From Cymodocea nodosa (lineage: Eukaryota > Streptophyta > Magnoliopsida > Alismatales > Cymodoceaceae): 64,000 nucleotides of DNA. Below, in pieces: positions 1-64,000 of this stretch. The position numbers were made by a program, and so were the translations under genes. Within the stretch, counting starts at the first letter, position 1. Each line of letters opens with the position of its first letter. The stretch covers positions 5,910,001 through 5,974,000 of the forward strand of contig CM072343.1 of NCBI GenBank assembly GCA_036874045.1, written 5' to 3'. Under the pieces are notes generated by a model. That model saw nothing but the letters and a program-made list of their open reading frames with translations, had not been told where the DNA came from and searched no databases.

Positions 1-73
1 TAATGTTGCCGTGAAATAACTAATCAGTTCAAGGGTGCATGATTCGGAAATTCAAAAAGAGGAAACAAGTAAC

Positions 74-799
74 CTCATTCAGCTTCTTTGTTGCTGTTGC
101 AATGATCTTCTCAGACTCTGATGGGAACACAATTGTCCACAACTGATTGGTCTTAAAACAGTACTCATCAGAATTGATACAATTACCATTTAATGAATGC
201 CCTCTAATAATGCCATTTCCTTCTTCAATTGAGTACCAATAGATGTTCGGAAGTTCTTGGAGGAAAACATTCATAGAATCAGTTGTTCTTGGGTATAAAT
301 GAGCATGGCCCATGGAATCAATCATAAGATGAAGTCGCTGCTCATTTGAGTCTGAAAGTAGAAGTGGCATAACTTTTACTATTGAATGTGAAACATGTAA
401 ATAACTGAGCACCCTCCCAGTGTAAGAGTCAACAGTAATGATAATGCCTGGTGCGTCAGAGCTTTGTCCACATCTACCTACTATCAGTACTGATGGATTT
501 TCATCCAAAGCATGATGATGAGGAACCTGCAATTGATGTATCGTAAGCCAAGTGGGATGCTGACAGGCCTTTGTTCCATGCAGGAAAGAAGAAAAAGTAG
601 ACCAGACAACTCGTCCATCTCCTGTATGTAAAGCCAAGACTTTCCCCGCTCTAGTTAGTACTATTAGAAGCTTTCGAAACCCGTTGTGGTCCCTAGTCAT
701 CTTATTTTTTTCAGAATTTTTTAATCTCATCTCTTGTATTGCTGCCAGATCGTCAGGGTTTGCAAGCATCAGAGTTCCCTTAAGTTTCACAAAATGCCC
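74..799 (-). CDS. EMC1: EMC1 exon 7
   Basis: 726 nt (242 codons). The acceptor AATAAG before 799 restores LK|GHFVKLKGTL across the 13.8-kb intron; the donor GTTACT at 73 follows KKLNE. The next exon is outside the window. Confidence 0.94.
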
Positions 800-3700
800 C
801 TTATTACAATAAAAGAAACAATTAGTGAACCAAGCATGACAGGTTGATTTGTGTTATTTACAGTGGAAGCAAAATTGTAAAATTGCTATTGCTAGATTAA
901 ATAATAACATATGATGCATTCAAGTGTACTTCTGGGATAGCACCAAATAAATATAAGAGCAAAATATCATTAGCTTAAAATTTAAAATGGTACAACTACT
1001 ACAAAATCAAATAAACAATATACACTTTAATCCCACTATGAAACCTTGATAACATGAATACTTTCCCATACATCGCTTAGTTTTCCATTAGATTATATAA
1101 TTTTATATCCTTTTTATTGTTTCCAAACAAATAATTTCCTTATCTTCACCATCTCTTTTAGTTGCACCTAAATTTATAATGTCCCCTATCCTTACAGATG
1201 CATTAAAATAAAAATGGTGTCTGCAAATTTCAGAAAGATAAATGCAACCATTTTGGGAAAATACATAAAAATGTCCTAGTTGTTGAAAGTTTAATCTGTC
1301 TTTGAAAAATAAGTGGTAGGGAACAAATTCGGCAACCACTAAAACATTATCCAACAAAATTTGTAACTAAACAAATTTATATAATCAGAACTTTTAAAAG
1401 GAATCTGGGTAAAAGGGTGCAAATGGATGAAATACGAATTGAATATCACCTTTACCATATTCCCATCTGTGTAGAATTTCCTGATACAGATGTACATATG
1501 TAATAAATATAAAAATTGAATGCAAGGAATTCATATTTCAATTTTTTCTTGCAATGTTTTCCAAATAGTGAATGGGAGAAAAGTCAGGCACATAAAATGA
1601 TTATCAATGGAATGTACTACAATTAGCAACCTGATAAAAAATTGGTATAACAATTCATAAATATTCATTTCAATATTTGAAATGAAATATAGGTAAAATC
1701 ATAGTCAAATCCTAGTTCATAAATAAAAACATGACACACCGTCTTTGTTTCAATGGCAGCATTCAGTGTAATCATGCCAATTGGTGTTTGAGAGTATTAG
1801 TCAAATCCACACAAGATATGACTATTAGGTAAACTAAAGATGTTTTTGGCAAATGGATCAGATTCAACTATAATGAATTCCTGAGGCAAGAATCTGAAGA
1901 AGTAAAAATATTCTGCTTCTCTCAACACAAATTCTAAGACAAAACATATTATTTTCAAAAATATAAGAAATATCTATTTAATGCATCGGAATCTGTGAAG
2001 AGCAGAATTTACTACTTCCAAATGCATCCTAAGTTCAGACCTTGGAATTGATAGCCAAGAGAATTGAGTAAATGGTTTTTATGTTGACCGCCATGTCTTA
2101 ATCAATCAGAATGAAATTTACTGAATGACCTTCAAGAATACGTTTACAATAAAGAAGTCAATTATGATTTGTATGTTTTATCATTATTGTTAAACATGAC
2201 ACATGCCCTTACATAGAATGCTCATCTGATTTGTCAAATGTATTTCATATATAGCTGGGTTCTATAAAGCTAGATTTTTCAGTGTGTTTTCTTCAAACGC
2301 TTCTTTCATATTTTGGGGAAGGATTTAGAGTAGATGGTCAACAAATTTTGGGAGACAAACCAAGCATGTGATGCCATCAATAAAGCCTTGATCTTCCAAA
2401 CCTAAGGTTTCTAGCTTCATTGACGTAACTGATGGCCATCCAATTAGTCACATGAATTCCACAATGAAAGTTATTACCAAGATTTTAGCTCATAGACTGT
2501 AGCTGGTTATTAACAGACTGGTTGATCCAGTGTAAAAGCTTTTCTGCATGGCCGTGGCCTCACTGATGTTTTCATCACTAACCTTGCATCATTACTAATT
2601 TCCACAAGAGAGAGGCACCTGGCTACATTTGTAAAATTGACTTCAAGAAGACATTTGCCAACATTAGTTAGAAATATTTCTTAGAGATCCTCAAGACTTG
2701 CTATTTCCCCAAGGAGAATTGCATGAATCAAAAACATCCTAGAGTTAGCCTCTGCTTTAGTTCTCATTAATAGTATAGATCATTTGGCAATTTCTGCTTC
2801 AATGAGGGGTTAAGCAAGGTGACCCACTTTCACCAATTCTCTATAACTTGGGGGGTTGTGAATATTTTGGCTTCAAACGTGCAAGAATGCTGTCCAGGAC
2901 GTCAGGACAGCTGGTTGTAGATGAATGACACTATATTTCTTTGGTCACACCCCTTCCCTGATTCATTACCTTATGTTTCTCCCTAGGAATTTTGAAAGAA
3001 TCTCAAATCTCAATCTCCACAAGAGTTCTTCCCTGGGAGTTAATCTTGATGCAAGCTCTAAAGCTGATATCACATCTATTTTGGGCAGCAAAATGAAGAA
3101 ACTTCTAACAACATACTTAAGCCTTACCCTAAGCCTGAAGCAGCCTAAAGACAATGACCGGAAATTCCTTGCAGAGAAGATGGAAATAAAAATTGCAGGT
3201 TGGAAAGAAAAGTATAGTATCAGGGGACATATTATGCTTCAATCAGTGTTAGCTAGTATCCCTATCTTTCACGTGTCAATCATTTAGACTACACACAAGT
3301 TTTGTGTAGAAGATGGATAGAAAATGCAAGACTTGTCTTTGGAAACATCCATCAAGTCATGGTCTTCATCTTCTTCATTGAAAGGTTGTGTTGTTGGAAT
3401 CAACTCCAGCAAGGCAACATTGATACTACTCACATACCAACTAGTGGAAACACTCTCTCATAGATAGAACAGAAGAATAGTAGTAAAAGAGATGAATATC
3501 GCACATACATCGATACAAAAATATATGTGATTTGATAACAACCTACATCTATGATGATACTAACTCTCACTATAATCATCTTTGGTAGTGACATATACTT
3601 CAAAGAAAACATCGCCTATGCACTCTTACAACATTAGGTTACAACTTTTTAAATAGGACATATTTAGAGTTACACTACCCTTTACAATAGATTATAGAAA

Positions 3701-6700
3701 TACTTTTGTAATTTCTAGAGATTATCACCTAACTTCATTTACAGACTTCACATTTGATGATCGACATTAACCTATGAAGTCACTATTCATCAGAGGGTTC
3801 AACGTTACTGTTCACTAGAGCCTGAACTAACCTTCTAGGCTTGCACTGTTCATTGAAAGCACTAACTTTCCAATATTATTCATTAGTAAGATACATACTA
3901 ATCTTCAGACTACTAGCAATGTCTACATAAACCTCTGGTCTAATCGAATACTACATCAGTATGACTGAACTTCTCTTCAGTTTAACCTAACATTTCATCG
4001 ATATGACCAAACTTCTAGAAACACTTGAACTATCAAACATTCTATTTGCCATGCTAGACATCATTAAACAAACTAGTCTAATGCTGCCTACACCACTAGA
4101 CATCTAATGCATCACCACTGAACAAACTACTTTAACAATGACTACCGCAACTTCAGAATTGCGTACTACCTCTGATGTTTGACTATCAAAGACTTCAATA
4201 AGTCCACTATAGCAACAAACATTTAGTTACAACAAACATCCTATTCAATGCACTCCTATCGAACACTACTACTATGTCAACTTTAGCCATTGGTTCAATC
4301 AATATTTCCCTTGGTTTAATTGTCTCTTGTCCAATATTCAATTGCCACTTCTCTTTCAATGTAACCAAGACTCCTCTTCAATTCAACTAAAACCTCTCTT
4401 TGATTTGATCGACACTCTTCAATCAAGACCAAATATCTTTAATAGTTAACCGACTGTCTTCACACTTAATAATCTTTTACTTAAAGACTGATAGTTAAAC
4501 TTCCCCCCTCATCAAACATCTTCTCCTTGTAACCTTACTATAAGTTCATTTCAACTAAATGAACCATCAACCAACCACCACACTTCCACTTTTCACAAAC
4601 CTTAAAGGTCAACTAGAGCTCGACATAACCCTAGTTCTAGAGTGCATATTCTCTGCATCAGCTTACCTGGATTCTCATTTTGACCTACTACTTTCTTCAC
4701 TTAAAGATAGCATAGAATCACTTTTAGTAGCTCTCAAAGTTTCTGCTGATAACTCCCACTAAGTGGGATCTTCTTCCTCCTTGCTACAGCAATGACACTT
4801 AAGTCTTATTCTTCTTCATTAGAGAATCCTTTGTTCCTCTTAACAGACTCCCACTCAACTAAGCCATTTACCAGTACTCTTTAAGATCTATGCTTTGATT
4901 CCTTATTATCTAATGACATTAGATAATTTGGTGTGCAATATTTAGGAGATTTATGCATGTTCCAACATCTCCTCTTCTTTTGCACATATTCTGACCTTAG
5001 ATGTTACCTTATTTTAGGTCCTTCTAAAATCTTCTTTGTAGCATCACTACTGTAATCATCTTTTAGCACTCTATTGTGAATTTCAATCATCCTTGAAATT
5101 CTCTTGAGAGCTTCACTACCATCCTTCTTCAATGTCTTCTTGTTAAACTACAACACACTCATACTAGATGCTTGTAGCACACTCCCACTGAACTAGCCTG
5201 TTGGAAACTAATCTACTCGTATGTGCATATGTGTGGATTTGTCTAAACATCTTTCATCATCAGAATTCTCTCATTTTGATCATTTCACATTCGACAATTA
5301 AAACCTTCAAATTCATACTTATCAGGTAACATTTCCCAACTCTTGGATTATCACTTGCATTAGCATTGATGTGTCTACTCATAGTACATGCTTAAGTAGT
5401 GTACAATGCTTAGGAGATTTATAAGCATCCCAACATCTCTTCTTTTGTAGCTCAAGAAATTCTGACCTTAGATGTCATCTTACTTTAAGTCTATCTAAAG
5501 TCTTCTTTGTAATGTTATTACTACAATCATCTTCCAACACTTATCATGAATTTCAGTCATCCTTGAAATTCTCCTAATAGCTTCACTACTACCCTTTTCT
5601 TTCAGTGTCTTCTTGCTTAGTCCTAATACACTCCTATTGGATGCTTGCAGCACAATCTCATTGAACTAGCTTGCTAAAAACTGATCAATCAATGTGTGCA
5701 TAAGTGGTGGATTCATCTTAACATTTTTCACCATCAAAATTCTCGTTTTAATCATCCCACACTCAACAATCAAAACTTTTAGATCTATATCTGTCAAGTA
5801 ACATCTTCTAACTTCTAGATCATCACTTGCACCAACGTTGATGTGCCCACCCACAACACATCATTAAGTGAGTGTTTCCAACTTTCTTTGTTATTCATTC
5901 CTCTTCTAAAGTCCTAAGGTCTCAATGGACAGAAGGTTCCCAATTAATCAAACACAAACCAACATTCAGTCCTATGCCCTTGACCCTCTTACCATCTAGT
6001 GCATCCTTTTAGCAATCTTCATCTATTGTAGAACACTAGGAGCATCTTTGACTAATCTAATTTTCTACTCCTTATAAAAAACTCTCACTTACTACTATAA
6101 CATTCCTCACAGTCATCTATCTGTAGACATCTACAAACAATTTACTTTTTGAGATCAGTTCTTCACCTTTAATTTCACTTCTTAAAGATATCAAGTACAT
6201 CATTTCTTTGTTTTAAAAAATAAACTCACACCTACATCTAGTGTAGTCATCCAAGAAAGTGACATAAAACTGTGAGCTACCTAAAGATTCAACAGAAGTT
6301 GGTCCCCATACACCTATATGCACCAAGTCCAACTTTTTTGACACACGAAACTGACCTTGAGAAGTCCACACTCTAACTCTCACACTAACAATCTTTACCA
6401 AATTCCACACTAGGAATTCTTCCTCACAATATCATTTTCTCCTCTTGCTCACTCATATATCTGAACATTCTCTTTTAGAGTCATTTCAACAATGCATCCA
6501 CTTATTGCAACTTCTTTTCTCCTATCTAGTGCTACAAAGAGAGAATCCACCTTGTTTCTACAAGCAATTATCATGACTTTTCTGGTTACTATTCTCTAAA
6601 TGAAGTAACCTATGTGATCAAATTGACCAATGAAAATTAAAGTTTTTATCAGATTAACAATGTATCTGACATCTTTCAATTTTCACACATCCCCTTGCTA

Positions 6701-9700
6701 GTTGTTATCATGTAGCCATCATTTAATGACCACTTCTTTAGTAGATCCCTTCTGTTGAAGAAATGAATGGGTACTTCAAAGTCCATCACCTAAGACTCAA
6801 TTTACTAAACTGTCTTATTGCTCTTCTTTATTCGGAAGTTAGCAATAGTTGCAAAAGTGACTCTTTCTTTTACAGTTCTAGTACACCATATCCTCTTTAC
6901 TCCTTCAACTTCTTTTAAAGGAGGTTTGTACATAACAAAAAAAGAGAAAGAGACGAAAAGGAAAATAACAGAAAGTTAAAACAAAATATAGAATATTTGT
7001 ACACAACAAAAAGTAAATAAAAATTTGATAAACTTTCCACTCTAACTTTCTTGAGAAAGGTTTTTCTTCATATCTTCTTTTCAACCCTAAGAGATGTGAA
7101 AAAGCTAAAAAGTGATGACTCATCCTTACCATATGTTGAGTAAAAGTTTTCTTTTAATTTCTTTACAAATTATATGTTATTATCATAAATTATAAAAATT
7201 ATATTTTAACATCTTTTATCATAAAAATCATATTTTATCATCATAAATCATATTTTATCAGCTTTTATCTTAAAAATCATATTTTACCATCATAAATCAT
7301 AAAAATCATATTTTATGATAAACATCATATTTTATCATTATAAATCATAAAAATCATATTTTATCATCTTTTAACATAACAATCATATTTTATCATCTTT
7401 TATCATGAAATCATATTTTATCATCTTTTATCTTAAAAATTATATTTTATGATAAAAATCATATTTTATCATTATAAATCATGAAAATCATATTTCATCA
7501 TCGTTTATTGTAAAAATTATATTTTATATATAAATTTGTCACAAGCATTGAATAATTGTATCTTATTAAATTCATATTCTATTACTTTTTATTGTTTTCT
7601 ATTACATTCTTTACTATACACAAACACCTATATTTCTATTAACTTTCTATATCTTTTTTTTCTATCACCTTTTATAACTTTCTAAATCTTTCTTTCTATT
7701 TTTTTTTGTTTCTTTCAAAGTGCACAAATAGGTCTTTAGACATGGATTTCCACCATATGTTTTATCCTCTCCATTGCAATCTTCCCCTGTTGTCCACACT
7801 AAGGGCAAAGGTGGAAGCTCCACTATTGTTTCTTCTCCTAATTTCTTCATTCAAGGTTAGGTCTTAGATGTCATTTGTCTTCAACTTTTCTTGACCTAAT
7901 GAATTACTAACTTCAATCACTATATCAGACCAACTCTCAAACAAGGATGATAATAATATCAATGTCTCGACTTTATCATTAAATAAGGTCTCCACTGAGT
8001 TCAACTAAGATAAGATCATGTTGAACACATTCACATAGTCTATGATAGAACACCCTTCTATCATCTTTAAGTTGAAAAAATGTTTCATCAAGAATACATT
8101 GTTCAAGGTTGAGGACTTCTCATCAATATCAAATAGCTTCATTAGTCTTGTTGTTGACTTATCTTTGGCAATATTGAATATTACATTTCTTACTAAAGAA
8201 AGTCTTACCACATCTAATACTCAATGATCCAACAACATTCATTCTTCCTATTTCATCCCTTCTAGTCTCCTCCTTAGAAGTGGTTCATGCAACCTTCTTT
8301 AGAACAGATGGTCCTTTATTCGCATTTTTCAAAACCCGAAATCTCTATCATCATACTTGTTAATCTTGATCTTCACATCTTCTGCCATCACTCTTACTCC
8401 TCTTTCGATTTGACATCTCACAAAGACTCTAACTACACACATTACCATAACAGCAACCTCTACAAGACAGTGTCGATGCCACTCACATACTGACCAACAA
8501 AAGCACTTTCTTACAGATCAAACAAAAGAATGATGGTAGAAGAGATGAAGATCACACAAACATTAACACAGGAATATATGTAGTTTGACAATAGCCTACA
8601 TTCACAACTATGCTAGTTCTCACTATGACCATCTTATGGCGACATAATTTAGGAAAAATGTTGCTCACACACTCTTACAATATTAAGTTACAACCCTTTA
8701 AATTGGACACATTTAGGGTTATACTATCACAACAGATTACAAAAATACCCTTGTAATCTTCGAAGATTATTGCTTGGCTTCATTTATAGGCTTCACATTT
8801 GACAATCGATACTAACTTTTTGAGTTATTATTCATCGAAGGATTCAACGTTACCATTCATCAGAGCCTGTACTAACCTTTCAAACTCACACTATTTAACA
8901 GAAGTACTAATCTTCCAATACTATTCATCAATAAGATACACTAACATTTTGATAGACTACAAACAATGTCCACTTAAACCTTTGGTCAAATTGAATACTC
9001 TATTAGTATGGTTGAGTTTCTCTTTGGCCTAATTGAATACTTCATCAATATGACCGAACTATTGGGAATGCCTAAACCATTGAGCATCTTGTTTGTCTAG
9101 TTGGAAACCACCAAACAAACTAGTTTGATGCTACCTATACCACTGACCATCTGGTGCACCACCACTAGATGAACTATTTTGGCAACATCCACTAGAACTT
9201 TAGAGTTTCCTATTACCCTTAATGTTTAACTATTAGAGACTTCAATAGATTTATGTAATATCAAACATCTGATCACTCACATTGAGCATCTAGTTTGATG
9301 TACTCCTATCGAACATTGCTATTATGTCTAACTTCAACTATCAGTTCAACTAATACTTTCCTTGATTTGATTGTCTCTTGCCCACTATTCAACTATCATT
9401 TCTCCTTCAGTGTAGTCAAAACTCTTCTTTAATTTGATCGAAACCTCTCTTCAATTTGACCAACAACCTTTGATCAAGACCAAATATCTTTGGTGATTAA
9501 ACACTTGTCATCACACTCAACATATGTGTAAACCCAACAACAAGGGTGGTCTTGGCAGCTAGAGACTCTTAGATGTCAACAAGGCACTTCTATGTAAATG
9601 ATGGTGACAATGGAGAAAGGGGAGTCAGGCAATCTATGTTAAAACCTTGAACAGCAAATACCCATTCTAACACCAAAAACTTGGCAATTTCCTACCCAAT

Positions 9701-12700
9701 GGTGATGACTCCAAATTCTATAGAGGTCTCCTTTCCACACAATACTTCATGTGGTTCAATACAAATTATCACATTCAATCTAGGGTTAACATCTACTTCC
9801 TACTAGACAGATGCCTCAATGGATAGATTCTCAGAGATATCTAAACAAGGATCTTCAAACATTCAAGGAACCAACAAGCTCCCCTTTATAGTATGCTCCA
9901 TAATGGTATGGGTGACCCACCTTGCTAGGACATTTACCTTAGAACAACCCTAGTGCTACCTACTTTACAGTGAATCCCAATAGGTGAGACATTGTTTTAG
10001 AATAAATATTAATATGGTATCTAAGACCATAGGAAGCTAACTAATATTTTGTACACATCTAGAAACATTTTTATTTTGGTCTGTAAATGCAAATCATCTC
10101 CCAAAAGTTCATGCCTTTATGTGACTCCTAATACATGTGAGATTACTTACCAAGTACAAGAGAAGTAAAGGGACTAGTGGATGGACTCTTTGCAAGCAAG
10201 TGTAGGAGGGCATTGTCCACCTTTTTTCCAATGCACTGAGAGCAAACATATTTGGAGGCAAGTCAAAGTTTGACCCAGTCATGATGGTATGATAGTCAAT
10301 TCAAGAGAATCTCATGGTTCAATGTGCAACCTGGCTCAAAGGGAGGCTTACCAAGGCAAAACACTAGTACCTCCAGGTGATTCATGCAATCTACTGGAGC
10401 ATCTGACTTTTCTGCAACAATGTTGAGCATTAGACATGGGATTGAGAACACAATTTTCCAACCTTTTTTTTATCATTAACGTCTCAGCATTTGACTTGGA
10501 CAAGGCTCAAGGTGCTTTGATTCCCAATATTCTTTCTTTGGTTATAACTTATTAATATTAATAAGATCAATCATGGGTATGCCTTTTTCTTAAAAAATAA
10601 CACATAACATATTCAATCATTATATTTACTTTAATGTATAAATATATACTTATATGTCAATCTTTCAATGAGCACCCCTTCAAATCTTCCCTTTTGACAG
10701 GATCTCCTTGTAGGATTTCAATCCAAAACATTCATGATCAATTAAAGGAGGAATCCTAGCATGAATTGGTCAATCTCCTAAAGGAGGATGATTGCCCTTC
10801 TTGCTTTACTATAACTTGCAAAAGTGACTAGAGTTAAGGTCGTTTCCGCCCAACCTTAACCACCAAAGTGATAATGACCTCTATCTCGATTGTATTAAAG
10901 ATTGGAGGTTCATCGAGCTTATTGACATATTATAATTTTTTGATAGATTGCTTATTTTAAGCTCCACCTCTAGAGGTTCATCATTTCATAGTTGATCTCA
11001 AGTCTAGGTGTTTTGCGTCAATGTATAGATGTAGATAAAATAAGTAAGGGTTTTTACACCTTAATAGACAAGTCTAGATAAAGTTCATTCAAAATATCAA
11101 AACAAAGTTAGCAACTTGGAATATAAGAACCTTGACTGGTTAGAATATGAATTTAATGAATATAATGATAACAAGAAAAATCAACATATTATGTTTGCAA
11201 GAAACTAAATAGATAAGAGAAAAAATTAGTTTAATAGAGCATGGTGATTTCAAATTGTAGTACACAAGAAAAGATAAGCATAGAAATGGAATTGGAATTA
11301 TGGTTGATAAAAATTTAAGAGATGAAGTTGTTAAGGTAATAAAGATAAAAGAGAGAATTACAATGATTAAGCACTTGTGATAGGAAATGAGATAGTTAAT
11401 ATAATTAGTACATATACTCCACAAATAGATTTAGGAGAAATTATTAAACAGAAATTTTAGGAAAATTTGGATAATTTAGATCATGTCTTACCTACCAATA
11501 AAAGCTATTAATTGGAGGGAACCTAGGGTCATATAGGACAGCAAAATATAGGATATAAAAAAACATAGAGGATTTAGTTTGGTAATAGAAATGAAGAGGA
11601 AAATTCAATTTTAGACTTTGACATAGCTTATGACCTTTAAGTAGTTAATACTTATTTTAGAAAAAGTGTAGAGCATTTAATTACATTTAAAAGTAGTTTC
11701 AATGCTAGTCAAATAGATTTTTACTTACTAGAAAAACAAATGAGAAAATGTGCAAAGATTGTAAGGTTATTTCAAGAGAAAATTTAACTGCACAACATAA
11801 GTTGTAGGTATTAGATGCTAATATCAAGATTAAAAAAGGTAAGAATAAAGTATATAAAACCTAGTAATTAGGTGGTGGAATCTAAAAGGTGGAAAGAAAA
11901 TGATATTTAAAGATAAATTGTTAAAATAAAGAATGTAGGAACTAAATGGAGAGTAAATAAATTTTTAAATGAAATCACTACTTGTACTCAAAAGATTGCT
12001 ATGAAAATTTTAAAAGTCTTGTGCAATAGTTGCACTAAGTAAAGAAAGTTGGTGATAGAATGAAAATGTACAAAAAATAATAAAAAAGAAATAACACTAT
12101 AAAACCTATCATGAATGTAAAAATGAGGAAAATTTAGATAAGTTAATAAAAATGAATGCTAAGAAAATTGTTAATAAAATAAAAAACAGGTCTATAAGGA
12201 ATTATATGATAATTTAAACACAAAACAAGGAGAAATAGAATATATAAATTCACTAAGGCCAGAGAGATTAAATCTAGAGATTTATGTCAAATAAAGTATA
12301 TTAAAGACAAAGATGGTAGAGTTTTAGTAAAAGAAAATGAAATAAAAGATAATGTAGGTATTTCAGTAAACTTTTTAATGAATTTACCATAAAAAACTTT
12401 TACATGTAAAATTTAGATAGTAGTGCAAAGGATATAAACTATAGTTATTATAGAAGAATTAGTAATTTAGAGGTAAAAGAATTATTGAAAAAATGAAATG
12501 TGGAAAAACTATTGGACTAAATAGTATTCCTATTAAAGTGTGAAAATGTATGGGTGAAGTAGAGATTAAGTGGTTAACTAAGCTTTTTAATATAATTATA
12601 AAGACAAAAAAGATATTAGATGAATGGAAAAAGAGTTCTTTTATACCTATTTTTAAGAATAAGGGAGATATACAAAATTAAAATAATTATTGTGGTATAA

Positions 12701-15700
12701 GTTAATGAATCATACTATAAAATTATGGAAAAGAGTAATTAAGCAAAAACCAATGTATGTAAATAAAATCATAAAAAATCAATTTGAATTTATGTGGGGT
12801 AAGTTAACAATGATAGCCATTCATTCATTTAAACTAATAGAAAATTGTTAAGAAAAAGGATCTTCATATGATTTTCATTGCTTTAGAAAAAGCTTATAAT
12901 AGAGTACCTAGAAATCTATTATGGTTGGTCTTATAAAAAAGTACTTATAAGATATATTAATATTATAAAGGATATGCATGAAAGCATGCTTACTAGTATT
13001 AAAATTATAAAAGGAGAAAGTAAGGAATTTCTAATAGACATAGGCTTACACTAAAAGTCCTTCCTAAGTCCATATTTGTTCATCTTAGTTATAGATGAAA
13101 TAATCAAGGAAATTCAAAGAGAAATACCCTAGTCTATAATATTTGTTAATGACGTAATTTTAAATAACGAAAATAAGTCAAAAATTAGCTTTAAATTAGC
13201 ATTATGAAGAGATACTTTAGAGTTCAAAATATTGAAATTAAGTAGGCTAAAAATCAAATACATGGAATGTAAGTTCAACGAAAACAGAAATAATGAGGAA
13301 GATATATACTTAAATGATCATGAAATTCATAAAAGTAAAACTTTTAAATACTTAAGATCTATAATGAGCAATAAAAGAGATTAGAAAGGATGTTATTCAT
13401 AAGAATATTACAATCATAAACACTTAGATGCTTTATCTTAACATATGTATATCATAGTTGCAGAGTGCAAGCTTTGTAGTTGATGCAATGCTAAGGTTGC
13501 TTCATTGTGACTTAGAGTTTAGGGGTTTGTATTCTAAAATGTGCAATTAGACACTACTTGAACCTTACATTCCAGGAATCCTTGTGTAGTACGTTGACCT
13601 TTTCTTTACATATAGAGTGGTCATGCATTACTACCATGTGTCATAATTTTTTAGAACAATGAATTTTGAAAATCTAATTATATATATTCACATTCAATTA
13701 CATCATCCAAAATTCCAAATTAAATAATCTTCAATAGATTCATTTTGCACCCTTACTTCTACGATAGATGCAATTTACTCTACAAAGAACTATTTGATTT
13801 CATTAATCTAATACATCTGATTTTGATAACCTTAGGCAAAAGCAAACAGACAGACAAATCAAAGTAGGAACTAGGAAATACATCATATTTCACTAGATCA
13901 ATTAGAAATAGGGGATATAAAACAGTGGAAATTGAATTTATCAATGGCATGAAATTTGCTTGTGGACCTCCTAGGTATCCTTACCGCACCTTCATATTAG
14001 ATATAGAAAACAAGCAAGCCATTGCTATTCCTTTTGCCGAGTTGTACAAGTTATTCTTATTCTACTATCTAAGAATGGAAATCATAGATATATGAGATAT
14101 TCAACTCAAAATCAATAGGTTGTAAGTGGAGAGGTCCCTTTACCATGTGCAAGTCTCTTTTCGATTTTCAATGTAGAAATATTTCATACTCTTCTTCACT
14201 TGTAGTATTTTAGGTCCTAAAAGTATTCTTATTTTTGGATTGGTTAGGTATATGAAAACTTGACCTAAAAGAATGTAGTAACCCTAATACAATGTAGATA
14301 TATATAAGATGTCTAAGTCAAAACCAATTGAGTATTAGTGGAGAGATCTCTTGTAAAATATGTATGTCAAGTTTCATCTTACTTTTGAATATGAGACTAT
14401 TTCAACATTATTCTTACAAACATCCTTATTTACGGATTAGACAAATGTACAGAGACTTAGGACCAAAAGATCATATTTGACTCTAACATCATTTAGAAAT
14501 ACAAGACATCTATGTTAAAATCAATTGATAATAAGCAAAGAAATCTCTTTGTTGTATATGCATGTTACAACTCATCCCACTTTCCAATATAGGGCTATTT
14601 CAGCATAAATCAAAGGATTAGATGACCAGTTTAATGGTACCTTAAGCCATTCAAAAAGGTTGTGTTCCACCTTAGAAACAGAAACACCTTCTTTCTCCAC
14701 TGGAAGATCAGATGTTGTGGAGTCAATAATTGAAGCTAGTCCATCCTCTCTACTCCAAACAATTTCACCTTGTTGTACTAAAAAGAGAGAATAGTCTTCC
14801 ATCACAAACAAAGCTCTAAATCCATGAGATCGGTCTGTTCGCACATAATTATTAATGAAAACTTTCTTAACATGCCCCCTTTGATCATTCATCTCAATAC
14901 TTTCTGTAAGCACTTCTTCTGTGAAATCACTATCAAGCTTCACACTGACAAGGATACGGTTTCCTTTATACTGCACCAAAGCAAAGGCTTGTTTCCCCTC
15001 TGGGAGCAAGAGTCCATCACTTACAGAAGCTGGGTAATCCATTCTTTCTATCATCGCAAGTTCTTTACCACCTTTGATTTTTACCAGTATCATGTGGGAA
15101 CCAAGGTTCAAAGCAAACATGTTCACAAATTTTGATGGCAAAATTGATGCCTCACCAGAAAAACCTTGAATGAGATCCGAAATAAAAGTCTGTTGGAAAT
15201 TGGCCACTCCCTCATGTAAGTTGATCAAAACTATGGTAGATTTGGATGCATCCAAAGCCACTATAACATTATCAAACATTAGCAAAGTTCCTTTAGAAAG
15301 TTTTCCATGAAATGAGCCAGTAATATGCTTCAAAATTTCCCCATTTTTTCTGCTAACTTTGTAGACATTAACCTGTGAAGGCCCACTGAATCCTATGACA
15401 CATATTATATCACGATCTGGAGGCTGATAAATTTGTTGAATCTGCACACTGCATATACATAAAAAAGGGAACATAAGCTGCAGAAGAATGCTATTTATAT
15501 AAGAGAAGATAATTCAACTAACCCTTCAAAAGAAAACTCTTTGCTCCAAATAACATCACCATCTAATCCTGATATAGCATGAAGCCATCCTCCACCAAAA
15601 ACAAAAATCAAATTCTTCTCTTCGTTTTTAATATTTTCCTGCAAGCCCTCTAGTGGATTAGCATCATTCATGGTTAGAGAGTAAATCCATCACAAATATT

Positions 15701-18700
15701 ATTAAATCATGTGAAACACAAGAACAAAGGAAATTTTCTATCAATAGATAACAATTATTATTTATTACACTTTATGTTATAAAAGTAAAGCATTTAGGGA
15801 GGTCAAAGGTGATGAAAGCATCTAATTTCCAGTAACCTAGTGATTAACAAATAAGAGAGTATGCTACTCTAATTTCTGTCTAAAAGAAAAGCCTGGTTGA
15901 CTTGTTGCAAGGTGCATGTATTAATGCAAGTGATGCTTGGTGTATTGTTACAACAATTTGCTACCACACAAATGTTCTGTATGTCTACAAGTAATCTTAC
16001 CGGCACAGATAACAAAGATGTTGAAGGTGTTGAAACGTGTAGTATAGATTCCCACACCATTTGCCCTTCAGGAAGATTCCATGCCCTCAAAACACTACCA
16101 TGAGAAGAAAGTGCGACAACATCTGAAAACAAAACACATTAACCAAATGAACAGGAAGGTGAACCAACCTTGTGTACCCAAAAGCATTCCCAAACTAACA
16201 CACCACTGCAATATTATGATAGAAAAATAAAATGGTTTAACCATTGGGATGATTCCCTTTTGGTGCAAGATAAATTCATTAACAGATAACACAGGAATGT
16301 GAATACAGTAATTTTTTTTGAAGGTGGTGAGTACACTAATAATGAGCTATGATTCAGGGAAGATCCATAAGGTATAGAAGGAAAAATTTTGATATTATTG
16401 AAACTATTTACAAGGAGAAAAACCTGAAGAAACTAAAAAAAGATTGATTGCTATCATGTTTATGCACAGACGATGGTGGGATGTCCATCTACATACATAG
16501 CAGTATTACAGAACTATATTATCTCTGTTGAAAGCATAGCTATGACACAATGCCAGCAATAATTGCTTTTAATAAAGAACATATTTTTCTGAAAAGGATA
16601 AGTTGAATCTTATAATGTAAAATCAACCAAGGACAAAAGGATGAGCAAGGAGCTCAACCCAAAAATAAGAAAATAAATAATGACGAACATATGGCATGTG
16701 TCATCTCCACCTATTTGCAAAAGTAGTAATAGCAATAAATTTATAATTTGAACACGATATGGATGGGCAAACAGTTAGATGATGGACTAGTGTTATCTAT
16801 TAGTAAAATATTAAGTTCCAAGATGTGATAGCTCTCCATGTATTTGTATTAGGTGTCTTGATCCCACATCCAACACTTACAAGAACCCTGTTCCTCCCCC
16901 ATCCCATAGAGAAGAATGGGGGATTAACCCTTTTTGTAAGTCCTTAGATCCATAGAGTATAAAGGAATTATAAAACCAGACTAAGATTATTGCTTACCCC
17001 TCAACCTACGTAGGTCTGGTGAGCTAGATTAGTCAGATTTATGGGATTGAGAACAGGTCTGGTGAGCTAGCTTAGTCGGATTTATGGGATTGAATAAAAT
17101 CTACAGTCCATTTCAACATTATTTAAACTGAACAGAAGAAAAGAACAGTCCCACAATGTTGCCACCAATGTGGCATCTAAGGATGATCCAATTACACAAA
17201 CAATCTTACCCCCACAAGTGAAGAGATCGTTTGCTATGAATTGAATATGTGACCTTTGCAGAAACCTTATTATTACACCAGGGTGCATCCATGTATGGGC
17301 TTGGCTTGGTTTGTAAGAAACCTTGATTGGCAAATTGGCTTACTCTGGTTCAGAGAAGTTTTGGCTTGGTTCAGGAAGGAGAATGTCCTGTCTTGGATCA
17401 TCAAAACACAAACAGCAAGCATGAACTCATCTTACATATGTCAACAAGTTAATCTACCTCCTGCTGAGCTGAGCCAACTAATTGGATGCATTCAAGTTGG
17501 TTGGATGTCTCAAGCTGAAAAAAACAGTGTACCAAATCAATCAGGTTGGGTCAATCAAGTCCCCCCTGATACTTTTCAGAAAATTATAATGAGTGAAGGT
17601 AGATCAGGTTTCAGGTTAAATAAACATATCGTAATGTTGTATTTATAGTTAATGATGATTAGTAAGGGTAATTGGCAGCCTGTGAATGCTTCTTTGTTGT
17701 GTGGCTCTACGGCAGCAAACACATGAAAGACAACTTAGTGTCTGTATAGCCAGCCAATGACCATGTTGGCTTCATGCATTGATCATATTGTATAGACTAA
17801 CTTCATGTCACCTAACGCAATGAGGTTGATTCACTTGCAAAACCTACTTGACCTAGTCAACCTATACTACTAAGATGAGGTGGCTAACAACTTGTACAAA
17901 TAGGGAAACCAAGACAAGGACAATCGTTTTGGCCAAGCCACCTATACTACTAAGATGAGGGAATTAGGGGCTTGTGTGTGCAACCCATGCAACTCAAGTG
18001 GTTTGGTTGGCATGGAGACTACCTAATAGGTTAGATCTGCTCCACACCTGTGTGGAGAGGTCTAGTTGGCCACCCATACTAGGGTGGTCCAATCAATCAC
18101 CCCACATCAGGAATCCCGTACTTCACTTGCCAATTGTTAAGGTAGGGAGCAAAGTACAAAAGTGTCTCAATTATGGTAATAGCGATAATGATGACCTTGT
18201 CTTGTTTCTCATGGTGACCACATTATGTGTCTTCAATTGGTGCAATTGCTTTCTAGGCAGTCATGTTGTGTTATAAGTGTTGCTTCATATTCCACATTGA
18301 CCCCTTTATAAATAGATGGGCACAAAATGGGGGAGGCCATTCAAATTCATCATCCATCCTTAGAGCATCAAAGCATCCTCATGTCTTCCCTTTACTAACC
18401 AAGTCAAACAATCCAAACAAGTCAACCAAGCCAAACAACTCTCCCAATCCATTTATCATCTCATCAATTAAGAAGTCCAAATGGCAACAAAGGAAACACC
18501 CTTTCCACTAATGGTAAGAACAACATCTTTCATCTCCTTGGGTTGGACGAGAGTGAGGTAGAGAGTTGATTGATCAATGTGTCATTTGAGGACATAGTTA
18601 GTCCAATTGAGCAAGGGCCATTAGAATTAGAGGATAAGGTATGTCGGGAGGGAGAGGAGGGTGACAAGGAGCATAGGTTGTGTGGTGGTCCCATAGGGGT

Positions 18701-21700
18701 TGCTTGTGATATAGGGCCCCATCTAATTAGGCAAAGGGAAGATCTTCAACCTACCTAATTAGTTTGTTCAATCATGTAGATCAATTGGGCAAGTCACTAA
18801 CTAGGCAAACAAGCTATATCGTGTACCCTATGATCAATTCTTCCTTCACAAGTTGATTAAAGGGGATGTGTTGAGTGTACGTTTGCTTATTGACTTCACA
18901 ATGCTTAAGGTACATCTTGGATCCTTCCATCTAACTTGTTCATTGAGGTGTATCATTTCTATGATGTTGCATCAACCCAACATCACCCTTACTCTATCTA
19001 GTCATTCATTACCTATTGTTATACTTTGACAAATGTTGAGATATAAAAGAGATTGTGGCTAACTAATCCCACCACATCCATGTAGGCATGGAGTTGGGAG
19101 AGGATGGCCAATTCAACTAGAATCTCCCATTGATCTATCCCAATCAAGTGGACAAGTTAACAATCGAGGATCTCTTTTAAGTTGTGACCTATTGCAAGCC
19201 CCTGCTTAAAGGCCAAAATGGCAACCACCTATTCCAAATTCTACTTCTTAGTGGCAATCATATTGAAGTGTTAGATGCAATTCTTCATCTTCTTGCCCAG
19301 CCTCTACTTGATTGTGAACAAGTAGTCCATGTCTTGATTCAAATATCAACAATTGGCAAAATGCACAATAAAGGTCATCTATAACTCCATAAAGTTGCTA
19401 AGGAGAAGTCTAGATGAAGAAATGTGTGACATACATGGGTAAATTCATCTAACACATTATAGGATTAAGCACCTACTAGATGTGCAAGAGATCTCTAAAC
19501 ATTGAATCCCATCAAATAGGTTTCCCTTATTTGTGTACATCTCCAAAGCAGGCATTTTAAACCCCTTTTGGAGTGGTTTATCTTCAATGGCATCTACAAA
19601 CAAGGGCTACTCTAATGCCAAGGCCACCTTGGCTATGTTAGACTTTTGGATATCTAGTTCTTAGGCCAGTTAGTTAATCATCCCCACCACCAAGTTCTCA
19701 CTTGTTCAAATGGAGTCTCATTTGCAAGGGGAATGTGGTCTAGGGAGGCAACTTCCTCAACAAGCAAACTTGACTCTCTAGTTTAGCTCAAGCAAGTCAC
19801 CTACTCTTCCTTTAGTTGCTTCATGTCCTCCATAAGTTTCTTGATCTATTCAAGCATCAACTTTAACATTTCTCTCTCAATAATACTATTGATGAGGCTA
19901 TCTTTGACAATTTTGGTTGCTCACAAGTGTATGTAAGGCATACAATCCTCCCAATCAAATGAGTGCTTTCCCACAAACAATGTCAATGCCAACAAATCTA
20001 CCTTCTATTCAACTAAATTGACTAGTTGGATATGCTCAAGTTGGTCAGATGCCTTGTCCTACAATTAGGTCTCCTTTAATGCTTAAGTTAGAAAAGTGTA
20101 GTGAGTGGAAATACATCAAGTTTTGGGCTAGATTAGCATAATATAATGTCACATTTATTATAATATTCATAGTTGAGAGCGATGAACAAGGGTAGTTGGT
20201 GACTAACAAATCCCAATGTATCATGTGGCATTATGATGATAGACACGTAAGAGACAAGTCAACATCTATATGACTGATCAATGGCCATGTCAACTCCTCA
20301 CATTAGCCATATCATATAGAGTAACTCCACATCACCCAATGTAACAAGGTTTATTCACTTTTTAAGCCTACTTAACCATACTAGTTCATCCTTTTAATGA
20401 TGATTAGGAACTCCTTATGTGAATGGGGTGACTAAAACAAGCAAGACAATCATTCTAGTCAAATTGTCTACATCGCTAAGATGAGGGAAATAGGGGTTGC
20501 ATGCATGACCCACATAACTCCAACAATCAATTGGCATGGAAGCCACCCATCAAGATAGGTTGCTTTGCGGTTGCTTTGCACTTGTGTAGAGAGCTAGTCT
20601 AACTACCCATACCAAGTTCATTCAATCAACTACCCACCATTACATGTTCTTTAAGCTATGCAACTCTAATTATGAAGATGAATACACAAATACAATCCAC
20701 AAGACTCCCACCAATGGAGGCTTTCTAGAAGATCTAATTGTACACATCCTTACATCCATAGAGAATGATTGTTCCTAAGATTCAAATCTATGACCTTCAT
20801 GTTAACTTGTAATAAGAATAGCCTAATCATTGTGTCAATGATGGTTCCCTCCTTATAAAGATATTTTAAGAAAATATACTAATTCATTTAATGTTTTGAT
20901 GATTTAATCATCTTCACCAATGTCTCAACCACAAAAATAAATGAATCTTTTTTCAAATGCTTATAGATTACCCTAAAATAAATAAGTAATGATACCCTTT
21001 ATTTACAATTGGTATTCAACAATGATAGATTTCTTCTTGAGAACAAAACAATAAAATGAGAAGAGGTCATCCATTTGGCAAACAACATGGAATTCTAAAC
21101 ATGAACATAATGGTATTTCAACAATTTCAAAATGGTGATATTGGTGGAATAGCCAAAAGAATCTCAAATGGAGTTTAGTATTCCCTTAAACAATGCCATG
21201 AGGGAATCAGATATCTTTTCATTCAATACAAATAAGGATTTTTAGAAAGAAAAGTAATCCTTCTGTCACCTTTCTAACTATCCCTTTTCTTTTCAATTTT
21301 GGATCAATCAACCAATAAGAGAAAATGGGCTATAAGACTTCTTTACCAATTACAAGCAACATTATGGCTAAAAGAAGCATGAAAGAAGAGGGTGAACTTA
21401 CATTTCCCAAGGGAAATGCCAATCTGATCTACTTGATCATCATTGCCAAGTATATGTCTCCAAACTGCATCAAGCAAAAGACAAGAAGTTAGCATGTCAA
21501 ATCAATGCAACAAGAAACATTTTAGAGACTAGACGAAGGAAAACAGAAAATAAGTATATAAACCTACAAAAATATTCCCAAAGTAAGCTAGCCATTTTAT
21601 TGTACTAGGAAGTATTTGATAGGTAATAAGAATTATGTCATGCTGACATGGTGATAACAACTTACATATGCCTCCTCTACGAAGATCAAGAGAAGCAATG

Positions 21701-22615
21701 ACATTCTCTTCTGTTGAAACTATGACACGCTTTCTCCCTGCCTTCTGAGTATGAAAAACAGCTTGCTTTACCTTTCCAATATATTGGTGATGCCTTCATT
21801 CAAAATGTAAATAAAAATTGGTTATGATATCAATCTTTTTATGAAAAAACAACACCACAATGGTAACTATTGGAAGGAAATAATGTAGCAAAACAGTTGA
21901 TCAGAATATTACTACAAGTACCAGACAAGAATTATAGAAACTACTATAGCAAATCGAGCACCACATCCATAGCACTAAACAGAGAGTCATGAATGCTTCC
22001 GCACGCAGTACAAAAGTTACAAAAGTATTGGTTTTGATACAGTGTACTGCAATTGAATAAATAACTTACAATTACCATGATGACAGCAAAGATAATGAAA
22101 TTTCATAGACGGCTTCGTAAAAATAAATGATCATGGTCGAATGGAAAAAAATGAATTCTATTTACACGAAGACCCCTTCATGACTTCATAACAATCCAAC
22201 GTTGGAACGATAGACGGAAGACCTCTACAAAGTTGATTCCCCCCCCCATCAGTCCACAAATTAGCACACGAGAGGAATCCCATATTCGGATGCATCACCA
22301 CACGCCGTTAGAGTGTTCCCAACTACTTCGACGGTCAAAATTTAAGAGAATATGGAAGACAACAATTGATGAAGTACTACTACCGTTAAAAAATTTACAG
22401 TTTTCTAGCAACGCAAAGCGAATTTCCAACTTGCACCAGTCCGCTCTATTTGCTTGGGTCGGAAAAATCAAAGGGATCGAAAGGCGACGAGATCGATACA
22501 CGTACCAGTCAGCAACCCCCACTTGATCCTCGTAGAGAGCGGAGGAGAGGTAGGGACAGAGGAGGAGGACCAGAGAGACAATACCAGTTGCCGTCATTAC
22601 GGGAACTCTAACCAT
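74..22615 (-). CDS. EMC1: EMC1, ER membrane protein complex subunit 1 (5' seven exons; gene runs off the left edge)
   Basis: Large subunit of the ER membrane protein complex, which inserts transmembrane segments of client proteins; most of EMC1 is a lumenal beta-propeller. Seven exons with GT-AG introns join to 2073 nt, exactly 691 open codons: 22506-22615, 21666-21793, 21402-21464, 16001-16122, 15523-15638, 14641-15448 and 74-799. The start MVRVPVMTATG opens a hydrophobic signal peptide cut before LYEDQVG, the usual mature N terminus of plant EMC1. Family signatures follow: VFHTQKAGRKRVIVSTEENV, LRAWNLPEGQMVWES, FVFGGGWLHAI, KVFINNYVRTDRSHGFRAL, SREDGLAS, KLKGTLMLA, VPHHHALDENPSVL and VFPSESEKII. 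Plant EMC1 is about 980 residues, so roughly 290, including the C-terminal membrane segment, lie outside. There is no frameshift or stop, so the gene looks functional despite introns of 13.8 and 5.3 kb full of retroelements. Confidence 0.95.
800..2380. other. EMC1 intron 6, unassigned 3' part
   Basis: AT-rich intron sequence with no recognisable element. An 84-codon minus-strand ORF (1103-1357) resembles nothing I know and has no splice sites joining it to EMC1. Confidence 0.5.
2380..3410 (+). pseudogene. L1-type LINE reverse transcriptase, 5' portion (split element)
   Basis: Plus-strand translation in shifting frames gives the plant L1 RT series: ITKILAHRL, a FVPGR-like HGRGLTDVFITN, ICKIDFKKTFAN (cf. 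FKIDFEKAYD), then an open stretch 2925-3287 ending KIAGWKEKYSIRGHIMLQSV and ASIPIFHVSI, the LAGWK...L..SVLSSIP block of L1 proteins. Many stops; lies in EMC1 intron 6 antisense to the gene. The element resumes at 9523 after a copia insertion. Confidence 0.8.
3415..4470 (-). repeat. Left (3') LTR of the old copia element
   Basis: Aligns by eye with 8468-9522 over its length, for example the shared ATTCAACGTTAC and GACCAAATATCTTT blocks, with frequent substitutions. Exact ends are uncertain by about 20 bp. Confidence 0.65.
4931..5870. repeat. Tandem duplication, about 470-bp unit x2
   Basis: 4931-5399 and 5400-5870 share long blocks in order: TTAGGAGATTTAT, TTCTGACCTTAGATGT, the CTTGAAATTCTC region and a GATGTG(T/C)C(T/C)AC(T/C)CA block. 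The copies differ by scattered substitutions, so the duplication is old. It occupies the part of the copia element where RT should be. Confidence 0.7.
6213..6410 (-). pseudogene. copia integrase core fragment
   Basis: Contains LDLVHIGVWGPTSVESLGSS, then FYVTFLDDYTR: the first catalytic block of Ty1/copia integrase (normally D.WGP...G..Y...F.DD.TR). The first catalytic Asp of H-x-D is replaced by Gly (HIGVWGP). Confidence 0.8.
7140..7545. repeat. Degenerate AT-rich minisatellite, unit about 24-25 bp
   Basis: Repeated AAATCATATTTTATCATC with linkers such as TTTTATCTT or ATAAATCAT, more than ten imperfect copies with variable spacing. Lies within the copia relic between gag and integrase remnants. 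Confidence 0.8.
8005..8211 (-). pseudogene. copia gag fragment (UBN2-like)
   Basis: 68 open codons with the gag pattern of Ty1/copia elements: AKDKSTTRLMKLFD, then NNVFLMKHFFNLKMIEGCSI, then VNVFNMIL, matching the usual ...L...F.LKM.EG.S...H...F..I... arrangement. Isolated remnant of a longer gag. Confidence 0.65.
8468..9522 (-). repeat. Right (5') LTR of the old copia element
   Basis: Partner of 3415-4470. Ends CACTCAACA at 9522, immediately before L1 coding sequence resumes. Confidence 0.65.
9523..10610 (+). pseudogene. L1-type LINE, 3' portion
   Basis: Starts VCKPNNKGGLG, then RLLDVNKALL: the block that in plant L1 proteins follows the SVLSSIP block by some tens of residues. It is therefore the continuation of the fragment ending near 3410. 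A decayed C-terminal region follows (about 10180-10400), then a tail ending TTTTTCTTAAAAAATAA near 10600. Inactive. Confidence 0.7.
10610..11040. other. Unassigned spacer between L1 tail and RTE
   Basis: No convincing coding or repeat signal. It may contain the decayed 5' region of the following RTE element. Confidence 0.4.
11040..13400 (+). pseudogene. Decayed RTE-type LINE (endonuclease + reverse transcriptase)
   Basis: Endonuclease begins LATWNIRTLTG near 11110, followed by NILCLQETK and a block near 11275 like the RNG(V/I)GI(I/M)VDK motif of plant RTE elements. RT motifs lie downstream: SFIPIFKNKGDIQN (about 12640), NNYCGI, LMKLWKRVIKQ, and FVNDVILNNENK (about 13140) where the family has F(A/V)DD. 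Further on is KTFKYLRSIMS, matching the F(R/K)YLGS block. Dozens of stops and frameshifts; plus strand, antisense to EMC1, in intron 6. Called RTE rather than L1 because of the WNI(R/G)TL start and the NYRGI..LS series. Confidence 0.8.
13400..14640. other. EMC1 intron 6, 5' part, unassigned
   Basis: AT-rich, no ORF above noise and no repeat recognised. Ends at the exon 6 donor. Confidence 0.5.
14641..15448 (-). CDS. EMC1: EMC1 exon 6 (largest exon)
   Basis: 808 nt starting inside a Gly codon (GG|T). Acceptor ATATGCAG, donor GTACCA at 14640. Codes for the middle propeller from VQIQQIYQPPDRD to KVEHNLFEWLK. An upstream Met in frame (15474) belongs to the intron and is not a start. Confidence 0.95.
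15523..15638 (-). CDS. EMC1: EMC1 exon 5
   Basis: 116 nt, acceptor TTGCAG, donor GTTAGT. Codes for ENIKNEEKNLIFVFGGGWLH and on to WSKEFSFEG. The introns around it are short (362 bp and 74 bp). Confidence 0.93.
16001..16122 (-). CDS. EMC1: EMC1 exon 4
   Basis: 122 nt, acceptor TTTCAG, donor GTAAGA at 16000. Codes for VVALSSHGSVLRAWNLPEGQ and on to SLLSVP. Separated from exon 3 by a 5.3-kb intron. Confidence 0.94.
16123..17570. other. EMC1 intron 3, 3' part, unassigned
   Basis: Noncoding. Contains a short duplicated block (TCTGGTGAGCTAG near 17016 and 17056, each followed by TAGTC.GATTTATGGGATTGA). Some open frames at 17082-17648 run on both strands without family resemblance. Confidence 0.4.
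17640..18130 (-). repeat. Left LTR-like repeat of the TR-GAG-like element
   Basis: Aligns by eye with 20150-20640, e.g. ACTACTAAGATGAGGGAATT against ATCGCTAAGATGAGGGAAAT. With minus-strand gag this is the 3' copy. Confidence 0.55.
19060..19660 (-). pseudogene. Ty3/gypsy gag remnant
   Basis: Minus-strand translation with stops shows two gag landmarks in the right order: PLQKGFKMPALEMY (cf. PLP.GFK(M/L)P.(F/L)E.YDG) near 19560-19600, and LFTIK*RLGKKMKNCI*HFN, then LAFKQGLA, near 19200-19330 (cf. L..IKQ..GE.L..Y..RFN...). The stops replace Gln codons. No protease or RT follows. Confidence 0.7.
20150..20640 (-). repeat. Right LTR-like repeat of the TR-GAG-like element
   Basis: Partner of 17640-18130; 5' copy for the minus-strand gag. 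Confidence 0.55.
20700..21401. other. EMC1 intron 3, 5' part
   Basis: No coding or repeat signal seen. Ends at the exon 3 donor GTAAGT. Confidence 0.5.
21402..21464 (-). CDS. EMC1: EMC1 exon 3
   Basis: 63 nt, acceptor TGCAG and donor GTAAGT. Codes for FWRHILGNDDQVDQIG then ISLGK, matching the conserved FWRHVLG block. The phase joins both neighbours: T|TT at its start and T|AT at its end. Confidence 0.9.
21666..21793 (-). CDS. EMC1: EMC1 exon 2
   Basis: 128 nt, acceptor AG before 21793, donor GTAAG at 21665. Codes for HHQYIGKVKQAVFHTQ and on to ASLDLRRGGI. The residue after RRG is Gly where plant EMC1 normally has Glu or Asp. Too short to appear as a stand-alone ORF; found from homology and splice sites. 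Confidence 0.92.
21794..22505. other. EMC1 intron 1
   Basis: 712 bp with GTACGT donor and TGAAG acceptor. Open frames seen on both strands here are intron read-through or antisense to exon 1. Confidence 0.7.
22506..22615 (-). CDS. EMC1: EMC1 exon 1 (signal peptide)
   Basis: Codes for the signal peptide and the LYEDQVGVAD start of the mature protein. The exon ends inside a Trp codon (TG|G) before a GTACGT donor at 22505. The ATG at 22615 is the first in frame and lies in a locally GC-richer stretch. Reading through the donor gives non-homologous protein. Confidence 0.93.
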
Positions 22616-22778
22616 TGCGTTGCCTCCGCCGCCGACGCTGCCGCCTCAGCTGTGAGGTTTCCGGCCGATCTGGTCACCAACGGAGGAGGTCGTCCCGGTT
22701 TTCGGACGAGGCGTTTGTGTTCTCGTTCGTGCCTTGCACATGTGTGGAGGTTTGGAAGAGTTGGGTTGGGTTGAAGTT

Positions 22779-22792
22779 TTAGGGTTTGGGCT
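22779..22792 (-). promoter_or_regulatory. EMC1 promoter: telo-box next to a site-II-like motif
   Basis: On the coding strand the sequence reads AGCCCAAACCCTAAAA about 165 bp upstream of the ATG: AAACCCTAA is the plant telo-box and AGCCCA the complement of TGGGCT (site II). The pair is common in promoters of plant housekeeping and ribosomal genes. No clear TATA box was found near it. Confidence 0.6.
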
Positions 22793-23745
22793 CGTTTATT
22801 GGGTTGGACTGTGTCGTGTTATACTACTGGACTGCATATTTTGATTAAGAGTTTTAATGGTTTGAAATAAATTTATCAGTTTGTTTGAAAATCGCTGATG
22901 TTACCTTTTTTTCTGAAGTACTTATGAAACGAGAAATGATCATTTATATTTATGTAATAATCTTACATTTGGGAGATTTAAAATATAATATGAATTAATA
23001 TAAACTTTTCCATTGAGGGGATTGTTTGAATTATAGCAAAAAAAAGGTGTTTATGCACTTAAAAATTTAATGATGAAAAGTAATTGCTAACTTTTCTAGC
23101 ATTTTCTTATGATAAAAAGTTTAAAAAATAATTTATCCATTATCCATTTTCTCATATTCAATTTTTTCCTCCTACATGGAAAGCCCAAAATCTTGCATGG
23201 TAGCCTCTCTTGTCCATCCTCTCCTCTTGCCTAAACTTTGTCTCTCGTGCAACTTCTCCTCTCACCTTTGACCTAAAAGGTTTTGTGTTTACATGTCTTG
23301 AAAAGATTAGAATTGAGTACTAGACGAAAGTGTAGATAAGAATGGTGTGGTGCAAATGAGAATGGTTATAAGTAAATGTTAATATTGGATGGATGTTAAA
23401 TTTTGATATATCATTTTGATAATTAATTTCTTAAGAATTAACAAGTAATTCTTAAGAATTATGTACTTTATATCTTCTAAAAAAATATACTTTATTTACA
23501 TCATGTTAATTATATCAAATATATATGATATTAAAAATATATATAATTTCACTACTTATCAAGAAGGGTACAAAATAATATTGTGTAATTCAAATTTCTA
23601 ATAAAATGGACATAATGTTTGAAAATTTGTTATTGAAGGTTCATAAAACATGTGAAGGTAGTCTATACTTATATCAAAGTATGTTAGATAGTTTATACAC
23701 TTATTTAAAAGCATTTGGATCTATGCAAGAGTATTTTGGTCATTA
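22793..23745. other. Upstream region of EMC1
   Basis: AT-rich sequence with no gene or recognisable element. Confidence 0.45.
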
Positions 23746-23749
23746 ACTA

Positions 23750-24181
23750 TGTGGAGGATCGAAAAACTATATAAGAGAACGATGAATTGTATTTTTAACT
23801 ATAATCAAAACTTCAAAATTAAAAAAATTTAAAATATTATTTTATTTATTACTTTATATATAAAGTTTCAATTACAATATACAATTCAACTCTCCTTATA
23901 AATTTTAAGTGTAATGATGTAATGATAACATTCTTCACTTAATAAATTTCATAATTACAAATAAAAAAAACTAAATTACGAAATTAAAAACATTTCTCCT
24001 TATTTGATATCACTGTTTTCTTCTTCTTCTACAAACCTTTAGTGATGAATACCTAAATTTCTGCTCTTCATCGAAGTTGTTGAATTCTCTTACTTTTGAG
24101 AATTTTCTCCTAAAAGGTGTATCTCTGTATATATCTAAGTGTTAAGGGTGTATCTTGATCAACAAGAATTCTATACTTTAT
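23750..24181 (-). repeat. Old copia LTR fragment (minus), target of element F
   Basis: GTTTCAATTACAATATACAA then TTCAACTCTCC (about 23866-23896) is the reverse complement of the A-family LTR block around 38405-38435. The following TTTCTCCTTATTTGATATC and TTCTTCTTCT match the reversed LTR at 38260-38310. Only part of an LTR remains; the F LTR begins directly after it. Confidence 0.6.
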
Positions 24182-25437
24182 TGTAGTATCGTAGTATCAC
24201 AAGAGGGAGGGTGAATTGTGTTTTTAGCAATTAAAAATTACCAAGGGATAAAACAAGAGCACAAAACACTCATAAATAAAATTCTAATCTTTATAGACTT
24301 TAAAGAAAGAATTTACAATCTCTTTTCAACTCAATTCACTTCTTGTCGGTTCTAATACAATAAAGTCTGATATACAATTTAAAGAGAAAATAAAATCCTT
24401 ATTCTAAGATAATTTCAAATTGTATAAAACCTGATCTTTATACATGTAGCTCATTTTCCTTCTTTTTGCTCAACTTCTATATCTCTTCTTTTCTAGTTGT
24501 CGAATTTCCAAACTTCTTGCATTGCAACTCCTTTTCTGAAATTCCTTGAAATTCTGAACTTCTTTTGATGTTGGAGAATTTTTTTGGATTTGAATACTCA
24601 AATTTAGTGTTTGAGATTTGGATTGAATATTCAGACTTAGTATTTGAGATTGAAATGATTGTAATGCAACTCGTACCTTCTATTTATAGTAGTCAAACTA
24701 TGACTTCACATTCAGCATGTTCATCCACTTAATCCATAATCCCATGTACTAATTTCAAATTCAAATTATCCATGATTTCCATTGTCTTTTTGAATTTCTA
24801 CTATGTTCATTCTTTATTTTGAATGTCCACTATCATTTTGAATTTCTACGATTTCATATTGTAGATCCATCGAAACTTTATCTTCTTGAAGATTTATAGA
24901 ATATTTTCTAAGTTACTGCTTTAGTCAAACACTTATCCTATAAGTCTTGTAAAAACTTGAACACTTATCTGTAACTTTTCGAGTTCTTGTACCTACAAAA
25001 CACGTGACTAAATAAGAAAACTTATCTATTTATTAATCATTTTATAAAACTTGAACAGTTATCCATCCATGTATATAAAAACTCGAACAATTATCTAACT
25101 CTTCAATTTTTCATTACCGAACGCACATGGAAAACACGTAAAAACTTAAAACATTAAAAACACACGTGTAGATAACTTAACTATACGAGTTTTTAACATA
25201 ACTCTTCGACTAAATCAAAATGTTAACTATTCGAAAGTTTAAAAAGCTTAACTATCCTAAAACTTTAACTATTTGAAAATCCTTAACTATCTGAAAGTTA
25301 ACTATCCAAAATTTTAAATGAAACTTTTTGATAACTTGTCAACATTTAATTACGTGACTATTATACTTAGAAAAATTTATTTAGACTTATTTATAAACTT
25401 TAATGAAATATTCATCATCAAAACAAAATTCTTAACA
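24182..25437 (-). repeat. 3' LTR of element F
   Basis: 1256 bp, ends TGTTAAGAAT...ATACTACA on the minus strand (TG...CA). U3 has several GATAGTTAA-like motifs (25240-25310) and a 271-bp module (24922-25192) that is also found in gypsy solo LTR X. The first nucleotides (TTTTGTTTTGATGATG) resemble those of the A LTR, so F and A are related lineages. Confidence 0.88.
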
Positions 25438-25451
25438 ATCTCCCCCTTTTT
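25438..25451 (-). other. Polypurine tract of element F
   Basis: Minus strand AAAAAGGGGGAGAT directly before the LTR start TGTTAAG, identical to the tract of element A at 36999-37012. Confidence 0.85.
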
Positions 25452-25689
25452 GATGATGCCAAAACCTAATAAGTCAAATAATCTTTCCTCTCCCCTTTTT
25501 TGGCATTATAAAAAAGTAAACAATATGTAAGGAAGAAAAATACGCTAAGTATATATTTTTCAAAAAAAAATTTTTAAACATGCATAACTCATTCGTGGAT
25601 AATAAAAATTGTTTAAATAAAAATTATTTTAAACAAGAATCGTCAAAAACAAGTGTATAACTTTAAATTTTGTAAATAGTTTACATAAT

Positions 25690-27320
25690 TTTTGGTAATG
25701 AATTATAATGAATAAATCATGTAATACATAATTTGTTTATTTTCACAAACCTCTTTGTCTTCGAAAAATATCCAATAGAGTATTTGAAATTTTCTATGCA
25801 ATTTCTGTACTTACTCTATTTATTTGATCAATTATTGCTTGATTTAAATATGAATATGAAGCTTGTGGTTGTTGTTGTAAGAAATCCGTATGTATATCTA
25901 TATGTTGTTGTTTTACTGTAAATTGTGTTGACTATTGTTGTTGCTGTGTTAGCTAATTTTGTTGATTCTATTGTTATTGTCACTATCGAATCACAGGTGT
26001 ATTTGTTTCCTAGTATTTCTAAAGTTCTTTTGTAGAGAAAGATCGTGACTTTAATTCTTTTTATGGCTAAAGTGTAATATCTGTTTGACTTACCACAAGT
26101 CTTAAAAGTACATCACCATAAAATAATCTACTTTGCAAATTTAAAATATGATAGACAAAAATATCATACCAATTCACCTGTTTATGGTTAATCAATACAT
26201 AAGTCGCATAAAGAGAGCGTCTGCCAACTTCTACTCCATGACCAAACCTCTAAAAAATTGAAGCATACAATATATTTGCAATAAATCATGTTTGGCCATT
26301 TAAATCATTTAATAGCCCCATTTGATTATTGGCAATCGGATCTTTAGCTAAACTTTTAATGTCTCATCCCAACTAATAGACTTGTTTTCTTTCTAATAAT
26401 TTAACTCCTTCATTTTTCAGTCCAAGTACTTCATAAAGTAGTTTTGGAGTTAAATATATATTCATTTCTTGTATATTTGAAACAGAAATACTATCTTATA
26501 CTATTCAGTTTGAATAAAAACAACTTACAATGTCTGATATAATAAGATGGCCAAGTTGTTGTGGAAGTGGAGTCAAAAAGCCTTGAAATTTAAACATTTC
26601 TCTAATGTTCACCATCCCTTCAAACTTAACTGGTCTTGAATATAAAACTGTGAAAGTTTTATACATTTGAAATTTCTTATAACAAGATATATTTCTAAAC
26701 CATAAAAGTGTACTATCTTCTAAATTCTGTTCAAGATTAGGTATTTTCCTATCATGAGTTTTTGACCTCGGACTTGCTTCAAAATTTTCAACAGCATCTA
26801 CATGTTTAGATCTTTTAGAAATAGTGGAATTTCTATCAAAACTAGTATAAATGTCTGAAATATCTGTTATTGTTGTATCAATAATCTACTGAGCTTCCTC
26901 TGTTTGATCTTCGTCAAACATATCAGCAACTGATATTTGTATATCAATATCAACAGTTTATGTAATATTCTCTCTATCAGCAACATTTATTTCTATAAGT
27001 GGTCTATACAACAACTATCTTTGTATGAAAGAATATTCTATATCTGTCTATACTATAGAATTATTTTGTAATTCTGTAATTTCTATATGTGAGACTTCAG
27101 TAATGTCATATTCTATTTGTAACTATGTATTTTGTTGATTATATACAATTATCAACAAATAACATGTATACTGTAATAGATAGAATTAGATATATACAAT
27201 GTAGTATAAGCAACTATACCAAAAATTAAAATCTCAATCTGAGATACAATAAAAGGAAGAATAACTGTACATTCCTCTTCAAATGAAATATCTTCAAAAT
27301 TCATAGACTCAATGTCTATG
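25690..27320 (-). pseudogene. Post-pol accessory ORF of element F, C-terminal part
   Basis: Minus-strand translation with scattered stops matches the accessory ORFs of A and B in order: an acidic segment (FEDISFEEECTVI), VLYSRPVKFEGMVNIREMFK, FQGFLTPLPQQ, LTPKLLYEVLGLKNEGVKLL, ANILYASIF, VEVGRRSLYATYVLINHKQV, NWYDIFVYH, a Gln-rich stretch (about 25890-25970) and a short helical tail (LNQAIIDQINRVSTEI). The frame continues upstream past the element A insertion: TCATC at 27321-27325 and 38560-38564 is A's target site, and 38565-38592 is the next bit of F. The N-terminal half is gone. No membrane segment or signal peptide is seen, so it does not look like an envelope protein. Confidence 0.75.
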
Positions 27321-27325
27321 TCATC
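27321..27325. repeat. Target-site duplication of element A (left copy)
   Basis: TCATC, repeated at 38560-38564 immediately after the 3' LTR. Confidence 0.85.
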
Positions 27326-28415
27326 AGTTGAGTATTTTGTTTTGATGATGTGTGCTAAATGAAAATAATCATATTTTCTCAATTACTATTGCTTGTGAAA
27401 AGAAATTAAAATCATCAATTAATACAGAAAAGGTTTATTGATATAAATACTTGTTTATATTGGATCTGAAATTATACTAAGTTAATAACTAGTCGTTTCA
27501 TTGCATTAATTTCTCATTTAACTAAACGTTAAGTTAAGGTGTGTTTTTATTGAAAAGTATGATATATTTTAAAGTTATATTTTCTGTATCATGTATAGTG
27601 TACGTTTAGACAACTTGTTATGTTAGAGTGTTATTTGTATAGAGATCACGTGAGAACTCGTTAAGTTAGAGGCTTAAAGGTTAAAATAGGTCACGTGAGA
27701 ACTCGTTAAGTTAGTGAGTAAAAGAAGAGACGAACTCGTTAAGTTAGTGTTATACATGTGGTGAAATTATAAGTTACGAATGTTATATTGTATCACGTGA
27801 GGTGCACATATTTAACTCGTTAAGTTAACATAACTAAACGTGTTGAGTTGCTATATTGAATACTAAGGCAACGCATTAGTTTAGTGTTATAAACTTAAGT
27901 TGTTATCTTTTGCACGTGGTAAAATTCTTATTATAAAAATATTTGTTTATTACTAATTCGTTGAGTTATCGTAACACAACGAAGATGGTTCGTTGAGTTA
28001 GCGTAACACCATGTAGCCATAGTACTAGTCACGTGTATTGGCACATGAGGAACTCGTTAAGTTAGAAACATTAAGTTATATATATACTTGTGTTACTCGT
28101 TTAGTTAACATTAAAGTAATGACTTCTTATTACACTGATGAAAAATTTTTGGACGAGAAAGTTTATTTTGCAAGAAATTTTTCAAAGATCTAGGATTGTT
28201 GATTAAAGAAAATTTGAAATGTAAGTGTGGGTCAGAATGTGTGTATTTCGATGAAGGAAAAAGAAAAGACATGAAGAAGTGGAAAACTAGTAATGATTAA
28301 ACGTGGAGGATATGCATGAAATGAAGATACAGTATAAAATACATAGAATTCTCGTTAATCAAATTATCCCTGAACATCAAATGAAAAATCTTTTCAAGGA
28401 TCAAAAACACCTCTT
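27326..28415 (+). repeat. 5' LTR of element A (3' end deleted)
   Basis: Matches 37013-38100 of the 3' LTR and stops at CACCTCTTC. About 460 bp of LTR plus the primer-binding site are missing. First base is A instead of T. Contains an array of CGTT(A/G)AGTTA motifs and G-boxes (27520-28105) and a TATAAAA at 28333. Confidence 0.88.
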
Positions 28416-28432
28416 CAAAAACATCAAATGAA

Positions 28433-30373
28433 AATATTTTATTTTGTGCATTGAGTTATGAACAGTTCAGTAAAGTGTCGGCATATAAATCTGCTTATGA
28501 GGTGTGGCATGCATTAGAAGTTTCACATGAAGGTACTTCTCAAGTTAAAGAGACTAAAATAAACATGTTGATTCATAAGTACGAACTCTTTAAGATGCAT
28601 GAAGACGAAAGTATTTCTGAGATGTTTTCCAGATTTCTTGATATCATAAACTCTTTAAAATGCTTAGGAAAGAATTTTGAACAGAAGGATTTGGTGAGGA
28701 AAATTCTCAAATCCCTAAGTTCTAAATGGTCTCAGAAAGTAACATCAATTGAGGAATCACAAGATTTAAATGTTTATACCATGAATGAACTTATAGGAAA
28801 CTTAACAGCTTATGAAGTTCAATTAAATGAATCACTAAGTCACAACAAACTAAAAATGAAGAAAGAAATAGCCTTTGAAATTAATTCAAATTTTGATATA
28901 TCTACTGATTTTGACGAGGATTTGATTTTGCTGACTAGGAAATTCAAGAAAGCATGGAAAGCTAGGAAATAGCAAAGGAACAGAAATGACAAACCCTTAA
29001 TGTCAAAATCACTGAATGACAAGAATTCTTCATCCAAAAAGTATGTATGTTACAACTATAAGAAACCTGGACATCTTTCTCCAGATTGTCCTATAAGGAA
29101 AAATGAAAAGTAAAGTAGGACAAATTAGAAGAAGACCACTTAGAAAACTCAGAAAAATTTTTATAAGAAAAAGGCTTTGAAGGTCACTTGGGATGACACG
29201 TCTGAAGAGTCTGAATCTAAGGAATCATCATCAAAATCTTCACATTCAGAAGGAGAACAAGAGTTAGAAGATGTTGCTCATGTGTGCTTCATGGCAGATG
29301 AGTCTGAGGTAATATCTGATCTTGAAAGTTATTCAGATTTTAACTTTAATGAATTATTATGTGCCTATCATGCATTATTACAAAAACTTAAAGTTTGTAA
29401 ACTAGAAAATAAGAATATTAGAAACTCTTTATCCATTGTGGAAGAAGAAAATTGTTTCCTCTCTACTACTTTAGAAAAGTTTAAATGTGATAATGAAAAT
29501 CATGCTAGAGATTTGCATAAATTTAGATTTAATGAATGTGTCTTGTATAAACAAATATAGAATACAAATGCTGAAAAATTAAAGATAGAATCTGAAAATG
29601 AAATCTTGAGAAAAAATATAAATAAACTTGAATTAGAGATAGATAAATTAAAATTGAGAGAGCTAGATTTAAATTCTACCATTGAGAAATAGAATTTAAG
29701 TCAAATTAAGTTAGACTAACTAACTAGTACCCCTACGGTGTCATATAAATTTGGCCTAGGATTTTATTATCCTGAATCTCAAGCCAATAAAGGATTTATT
29801 AGTTGCAGTTCAAGTAAATCTAAGACTAAAATTCCTTTTATCATGAAACAAGGTAATAAATATGTAGAAGTAGGTACTTCAAGGGATGAATCATGTAGTA
29901 ATAATATAAATCAATGTGATTTGTCAAATTGTACTTCTAACATGACTATTAATGTTTCTAAAAATCTTGTTTCTTGTTTTGGAAATTTAGTTTCTAATGT
30001 CCCTAAAAGTTTAGACAATTGTAGTAAACTGAAAATTCAGAAACCCGAGCATGTAATTCAAAACACTAGTGTTAGACCAATTACTCATTCTGCATGTGAT
30101 AAATCTGAAAATTCTTGTGTAGAAAAAGATTTTGTATGTACGAAAAATGTTAATACTAGTACAAAATCTTGGTATGAACTTATCGAAATGTATGAGCATG
30201 ACCAAAATAAATTAACATCTGATAAAAATCGGTTTGGTCTTGGTTATACTACATCTGAAAACAAAAAGAATGTAAATGATAATGTTAAACTATTTTTAAA
30301 CAAAAAGAAGAAATATGCGTTTAATGAACTTGGTCCTCAACAACATTGGGTACCAAGAAAAAGTTTTTCTTAA
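28433..30373 (+). pseudogene. gag of element A (N terminus deleted)
   Basis: Structural polyprotein of the copia particle. The open stretch 28451-28972 carries the UBN2-type gag core (AYEVWHALEVSHEGTSQVKE, INMLIHKYELFKM, MFSRFLDIINSLK). The zinc knuckle near 29047 reads CYNYKKPGHLSPDC: the second Cys of CX2CX4HX4C is Tyr, so it is broken. A Ser/Glu-rich acidic part (29200-29300), a coiled-coil-like stretch (29340-29690) and a polar region ending QQHWVPRKSFS follow. In-frame stops occur after ARK (28972), around the knuckle, at 29560 and in 29690-29720. The TAA at 30371 lies at the same place as a stop in element F and may be the genuine gag end. Confidence 0.85.
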
Positions 30374-30394
30374 TTTATTTTGTAGGAGGAAACA

Positions 30395-30625
30395 ACATCA
30401 AAATGGATCTTGGACAGTGGAGTGTCAAGTCAAATGATTGGACAGAAAAGTTTATTACAAAATTTTACAAATACCATGAAAGGAAGTGTAACATTTGGAA
30501 ACAAAAGTAAAGATAAAATCATAGGTATGGGCAATGTTCAAATACCTCCAACTTGTGTTATTTTGAATGTACTATATGTAGAAAACCTAGGATTTAATTT
30601 GCTGAGTGTTATAAAACTAACTTAA
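30395..30625 (+). pseudogene. Aspartic protease domain of element A
   Basis: WILDSGVSSQMIGQ gives the D-S-G active site of copia protease (family: W.LDSG.S.HMTG). VTFGNKSKDKIIGMGNVQIP and ILNVLYVENLGFNLLSV follow, the usual protease-to-integrase link. Active-site Asp is kept, but a TAA after VIKLT breaks the frame where the B copy has LIDNGY. Confidence 0.85.
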
Positions 30626-30640
30626 AATGGATATAATGTA

Positions 30641-31810
30641 GTGTTTGAAGATAATGTATGCAAAATTATTGATAAAAATACAAATGAAATTAAGTTTATT
30701 GCTAAAAGAAAAGGTTCTGTATATATTTTATCTTTACCTTCTGGTGCAGTTGATTTAAATTCATGTTTGCTAGCTGAAACTAGTTATGCATATCTGTGGC
30801 ATAGAAGGATTGAGCATATAAATATGAAACTATTACATAAACTATCTAGAAAATATTTAGTGAGAGGTTTACCAAATATTAAATACTCAAAGGACTTTAT
30901 GTGTGATGCATGTGAGTTAGGTAAACTTCACAAAAACTCTTTTAAATCCAAAACTGATATTTCAAACAAGAGAGTCTTAGAACTTATACATATGGATTTA
31001 TTTGGACCAACAAGAATCATGAGTCTTGGTGGTAAACGGTATGTATTTGTTTTAGTAGATGACTTCTCTAGATACACTTGGGTATATTTTCTAACATCTA
31101 AGACAGAAGTTTTTGAAAAGTTTAAAATGTTTTGCAATCTTGTTCAAAATGAACAAAGTGTCTCTATTCAAAAACTTAGGAGTGATCATGGTACTGAATT
31201 TGATAATGATCAAATGGATAATTATTGTAAAAAGCATGACATTAATCACAGATTTTCTTTTCCAAGAGCACCGTGTCAAAATGGTGTTGTTGAGAAAAAG
31301 AATAGATCACTTCAAGAGATGGCCAGAACTATGTTGAATGAACATAAGTTACCTCAAAATCTTTGGGATGAAGCAGTGAATACAGCTTGTTATGTTATTA
31401 ACAGAAGTCATTTAAGACCTTGTGTTAATAAAACTCCTTTTGAAATTATGTTTAATAGGGTTCCAAAAATTTCCTATATGAAACTATTTGGCTGCAAGTG
31501 TTTTATTCTTAATACTAAGGATAAAAGGGATAAATTTCAAGCCAAAGCGGATGAAGGAATTTTTGTAGGTTACTCTACTAGAAGTAAAGCCTATAGAGTA
31601 TATAACAAGACTTCTAGAACTATTGAAGAAACCCTCCATGTAAGCTTCAATGAAAATTCTTTTAGAGAATCTCAATCTAAAGTTGATAATGATGATATGA
31701 TCAATCTCCCAAAAGAGTTAGAGATCAATAGAGAGATTAAAGATTTATCTGAGAAAATCAAAAATATGAACTTAAATGATAAAATTAATGATGAAAGTGA
31801 TGAACCTTAA
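30641..31810 (+). pseudogene. Integrase domain of element A
   Basis: Integrates cDNA. The zinc domain reads H-R-R-I-E-H ... CDACELGK (HHCC complete). Catalytic residues of the DDE core can be placed: MDLFGPTRIMSLGGKRYVFV with VDDFSRYTWVYFL, SDHGTEFDN, and NGVVEKKNRSLQEMA (E present). The post-core GCKCFILNTKDKRDKFQAK and GIFVGYSTRSKAYRVYN block is complete. The longest intact stretch of pol (389 codons), ending in a TAA after DESDEP. Confidence 0.9.
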
Positions 31811-31936
31811 GATGTTGATGAGAATATTGAGGAAAATTAGAGAAATTGGCGTTATTCTTCATCACATCCCATTACTCAAGTCATTGGTAATATTAATGAG
31901 GGAGTAAAAACTAGAGCTATAGTAAATTTAAATAGT

Positions 31937-32665
31937 ATGTGTATGTTTGTTTCTATGGTAAAACCAAGGAATATACAAGAAGCATTATCTGATGAAAATT
32001 GGATAGTGGCAATGCAAGAAAAACTAAATCAATTCATTAGAAATGATGTTTGGGAATTAGTCTCTCCATCAGAAAATCAGTCCATAATAGGTACAAAGTG
32101 GATCTTTAGAAACAAAACTAACAAAACTGGTCAAGTTATAAGGAACAAAGCTAGATTAGTTGCACAAGGGTATACATAGGAAGAAGGACTAAGTTATGAT
32201 GAAACATTTGCTCTTGTGGCTAGGTTAAAAAGTATTAGAATATTATTGGCCTATGCTTGTTTTATGGATTTTAAATTATTTCAAATGGATGTAAAGAGTG
32301 CATTTCTAAATGGTTTAATTAATGAAGAAGTCTATGTAAAACAACCACCTGGATTTGAAGATATTAAAAATCCTGACTTTGTGTATAAATTGAACAAAAC
32401 CTTATATGGTTTGAAGCAAGCACCTAGATCATGGTATGAAAGATTATCTACTTTTTTAATGGAAAAAGACTATATTATGGGAAAAGTGGATCATACTCTA
32501 TTTATCAAGAGAGACGGTAAAGATCAGATTGTTGTTCAAATATACATGGATGATATAATCTTTGGAGCAACCTCTAATAAGCTAATAAAAATATTCTCTG
32601 AAGAGATGACGAACCAATTTGAAATGAGTATGATAGGAGAACTTTCATATTTTCTAGGACTTTAA
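31937..32665 (+). pseudogene. Reverse transcriptase domain of element A
   Basis: Two open pieces (31937-32179, 32216-32665) separated by a TAG at a Gln position. Motifs: ALSDENWIVAMQEKLNQF, GTKWIFRNK, KARLVAQGYT, QMDVKSAFLNGLINEEVYV, QPPGFEDIKN, LYGLKQAPRSWYERL and the active site IYMDDIIFGAT. Inactive because of stops at 32177, 32663 and later. Confidence 0.9.
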
Positions 32666-32836
32666 ATTAAGCAAATGGATAAAGGTATATTTTTAAATTA
32701 GGAAAAATATGCAGATAAAATGCTTAAGAAATTTAATTTTAATGATACAAGGATTCGAGGAACTCCTATGAGTACTTCATTAAAGTTAGATATTGATGAC
32801 ATAGGAAAATCAATAGATTAAAGAAAATACAGAAGT

Positions 32837-33490
32837 ATGATTGGTTCTTTACTTTATTTGATTGCTAGTAGACCTGATATTATGTTTGCTATGTGTGTTT
32901 GTGCTAGATTTCAATTTAATCCTAAAGAATCACACTCAATTGTAGTTAAAAGAATATTTAGATATATACAAGGAACTAAAAATTTCAAACTGTATTATTC
33001 TAAGGATAGTTCAATTGATCTTATAGGATATACTGATGCTGATTATGTAGGATCTAAATCTGACAGAAAAAGTACAAGTGGCACATGTCAATTATTGGGA
33101 AATAATTTGGTGTCATGGTTTAGTAAAAAGCAAAACTATGTAGCACTTTCTACTACCAAGGCTGAAGATGTTGTTGCTACACTGTGTTGCACTCAAATTC
33201 TATGGATAAGGCAAACCTTAGAAGATTTTGGATTATCTTATAATACAACTGAGATTTATTGTGACAGTAATTTTGCAATAAATCTTTCCAAAAATCCTGT
33301 ATTATATTTTAGAGCAAAGCATATAGAGGCTAGACATCATTTTCTAAGAGATAACGTAATTAAAGGAAAATTTTAATTAGAATTTGTGTCTAGTAAAAAT
33401 CAATTAGTTGATATATTTACAAAACCTCTAAGCAAAAATACATTATGCAACATTAGATTAAATTTGGGTATTTGTAGGCTATGTGATGTG
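32837..33490 (+). pseudogene. RNase H domain of element A
   Basis: MIGSLLYLIASRPDIMFAM, IFRYIQGTKNF, GYTDADYVGSKSDRKSTSG, VSWFSKKQNYVALSTTKAE, LWIRQTLEDFGL, IYCDSNFAINLSKNPV and HIEARHHFLRDNVIKGKF. The copia ADYAGD-type and STTEAEY motifs are altered to ADYVGS and STTKAED. A stop follows at 33374; the frame then goes on to FTKPLSKNTL. Confidence 0.9.
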
Positions 33491-34990
33491 TAAAATGCTT
33501 AAACTCCACATAAAAAAAAGATAAATAGTATTGATGATGTTGTTCACCTCATAGATATTATATGCTTATCATAAATATCTAAATTAATATCTAAACTACT
33601 ACTTAAGATACTATGTATTTATTGTAAAATCATAGTAGTATCTTATTGATTTTAAGTAGTTTATCAATTTTAATGGTTTTTACGATTTTAAGTGGAAGTG
33701 TAAATAAAAAACATTAAATACTTCTAACATTCTGAAATCTTGATTAAGTGTTTTCTTTGAATCAAGGAAAGTGCATATGATCATGCATGAATTTGACTTA
33801 ATTGATTAAACTTGTAGAATAAGTTATATGTAACTCATCTTAAACTATTAATCAAAAGTATAAGCTTATTGAAACTGATTCATATTCTCAGTAAAATCAT
33901 AGAAGTAAAAATTGTATGAGATTTGTGTTTTATCACATCTGTATTAATGGAATACATATATACTATGCTTAAAAATGAAAAGTGCTTACAAAGTGAAAAT
34001 CTTTGAGAGTTTATTGATCAGTTTGATCACGAGCTTTTTGTACTTGAGCAGATAGGTATGTAAGGATTGTTGTCGTGAAAAAGGATTCTTTAAATCTGGC
34101 AACTTAAGGTCCTGATCAGATCTGGGATTGTTGACTGAAAGCTCATTACACGGGTACATTAGAAAGCTCTTGTATGATTCAAGCTTTTCAAACTAACTTT
34201 TAAAGAAAATTATCAACAATTACTGTTTTGAAAATAAAAAGTTGTTTCATTAATTACAAATATCTTTGAATCAAATATAGTTTCTACCAATATAACTATT
34301 GATTTATTGAATCAACATTAGTACTTTTGAAAATGTTTATTTGAAATACATTCTTTTATTCTCCTTGAATTAATCATATTGAGTTCAAAGTTGTAGTTTG
34401 ATTCATATACAGTAGGACTTGATTCTGGAAATCATTTTTGATGAAGTCAGAATAACGAAAGTTTCTAAAAAGAAAATTTAACATAGTTATACTTAACATT
34501 TATTGTTATACAAGTATATTTTGTATGTTATTGAATATATAAGAAGTATATTTGTAGGGGGAGGATTAACAATATCTAAAACAGATTAATATAATTAAGA
34601 ATACAAATCTTGGTTAATCTGAATTAATGTCCTCTTAAAAGCTTGATGAAATAATTTAGAAAGACAAACAAACTATTTTAGATTCAAAAGACAGGAATGT
34701 TAGAATAGTTTACAATGTTCTCAAGGTAATGTTAAGTATAGCATGTGTGTTGTCTTCGGAACGTTTTAGTTGGAAGCATCTAAAAATTATTTTAAGTGTA
34801 CTAACTAGAGGTTATGTTAGATAAGGTAATGCATAAAACTGCCTTTAGGCAGCGCTTTGCTCGTTAGGTTAGTTAACTCAACGAGTTATACTTGAATATT
34901 TCGGGTACCTTGATTGAATAAACTTTATTCAATATTCATTTAATATCTAAACTTGACTTCTCTTCACGTTGAGTTATTCGCCTAAAACCC
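33490..34990 (+). other. Conserved noncoding spacer between pol and the accessory ORF (element A)
   Basis: About 1.5 kb without an ORF but clearly conserved with 52690-54190 of element B, including a long near-identical block (34137-34205 against 53319-53387). That block contains a possible hairpin GAAAGCTCTTG...CAAGCTTTTC. Near 34870 it holds GTTAGTTAACTCAACGAGTT, the same CGTTRAGTTA-type motif as the LTR U3. Likely a leader or promoter region for the downstream ORF. Confidence 0.6.
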
Positions 34991-34998
34991 TATTTAAA
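34991..34998 (+). promoter_or_regulatory. Putative internal TATA box for the accessory ORF (element A)
   Basis: ACCCTATTTAAACA sits 84 bp before the ATG at 35075. The same ACCCTATTTAAACA lies 87 bp before the ATG of the B copy (54190), while the flanks differ. Confidence 0.5.
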
Positions 34999-35074
34999 CA
35001 CTTATTATACGAGCACTTAGGTTATTCGTAAACTTTGTTAAGGAAATCTTTCCCACTTGTTGCTGTTACAACCT

Positions 35075-36955
35075 ATGATGATGGTCTCCAAGTTCTACAA
35101 AGGTCGTGGTAGAGGAAAAGGCAAAAGCAGAGGAGATGCAAAAGGAAAAAAAATAGAGAATGATGAAGTTCCACGCACTTGGTTTAAGAAAATTTTGCAA
35201 GTTAACAAAAGGTTAGCAAAAATTTACAGTGACTACTTCTTTCCTGAAGAGATACTAGATGAAGTTAGACAAGAACTTCAAAATACTGATGCGAGTATTA
35301 AATACATGGGCATTCGAAGTAAATATGATAGAGAATACAGAATGAAATGTGCTAAGATTGCATTTCTCGAGTAGTATGCAAAATATTTGGAAAAAGGTGT
35401 AGGTACTTCAACTAAAATTCCTCAAATACCTATAAACGGTACAAGACTACATGCATTTGAGGAAGAGCATGGATCAGCTATCCCTATCCCTTTATATTCA
35501 AAACAAGTAGAATCAAATATTGCTGTAGATAAAAGAAAAGTTGATAGTCTTCGAAAGGCTATAGTAATAGAAAGTGCCTTTGAAGAATTAAAGCAGAAAA
35601 CTTTTATAGAGCAATTTGAAAAGAAAACAGCAATACTTGAAGAGGAGAAACAGAAATTTTATAGTAGAAGGAAAATCAGAAAAATTATGTCTTCAAAGAC
35701 AAAGTCTATTGAAAAAGAAAAATCAGATGAAAATTTATTTCCAAAGGACAATGTATGTCTAGACATTGTACCTTACAGTGCATCTAATAAACTCATCAGT
35801 TCTGAGCATACTGAAACTGATGATGATAATGAAACTTTATTTTCTCTTGCTAGAAAACTTGAGAAGAAATAGAAGTCAAATATAAGCTCAAGTTTTTCTA
35901 TTAGTAAAAGTCCTGATGATGTAGAAATTGAAAAATCAAAGCATCAGGCACCTGACATTGAACAAGTTATTGCAGATATAATTGAAAATGTTGAGGCAGT
36001 AACTAGTTCACAGGTTGAATTGTTTGGAGTAGTAGATATTGACAATTTAAGAGTCTAAAAGAGCTAAACGTTAACCAGCCTTCTTTAGAATCTATAAAAG
36101 CAAAGTTTGAGAATTCACAACATGTATTAATGGAAATATCTGTTGAACAAAATGAACAATTACAGATAGACACACCGGCTATAGAATTTGTGGAAAAATT
36201 GAACTTTGATCATTCTATAGAGACTGAACAGATGAATGTTGAGCATATTGACAATGTTCCTTACACTGTTGAAGTTGAAGAATCAAGCTTACATATGTAG
36301 CTTCAAGAAAATATTTTCATAGAGGAACAACATGACATTCATTTTGAAGAAGAGGTTCCTAAAGATGAATTAAACTCGGAATCAAGATTGGAAATTCAAT
36401 TCATTTTAGATCTGAAGAAGCATTGCAGAAATATAATAATCTGATTATATGTCAGATTCTGCATGCTCGACGAATAAAATTCAGAAATTTGATGGAAATA
36501 AGAGATCTGTTTGAGTATTAAGGCCTCATTCAATTCTTGCTAGTTGGAACGAAATGGAAGCAATACATAGAGCTTATTGCAGCTTTTTATAGCAATCTGG
36601 TCAAGAATGGAAATTTTCTAAAAACTCAAATAAATCAACAAGAGTTATATTGTCTCCTAAGTTAATTTTTGAAGTTTTGGGATTAAAGAATGAAGGTGTT
36701 GTTACAAACAGATTTGACATGATTAGACAATTAGAATGGAACATTTAGTCTTTATCAGAAATTCCAGATGTATATTCTGAAATGAGATTAATGGAAAATC
36801 TGAATGCAGAGGCAATGTTCATTACAAATTTATTTCAGAGAGTTGGACACAATTTGGAAGTCAGCAAAAGTTGTTTATATGCAACTTATGGCCTACTGAA
36901 TAGAATTCAAATCAATTGGTTTGATGTTTTTACTTCTCAACTATAACATATGAGT
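35075..36955 (+). pseudogene. Post-pol accessory ORF of element A
   Basis: Unnamed retroelement protein. Starts MMMVSKFYKGRGRGKGKSRG (Arg/Gly/Lys-rich, possibly RNA-binding or nuclear), then VPRTWFKKILQVNKRLAKIY, DYFFPEEILDEVRQELQNT, a Glu/Lys-rich helical part (SLRKAIVIESAFEELKQKTF) and a long acidic region with the repeated phrase DI(E)QVIADIIENVEAVTS. The C-terminal domain (from about 36430) has ILHARRIKFRNLMEIRDLFE, LLVGTKWKQYIELIAAFYSN, ILSPKLIFEVLGLKNEGV and LEVSKSCLYATYGLLNRIQI then NWFDVF. This order (FY.NL ... L..EVLG..NEG ... Y..YGLL....INW) resembles the putative plant transposon protein domain (Pfam PF20167, from memory). The Gln-rich tail of B and F is absent here. Several stops, mostly at Gln codons. 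Confidence 0.75.
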
Positions 36956-36998
36956 TAAATATATTTCATAATTGATTTAATATGGTTTTGTCATCATC

Positions 36999-37012
36999 AA
37001 AAAGGGGGAGAT
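36999..37012 (+). other. Polypurine tract of element A
   Basis: AAAAAGGGGGAGAT immediately before the 3' LTR start TGTTGAG; plus-strand primer site for reverse transcription. Confidence 0.9.
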
Positions 37013-38559
37013 TGTTGAGTATTTTGTTTTGATGATGTGTGCTAAATGAAAATAATCATATTTGCTCAATTACTATTGCTTGTGAAAAGAAATTAAAATC
37101 ATCAATTAATATAGAAAAAGTTTACTCATATAAATACTTGTCTGTATTGAATCTGAAATTATACTAAGTTAATAACTAGTCGTTTCGTTGCATTAATTTC
37201 TCATTTAACTAAACGTTAAGTTAACGTGTGTTTTTATTGAAAAGCATGATATATTTTAAAGTTATATTTTCGGTATCATGTATAGTGCATGTTTAGACAA
37301 CTCATTAAGTTAGAGTGTTATTTGTATAGAGGTTACGTGAGAACACATTAAGTTAGAGGCTTAAAGGTTAAAATAGGTTACGTGAGAACTCATTAAGTTA
37401 GTGAGTAAAAGAAGAGACGAACTCGTTAAGTTAGTGTTATACACGTGGTGAAATTATAAGTTACGAATGTTATATTGTATCACGTGAGGTGCACATGTTT
37501 AACTCGTTAAGTTAACATAACTAAATGCGTTGAGTTGCTATTGAACATTAAGGCAATGCATTAGTTTAGCATTATAAACTTAAGTTGTTTTCTTTTGCAC
37601 GTGGTAAAATTCTTATTATAAAAACATTTATTTATTACTAGTTCGTTGAGTTATCATAACATAACGAAGATGGTTCGTTGAGTTAGTATAACACCATGTA
37701 GCTACAGTACTAGTCATGTGTATTGGCACATGAGGAACTCGTTAAGTTAGAAACGTTAAGTTATATATATACTTGTGTTACTCGTTTAGTTAACATTAAA
37801 GTAATGACTTCTTATTACACTAATGAAAAATTTTTGGACGAGAAAGTTTATTTTGTAGGAAATTTTTCAGAGATCTAGGATTGTTGATTAAAGAAAATTT
37901 GAAATGTAAACGTGGGTAAGAACGTGTGTATTTCGATGAAGGAAAAAGAAAAGATGTGAAGAAGTGGAAAACTAGTAATGATTAAACGTGGAAGATATGC
38001 ATGAAATGAAGATACAATATAAAAGGCATTGAATTCTTGTTGATCAAATTATCCCTACACATCAAACGAAAAATCTTTTCAGGGATCAAAAACACCTTTT
38101 CGGGGAAAATCTCTCAGATGGAAGAAAATTCAATGAAGCATAACAAGGTAAGATTTATGTCACTGAAGATTTAAAGTATTAGAAGAAAGCAAATTTAGTG
38201 AAGCATAAAAAGACAAGATATTCGTCATTAAAGAATTGTTGAAGAAGAAAGAGAAGAAGAAGAAAGAGAAGAAGAAGAAGAAGAAAGATCTCAAACAGGG
38301 AGAAATGTTTTAAATTTTGCAAATTAGTTTTCTCTGTTTGTAGTTATGAAATTGTTTAGATGATGCATGATATCGAGATATAATTGCATCTACAATTTCT
38401 GAGGAGAATTGAATTGTATATTGTAATTGAAACCTTGAATAAAAATGATTTTATGAAAACAATGTCTCGACTTGTTTTTGAGTTTTAAAGTTTCAATTAT
38501 ATTTGAAAATATTGAAAAATATAATTCACCCCCCTCTTGTGTAGCCATACGATCCTACA
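37013..38559 (+). repeat. 3' LTR of element A
   Basis: 1547 bp, TGTTGAGTAT...GATCCTACA, followed by the TSD TCATC. U3 has the CGTTRAGTTA/G-box array; TATAAAA at 38018; a (GAA)n-rich stretch near 38240-38290; the end CCCCCCTCTTGTGTAGCC is typical of SIRE-like LTRs. Confidence 0.92.
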
Positions 38560-38564
38560 TCATC
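38560..38564. repeat. Target-site duplication of element A (right copy)
   Basis: TCATC, same as 27321-27325. Confidence 0.85.
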
Positions 38565-39010
38565 AAAATTTCCTACATTTTCTATTTCTGTATGTTTAGA
38601 ATGAAAAAGTGTATAATATTAACGGTTAAATGATGGTTAATTGTAGAATATTTAGCTTATCATATGAGAATTAAGCTATTATGTTATAAATGCACTATTA
38701 TATGCTTTAATGAAAAATTTTGAAATAATTTCAAGGAATTAGCATTAATTAAGTACATTTTTAAACTATCGGTAAGTTATAAGCTTTGAAATTCTTAAGT
38801 ATCCAAATTTTCTATTATTTTGGAGAGTTATATTGCATGTACTAGATAGTTATGTTTTAAATACTTAAAGAATATTTTATTATTTCCTAGAGTACACTTG
38901 TTGTAACCATAATGCATGACTTAAGTGAATGTTTTGTAAATTATTTGTTAACTATCCGAAATGCATTTGAGCATCGGATAGTTAGGTTTGTAAGTATCCG
39001 AAATATTTGA

Positions 39011-39240
39011 ACTTGTTAAGTTAGAATTATGCACGTGTTGAAATTAAATGCTCTAGTATATCACGTGAATTGCATATGTATAACTCATTAAGTTAGCATA
39101 ACTATATGCATTGAGTTAATTGAATATACACTAAGGTAACACATTGTGTTAGTAAGCTTACAAGTTATTTCTTTATTGCACGTGTTTTATAGTTAAATCA
39201 ACGAAGTAAGTCCGTTGAGTTATCTGTAACTTCATGGACC
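39011..39240 (+). promoter_or_regulatory. U3 module shared between gypsy LTR D and copia LTR A
   Basis: Shows in order ACTTGTTAAGTTAG, GCACGTGTTGAAATTA, ATCACGTGAATTGCATATG, AACTCATTAAGTTAGCATAA, ATGCATTGAGTT, ACTAAGGTAACACATT, GCACGTG and CCGTTGAGTTA. The same order is found at 27732-28018 in the copia LTR. Confidence 0.75.
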
Positions 39241-39417
39241 ATTTATTTTCTAATATGCCACTATAGCAGTTGCAGAAACAGGAAATTCGAAGGAAAACCA
39301 CAATTTCACGTGTCACGTAGGAATTCACTCGTGGAATGAAAAAAAAATCACCATCGTTGATATGAATGAACGAAATCCAACTGATCATCTAAGCAGAAGC
39401 AAATACTATAGAAAGAA

Positions 39418-39425
39418 ATATAAAA
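39418..39425 (+). promoter_or_regulatory. TATA box of gypsy LTR D
   Basis: ATATAAAAG upstream of a purine-rich leader; conserved (reversed) in X at about 46085 and in the E LTR part near 48830. Confidence 0.6.
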
Positions 39426-39476
39426 GAAGAGGAGAAAGATGAAGAAAAAGTGTGTGTGCAGAGGTGGAGAACCGCA

Positions 39477-39665
39477 CTAACTACAAGAAGCGTCAGAAGT
39501 TCCCTGAAGCTCCACACCACCACCAAAATCACCAATCATTGGAGGTCTGTAAGAATACTTTCCTGATGTCGGGTCAATTCCAAGCCAAACATGGTGATTG
39601 ACAACCACTATGAGAAGTGATCGCGTCGCAGGAAGGGAAGTCATTTTCACCAAACACCAACTCAT
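39477..39665 (-). other. Conserved antisense 62-codon ORF in gypsy LTR D
   Basis: MSWCLVKMTSLPATRSLLIV, then WLGIDPTSGKYSYRPPMIGD, GGGVELQGTSD. Open also in X (45847-46035) and the E LTR part (48600-48791). Runs opposite to LTR transcription. No family recognised; coding status unproven. Confidence 0.4.
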
Positions 39666-40599
39666 ATCTCAAGAGATCATAAAGCTTCTAGCCATGGTTT
39701 CAGGTTGATGCCAGTATGCTAAAGAGGAAATCATCTTACGATTCTTGATTCGCGATTCTATAGGGAGAGGAGGCAAGATTGTAAGTGATTAAGTTTTCAG
39801 TGGTGTAATCGTGTCGTATGTAGTGATAGAAGTTTTTACTATCGATAGAGATTTTTACATTTCACCTTTCATTCATCTTCAGGAACATATCGAAACAAAA
39901 ATACCAAAAACAACCAATTATCTGTGTTTACATTTAGTATTAAAGTGTTGTATTGTTTGTTTTGTATCATGATTAATATTATCATTATCAATATTTTGAA
40001 TATTTTATGTTTGTTTGATTCAGAAAATAGAAAATAGTTTTACAGTTTACTGAAATTGAATTGTTCCAGATACTTAAAGATTTTAATAGTTACTATTTGA
40101 AATATCTGAATGTTAGTGTTAGTTAATGATAAATCTAATATTAACTAACATTAAAGAGCTTAATTGATGTTATTTACATTCTTTGGAACCGCCCAATGAT
40201 TGGCTGAATTTCTTTGTAAATAGTAGTATTTAACTAGAAAGGTAGGTTTGTGGAGTTAACTTAAGTTCACGAGGTTAGTCCGTTGAGTTAACTATAACTC
40301 TACGAACTAAGTCCGTTGTGTTAACTGTAACTCAACGGAGTGCTTGACTGAACAAATATAAACTCCAATATAAAAATCGGAACAATACACAATTCTTACT
40401 CAATATTTATGGGATCGACCTGTACTTACACACAAATACAATATACACTGTGCACTTGTAATTAAAAATAGAAATTAGAGTTTAATATCTAATTTGTGTG
40501 AAAGGTTGTTTGTTTACTTCTAAAAGTAATTATTGATATAAGCATAAAAACAAATTAAACAAGTTTATAATTTAACTTTTCACAATAATACAAGTTTTC

Positions 40600-40617
40600 T
40601 AGCGTCATTGCTAGGGA
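40600..40617 (+). other. Decayed tRNA-Asp primer-binding site of D
   Basis: TAGCGTCATTGCTAGGGA, against TGGCGCCGTTGCCGGGGA of Athila/Tat elements. All five differences are C-to-T or G-to-A. Confidence 0.7.
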
Positions 40618-40696
40618 TTGAGAAGCTAAGCAACTATGAGTGCTGCTTTGTTTTAATAGTAGAGAGAGTGTTGTGTTTTATTTTATAATTGAAAAT

Positions 40697-41272
40697 ATGG
40701 CATATGCTTATGCTCAAAGATTTCTAAAACCTGTAGTTAGCATATGTGAATTTTGCAATTTGGAAGGTCATGACATCTCTGATTGTTTGAAATTGAGACG
40801 ATTGTAGATGGTTAGATCACATGAACAACAAATGAATTATATTCAATATAATAGAGTTTAGTATGAGAATCCTATAGTTTACCCAACTAATGGTCAGTTT
40901 AGAATGTGTAATATGTTGAGAGACAAGGAAGTTTAGGATAGGTATGATAGATTAGAGCATAGCTTAGACCAAAACATAGACAAATTGGAATAATACATGT
41001 GTCAGTAACAAGAAGTCAACCAATTAAACTATAGGGAAGAATATATAGAACCTAAAATTGATATCATATATGAAACTGAAAAAACCATAATGAAAATTGA
41101 TCAAAAATTGAATGCAATGAGATTAGATGACTTGGAAAGAAAACTAAAAGCATTGGACAAATTTATAATGAAATTACAAGTTATGCAGTAGGAAAACAAA
41201 AATGAAAACTTTAATGTTATAGATTTGCTTAATTTGCAAGATATACAAACAAAAGAAAGTACCAATTCAATC
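40697..41272 (+). pseudogene. gag-like ORF of gypsy half-element D
   Basis: Starts MAYAYAQRFLKPVVSICEFC with a CX2CX4HX4C knuckle (CEFCNLEGHDISDC) only about 18 residues from the Met, followed by a helical region (RKLKALDKFIMKLQVM). Same layout as E, where it is open longer. The large capsid domain expected before the knuckle is missing. Stops are at Gln or Trp codons. Similarity to E ends near 41272. Confidence 0.7.
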
Positions 41273-41750
41273 CAAGGGCCAAGATTCCTCCTATCTTGAT
41301 TTGCTTTATTTTTCTTATTCTTCAACCTATAAAACTCAAACAAATACATTAAAACACTCAAGAAATAAGATAAGATATATTCCTAAACATGGATACTTCA
41401 AAAGGGCCAAAAATCACATTTTTCATTGAATTCCAGAAATACCCATGTACTTATTTAAATAATTAATCCTAAGTGCTAAAGTAAATTTAATCTACTTAAT
41501 AAAATGAAATTGTGTTGCCACCAAGATGTAAATGTGTTTACATGAAATGCTAAATAACAAATAGAGTCTCATTTATGCATTACTTTCTTCATTTAAGCCC
41601 ATAACTACATTATTTGCTTAAAATGCATTATAACTTAAATCTTCATTAAACACTTATGAGTATATAGCTTTAAGCACATAAAATGCATCAATTAACTATA
41701 TAAAATATGCATAAATTATGGCTCTACAAGAATCCAAAATCATAATATCA
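41273..41750. other. Junction region between half-elements D and E
   Basis: No recognisable protein. D (plus) ends on the left and E (minus) protease begins on the right. RT, integrase and the 3' LTRs of both are absent. Confidence 0.5.
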
Positions 41751-42110
41751 ATGGGATATATGAAGTTGTTGATTTTAATTAAGCATCCTCTATTTTTCCT
41801 CTAGGGTATCTTATACTTTTATCTGCTAATTAAATGAATCCTAGTAGGGATTAAGCCTTCTAATTCTAAGGATGCAAATATATCATTTGACATAACATTT
41901 ATACCTGCACCTAGGTCTATTAAGGTTCTTTCTAGAATGGTACTTCCTATGGTGCATGATATAACAGAGATTCCGAGATCAGATAACTTTTTAGGAATTT
42001 GTGGTAGAAATAGTGAACTACTTTGCTCAGCTAAAAGACTTTCTTTAAAACTTTTCGCTCTCTTTTCTTAGTACACCAATCCTTAAGAAATTTTGCACAA
42101 TGTGGCATTT
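41750..42110 (-). pseudogene. Retropepsin domain of gypsy half-element E
   Basis: IPKKLSDLGISVISCTIGST, then LERTLIDLGAGINVMSNDIF and LELEGLIPTRI. This is the Athila/Tat protease pattern IP.KL.DPGSF.IPC.IG...F..AL.DLGASIN(L/V)MP. The active-site Asp-Leu-Gly is kept, the following Ser is Gly. No RT follows. Confidence 0.8.
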
Positions 42111-42539
42111 TCTACAATAAGTCTAACAAATTAAAGTTAACTTGTACTTTTTCAAATATTTTTCTAATTTTTTCTTATTTTTCAGGAAATGTTTGTTGAA
42201 TCTTTCAAGATAGGGTGCTAATGATTGTGATTTACAAGATTCTTTTTCTTTCATTTGATCACTTTTAATCTAATTTTCAGATTCAGATTTTTCTTCATTA
42301 ATTTGTATGTTTTTAGATATTACATTTTCATTTTGAATTTTGTTCTTATCCACTTTCATATTACTTTCTCTTTGAATTCTTGGTGGTATGTTAGTTCCAG
42401 ATATTAATGTTATACATACATCTTCTAGATTTTTATTATTTTCATGATGCTCTTGTATTTCATTTTCATGATTATGATCTTCAATTGTTTTTAGTTTTAA
42501 ATTACATTCTTTAAATTCTATTGCATTGGTATTTTCTTT

Positions 42540-43124
42540 TGTCTATTTGTCTTGCAAATTATGCAAATTTGTAACATTAAAGTTTTCATTTGTGTTTTCC
42601 TATTGCATAACTTGTAATTTCATTGTAAATTCATCCAATGCTTTTAGCTTTCTTTCAAGATCATTTAATCTCATTGCATTCAATTTTTGATCAATTTTCA
42701 TTATGGTCTTTTTAGTTTCTTATATGATATCAATTTTAGGTTTTGAATATTCTTCCCTATAATTTAATTGGTTGACTTCTTGTTGCTAATGCATGTATTG
42801 TTCCAATTTGTCCATGTTTCGCTCTAAGCTACGCTCTAGTTTGTCATACCTATCCCGAACTTCTTTGTCTCTCAACATATTACATGTTCTAAGCTGACCA
42901 TTAGTTGGGTAAACTATAGGATTCTCGTACTCAATTCTATTATATTGAATATAATTCATTTGTTGTTCATGTGACCAAACCATCTGCAATCGTCTTAGTT
43001 TCAAACAATCAGAGATGTCATGACCTTCAAAATTGCAGAATTCACATATGCTAACTACAAGTTTCAGAAGTCTTTGAGTATAAGTATATGCCATATTCTC
43101 AATTATAAAATAAACAAACAACAC
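42540..43124 (-). pseudogene. gag-like ORF of gypsy half-element E
   Basis: 112 codons open at 42786-43124. The likely Met at 43094 starts MAYTYTQRLLKLVVSICEFC, giving the CCHC knuckle CEFCNFEGHDISDC, then QQMNYIQYNRIEYENPIVYP and RYDKLERSLERNMDKLEQYM (helical). The frame goes on after a stop toward the protease. Shares with D the early knuckle and absence of the capsid domain, so both descend from a deletion derivative. Confidence 0.75.
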
Positions 43125-43174
43125 TCCTTCTGCTATTAAAACAAAACAACACTTACAGTTGCTTAGCTTCTCAA

Positions 43175-43192
43175 TCCTCAGTAATGGTGCTA
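43175..43192 (-). other. Decayed tRNA-Asp primer-binding site of E
   Basis: Minus strand TAGCACCATTACTGAGGA: six differences from the family site, all transitions. Two more similar sites lie within the next 90 bp of the LTR end (near 43245 and 43275). Confidence 0.65.
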
Positions 43193-43199
43193 GAAAACT

Positions 43200-44054
43200 T
43201 GTTTGGTTGTTAAGTTAAATCAGAAACTTGTTTATTCAGCGGCACTAGAGAACTTGATTAAGTCCCTGGTCACGACGCTAGAAAACTTGTTTGATTTTGC
43301 TTATATTAATAAATTCTTTTAGAAGTAAATAAACAACCTTTCACACAATTTAGATACTGAATCCAATTTGTATTTTAACTGCAAGTTCATAGTGTATATT
43401 GTATTTGTGTACAAGTACAGGTCGATCCCACAGAGATTGAGTAAGAATTGTGTATCGTCTCGATTTTTATATTGGAGTTTTTATGTATTTAGTTAAGCAC
43501 TTCGTTGAGTTACAATTAACACAATGTAGTTAATGGAGTTATAGTTAATTCAACGGACTAACCTCATGGACTTAAGTTAACTCTACGAGCCTACCTTTTC
43601 AGTTAAATACTACTATTTATAGAGGAATTCGGCCAACCATTGGGCGGTTCCATAGAATGTAAATAACATCAATTAAGCTCTTTAATGTTAGTTAATATTA
43701 GATTTGTCATTAAGCAACACTAACATTCAGATATTTCAAACAGTAACCATTAAAATCTTTTAGTATCTGGAACGAATCAATTTCAGTAAACAATAAACTA
43801 TTTTCTATTTTCTAAATCAAACAAACATAAAACATTCACAATATTGACAATGATAACATTAATCACGATGCAAAACAAACAATACAACACTTTAATACTA
43901 AATGTAAACATAGATAATTTGTTGTTTATGGTATTTTTGTTTTGATATGTTTCTGAAGATGAGGGAAAGGTGAAATGTAAAAATTCTCTATTGATAGTAA
44001 AAACTTTCATCACTACATGCGATGTGATTACACTACTAAAAAATTAATCACTTA
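43200..44054 (-). repeat. 5' LTR of E, first part (internal side)
   Basis: Reverse complement of D's R/U5 part, ending AATCACTTA at 44054, where a copia LTR head begins. It continues after the inserts at 48479/48484. Confidence 0.8.
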
Positions 44055-45728
44055 TGTTGACTATTTTGTTTTGATGATATGTGATAAATGGATGTTTTAT
44101 GTTGTGAAAAGTTAAATCAGAAAACTTGTATTGGTTTGTCTTTATGCCTTTATCAATGATTACTTTTAAAAGTAAACAAACTACCTTTCACACAAATTAG
44201 ATATTAATTCCAATTTGTATTTTAACTGCAAGTGCATAGTATATATTGTATTTGTGTGCAAGTATAGGTCGATCCCACAAAGATTGAGTAAGAATTGTGT
44301 ACTGTTTCGATTTTTGTATTGGAGTTTATGTGTTCAATTAAGCACTCCATTGAGTTATAGTTAACATAACAGACTAAGTTCGTTGAGTTATGACTAACTC
44401 AATGGACTTAAGTTAACTTCACGAGTCTAATTTTTCCAATTGAATATTGTTAATTACATAGGAATTTGGCCAACCATTGGGTGGTTCCATAGATTGTAAA
44501 TAACATCAATTAAGCTCTTTAATGTTAGTTAACATTAGATTTATCATTAAGCAACACTAACATTCAGATATTTCAAACAGTAACCATTAAAATCTTTAAG
44601 TATCTGGAACGAATCAATTTCAGTAAACAATAAACTATTTTCTATTTTCTAAATCAAACAAACATAAAACATTCACAATATTGACAATGATAACATTAAT
44701 CACGATGCAAAACAAACAATACAACACTTTAATACTAAATGTAAACATAGATAATTTGTTGTTTATGGTATTTTTGTTTTGATATGTTCCTGAAGATGAG
44801 GGAAAGGTGAAATGTAAAAATTCTCTATTGATAGTAAAAACTTTCATCACTACATGCGATGTGATTACACTACTAAAAAATTAATCACTTATGTTGACTA
44901 TTTTGTTTTGATGATATGTGATAAACGGATGTTTTATGTTGTGAAAAGTTAAGTCAGAAAACTTGTATTGGTTTGTCTTTATGCCTTTATCAATGATTAC
45001 TTTTAGAAGTAAACAAACTACCTTTCACACAAATTAGATATTAATTCCAATTTGTATTTTAACTGCAAGTGCATAGTATATATTGTATTTGTGTGCAAGT
45101 ATAGGTCGATCCCACAAAGATTGAGTAAGAATTGTGTACTGTTTCGATTTTTGTATTGGAGTTTATGTGTTCAATTAAGCACTCCATTGAGTTATAGTTA
45201 ACACAACAGACTAAGTTCGTTGAGTTATGGCTAACTTAATGGACTTAAGTTAACTTCACGAGTCTAATTTTTCCAATTGAATATTGTTAATTACATAGGA
45301 ATTTGGCCAACCATTGGGTGGTTCCATAGATTGTAAATAACATCAATTAAGCTCTTTAATGTTAGTTAACATTAGATTTATCATTAAGCAACACTAACAT
45401 TCAGATATTTCAAATAGTAACCATTAAAATCTTTAAGTATCTGGAACGAATCAATTTTAGTAAACTATAAAACTATTTTCTATTTTCTGAATCAAACAAA
45501 CATAAAACATTCACAATACTGACAATGATAACATTAATCACGATACAAAACAAACAATACAACACTTTAAAACTAAAAGTAAACACAGATAATTTGTTGT
45601 TTTTTTGGTATTTTTATTTTTATATGTTCTTGAAGATGAATGAAAGGTGAAATGTAAAAATCTCTATCGACAATAAAAACTTCTGTCACTACATGCAATG
45701 CGATTACACTACTGAAAACTTAATCACT
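44055..45728. repeat. 837-bp tandem duplication, two copies
   Basis: 44055-44891 and 44892-45728. Each unit is a 38-bp copia LTR head (TGTTGACTATTTTG...) followed by the first about 799 bp of the reversed gypsy LTR up to AATCACTTA. The copies are nearly identical; the 71-codon open frames in the E LTR part (43798-44013) and in the first unit (44635-44850) differ by one residue. Confidence 0.85.
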
Positions 45729-45846
45729 TACAATCCTACCTCCTCTCCCTTTAGAATCGCGAATCCAGAATTGTAAGATGATTTCCTCTTCAGCATACTA
45801 GCATCAACCCGAAACCAAGGCTAGAAGCTTTACGATCTCTTGAGAT

Positions 45847-46035
45847 ATGAGTCAATGCTTTGTGAAAATGACTTCCTTTCCTGCGACGCGATCACTCCTC
45901 ACAGTGGTTGTCAAGCACCGTGTTTGGCTCGGAATCGACCTGGCATCAGGAAAGTATCCTCATAGACCTCCGATGGTTGGTGATTATGGTGGTGGTGTGG
46001 AGCTTCAAGGAACTTTTGACATTTCCTACAGTTAG
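45847..46035 (+). other. Conserved antisense ORF in LTR X
   Basis: 62 codons, MSQCFVKMTSFPATRSLLTV; counterpart of the minus-strand ORF in D (39477-39665). Confidence 0.4.
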
Positions 46036-46250
46036 CGCGGTCCTCCACCTCTACACACACACACTTCTTCATCTTTCTCCTCTTCTTTTATATTTCTTTC
46101 AATAGTAACTACTTCTGCTTAGATGATCGTTTGGATTTCCTTCATTCATATCAACGATGGTGATTTCTCCTTCCTTCCACGAGTGAATTCCTATGTGATA
46201 CGTGCAATCGTGGTTTTCCTTCGTATTGTATCTTCTTGTAACTCTTCATT

Positions 46251-46553
46251 TTAGTTGAACAGTTATCCTTTAAGTCTTGTAAAATCTCGAACACTTATCT
46301 ATAACTCTTCGAGTTTTTGTACCTACGAAACACGTGATTGAACATAGAAAACTTACCTGTTCGTTAGCCATTTTATAAAACTCGAACAGTTATCTATCTA
46401 TGCGTATAAAAACTTGAACAGTTATCTATCCATGCGTATAAAAACTCGAATAGTTATCTAACTCTTCGATTTTCATTACCAAACGCACATGGAAAACACG
46501 TAACAACTTAAAACATTAAAAACACATGTGCAAATAACTTAACTATACGAGTT
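46251..46553 (-). promoter_or_regulatory. U3 module shared between gypsy LTR X and copia LTR F
   Basis: Very close to 24922-25192: both read TAAGTCTTGTAAAA, CACTTATCT.TAACT, TTGTACCTAC, AACACGTGA, CGCACATGGAAAACACGTAA and TTAACTATACGAGTTT in order. X has one extra internal repeat of GAACAGTTATCTATC. Confidence 0.85.
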
Positions 46554-48483
46554 TAGATATTTCGGATACTTACGAACCTTAACTATCCGATGCCTAGATG
46601 CATTTCAGATAGTTAACAGATAACTTATCGAAAATTCACTTGTCGTGCATTGAGGTTTCAACACTCTAGAAAATAATAAAATATTCTTTAAGCATTTAAA
46701 ACATAACTGTCCAGTACATTAAACATAACTCTCTAAAATAACAGAAAATTCGGATACTTAAGAATTTCATAGCCTACAATTTACCAATAGTTCAGAAATA
46801 TACTAAATTAACGCTAATTCCTTGAAATTATGTAGATTCTTTCATTAAAGCATATAACAGTGCAATTATAACATAATGGCTTAATTCTCATATGATAAGC
46901 TAAGTATTATGTAATTAACCATGATTTAACCCTTAATATTATGCACTTTTTCATCCTAAACAACGGAAATAGTCATATTTACTCAATTACTATTGTTTGT
47001 GAAAGTAAATTAAGAACATCAATTAATACAGAAAAAGTTTATTGATATAAATACTTGTCTGTAATGGATCTGAGATTATGCTAAGTTGAATAAATAGTTG
47101 TTAAGTTATACTAATTTTTCATTTAACTAAACATTAAGTTAACGTATGTTTTTATTGTAAAGTATGATATGTTTTAAAGTTATATTTTCTATATCATGTA
47201 CAATGCACATTAAAGACAACTCGTTAAGTTAGTGAGTTATTTGTATAAAGGTCACGTGAGAACTCATTGAGTTATAAGCTTAAAGTTTAAAATAGGTCAC
47301 GTGAGAACTCGTTAAGTTAGTGAGTAAAAGAGCAATAGGAAGAGACGAACTCGTTAAGTTAGTATTGTACACGTGGTGAAATTAAAGTTTACGAATGTTA
47401 TATTGTATCACGTGAGTTGCACATGTTTAACTCATTAAGTTAACATAACTACATGCATTGAGTTGCTATATTGAACACTAAGGCAACGTGTTAGGTTAGC
47501 GTTATAAACTTAAAGTTGTTATTATTGCACGTGGTAAAATTATTATTATAAAAACATTTGTTTATTTCTGGTTCGTTGAGTTAGCGTAACACCATGAAGC
47601 TAGTTTGTTGAGTTAGCATAACACCATGGACTTAGTTCATTGAGTTAGCTACAATACTTATCACGTGATTTGGCACATGATAAACTCGTTGAGTTAGATA
47701 CATTAAGTTATAAATATATTTGTTTTACTCATTTAGTTAACATTAATACAACGACTTGTTATTACACTTGATGAAAAATTTTGGATGAGAAAGTTTATTT
47801 TGTAGGAAAATTTTCAGAGATCTAGGATTAATGATTAAAGAAAATTTGAAAGGAAAAGCGTTGGTCAGAATGTGTGTATTTCGATGAAGGAAAAGCAAAA
47901 GACGTGAAGAGTAGAAAACTGATAGTGATTAAACGTGGAGGATATGCATGAAGTAAATATACAATATAAAAGGCATAGAATTCTTGTTGATCAATTATCC
48001 CTGCACACCAAACGAAATATATTTTCAGAGATCAAAACACCTCTTCGGGGAAAAGCTCTCAGAGAGAAGGAAATTTAGTGAAACAAAGAAAGTCAGATAT
48101 ATGTCACTGAAGATTTGAAGAAGAAGAAAGCAAATTCAGTGAAGCAAAAAAGGTTAGATATTTGTCACTAAAGAATTGCAGAAGAAGAAGAAGAAAAAGA
48201 AGGAAAATCTTAAACAAGGAGAAATGTTTTAAATTCTGCAAATTAGTTTTCACTAGTTGTAGTTATGAAATTGGTTAGATGAAATATGGTATTGTTATAT
48301 AATTGCATCTACAATTTCTGAGGAGAATTGAATTGTATATTGTAATTGAAACATTGAATAAAATGATTTGATTAAAATAGTGTCTCGACTTGTTTTTAAT
48401 ATTTGAAGTTTCAATTATTGGTTGAAAATATTGGAAAACACAATTCACCCCCCTCTTGTGTAGCCATTCGATCCTACAACTTA

Positions 48484-49578
48484 CAATCTTCACTCCTCTC
48501 CCTATAGAATCACGAATCAAGAATTGTAAGATGATTTTCTCTTCAACATACTAGCATCAACCCGAAACCAAGCCTAGAAGCTTTACGATCTCTTGAGATA
48601 TGAGTTGGTGCTTAGTGAAAATGTCTTGCCTTCCTACGATGAGATCACTCCTCACAGTGGTTGTCAATCACCGTGTTTGGCTCGGAATTGACTTAACATC
48701 CAGAAAGTATCTTCACAGACCTCTAATGGTTGGTTATTTTGGTGGTGTTGGTGTGGAACTTCAGGGAACTTTCGACACTTCCTGTAGTTAGCATAGTTCT
48801 CCACCACCGCTTCTTCGTCTTTCTCCTCTTCTTTTATATTTCTTTTAGTAGTAACTGCTTCTACTTAGATGATCGATTGGATTTCCTTCATTCATATCAA
48901 TGATGGTGATTTCTTCTTCATTTCACAAGTGAATTCCTACGTGATACGTGCAATCATGGTTTTCCTTCAATTTTCTTGTTTCTGCAACTACTACAGTGGC
49001 ATGTTAGAAAATAAATGGTCTGTGGAGTTAGTGTAACTCAATGGACTTACTTCGTTGATTTAACTATAAAACACATGCAGTAAAGAAATAATAAGTTCAG
49101 ATGTTTCAGATAGTTGCAACTATAAGTATCCGAAACTTATATGCATTTCAGATAGTTAGCACCTAACCTTTCGAAAGATAACTTAAGTTAAGCTTCCAGT
49201 ATGCGATACATGCCCTCAAGTAGTTTTATGATAAAAAGATATTTCAGATACTTGCAAATCTAACTATTTGATGCCTAGATGCATTTCAGATAGTTAACAG
49301 ATAACTTACCGAAGATCCACTTAAATTGTATATTAAGGTTTCAACATGTGTACTCTAGGAAATAATAAAATGTTTAAAACGAAACTATCTGGTACATTAA
49401 ATATAACTCTCTGAAATAATAAAAAATTCAGAGACTTAGGAATTAAAAAGCCTGTAATTCACCGATAGTTCAGAGATGTACTTAATTAACATTAATTTCC
49501 TAAAATTATGCAAATTCTTTCATTAAAGCATATAACAGTGCATTTATAACAAAATGGCTTAATTCTCATATGATAAGT
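48484..49578 (-). repeat. 5' LTR of E, second part (outer side), truncated
   Basis: Continues the E LTR across the G insertion and ends CATATGATAAG at 49578, about 80 bp short of the expected LTR tip, where copia B sequence begins. U3 carries a third variant: a duplicated GATAGTTA/AAGTATCTGAAA segment and only the end of the D-type module. Confidence 0.8.
48600..48791 (+). other. Conserved antisense ORF in E LTR part
   Basis: 63 codons, MSWCLVKMSCLPTMRSLLTV, third copy of the antisense ORF. Confidence 0.4.
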
Positions 49579-52500
49579 GTAGAAAACTGAGGATTTAATT
49601 TGCTGAGTGTTATAAAACTAATTGATAATGGATACTATGTATTGTTTGAAGATAATGTATGCAAAATTATTGATAAAATTACAAATGAACTTAAGTTTAT
49701 TGCTAAAAGAAAATGTTCTGTATGTATTTTATCTTTACCTTCTGGTGTAGTTGATTTAAATTCATGTTTGCTAGCTAAAACTAGTGATGCATATCTTTGG
49801 CATAGAAGGATCAGACAAATAAATATGAAACTATTGCATAAATTGTCTAGAAAAAATTTAGTGAGAGGTTTACCAAAGATTAAATACTCAAAGGATTTCA
49901 TGTGTGATGCATGTGAGTTAGGTAAACTTCATAAAAACTCTTTTAAATCCAAAACTGATATATCAAGCAAGAGAGTCTTAGAACTTATGCATATGGATCT
50001 ATTTGGACCAACAAGAATCATGAGTCTTGGTTGTAAACAATATGTATTTGTGTTAGTAGATGACTTCTTTAGATACACTTGGGTATATTTTCTAGCAACT
50101 AAGACAGAAGTTTTTGAAATGTTTAAAATGTATTGCAAGCTTGTTTAAAATGAACAAAGTGTCTCTATTCAAAAACTTAGGAGTGATCATGGTACTGAAT
50201 TTGAAAATGATCAAATAGATAATTACTATATAGATCATGACATTGATCATAGATATTCTTTTCCAAGAGCACATTCTAAAAATGGTGTTGTTGAAAGAAA
50301 GAATCGATCACTTCAAGAAATGGCCAGAACTATGTTAAATGAACATAATTTACCTCAAAATCTTTGAGCTGAAGTAGTGAATACAACTTGTTATATTATT
50401 ATTAGAAATCACCTAAGACCTCTTGTTAATAAAACTCCTTTTGAAATTATATTTGATAGGATTCCAAAAATTTCCTATATGAAACCAATTTTTTTTTTTT
50501 TTTAAGGGTCCTCCTTAAACACTCAAACAGTTATAGCTTGCCAATGCTTGAGTAGAGCCAACACAACTGCCAATAGGCATTGCACGAGAACTTCCCAAGT
50601 GGTCACTCATCCTGGTTCTGCTCCCACCCAAACATAGTTAACTCCAAAGTTTCTTGGTAGTAGGTGTAAATGCACCTTATGAAATCATTTGGCTATAAGT
50701 GTTTTATCCTTGACACTAAGGATAAAAGGGATAAATTTCAAGCCAAAGCAAATGAAGGAATTTTTGTAGATCACTCTACTAGAAGTAAAGCCTATAGAGT
50801 TTATAATAAAACTTCTAGAACCATTGAAGAAACCCTTCATGTAAGCTTTAATGAAAATTCTTTTAGAGAATCTCAATCTAAAGCTGATAATGATGATATG
50901 ATCAATTTCCAAAAAGAATTAGAGATCAATAGAGAGATTGAAGATTTATCTAAGAAAATTAAAAATTTGAACTTAAATGATCAAACTAATGATGAAAGTG
51001 ATGTACCTTCAGATGTTGACGATAATATTGAAGAAAATCATAGAAATTGGCGTTATTCTTCGTCACATCCCATCACTCAAGTCATTGGTAATATTAATGA
51101 GGGAGTTAAAACTAGAGCTTCAGTAAATTTAAATAGTATGTGCATGTTTGTTTCTATGGTGGAACCAAAGAATATAGAAGAAGCATTATCTAATAAAAAT
51201 TGGATAGTGGCAATGCAAGATGAACTAAATCAATTCATCAGAAATGATGTTTGGTAATTAGTCTCTCCACTAGAAAATCAGTCCATAATAAGTACAAAGT
51301 GGATCTTTAAAAACAAAACTAATGAGACTGGTCAAGTTATAAGAAACAAAGTTAGATTAGTTGCACAAGGGTATACATAGGAAGGACTTGATTATGATGA
51401 AACATTTGCTCCTATGGCTAGGTTAGAAAGTAAAATATTATTGGCCTATGCTTGCTATATAGATTTTCAACTATATCAAATGAATGTAAAGAGTATATTT
51501 CTAAATGGTTTAATTAATGAAGAAGTTTATGTGAAACAACCACCTGGATTTGAAGATATTAAAAATCCTAACTATGTGTAAAAATTGAAGAAAGCCTTAT
51601 ATGATTTGAAGCAAGCACCTAGATCGTGATATGAAAGATTATCTACTTTTCTTGTAGAACAATGATATATCATGGGAAAAGTAGACCATACTCTTTTTAT
51701 CAATAAAGATGATAAAGATCAGATTGTTCAAATATATGTGGATGATATAATCTTTGGAGCAACTTCTAATAAACTGATAAAAATATTTCCTGAAGAGATG
51801 ACTTGTTAGTTTGAAATGAGTATGATAGGAGAACTTTCATATTTTCTAGGACTTCAAATTAAGCAAATGGATAAAGGTATATTTTTAAATCAGGAAAAAT
51901 ATGCAGTTGAATTGCTTAAGAAATTTAATTTTAATGATACAAGGACTTAAGGAACTTCTATGAGTACTTCTTTAAAGTTAGATATTGATGACATAGGAAA
52001 ATCAATAAATCAAAGAAAATATAGAAGTATGATTGATTCTTTACTTTATTTGACAGCTAGTAGACCGATATCATGTTTGCTATGTGTGCTTGTGCTAGAT
52101 TTCAATCTAATCCTAAAGAATCACACTTAATGGCTGTTAAAAGAATATTTAGATATATACAAGGAACTAAAAATTTTGGTTTGTATTATTCTAAGGATAG
52201 TTCAATAGATCATATAGGATATACTGATACTGATTACATAGGATCTAAATCTGATAGAAAAAGTACCAGTGGCACATGCCAATTATTGGGAAATAATTTG
52301 GTGTCATGGTTTAGTAAAAAGCAAAACTGTGTAGCACTTTCAACCACAGAAGCTGAATATGTTAATGTTGCATTGTGTTGCACTCAGATTCTATGGATAA
52401 GGCAAACTTTAGAAGATTTTGGATTATCTTATGATACAACTGAGATTCATTGTGATAGTAGTTCTACAATAAATCTTTCCAAAAATCCTATATTACATTC

Positions 52501-52690
52501 TAGAGCAAAACATATAGAGGTTAGACATCATTTTCTAAGAGATAACGTAATTTAAGGAAAAATTAAATTAGGATTTGTGTCTAGTAAAAATCAATTGGCT
52601 GATATATTTACAAAACCTTTAGATGAAAATACATTCTGCAACATAAGGTTAAATTTAGGTATTTGTAGGTTATGTGATGTGTAAAATGCT
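49579..52690 (+). pseudogene. pol of element B (integrase, RT, RNase H)
   Basis: Integrase HHCC (HRRIRQIN ... CDACELGK) and DDE blocks (MDLFGPTRIMSLG, SDHGTEFEN, NGVVERKNRSLQEMA), then a SINE insertion at 50489-50678. After it come GYKCFILDTKDKRDKFQAKA, RT (QMNVKSIFLNGLINEEVYV with Asp changed to Asn; YVDDIIFGAT intact) and RNase H (GYTDTDYIGSKSDRKSTSG, ALSTTEAEYVNVAL, IHCDSSSTINLSKNPI). Numerous stops and one-base shifts, e.g. at 51257, 51380 and 52070. Same fold order as A; no active enzyme possible from it. Confidence 0.88.
50489..50678 (-). mobile_element. 5S-rRNA-related SINE
   Basis: About 190 bp inserted in B's pol. On the minus strand it starts with a 5S-rRNA-like head (50577-50676: GGTGCATTTACACC, GAAACTTTGGAGTTAACTAT, GTTTGGGTGGGAGCAGAACC, AGGATGAGTGACCACTTGGG and AAGTTCTCGTGCAATGCC line up with plant 5S rRNA). 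A non-5S body follows, then a run of 15 A. Flanks are repeated: TATGAAACCA (50478-50487) and TATGAAATCA (50678-50687), the sequence uninterrupted in element A. That is the SINE layout: Pol III head, body, A tail, TSD. A Cassandra LTR is the alternative, but the A tail and longer TSD argue against it. Confidence 0.8.
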
Positions 52691-54189
52691 TAAACTCCAC
52701 AAAAGATAAATATTGTTGATGATGTTGTTTACCTCATAGATATTATATACTTATCATAAATATCTATGTAATATCTAAACTGCTGCATAAAATACTATGT
52801 ATTTATAATGAAATTATTGTAGTATCTTATTGATTTTACGTGTTTTTTTAAGTTTAATGGTTTTTAAAATTTTAAGTGGAAATGTCAATGAAAAACATTA
52901 AATTCCTCTAAAATCCTGAAATTTTGATTAAGTGTTTTCTTTGGATCAATGAAAGTGCATATGATCAAGAATGAGTTTGACTTGATTGATTAAACTTGTA
53001 GAATAATTTATATGTAAATCATATTAAGCTACTGATCAAAATTATGAGCTTATTGAAATTGATTCATATTTTCAGTAAAATCATAAAAGTAAAAATTTTG
53101 TGAGATTTGTACTTTATTGTATTTGTATTAACGAAATACATATATACTATATTTAAAATAAAAAGTGCTTATAAAGTAAAAATCTTTGAGAGTTTATTGT
53201 TCAGTTTGATCATGAACCTCTTGTACTTGAGAAGATAGGTATGTAAGGATTGTTGTCTTGGAAAATGATTTTTTAAATCTGGCAACCTAAGGTCCTGATC
53301 AAACTTGAGATTATTGACTGAAAGCTCATTACACGGGTACATTAGAAAGCTCTTGTATGATTCAAGCTTTTCAAACTAACTTTTAAAGAAAATTATCAAT
53401 ATTTATTGTTTTAAAAAGATAAAAGTTATTTCATTAAATATAGATATCTTTGAATCGAATATAGTTTCTACCATTATGACTACTGATTTGTTGAATCTAA
53501 ATTAGTACTTTTGAAAATAATTATTTAAGATACATTTCTTTATTCTCCTTGTGTTAATCATATTAAGTTTAAAGTTATGTTTTGATTCATATACAGTTGG
53601 AGTTGATTTTGGAAATCATTCTTGATGAATTCAAGATAATGGAAATTTCGAAGAAGAAAATTTAAAGTATAGTTATAAGTAACACCTACTTTATACAAGT
53701 ATATTTTGTATGTTATTGAATATATTTGAAGTATATTTCTAGTTGGAGGATTTACAATGTCCAAAACAGATTAATATCATTCAAAATATATACCTTAGTT
53801 AATCTGAGTTTTGTCCTCTTAAGATCTTGATGAAACAATTTCACAGACAAACAAACTATTTTAGGTTTATAAAAAGAATATTAGAATAGTTTATAATGTT
53901 TTGAAGATAATGTTTATATCTGTTACTTATTGCTTGTATGTTGTTTTTGAAAGCTTTCAGTTGAAAACATCCGAAACTTGCTTTTTTAGTCCAAGTATAC
54001 TAATTAGACGTTATGCTATGTAAGGTAACGTGTAAAACTACCTCTAGATAGCATTTTACTTGTTAGGTTAGGTAACTCAATGAGTTATGCTTAAATTTTT
54101 TAGGTACTTCGATTGAATAAACTTTATTCAATATTCATTTAAAACTCAAACCTGACTGATAAACTTGTTAAGTTATGCTACTGAAACCC
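52690..54189 (+). other. Conserved noncoding spacer of element B
   Basis: Aligns with 33490-34990 of element A through most of its length; no ORF. Contains the same hairpin block and GTTAGGTAACTCAATGAGTT near 54065. Confidence 0.6.
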
Positions 54190-54197
54190 TATTTAAA
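54190..54197 (+). promoter_or_regulatory. Putative internal TATA box for the accessory ORF (element B)
   Basis: TATTTAAA within ACCCTATTTAAACA, 87 bp before the ATG at 54277; same context as element A. Confidence 0.5.
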
Positions 54198-54276
54198 CAT
54201 TTATTACATGGGAACTTAGGTTATCTCATAACATCTTTCTGAAAATCTTTCCCGCCTGTTCCTATAACAACCTGCA

Positions 54277-56526
54277 ATGATGTTTTCAAACTTCTATAAA
54301 GGGTGTGGGAGAGGTAAAGGAAGAGGCAGAGGAAATGCTAAAGGCAAAGAAATAGATGTAAATGACATTCCTCGTACATGGTTTAAAAAGATTTTTCAAG
54401 TAGACAAAATGTTAGCTCAAATATATCGTGACTATTTCTTTTTTGAAGAGATACTTGATGAAGTTAGACAAGAACTTCAAAATACAACTGACAATATACA
54501 ATATATGGGCATAAGAAGTACATTTGACAAAGAATATCATATGAAATATGTTGAAATAGCATTTTTGGAATAATATACTAAATACTTGGAAAAAGGAGTA
54601 GGTTCTTCAAATAGAATTCCTTAAACACCTATCAATGGAACACAACTACAATTGTTTGAGGAAGAACATGAATCTACAATACCTATACCTTTATTTTCCA
54701 AGGAAAAACAAACAAATATTGCTGTTGATCAAGAAAAAGTTGAGAGTCTTCGTAAAGCAATAACTGTTGAGAGTGCTTTCAAAGAATTGAAACAACAAAC
54801 TTTTTTGAAACAAATGCATAACAAAACTGCAATAACTCAACAGGAAGAATAACTGACTTGCTACAAGAGACAAAGAGTTAGAAAAATTGTTTCTAAGGAA
54901 ATGCATTTAGTTGAAAAAGGAAAATCAAATGAGGATTTAATTCCATAGGGCAATGTATGTCTAGACATTGTGCCTTTTAGTGCATCTAATAAGCTCATAA
55001 GTTCTGAATACATTGAAACTGATGATGATGAAACTTTATTATCTTTTTCTAGAAAACTTGAAAAGTGCTCAAAGCCACAAATTAGTTCAAGTTTTTATAT
55101 AATATCAAGCCTTGATGATAAGGTAATTGAACAATTAGAGCATTAAGCAGATGACATTGAACAAGTTATTGCTGATGTGCTTGAAAATATTGACGTAGTA
55201 ACTAGTTTAGAGGCTAGATTGTTTAGAGTAGTAGCTATTGAAAAAGATAAGACTCTAGAAGAGCTTAATGTTGATCAGCCTTTTTTAGAATCTATAGAAC
55301 TAGAGTTTAAGAATTCACAACATGTTGAAATGGAAATATCTGTTGAGGAAAATGCAGAATTACAGACAAATACATCGGTTGTTGAATTTGTGGAAAAATT
55401 ACACTCTGACTATTCTATATAAACTGAACTTATGGATGTAGTGGATATTGACAATGTTCCTCATACTATTGAAGCTGAAGAATCAAGCTTACCTAAGCAG
55501 CTTCAAGAACATATTTTAACAAAGGAACACGATGACATTCATTTTGAAGAAGAGATTCCTGAAGGAGACTTAAATTCTGAATCAAGGCTTCAGGTATCAC
55601 CTTCTATGTATAGAATACTACCCATTCAAGGAAATTCAATACATATTAGGTCTGAGGAAGCATTGTAGAAATACACTAGTTTGATTTCTTATCAAATTCT
55701 ACATGCTCGACCAATAAAATTTAAAAGTTTACTGGAAATAAAAGCTTTATTTGAGTTTCAAGGCTTAATGCAATTCTTACCAACTGGAACAAAATGGAAG
55801 CAATATAAAGAGCTTATTGTTATTTTTTACAGCAATCTGGTAAAGAATGATAATATGTTGACAACTCAAATAAATTAATAGGAGTTTACTTTATCTCTTG
55901 AATTGATTTTTGAAGTTTTGAGATTAAGGAATGAAGGTGTTGCTGTTACCAACAGATTTGACATTGTTAGACAACTAGAATGGGACATTCACTCGTTATC
56001 ATAGATTCCAAGTGTATATAATGAAATGAGATTAATGGAAAATCTGAATGCAGAAGCAATGCTTATTGCAAATATTCTACATGCAAATATATTTTAGAGA
56101 GTTGGACATAATCTGGAAGTAAGCAGAAGTTGTTTATATGCAACTTATGGCATACTATACAGAATTCAAATTAATTGGTTTGATGTTTTTATATATCAAC
56201 TATAGCATATGAGTTCAAAGTTATTTTTTGATGATGTTGTATGTCAAATTCTTGCAAGCCAATTAAACTTATTTGACTGGCCCTCTCAAAACTAAAGGCA
56301 TGAGAGCATTTAGTGTCAAAGATTTGCAAAAACACTAGCAAACGCAACAATAGCAACAACAACAACCTCACCTTCAACAACAACAACAATAGCAAAACTA
56401 TTCAGATCAAGTACAACAGCAACCTGAGCTACCTCCTATCTTAGATGTAGTGTTGAATGACATCAGAAATGATATTAGGCATCTAAGAAATAAAATTTGT
56501 AATGTTATTAGTGATATCATTAGGAG
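54277..56526 (+). pseudogene. Post-pol accessory ORF of element B (near full length, about 750 codons)
   Basis: MMFSNFYKGCGRGKGRGRGN start, then VPRTWFKKI-like IPRTWFKKIFQVDKMLAQIY, an acidic and helical middle (ELNVDQPFLESIELEFKNSQ), the C-terminal domain (ISYQILHARPIKFKSLLEIK, FEFQGLMQFLPTGTKWKQY, FYSNL, LELIFEVLRLRNEGV, LEVSRSCLYATYGILYRIQI) and a CAA-coded poly-Gln tract (56340-56425) before a helical end (LNDIRNDIRHLRNKICNVIS). Stops sit mostly at CAA/CAG codons (for example after AFLE, RIP, TQQEE), and one frame change lies near 56215. No signal peptide, membrane helix or cysteine pattern of an envelope protein. The domain order resembles the putative plant transposon protein family; function unknown. 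Confidence 0.75.
56340..56425 (+). repeat. CAA-rich poly-Gln tract in B's accessory ORF
   Basis: Runs of (CAA)4-5 broken by TAG at former CAG codons and by Pro/His codons. Element F has a Gln-rich tract at the same place (about 25890-25970, minus). Confidence 0.75.
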
Positions 56527-57714
56527 GAATAGTGATATTGTTGAGTTAGTGCATTATTTGTATAAAGATCATGTGAGAACTCGTTGAGTTAGTGAGCAAA
56601 ATGTTAAAATGAAGAGACAAACTCATTATGTTAGTATTGTGCACGTGGTGAAATTAAGGTTTACGAATGTTATATTGTATCACGTGAGTTGCACATGCTT
56701 AACTCGTTAAGTTAACATAACTACACTAATTGCATACGTTGAGTTGCTATATTGAACACTAAGGCAACATGTTAGGTTAACATTATAAACTTAAAGTTAT
56801 TATTATTACACGTGGTAAATACCTTATTGTAAAAACATTTATTTATTATTGGTTCATTGAGTTATCAGTAACACAACGAAGTTGGTTCATTGAGTTTGTG
56901 TAACACCACGAAGCTGGTTCGTTGAGTTAGTTATAGTACTTGTCACGTGATTTGGCACATGATGAACTCGTTAAGTTAGATACGTTAAGTTATAAATCTA
57001 CTTGTTTTACTCATTTAGTTAATATTAACATGACTTGTTATTATACTTGATGAAAAATTTTGGACGAGAAAGTTTATTTTGCAGGAAATTTTTCAAAGAT
57101 CCAGGATTGATGATTAAAGAAAATTCAAAAGGAAAACGTGGGTTAGAAGGTGTGTATTTCGATGAAGGAAAAAGAAAAGACATGAAGAGTGGAAAATTGA
57201 TTGTGGTTAAATGTGGAGGATATGCATAAAGTGAATAGAAGATCACCAAACGAAATATATTTTTAGGGATCAAAACACCTCTCTAGGGTAAATCTCTGAG
57301 ATAGAAGAAAATTCAGTGAAGTAGAGAAAGTCAAATATATGTCACTAAAGATTTGAAGATTCAGAAGAAAGTAAATTTGGTGAAGCAAAGAAAGTCAGAT
57401 ATGTGTCATTGAAGAATTGCAGAAGAAGAAGAAGAAGAAGGAAAATCTCAAATAGGGAGAAATGTTTTAAATTCCATAAATTAGTTTTTTCTATTTGTAG
57501 TTGTGAGATTGATTAAATGAAACATGGTATCGTTATATAATTGCATCTATAATTTCTAAGGAGAATTGAATTGTATATTGTAATTGAAACCTTGAATAAA
57601 ATGATTTGATTAAAATAGTGTCTCGACTTGTTTTTAATTTTGAAGTTTCAATTATAAATGAAAATGTTGAAAAACACAATTCACCCTCCTCTTGTGTAGC
57701 CATTCGATCCTACA
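56527..57714 (+). repeat. 3' LTR of element B (about 290 bp missing at its start)
   Basis: Joins the accessory ORF directly; polypurine tract and LTR start are deleted. Matches A and G from the ATTTGTATA.AG.TCA.GTGAGAACTC block to GATCCTACA. G-boxes, CGTTRAGTTA motifs and (GAA)n are kept; the TATA-box region of the A LTR seems deleted near 57240. Confidence 0.8.
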
Positions 57715-59230
57715 ATCAGCTATTATCTTATCAATAGGATGAGATGATGTATAATGCCAATTTCTATGTTGTTCCACATTTTCTATAGGCATGACATTAT
57801 TTTCTTCTAAATCTTCATCATTTAAGTTTATATTTCTTAGTTTGTTAGATAATTTCTCAATTTCTCTATCAACATCATTTGATACCATTTCTGGGAGAAT
57901 TTCTAAATCAATATTTTCAGCATGTCTAAAATCCAAATGAGAATTTTCATGAAATTTCACATGTAGGGTTTCCTTAATGGTTTTTGTTGATTTATTATAT
58001 ACTCTATATGCCTTACTTCTAATAGAATAACCAACAAAAATACTCTCATCTGATTTAACTCTAAATTTGTCTCTACGTTCCTTAGTATTCAAAATAAAAC
58101 ACTTGCAGCCAAAGGGTTTTAAATAACTTATTTTGGGAACCCTATTATACCATATCTCATAAGGAGTTTTATCCAAAATTGGTCTTAGATATACTCTATT
58201 TATAACATAATATGCTATATGAACTGCTTCTACCTAGAGAGATAGGGGTAACTTATTTTCATTTAACATGATTCTGGACATTTCCTGAAGTGATCTATTT
58301 TTACATTGTACTATCCCATTTTGTGAAGGAGCTCTTGGAAATGAGTACCTATGATCTATGCCTAATTCTTCACAAAAGGTGTCCATTTGATCATTATCAA
58401 ATTCTGTATCATGATCACTCCTAAGTTTTTGAATTTTAACATTCTGCTCATTCTAAACTTTATTACAGAATATTTTAAATATTTCAAAAACTTCAGTTTT
58501 ATTAGCTAGAAAATAAGCCCATGTAAACCTAGAATAATCATCAACTAGTACAAAAGCATAATGTTTACCTCCTAGATTGGTTGTTCTAATAGGTCCAAAT
58601 AAATCCATAGGCACTAGTTCTAATACTCTTTTGCTTATTTTATTTAAACTTTTAAAGGATGTTTTATGTAATTTACCTAATTGACATGCATCACACATAA
58701 CCTCTTTCGAGTAATTAATACTAGGTAAATCTCTAACCAGATTCTTTTCAGACAGCTTTTATAATCATTTAAAGTTTGAGTGTCTTAGCCTTCTATGTCA
58801 TAAAATAACTTCATCCGATTTTGCAATTAAGCAAGCATCTTCTTTAATAATATCAGAAGGCAAGTTCATAATACAAATAGATCTTTTCTTGTATGTAGTA
58901 AATAAAATTTCGTTTGTATGCATGTCTATAATTTTATAGGAATCTTTTTCAAAAATCACATTGTAAAATTTCATTAAGACAGAAATACTCAATAAATTAT
59001 AACCTAAGTTTTCTACTAATAAGACATCATTTATAAAACACTTTTCAGTTACCTGAACCTTGCTAGACCTAAGGATTTTTGTTTTGCTTTTATTTCCAAA
59101 GGTAACTTGTCTGTTCTTTGTCTTTCTTACTTTTGTAAGTAATCATATATCTCTAGTTATGTGGCTGGATACTCCACTATTCATTATCCATTTTGATTTG
59201 TGTACCTGCATAATAGTTAAGAAGAGATTT
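57715..59230 (-). pseudogene. Protease-integrase part of element F pol
   Basis: Minus strand. Protease WIMNSGVSSHITRD has Asn in place of the catalytic Asp (family DSG). Then HRRLRHSNFK and CDACQLGKLHKTSFK (zinc domain), MDLFGPIRTTNLGGKHYAFV with LVDDYSRFTWAYFL, SDHDTEFDN, and a degraded NGIVQCKNRSLQEM. After that a long open part (57652-58176) with GCKCFILNTKERRDKFRVKS and SIFVGYSIRSKAYRVYNKS. Cut at 57715 after HYTSSHPIDKIIA by element B; RT and RNase H are absent from the window. Confidence 0.88.
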
Positions 59231-59765
59231 TATTTCTTAGAACCCATTTCTAAGTGGGTCCAAGAATTTTAGAGGAAGTCATATCAAAATAATCAATATT
59301 TTTAAACTTCAACTTATTTATTTTCTGATAATTATTCCTGCATTTATTACTCTTAGTGTTGTAATTATCAGAACATTTATCTCTATGTAAAACATAGTTG
59401 AAATTTTCATTTCTAACATTATTTAATTGTTGATTCCAATATCTGATATTTTTCAAATATAAAGAAAATTGATCAAAGGTATTAATGTTTTCAAATGATT
59501 TAGCCTGGTTTTTTTGAAAATTTCTTTTGGGACTCTTGCATCGTGTGTTATTATCTATGTGTTGTATTTTATCAATTTGCACATATTTATCTCCCTTTTT
59601 AATCACACATCGAATAAATTTTCTTTTATTATTCTTAGTACTAGAAATAAAGACATTGTTTTTAGTAGTACCATCATGCAACATATAATTTTCAAAACTA
59701 ATACCATGTTTTTCTACATTTGATATTTTACTACTAAGTTCATTTGTTATAGTTTGACTATTATT

Positions 59766-60265
59766 TCATTTACTTAAGGTAGCCTTTTGATCGTAGACCT
59801 TAATTTTTAACATATCAATTTTTGAATTTAAATAAGTAATAGTTAGTTTCAATTTATCAACTTCACAAATCATTTTCTTTTTATTAGCAATTAAATTTTC
59901 ATAATCAGCATGCAATTTTCTTTCTATTGTAGTAAACTTTAAAATTTCATGTGCATGCTTTTGATTTTCTTCTTTAAATTTATTCAATGTAGAATTCAGA
60001 AAATCAATCTTATTTTCAGATTCATCTAGCATTTCCCTAGTGTTCTTTCCTTCTATTTTTACTTTCTTATATTTTCTAGCTAGTTTATTGTATTCAATAA
60101 GTAATTTATCAAAATTATCATAACTAGCATATGGATCAGAAGATACCTCACTAGAATTCAACATGAAGCACACATTTGCTAGATTTTCTTTTGAATTTGA
60201 TCTTGACGAGGATTCACTATCTGATGTTGAATCTTTTATTTCTTCACTTTGTGAAGTTAAAGAGT
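59766..60265 (-). pseudogene. C-terminal gag region of element F (coiled coil)
   Basis: Follows a TAG that replaces Trp after LKVT. Starts with a Ser/Asp-rich segment, then about 110 residues of Lys/Glu/Leu-rich helix (KLLIEYNKLARKYKKVKIEG, ENKIDFLNSTLNKFKEEN). Matches the coiled-coil part of element A gag. Confidence 0.75.
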
Positions 60266-60269
60266 CATG

Positions 60270-61149
60270 CTATGTAACTTTAAGTGCCATTCTCTTTCTA
60301 AATTTCTTATTCCTAAAATTCCTCCTCGAATTCTTCTTATCTTTGTTGAGAGGACAATCAGTTTGAAAGTGACCCGACCTATTGCACTTGTAGCATATGA
60401 TTTTGTCCTTCATGAATGACTTCTTCTCTATATCTCCAAATGTCTTTACTAACCTGAAGTTCCTACATTTCTTCAACAGATCTCTAAATTTTCTAGTCAA
60501 CAAAAGTAAATCATCGTCAGAATTACTAATGACTTCTGAGGCTTTATCAGCCTCATAAGCCAAATCCCTTCTAGGATTATTTCCTTTTGGATCTAAATGT
60601 TGTACTTCATAGGCTATCAAATTGCCTATGAGATCATCGAGAGTATATGTATTTAAATCTTTAGACTCTTCAATAGATGTTATCTTTTGAACCCAAATTT
60701 TAGTTAAAGATCTAAGGATCTTTCTTACCAAGTCTTTTTCCTCAAATTTCTTACCTAAAGATTTTAATGAATTTACAATCTCAATAAAATGAGAAAACAT
60801 ATCAGAGATACATTCATTTTCGTGCATTCTAAAAAGCTCATATTTATGTACTAACATATTAATCTTAGATTCCTTGACCTGGTTAGTACCTTCGTTGGCA
60901 ATCTCTAATGCATGCCATATCTTATATGCAATTTGACATGCATAAACTTTATTAAATTGATCATGAGATAAAGCACAAAACAAGATGTTTAAACCTTTAG
61001 CATTCAGTGTCATTCGCTCCTTTTCATCAAAAGTCCAAGTATTATATGGAGTTGTAATTAACACTATAGGATTGCTAATTACATGTCATAATTTGAAATC
61101 AATTGATTGAAAGAATACTTTCATCCTATATTTCCAGTAGTTGTAATTG
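60270..61149 (-). pseudogene. gag of element F (UBN2 core and zinc knuckle)
   Basis: 264 codons open from 61064. The frame extends upstream, through one stop at a Trp position, to 61149, where a solo LTR is inserted; the gag start is at 63802. Core motifs: AYKIWHALEIANEGTNQVKE, INMLVHKYELFRM, MFSHFIEIVNSLKSLGKKFE, IGNLIAYEVQ, and an intact CCHC knuckle CYKCNRSGHFQTDC near 60375. More complete than the gag of A, and its knuckle is not broken. Confidence 0.88.
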
Positions 61150-63750
61150 TGTAAGGAGTAAAATTGTGCATTTTTATGTAATATTATTTGTGCTTCTTAT
61201 GAATTAAATGTTAAATAATGCATGATTATAATTGAAATATCATCACATAGGCATTTACATGAGTATGCATGATTATTGGATTTAATGACTTAAATTTGCA
61301 CAACTTAGCCCTTTTGTTGATTATTGACTTAATGATCATGGGAATGAATAGTGATTATTTACTTAGATGTCTTAGAAGTTTTCTTCTTGTTATATTTTAA
61401 TTTGTTTGCTTAAGTTTTAAAGGTTATCTAAAGGAAATAAGATAGATGAATCTCAACCGTTGGATCTACCAAGGAAGAGATCAACTACCAAGTCTATTTA
61501 AAGGGAAGGACAACCCAAAACTAGGTTTTGTCTTCTCCTCTCCAAGCAAAAACAGTGGCCAAAGCTCCTTGGAAGCAAGTCACTTCCTCTCCGGTGTTGC
61601 TGATTTCGGTGGTGCGTGGAGAGAGCAAGTTGGACCCAAGGGAGGCGTGTTCGTGGAAGCTCCAAGGAAGGACGTGGATGCATAGAAGGTGATTTTGTTG
61701 GGTGCAACTCTCCTTCTTCTTCGATGTACAACTTTCTTGCGTGGAGGACAGTAGGAATCTCTTGTGGAGAGGCCTCTTCATCCGGTTTGGAGGTGATATG
61801 CATGGAGAAAGCAAGGAAGGAGCCAACTAGGGCATGGTTGGTGGACGTCCATGAGAAGGAAGCTTGTTGCCTTCATCCTTTGGTGAAATCTTGAAGCCCC
61901 TTAGTATTTCAAGAGGAAAACGTGGTGTGACAGGCCATGTTGGAGTCTTGAGGATGTGAGGGAGGCCAACTTCAAGAGCTTACTTCAAGGTGTTGGAGAT
62001 TTAAAGGTATAACTTGGAGTGGGTTAACCAAAAACTAACATTATGTTTGCATATGTTGTGTCTTATCATTGTGTTTGATGTTGTTTGTGTATTGCATATG
62101 TCTTTGCATGTTTAGGTTTATTTTTAGTAGTATAATCTTCATTTTTATGTTGTAAAACTCTTAGTTTGTTTAATGAAACTTGCCTCTGAAAATGAATGAT
62201 TTTCGTGTAGATATGTGAATACATGTAGTCAAGGTGTTCGTTTATTGTAAAGACAGAACTTTCCTTGTGTTGTTTTCTTTGTAAATCGAGTTTTTCTCAA
62301 TGTTTTTCATCGATTCTTAATCCTTTTTTGTAGAGAAATAAAAGATGATTATTTCTATATACTTTGTTTAATTTTTTGAGCATGTTTGGTTTGATTTTTC
62401 CATTTTATACGAAGAGTATATTGTCAATTCGAAATCACATTTTTGATCAGTAGTTTTGTGGAAATGTCTGATGCGATTTCTCCCTCTGTGCAGTATGTTT
62501 TTAAGATCTATAAATTGGTTTTATTAGATTGATAAGTCTACTTTCGTTCAGCAGTAATTTCATATATTTTTATGAATAATTGATAAAGTTATCGAGTTTT
62601 TACTGTGAGTGCGTGTTTTTCATTATTTCAAGATCGTTTTGCACACCTTACTAGGGCTTAATATTATTTTCAATTAAAGACGAATTAGACTGTAAAATCA
62701 CCGTGTACTTTTAGATAACTTGAAACCCTTTCCAATTCATATTTTTACATGATTTTTCAATTCCTATGTTGGGAGAAATCGTTATTATAAGTAGAGATAT
62801 TTTCTGTGATTTCGGAGAACAAGTTAGGAAGGGAGCAGATTTTTGTAGTTCCGGATTCTAGCCAAACAGAATCCAGCCCTACATTACTCCTTTCATAAAA
62901 GATGCTTTTGGTAGAGTTTTTTAGTGTTTCTTGATTCTATTTTGTAAGAAATTTCGTGTAGATTATAGTCACGTAAATTTTGTATTTTTTTTAGAATGTA
63001 TTTTATTGGTTTTTGATTTTTTTTATCAGAGGTTGTAGTAGTTTTGAATTCCTATTCAGCTGCCAGTTTCAGTGCTCGACGCCTGAGTGTTATCCTGCAC
63101 TGCAGACTTTATGGAAAGCTATTCTGTCAATTTTCCATATTAGTAGTACGAGTCTTTGTTCAAAGCCCTCTAATTTCGCCGGATTTCATGGAGTTTTGAC
63201 CGAGCTATGATTTTTGCACCAAAGGTGCGTTTTTGGAAAGTTTACATAATGGTTCTACGCCCTGTCAGTAAATACAATACTTCTAGACATTTGTAATGAT
63301 TTAGTCTATAGAATTACTTTCATTTCGAAGATAACTCGAGGATCTTTCCAACTAATATTTTCTCTGGATTTTTCAATATCCAGGTTGGATGTAATGAGAG
63401 TTAAAAGTTGAGCTTAATTTCTGTAATTTTAGAGACGAAACTCACTAATTTTCTTGAGTTTCCTAAGGTTTAACCTTAAGAGCTTCTTGGATTTATGATG
63501 ATACTTGAACTCTTTATCGTATTTATGTAATTATTACTTATTAATATGTAATTAAATTTTTTATCATGGTTTTAGTGATGTGAATATTTTGCTAAGCATT
63601 TATTTCCTTGAATTCGTTTAAGACAAGCTTCTTGTGGATCGACCTGCTCTTGCATATGCTTAATACAATAGGTACCGTGCGCTTGCGGTTTATAAATGTA
63701 AAATTTGGGATTTTCGTGTTTTAATTCTAAATACAACAAATTTCCTTACA
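61150..63750 (+). repeat. Solo LTR of an Athila/Tat-like gypsy element in F's gag
   Basis: 2601 bp, TGTAAGGAG...TTTCCTTACA, TSD AATTG (61145-61149 and 63751-63755). The orientation is inferred from the GGATCGACCTGCTCTTGC...GTGCGCTTG block near its right end, as in D. A possible TATA (TCTATTTAAAGGG) lies at 61493-61505, followed by a GC-richer stretch (61500-61900) with overlapping open frames on both strands that I do not consider genes. Confidence 0.85.
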
Positions 63751-63802
63751 AATTGCTACCTTCAAACATAGGAGGATGAGTAGTGGTCTGTCCTTTAGTC
63801 AT
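63751..63802 (-). pseudogene. gag start of element F
   Basis: ATG at 63802 opens MTKGQTTTHPPMFEGSN, the usual short leader of copia gag before the F.G.NY.YW motif, which continues at 61149 beyond the solo LTR. Confidence 0.8.
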
Positions 63803-63887
63803 AACTAAAATCTTAGTATTATCTATTTTAAATAGATGATCCTAAATAAATGATAGGAAAAACCAATTCCTAAATAGAAAAATGAAA

Positions 63888-63899
63888 GCTCTGATACCA
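63888..63899 (-). other. tRNA-iMet primer-binding site of element F
   Basis: Minus strand TGGTATCAGAGC, two bases from the LTR end: the standard plant Ty1/copia primer site complementary to initiator tRNA-Met. Confidence 0.92.
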
Positions 63900-63901
63900 A
63901 T

Positions 63902-64000
63902 TGTAGGATCGTAATATTACAAGAGGGGCGGGTGAATTATGTCTTTAGCAATTAAAAATTACCAACGTATAAAACAAGAGCACAAAAATACTTGTAAATA
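63902..64000 (-). repeat. 5' LTR of element F (partial; continues beyond the window)
   Basis: First 99 bp of the LTR (read on plus: TGTAGGATCGTAAT...), matching 24182-24280. About 1.16 kb should follow outside the window. Confidence 0.88.

Follow-up and report, generated by a model that had tools for sequence, protein, structure and literature searches.

How does a segment of the U3 region of a copia LTR come to lie in an LTR of an apparently unrelated, gypsy-like family? The question is raised by a solo LTR, X, in the window analysed here (a stretch of 64,000 nucleotides of Cymodocea nodosa DNA). A sequence-only reading of this window had proposed that X carries the U3 module of a copia element, F, at an identity of well over 80 %. 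This match is real. LTR X (46250-46554) and copia LTR F (24920-25192) can be aligned end to end in 306 columns, both segments being on the minus strand at LTR positions 409-713 in X and 244-516 in the 3' LTR of F; the borders first proposed were nearly right, lying 1-2 bases off these. Identity is 89.0 % over 272 ungapped columns (26 transitions and 4 transversions) and 79.1 % when gaps are counted, so the earlier figure stands for the ungapped columns and not for the gapped alignment; the difference stems from an additional copy of a short tandem unit in X, which largely makes up the gaps (3 openings, 34 columns). The local score of 319 exceeds the highest value (32) obtained from 200 dinucleotide-preserving shuffles, and chance similarity of motifs was rejected as the source of the match on these scores. 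The 20-mer and both flank words quoted in that reading are present in the sequence. Relative to the LTR, the segment points the same way in X and F, and beside it the two LTRs are not alike, the observed scores being reached in 304/500 shuffles to its left and in 260/500 to its right. The flanks in X align to those of a sister LTR, D (38591..40591, plus strand, 3' end set by eye), at 88.6 % and 88.4 %. At E 0.01 the 64-kb window holds no further copy of the segment except for short sub-repeats inside both modules, and one scan of viral contigs with exact 20-mers gave no match; F-type copies number one per LTR backbone, within one 64-kb window.

X (44930..46962, minus strand) is a solo LTR, as had been claimed: a single LTR of 2033 bp running from TG to CA, alignable to D, with the target duplication ACGGA on either side (44925-44929 and 46963-46967) and without an internal region. 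It was inserted 33 bp plus the target duplication inside a solo A-type copia LTR (44892..48478, plus strand; ACTTA at 44887-44891 and 48479-48483), which itself splits a third member of X's family, LTR G. The part named E (48479..49577, minus strand), previously taken as an independent LTR, proves to be the U3-side half of G, cut at its 5' end; the remaining part, S1 (43194..44054, minus strand, with the 43194 end set by eye), has ACTTA at 44050-44054 to pair with that at 48479-48483. In E the A-type interior is absent, only the ends of the A-type segment are kept and the left flank is duplicated. Between S1 and the copia solo LTR lies S2 (44055..44891), an 837-bp hybrid of S1-like and X-like parts. 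In LTR sense, its first 400 nt have 5 mismatches to S1 and 25 to X, and its next 350 nt have 49 to S1 and 4 to X (799 nt were compared, the last 49 nt being left uncounted); the switch falls about 350-400 nt into the unit, and each counted part is about 1 % from its parent. We read S2 as a putative product of unequal crossing-over between the nested S1 and X. An arrangement in which X is a 5' LTR with three tandem units, a PBS and gag was ruled out by the start of the A-type LTR between the units and by the two target duplications. An assembly chimera at X is most improbable: X is a complete LTR with its target duplication, both module ends lie inside it and the module is 11 % from F. LTR G is truncated at 49577-49578, about 65 bp short of its 5' end, and there abuts a second A-type copia body (49578-57715) in its integrase region.

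We tentatively take X, D and G to be Ty3/gypsy elements of an Athila-like kind, on the putative type of their PBS and on a protease motif. A site resembling a tRNA-Asp-type PBS, the kind used by Athila, follows both D and S1. Downstream of D this PBS-like site is D's own and is accompanied by a gag-like remnant; after S1, PBS-like, gag-like and protease-like remnants run on the minus strand down to 41272, and the gag-like remnants of D and G are 89.8 % alike over 666 columns. A remnant at 41819-42067 with the motif DLGAGINVMS may be a gypsy piece of the gag/protease type. None of the three gag/protease-like pieces gave a Pfam match (0/3), a homolog search with the protease-like piece was empty, and the window has no recognisable pol that goes with D, X or G. 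At 41271-41272, D with its gag-like remnant (plus strand) meets the internal region of G (minus strand) head to head.

On the copia side, F and A1 show marks of Sirevirus elements. The 3' LTR of F (24181..25435, minus strand) is bounded by a polypurine tract (PPT) and an AT/TG attachment site, GGGGGAGATTG, from 25436 upward; the only other exact match in the window is at 37004 (plus strand), beside the 3' LTR of copia A1 (37013..38559, plus strand), which carries an A-type module and a palindrome cluster. The PPT lies within an inverted repeat with arms CATCATCAAAA and TTTTGATGATG in both F (25413 and 25448) and A1 (36992 and 37027). The 5' LTR end of F with its PBS junction (63888..64000, minus strand) runs off the window and is 88.8 % identical over 98 columns to the 3' LTR; its CA/ATTGG-TATCAGAGC junction at 63888 is the only one in the window, none was found there for A, and the A-type 5' junctions appear to have been lost. 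From these two ends, F appears to be the older element that encloses the nest. A C-rich integrase signal is found at 38527 and 48446 on the plus strand and at 63919 and 24199 on the minus strand. Pfam domains are gag_pre-integrs, rve and SH3_retrovirus in A1, and Retrotran_gag_2 and SH3_retrovirus in F; a homolog search with the copia integrase had named plant relatives among the matches listed (the best 120 of 448) and gave nothing on LTRs. The PPT, inverted repeat, attachment site, PBS junction and integrase signal are, in F or A, like those of Sirevirus elements as the accessible text of PMC2829016 describes them. The bodies of A1 and F match at about 70 % in DNA, with no match to the A1 body in 25436-27340. 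An A-type LTR end fragment at 23752-24180 (minus strand) adjoins the 3' LTR end of F (score 192, shuffles at most 45).

The slot occupied by the F-type segment in X is occupied in D by an A-type module (39009..39184, plus strand, LTR position 419-594), which bears out the proposal that one slot of this family holds two copia-like modules. The slot segment of D matches all four A-type copia LTRs (4/4), the best at 47347-47533 with 75 % identity counting gaps and 89.0 % over 163 ungapped columns (9 gap openings, 36 gap columns). Relative to D, the F-type segment in X replaces about 250 bp: X lacks the stretch shared by D and E on the right-hand side of D's module, and positions 157-275 of the D slot match E over their length and X only in short words elsewhere. 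Descent of both types from one diverged module was not supported, with the score of the D slot against the X module being reached in 40/200 shuffles; against the F module the D slot shows a weak likeness (3/200). The LTRs of copia A1 and F have only their ends in common (score 48, 0/200 shuffles). Without these ends they are not alike (score 32, reached in 33/200), nor are the copia A and F U3s on their own (50/200). There are, therefore, two module types on two unrelated LTR backbones and hence at least two transfers.

Sharing is also seen outside the slot. An A-type LTR stripped of its module resembles the LTR of D (3/500 shuffles), and the A-type palindrome array has matches in E at 49018-49072 (78 %, 55 columns) and in D at 40245-40326 (72 %, 82 columns; the resembling stretch of D reaches to 40332), which lie outside the A-type module of the gypsy-like LTRs. 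The left flank of F weakly resembles that of D (5/500 shuffles; 29/500 against X reversed). Words like GTTAACTATCCGAAA, a motif taken from D, occur eight times in the window at up to 2 mismatches, four times in F (all in its left flank), once each in D and X and twice in E, the carrying regions being 24181-25435, 38591-39008, 46555-46962 and 49094-49577. From the sequences at hand, this sharing may reflect older exchanges in either direction or common short motifs.

At the left border, the words are ..ATATCTAAACTCGTATAG in X, ..TTAAAAACTCGTATAG in F, ..ATATTTGAACTTGTTAAG in D, ..GACGAACTCGTTAAG in the A-type LTR A2 and ..ACATCTGAACTTATT in the second flank of E; all five have RAACTY in common, at the same place in D and X. 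At the right border, the words GTTCAACTAAAATG (X), GTTTGACTAAAGCAG (F) and TTTTCTAATATG (D) share CTAA. No target duplication or inverted terminus was seen at the module borders when these words were compared by eye. A simple nested insertion of the F-type segment, named beforehand as an observation that would overturn the exchange, fails on two counts: no target duplication belongs to the segment itself, and the slot sequence has been replaced. The borders fit a joining at very short homologies. In X the segment lies in LTR orientation upstream of a TATA-like box (46086..46092, minus strand, LTR 871), which matches that of D (LTR 829); F has its TATA-like box near LTR 748, with the module at 244-516.

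The segment is rich in a palindrome, AACTC-N3-GAGTT. Scored at up to 2 mismatches, with a motif that was picked after seeing these same sequences, the A-type LTRs hold 9, 10, 9 and 6 copies, F holds 6 (5 in the module) and X holds 8 (6 in the module); the four A-type LTRs and F lie above all 200 shuffles (means 0.7-1.3, maxima 3-5), and the counts in D (4) and E (2) are within the shuffle maxima (5 and 3). CACGTG occurs twice in the F module, once in the X module and three times in the D module. According to the accessible text of PMC2829016, most RM copies in Sirevirus LTRs are found from 200-400 bp onward and precede the TATA box, and our cluster is alike in being palindromic and in occupying the upstream LTR half, ahead of this box. 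The RM boxes described there differ from ours in two respects: a CGG-CCG core is present in 12/13 published RMs, with Tnd-1 as the exception, whereas it is absent from the palindrome defined here, and a matching cluster is found here in a non-Sirevirus LTR as well. Copies per element are at least 8 in that source, compared with 6 in F. Palindromes like AACTCGTTGAGTTA, one of them exact, occur in A-type internal regions at 34874 and 54073-54162; in this they are like the RM copies of Sirevirus linker domains.

Our results suggest that the F-type segment moved from the U3 of a Sirevirus-type copia element into the gypsy-like LTR X, which we consider the likely course of events. The moved piece would be the palindrome cluster of a Sirevirus-type U3, upstream of the promoter, and the copia piece would have taken over the corresponding U3 piece of the gypsy-like LTR by recombination at very short homologies, joining at RAACTY on the left, a word that the recipient shares with both module types, and probably at CTAA on the right. 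The donor would be the copia side. Transfer may have taken place while both families were still mobile, the simplest route being a switch of template between RNAs packaged together, and with the segment would come sites that regulate the promoter, namely the palindromes and CACGTG boxes. We favour this reading because of the homology of the segment, the sharp F borders, the orientation, the position relative to the TATA box, the loss of slot sequence and the intact solo LTR, and because the segment has no target duplication and A-type and F-type modules alternate on both backbones. Against it stand the single F-type copy on each backbone, which bears on both direction and recurrence, the palindrome counts of D and E within the shuffle maxima, the absent CGG-CCG core and the sharing outside the slot. 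Copia and gypsy RNAs are not expected in common particles, which also counts against it.

The sequence-only reading had looked to module and flank divergence to tell recent exchange from common descent, and the two proved equal: K2P is 0.123 (95 % 0.080-0.176) for the module between X and F and 0.127 (0.104-0.153) for the flanks of D and X. The LTR pair of F itself gives 0.123 (0.053-0.202; 98 columns), and the D module against A2 gives 0.121. The module divergence is no larger than what F and X could have gained after insertion, which points to an exchange shortly before mobility ended or in place soon after, two timings that the K2P intervals are too wide to separate. Of the repeated cassette exchange proposed earlier, the exchange is supported by the slot, the orientation, the sharp F borders and a module about as diverged as the flanks; the cassette mechanism and the enhancer role are conjectural, as is the recurrence, given one F-type copy per backbone in one window.

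It is less likely that the segment was copied into X after insertion, through ectopic DNA repair with F or an F-like LTR as template, and that X is a one-locus oddity. This account has the same donor side as the favoured one and differs in time and mechanism, so that the likelihoods we attach to the two are not exclusive. F is part of the same nest, at a distance of 21 kb, S2 is a sign of recombination among these LTRs at the DNA level and the junctions have only short shared words; however, there is no long flanking homology to start a conversion, the orientation and place are those of the U3 slot used in D too, and X and F have diverged as much as the two LTRs of F from each other, albeit with wide intervals. 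A study of 15 plant species, in its accessible text, finds LTR conversion between different elements to be much rarer than conversion within one element (PMC7251063). A trimmed relic, in which an F-type copia LTR inserted into the gypsy-like LTR and was cut back by two deletions, is improbable. Such insertions do occur, as the copia LTR inside LTR G demonstrates, but both deletions would have had to spare just the palindrome cluster, and D and X would need the same left border from different donors. Separate insertion of a small mobile element or repeat into both LTRs would explain why a defined unit of 273-305 bp is present in two unrelated LTRs; we regard it as very unlikely, since no target duplication or terminal inverted repeat was seen at the borders, the slot sequence was replaced and not simply interrupted, and the window holds no further copy at the threshold given above.

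Transfer in the opposite direction, from the gypsy-like LTR to copia F, would make the U3 of F the acquired one. The GTTAACTATCCGAAA-like words are suggestive here, with four in the left flank of F and all eight matches of the window (8/8) confined to F, D, X and E; the weak similarity of the F and D left flanks and the difference between the copia A and F U3s point the same way. This direction is nevertheless unlikely. Clusters of palindromes at this position have been described for Sirevirus elements, and the A-type copia has one as well; the F segment is absent from two of the three gypsy-like LTRs (D and E); and the flanking sequences of F and X cannot be aligned. Transfer from copia into the gypsy-like LTR remains our preferred reading. 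A wider and more doubtful proposal is that the Sirevirus palindrome cluster is an exchangeable enhancer cassette, whose repeated boxes would give the short homology for template switching during reverse transcription or repair; unrelated superfamilies might in this way keep acquiring each other's current regulatory regions, escaping silencing or following new host signals.

Several known systems resemble parts of this picture. Tnt1 and Retrolyc1 copia elements have distinct U3 regions on otherwise common elements, which has been called modular evolution, but this is within one copia superfamily group, and the accessible text names no donor from another superfamily (PMC1838419). In centromeric gypsy elements, segments including LTRs have been shuffled between subfamilies, and template switching or illegitimate recombination after nesting was proposed, but here too the accessible account stays within one gypsy clade (PMC4079200). 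Chimeric LTRs formed by template switching were proposed for Triticeae elements (PMC1950507), and recombinants were reported during transposition in Onsen bursts (PMC5668417), in both cases between the same or similar families in the text accessible to us. Pararetroviruses have a regulatory region common to otherwise weakly similar elements through region-specific recombination, although the regions in the accessible account are intergenic and homogenised between partners (PMC5491270). We found no description of a copia-gypsy U3 exchange in the open-access literature searched, which is weak evidence of absence. Du et al. (2010), going by their title, reportedly dealt with LTR swapping between autonomous and non-autonomous partners in soybean.

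Retrotransposon families are known to turn over their U3 regions, but where a new U3 came from can usually not be told. In the X-F case, the U3 segment has a relative that can be identified in what appears to be another superfamily, and one slot has two such types; this offers a direct handle on the origin of regulatory regions and bears on whether particles or repair templates are common to unrelated elements. It suggests that retrotransposons of apparently unrelated kinds can trade control switches. If this is true, superfamily borders can be crossed both in assigning families by their LTRs and in silencing through small RNAs of matching sequence, and the exchange of such segments could be counted within one host genome.

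The nest of LTR retrotransposons lies between and beside two reading frames. The frame at 14572-15513 (minus strand) is an EMC1 exon: Pfam gives the EMC1 N-terminal propeller at 32.3 bits, just under the cut-off of 34, and a homolog search returned 114 matches, named as ER membrane protein complex subunit 1, at up to 60 % identity (54 % in Ensete ventricosum). The frame at 29-853 (minus strand), which had no Pfam match, is presumably another exon. Outside the nest, local repeats of about 73-79 % identity are present at 7163-7527.
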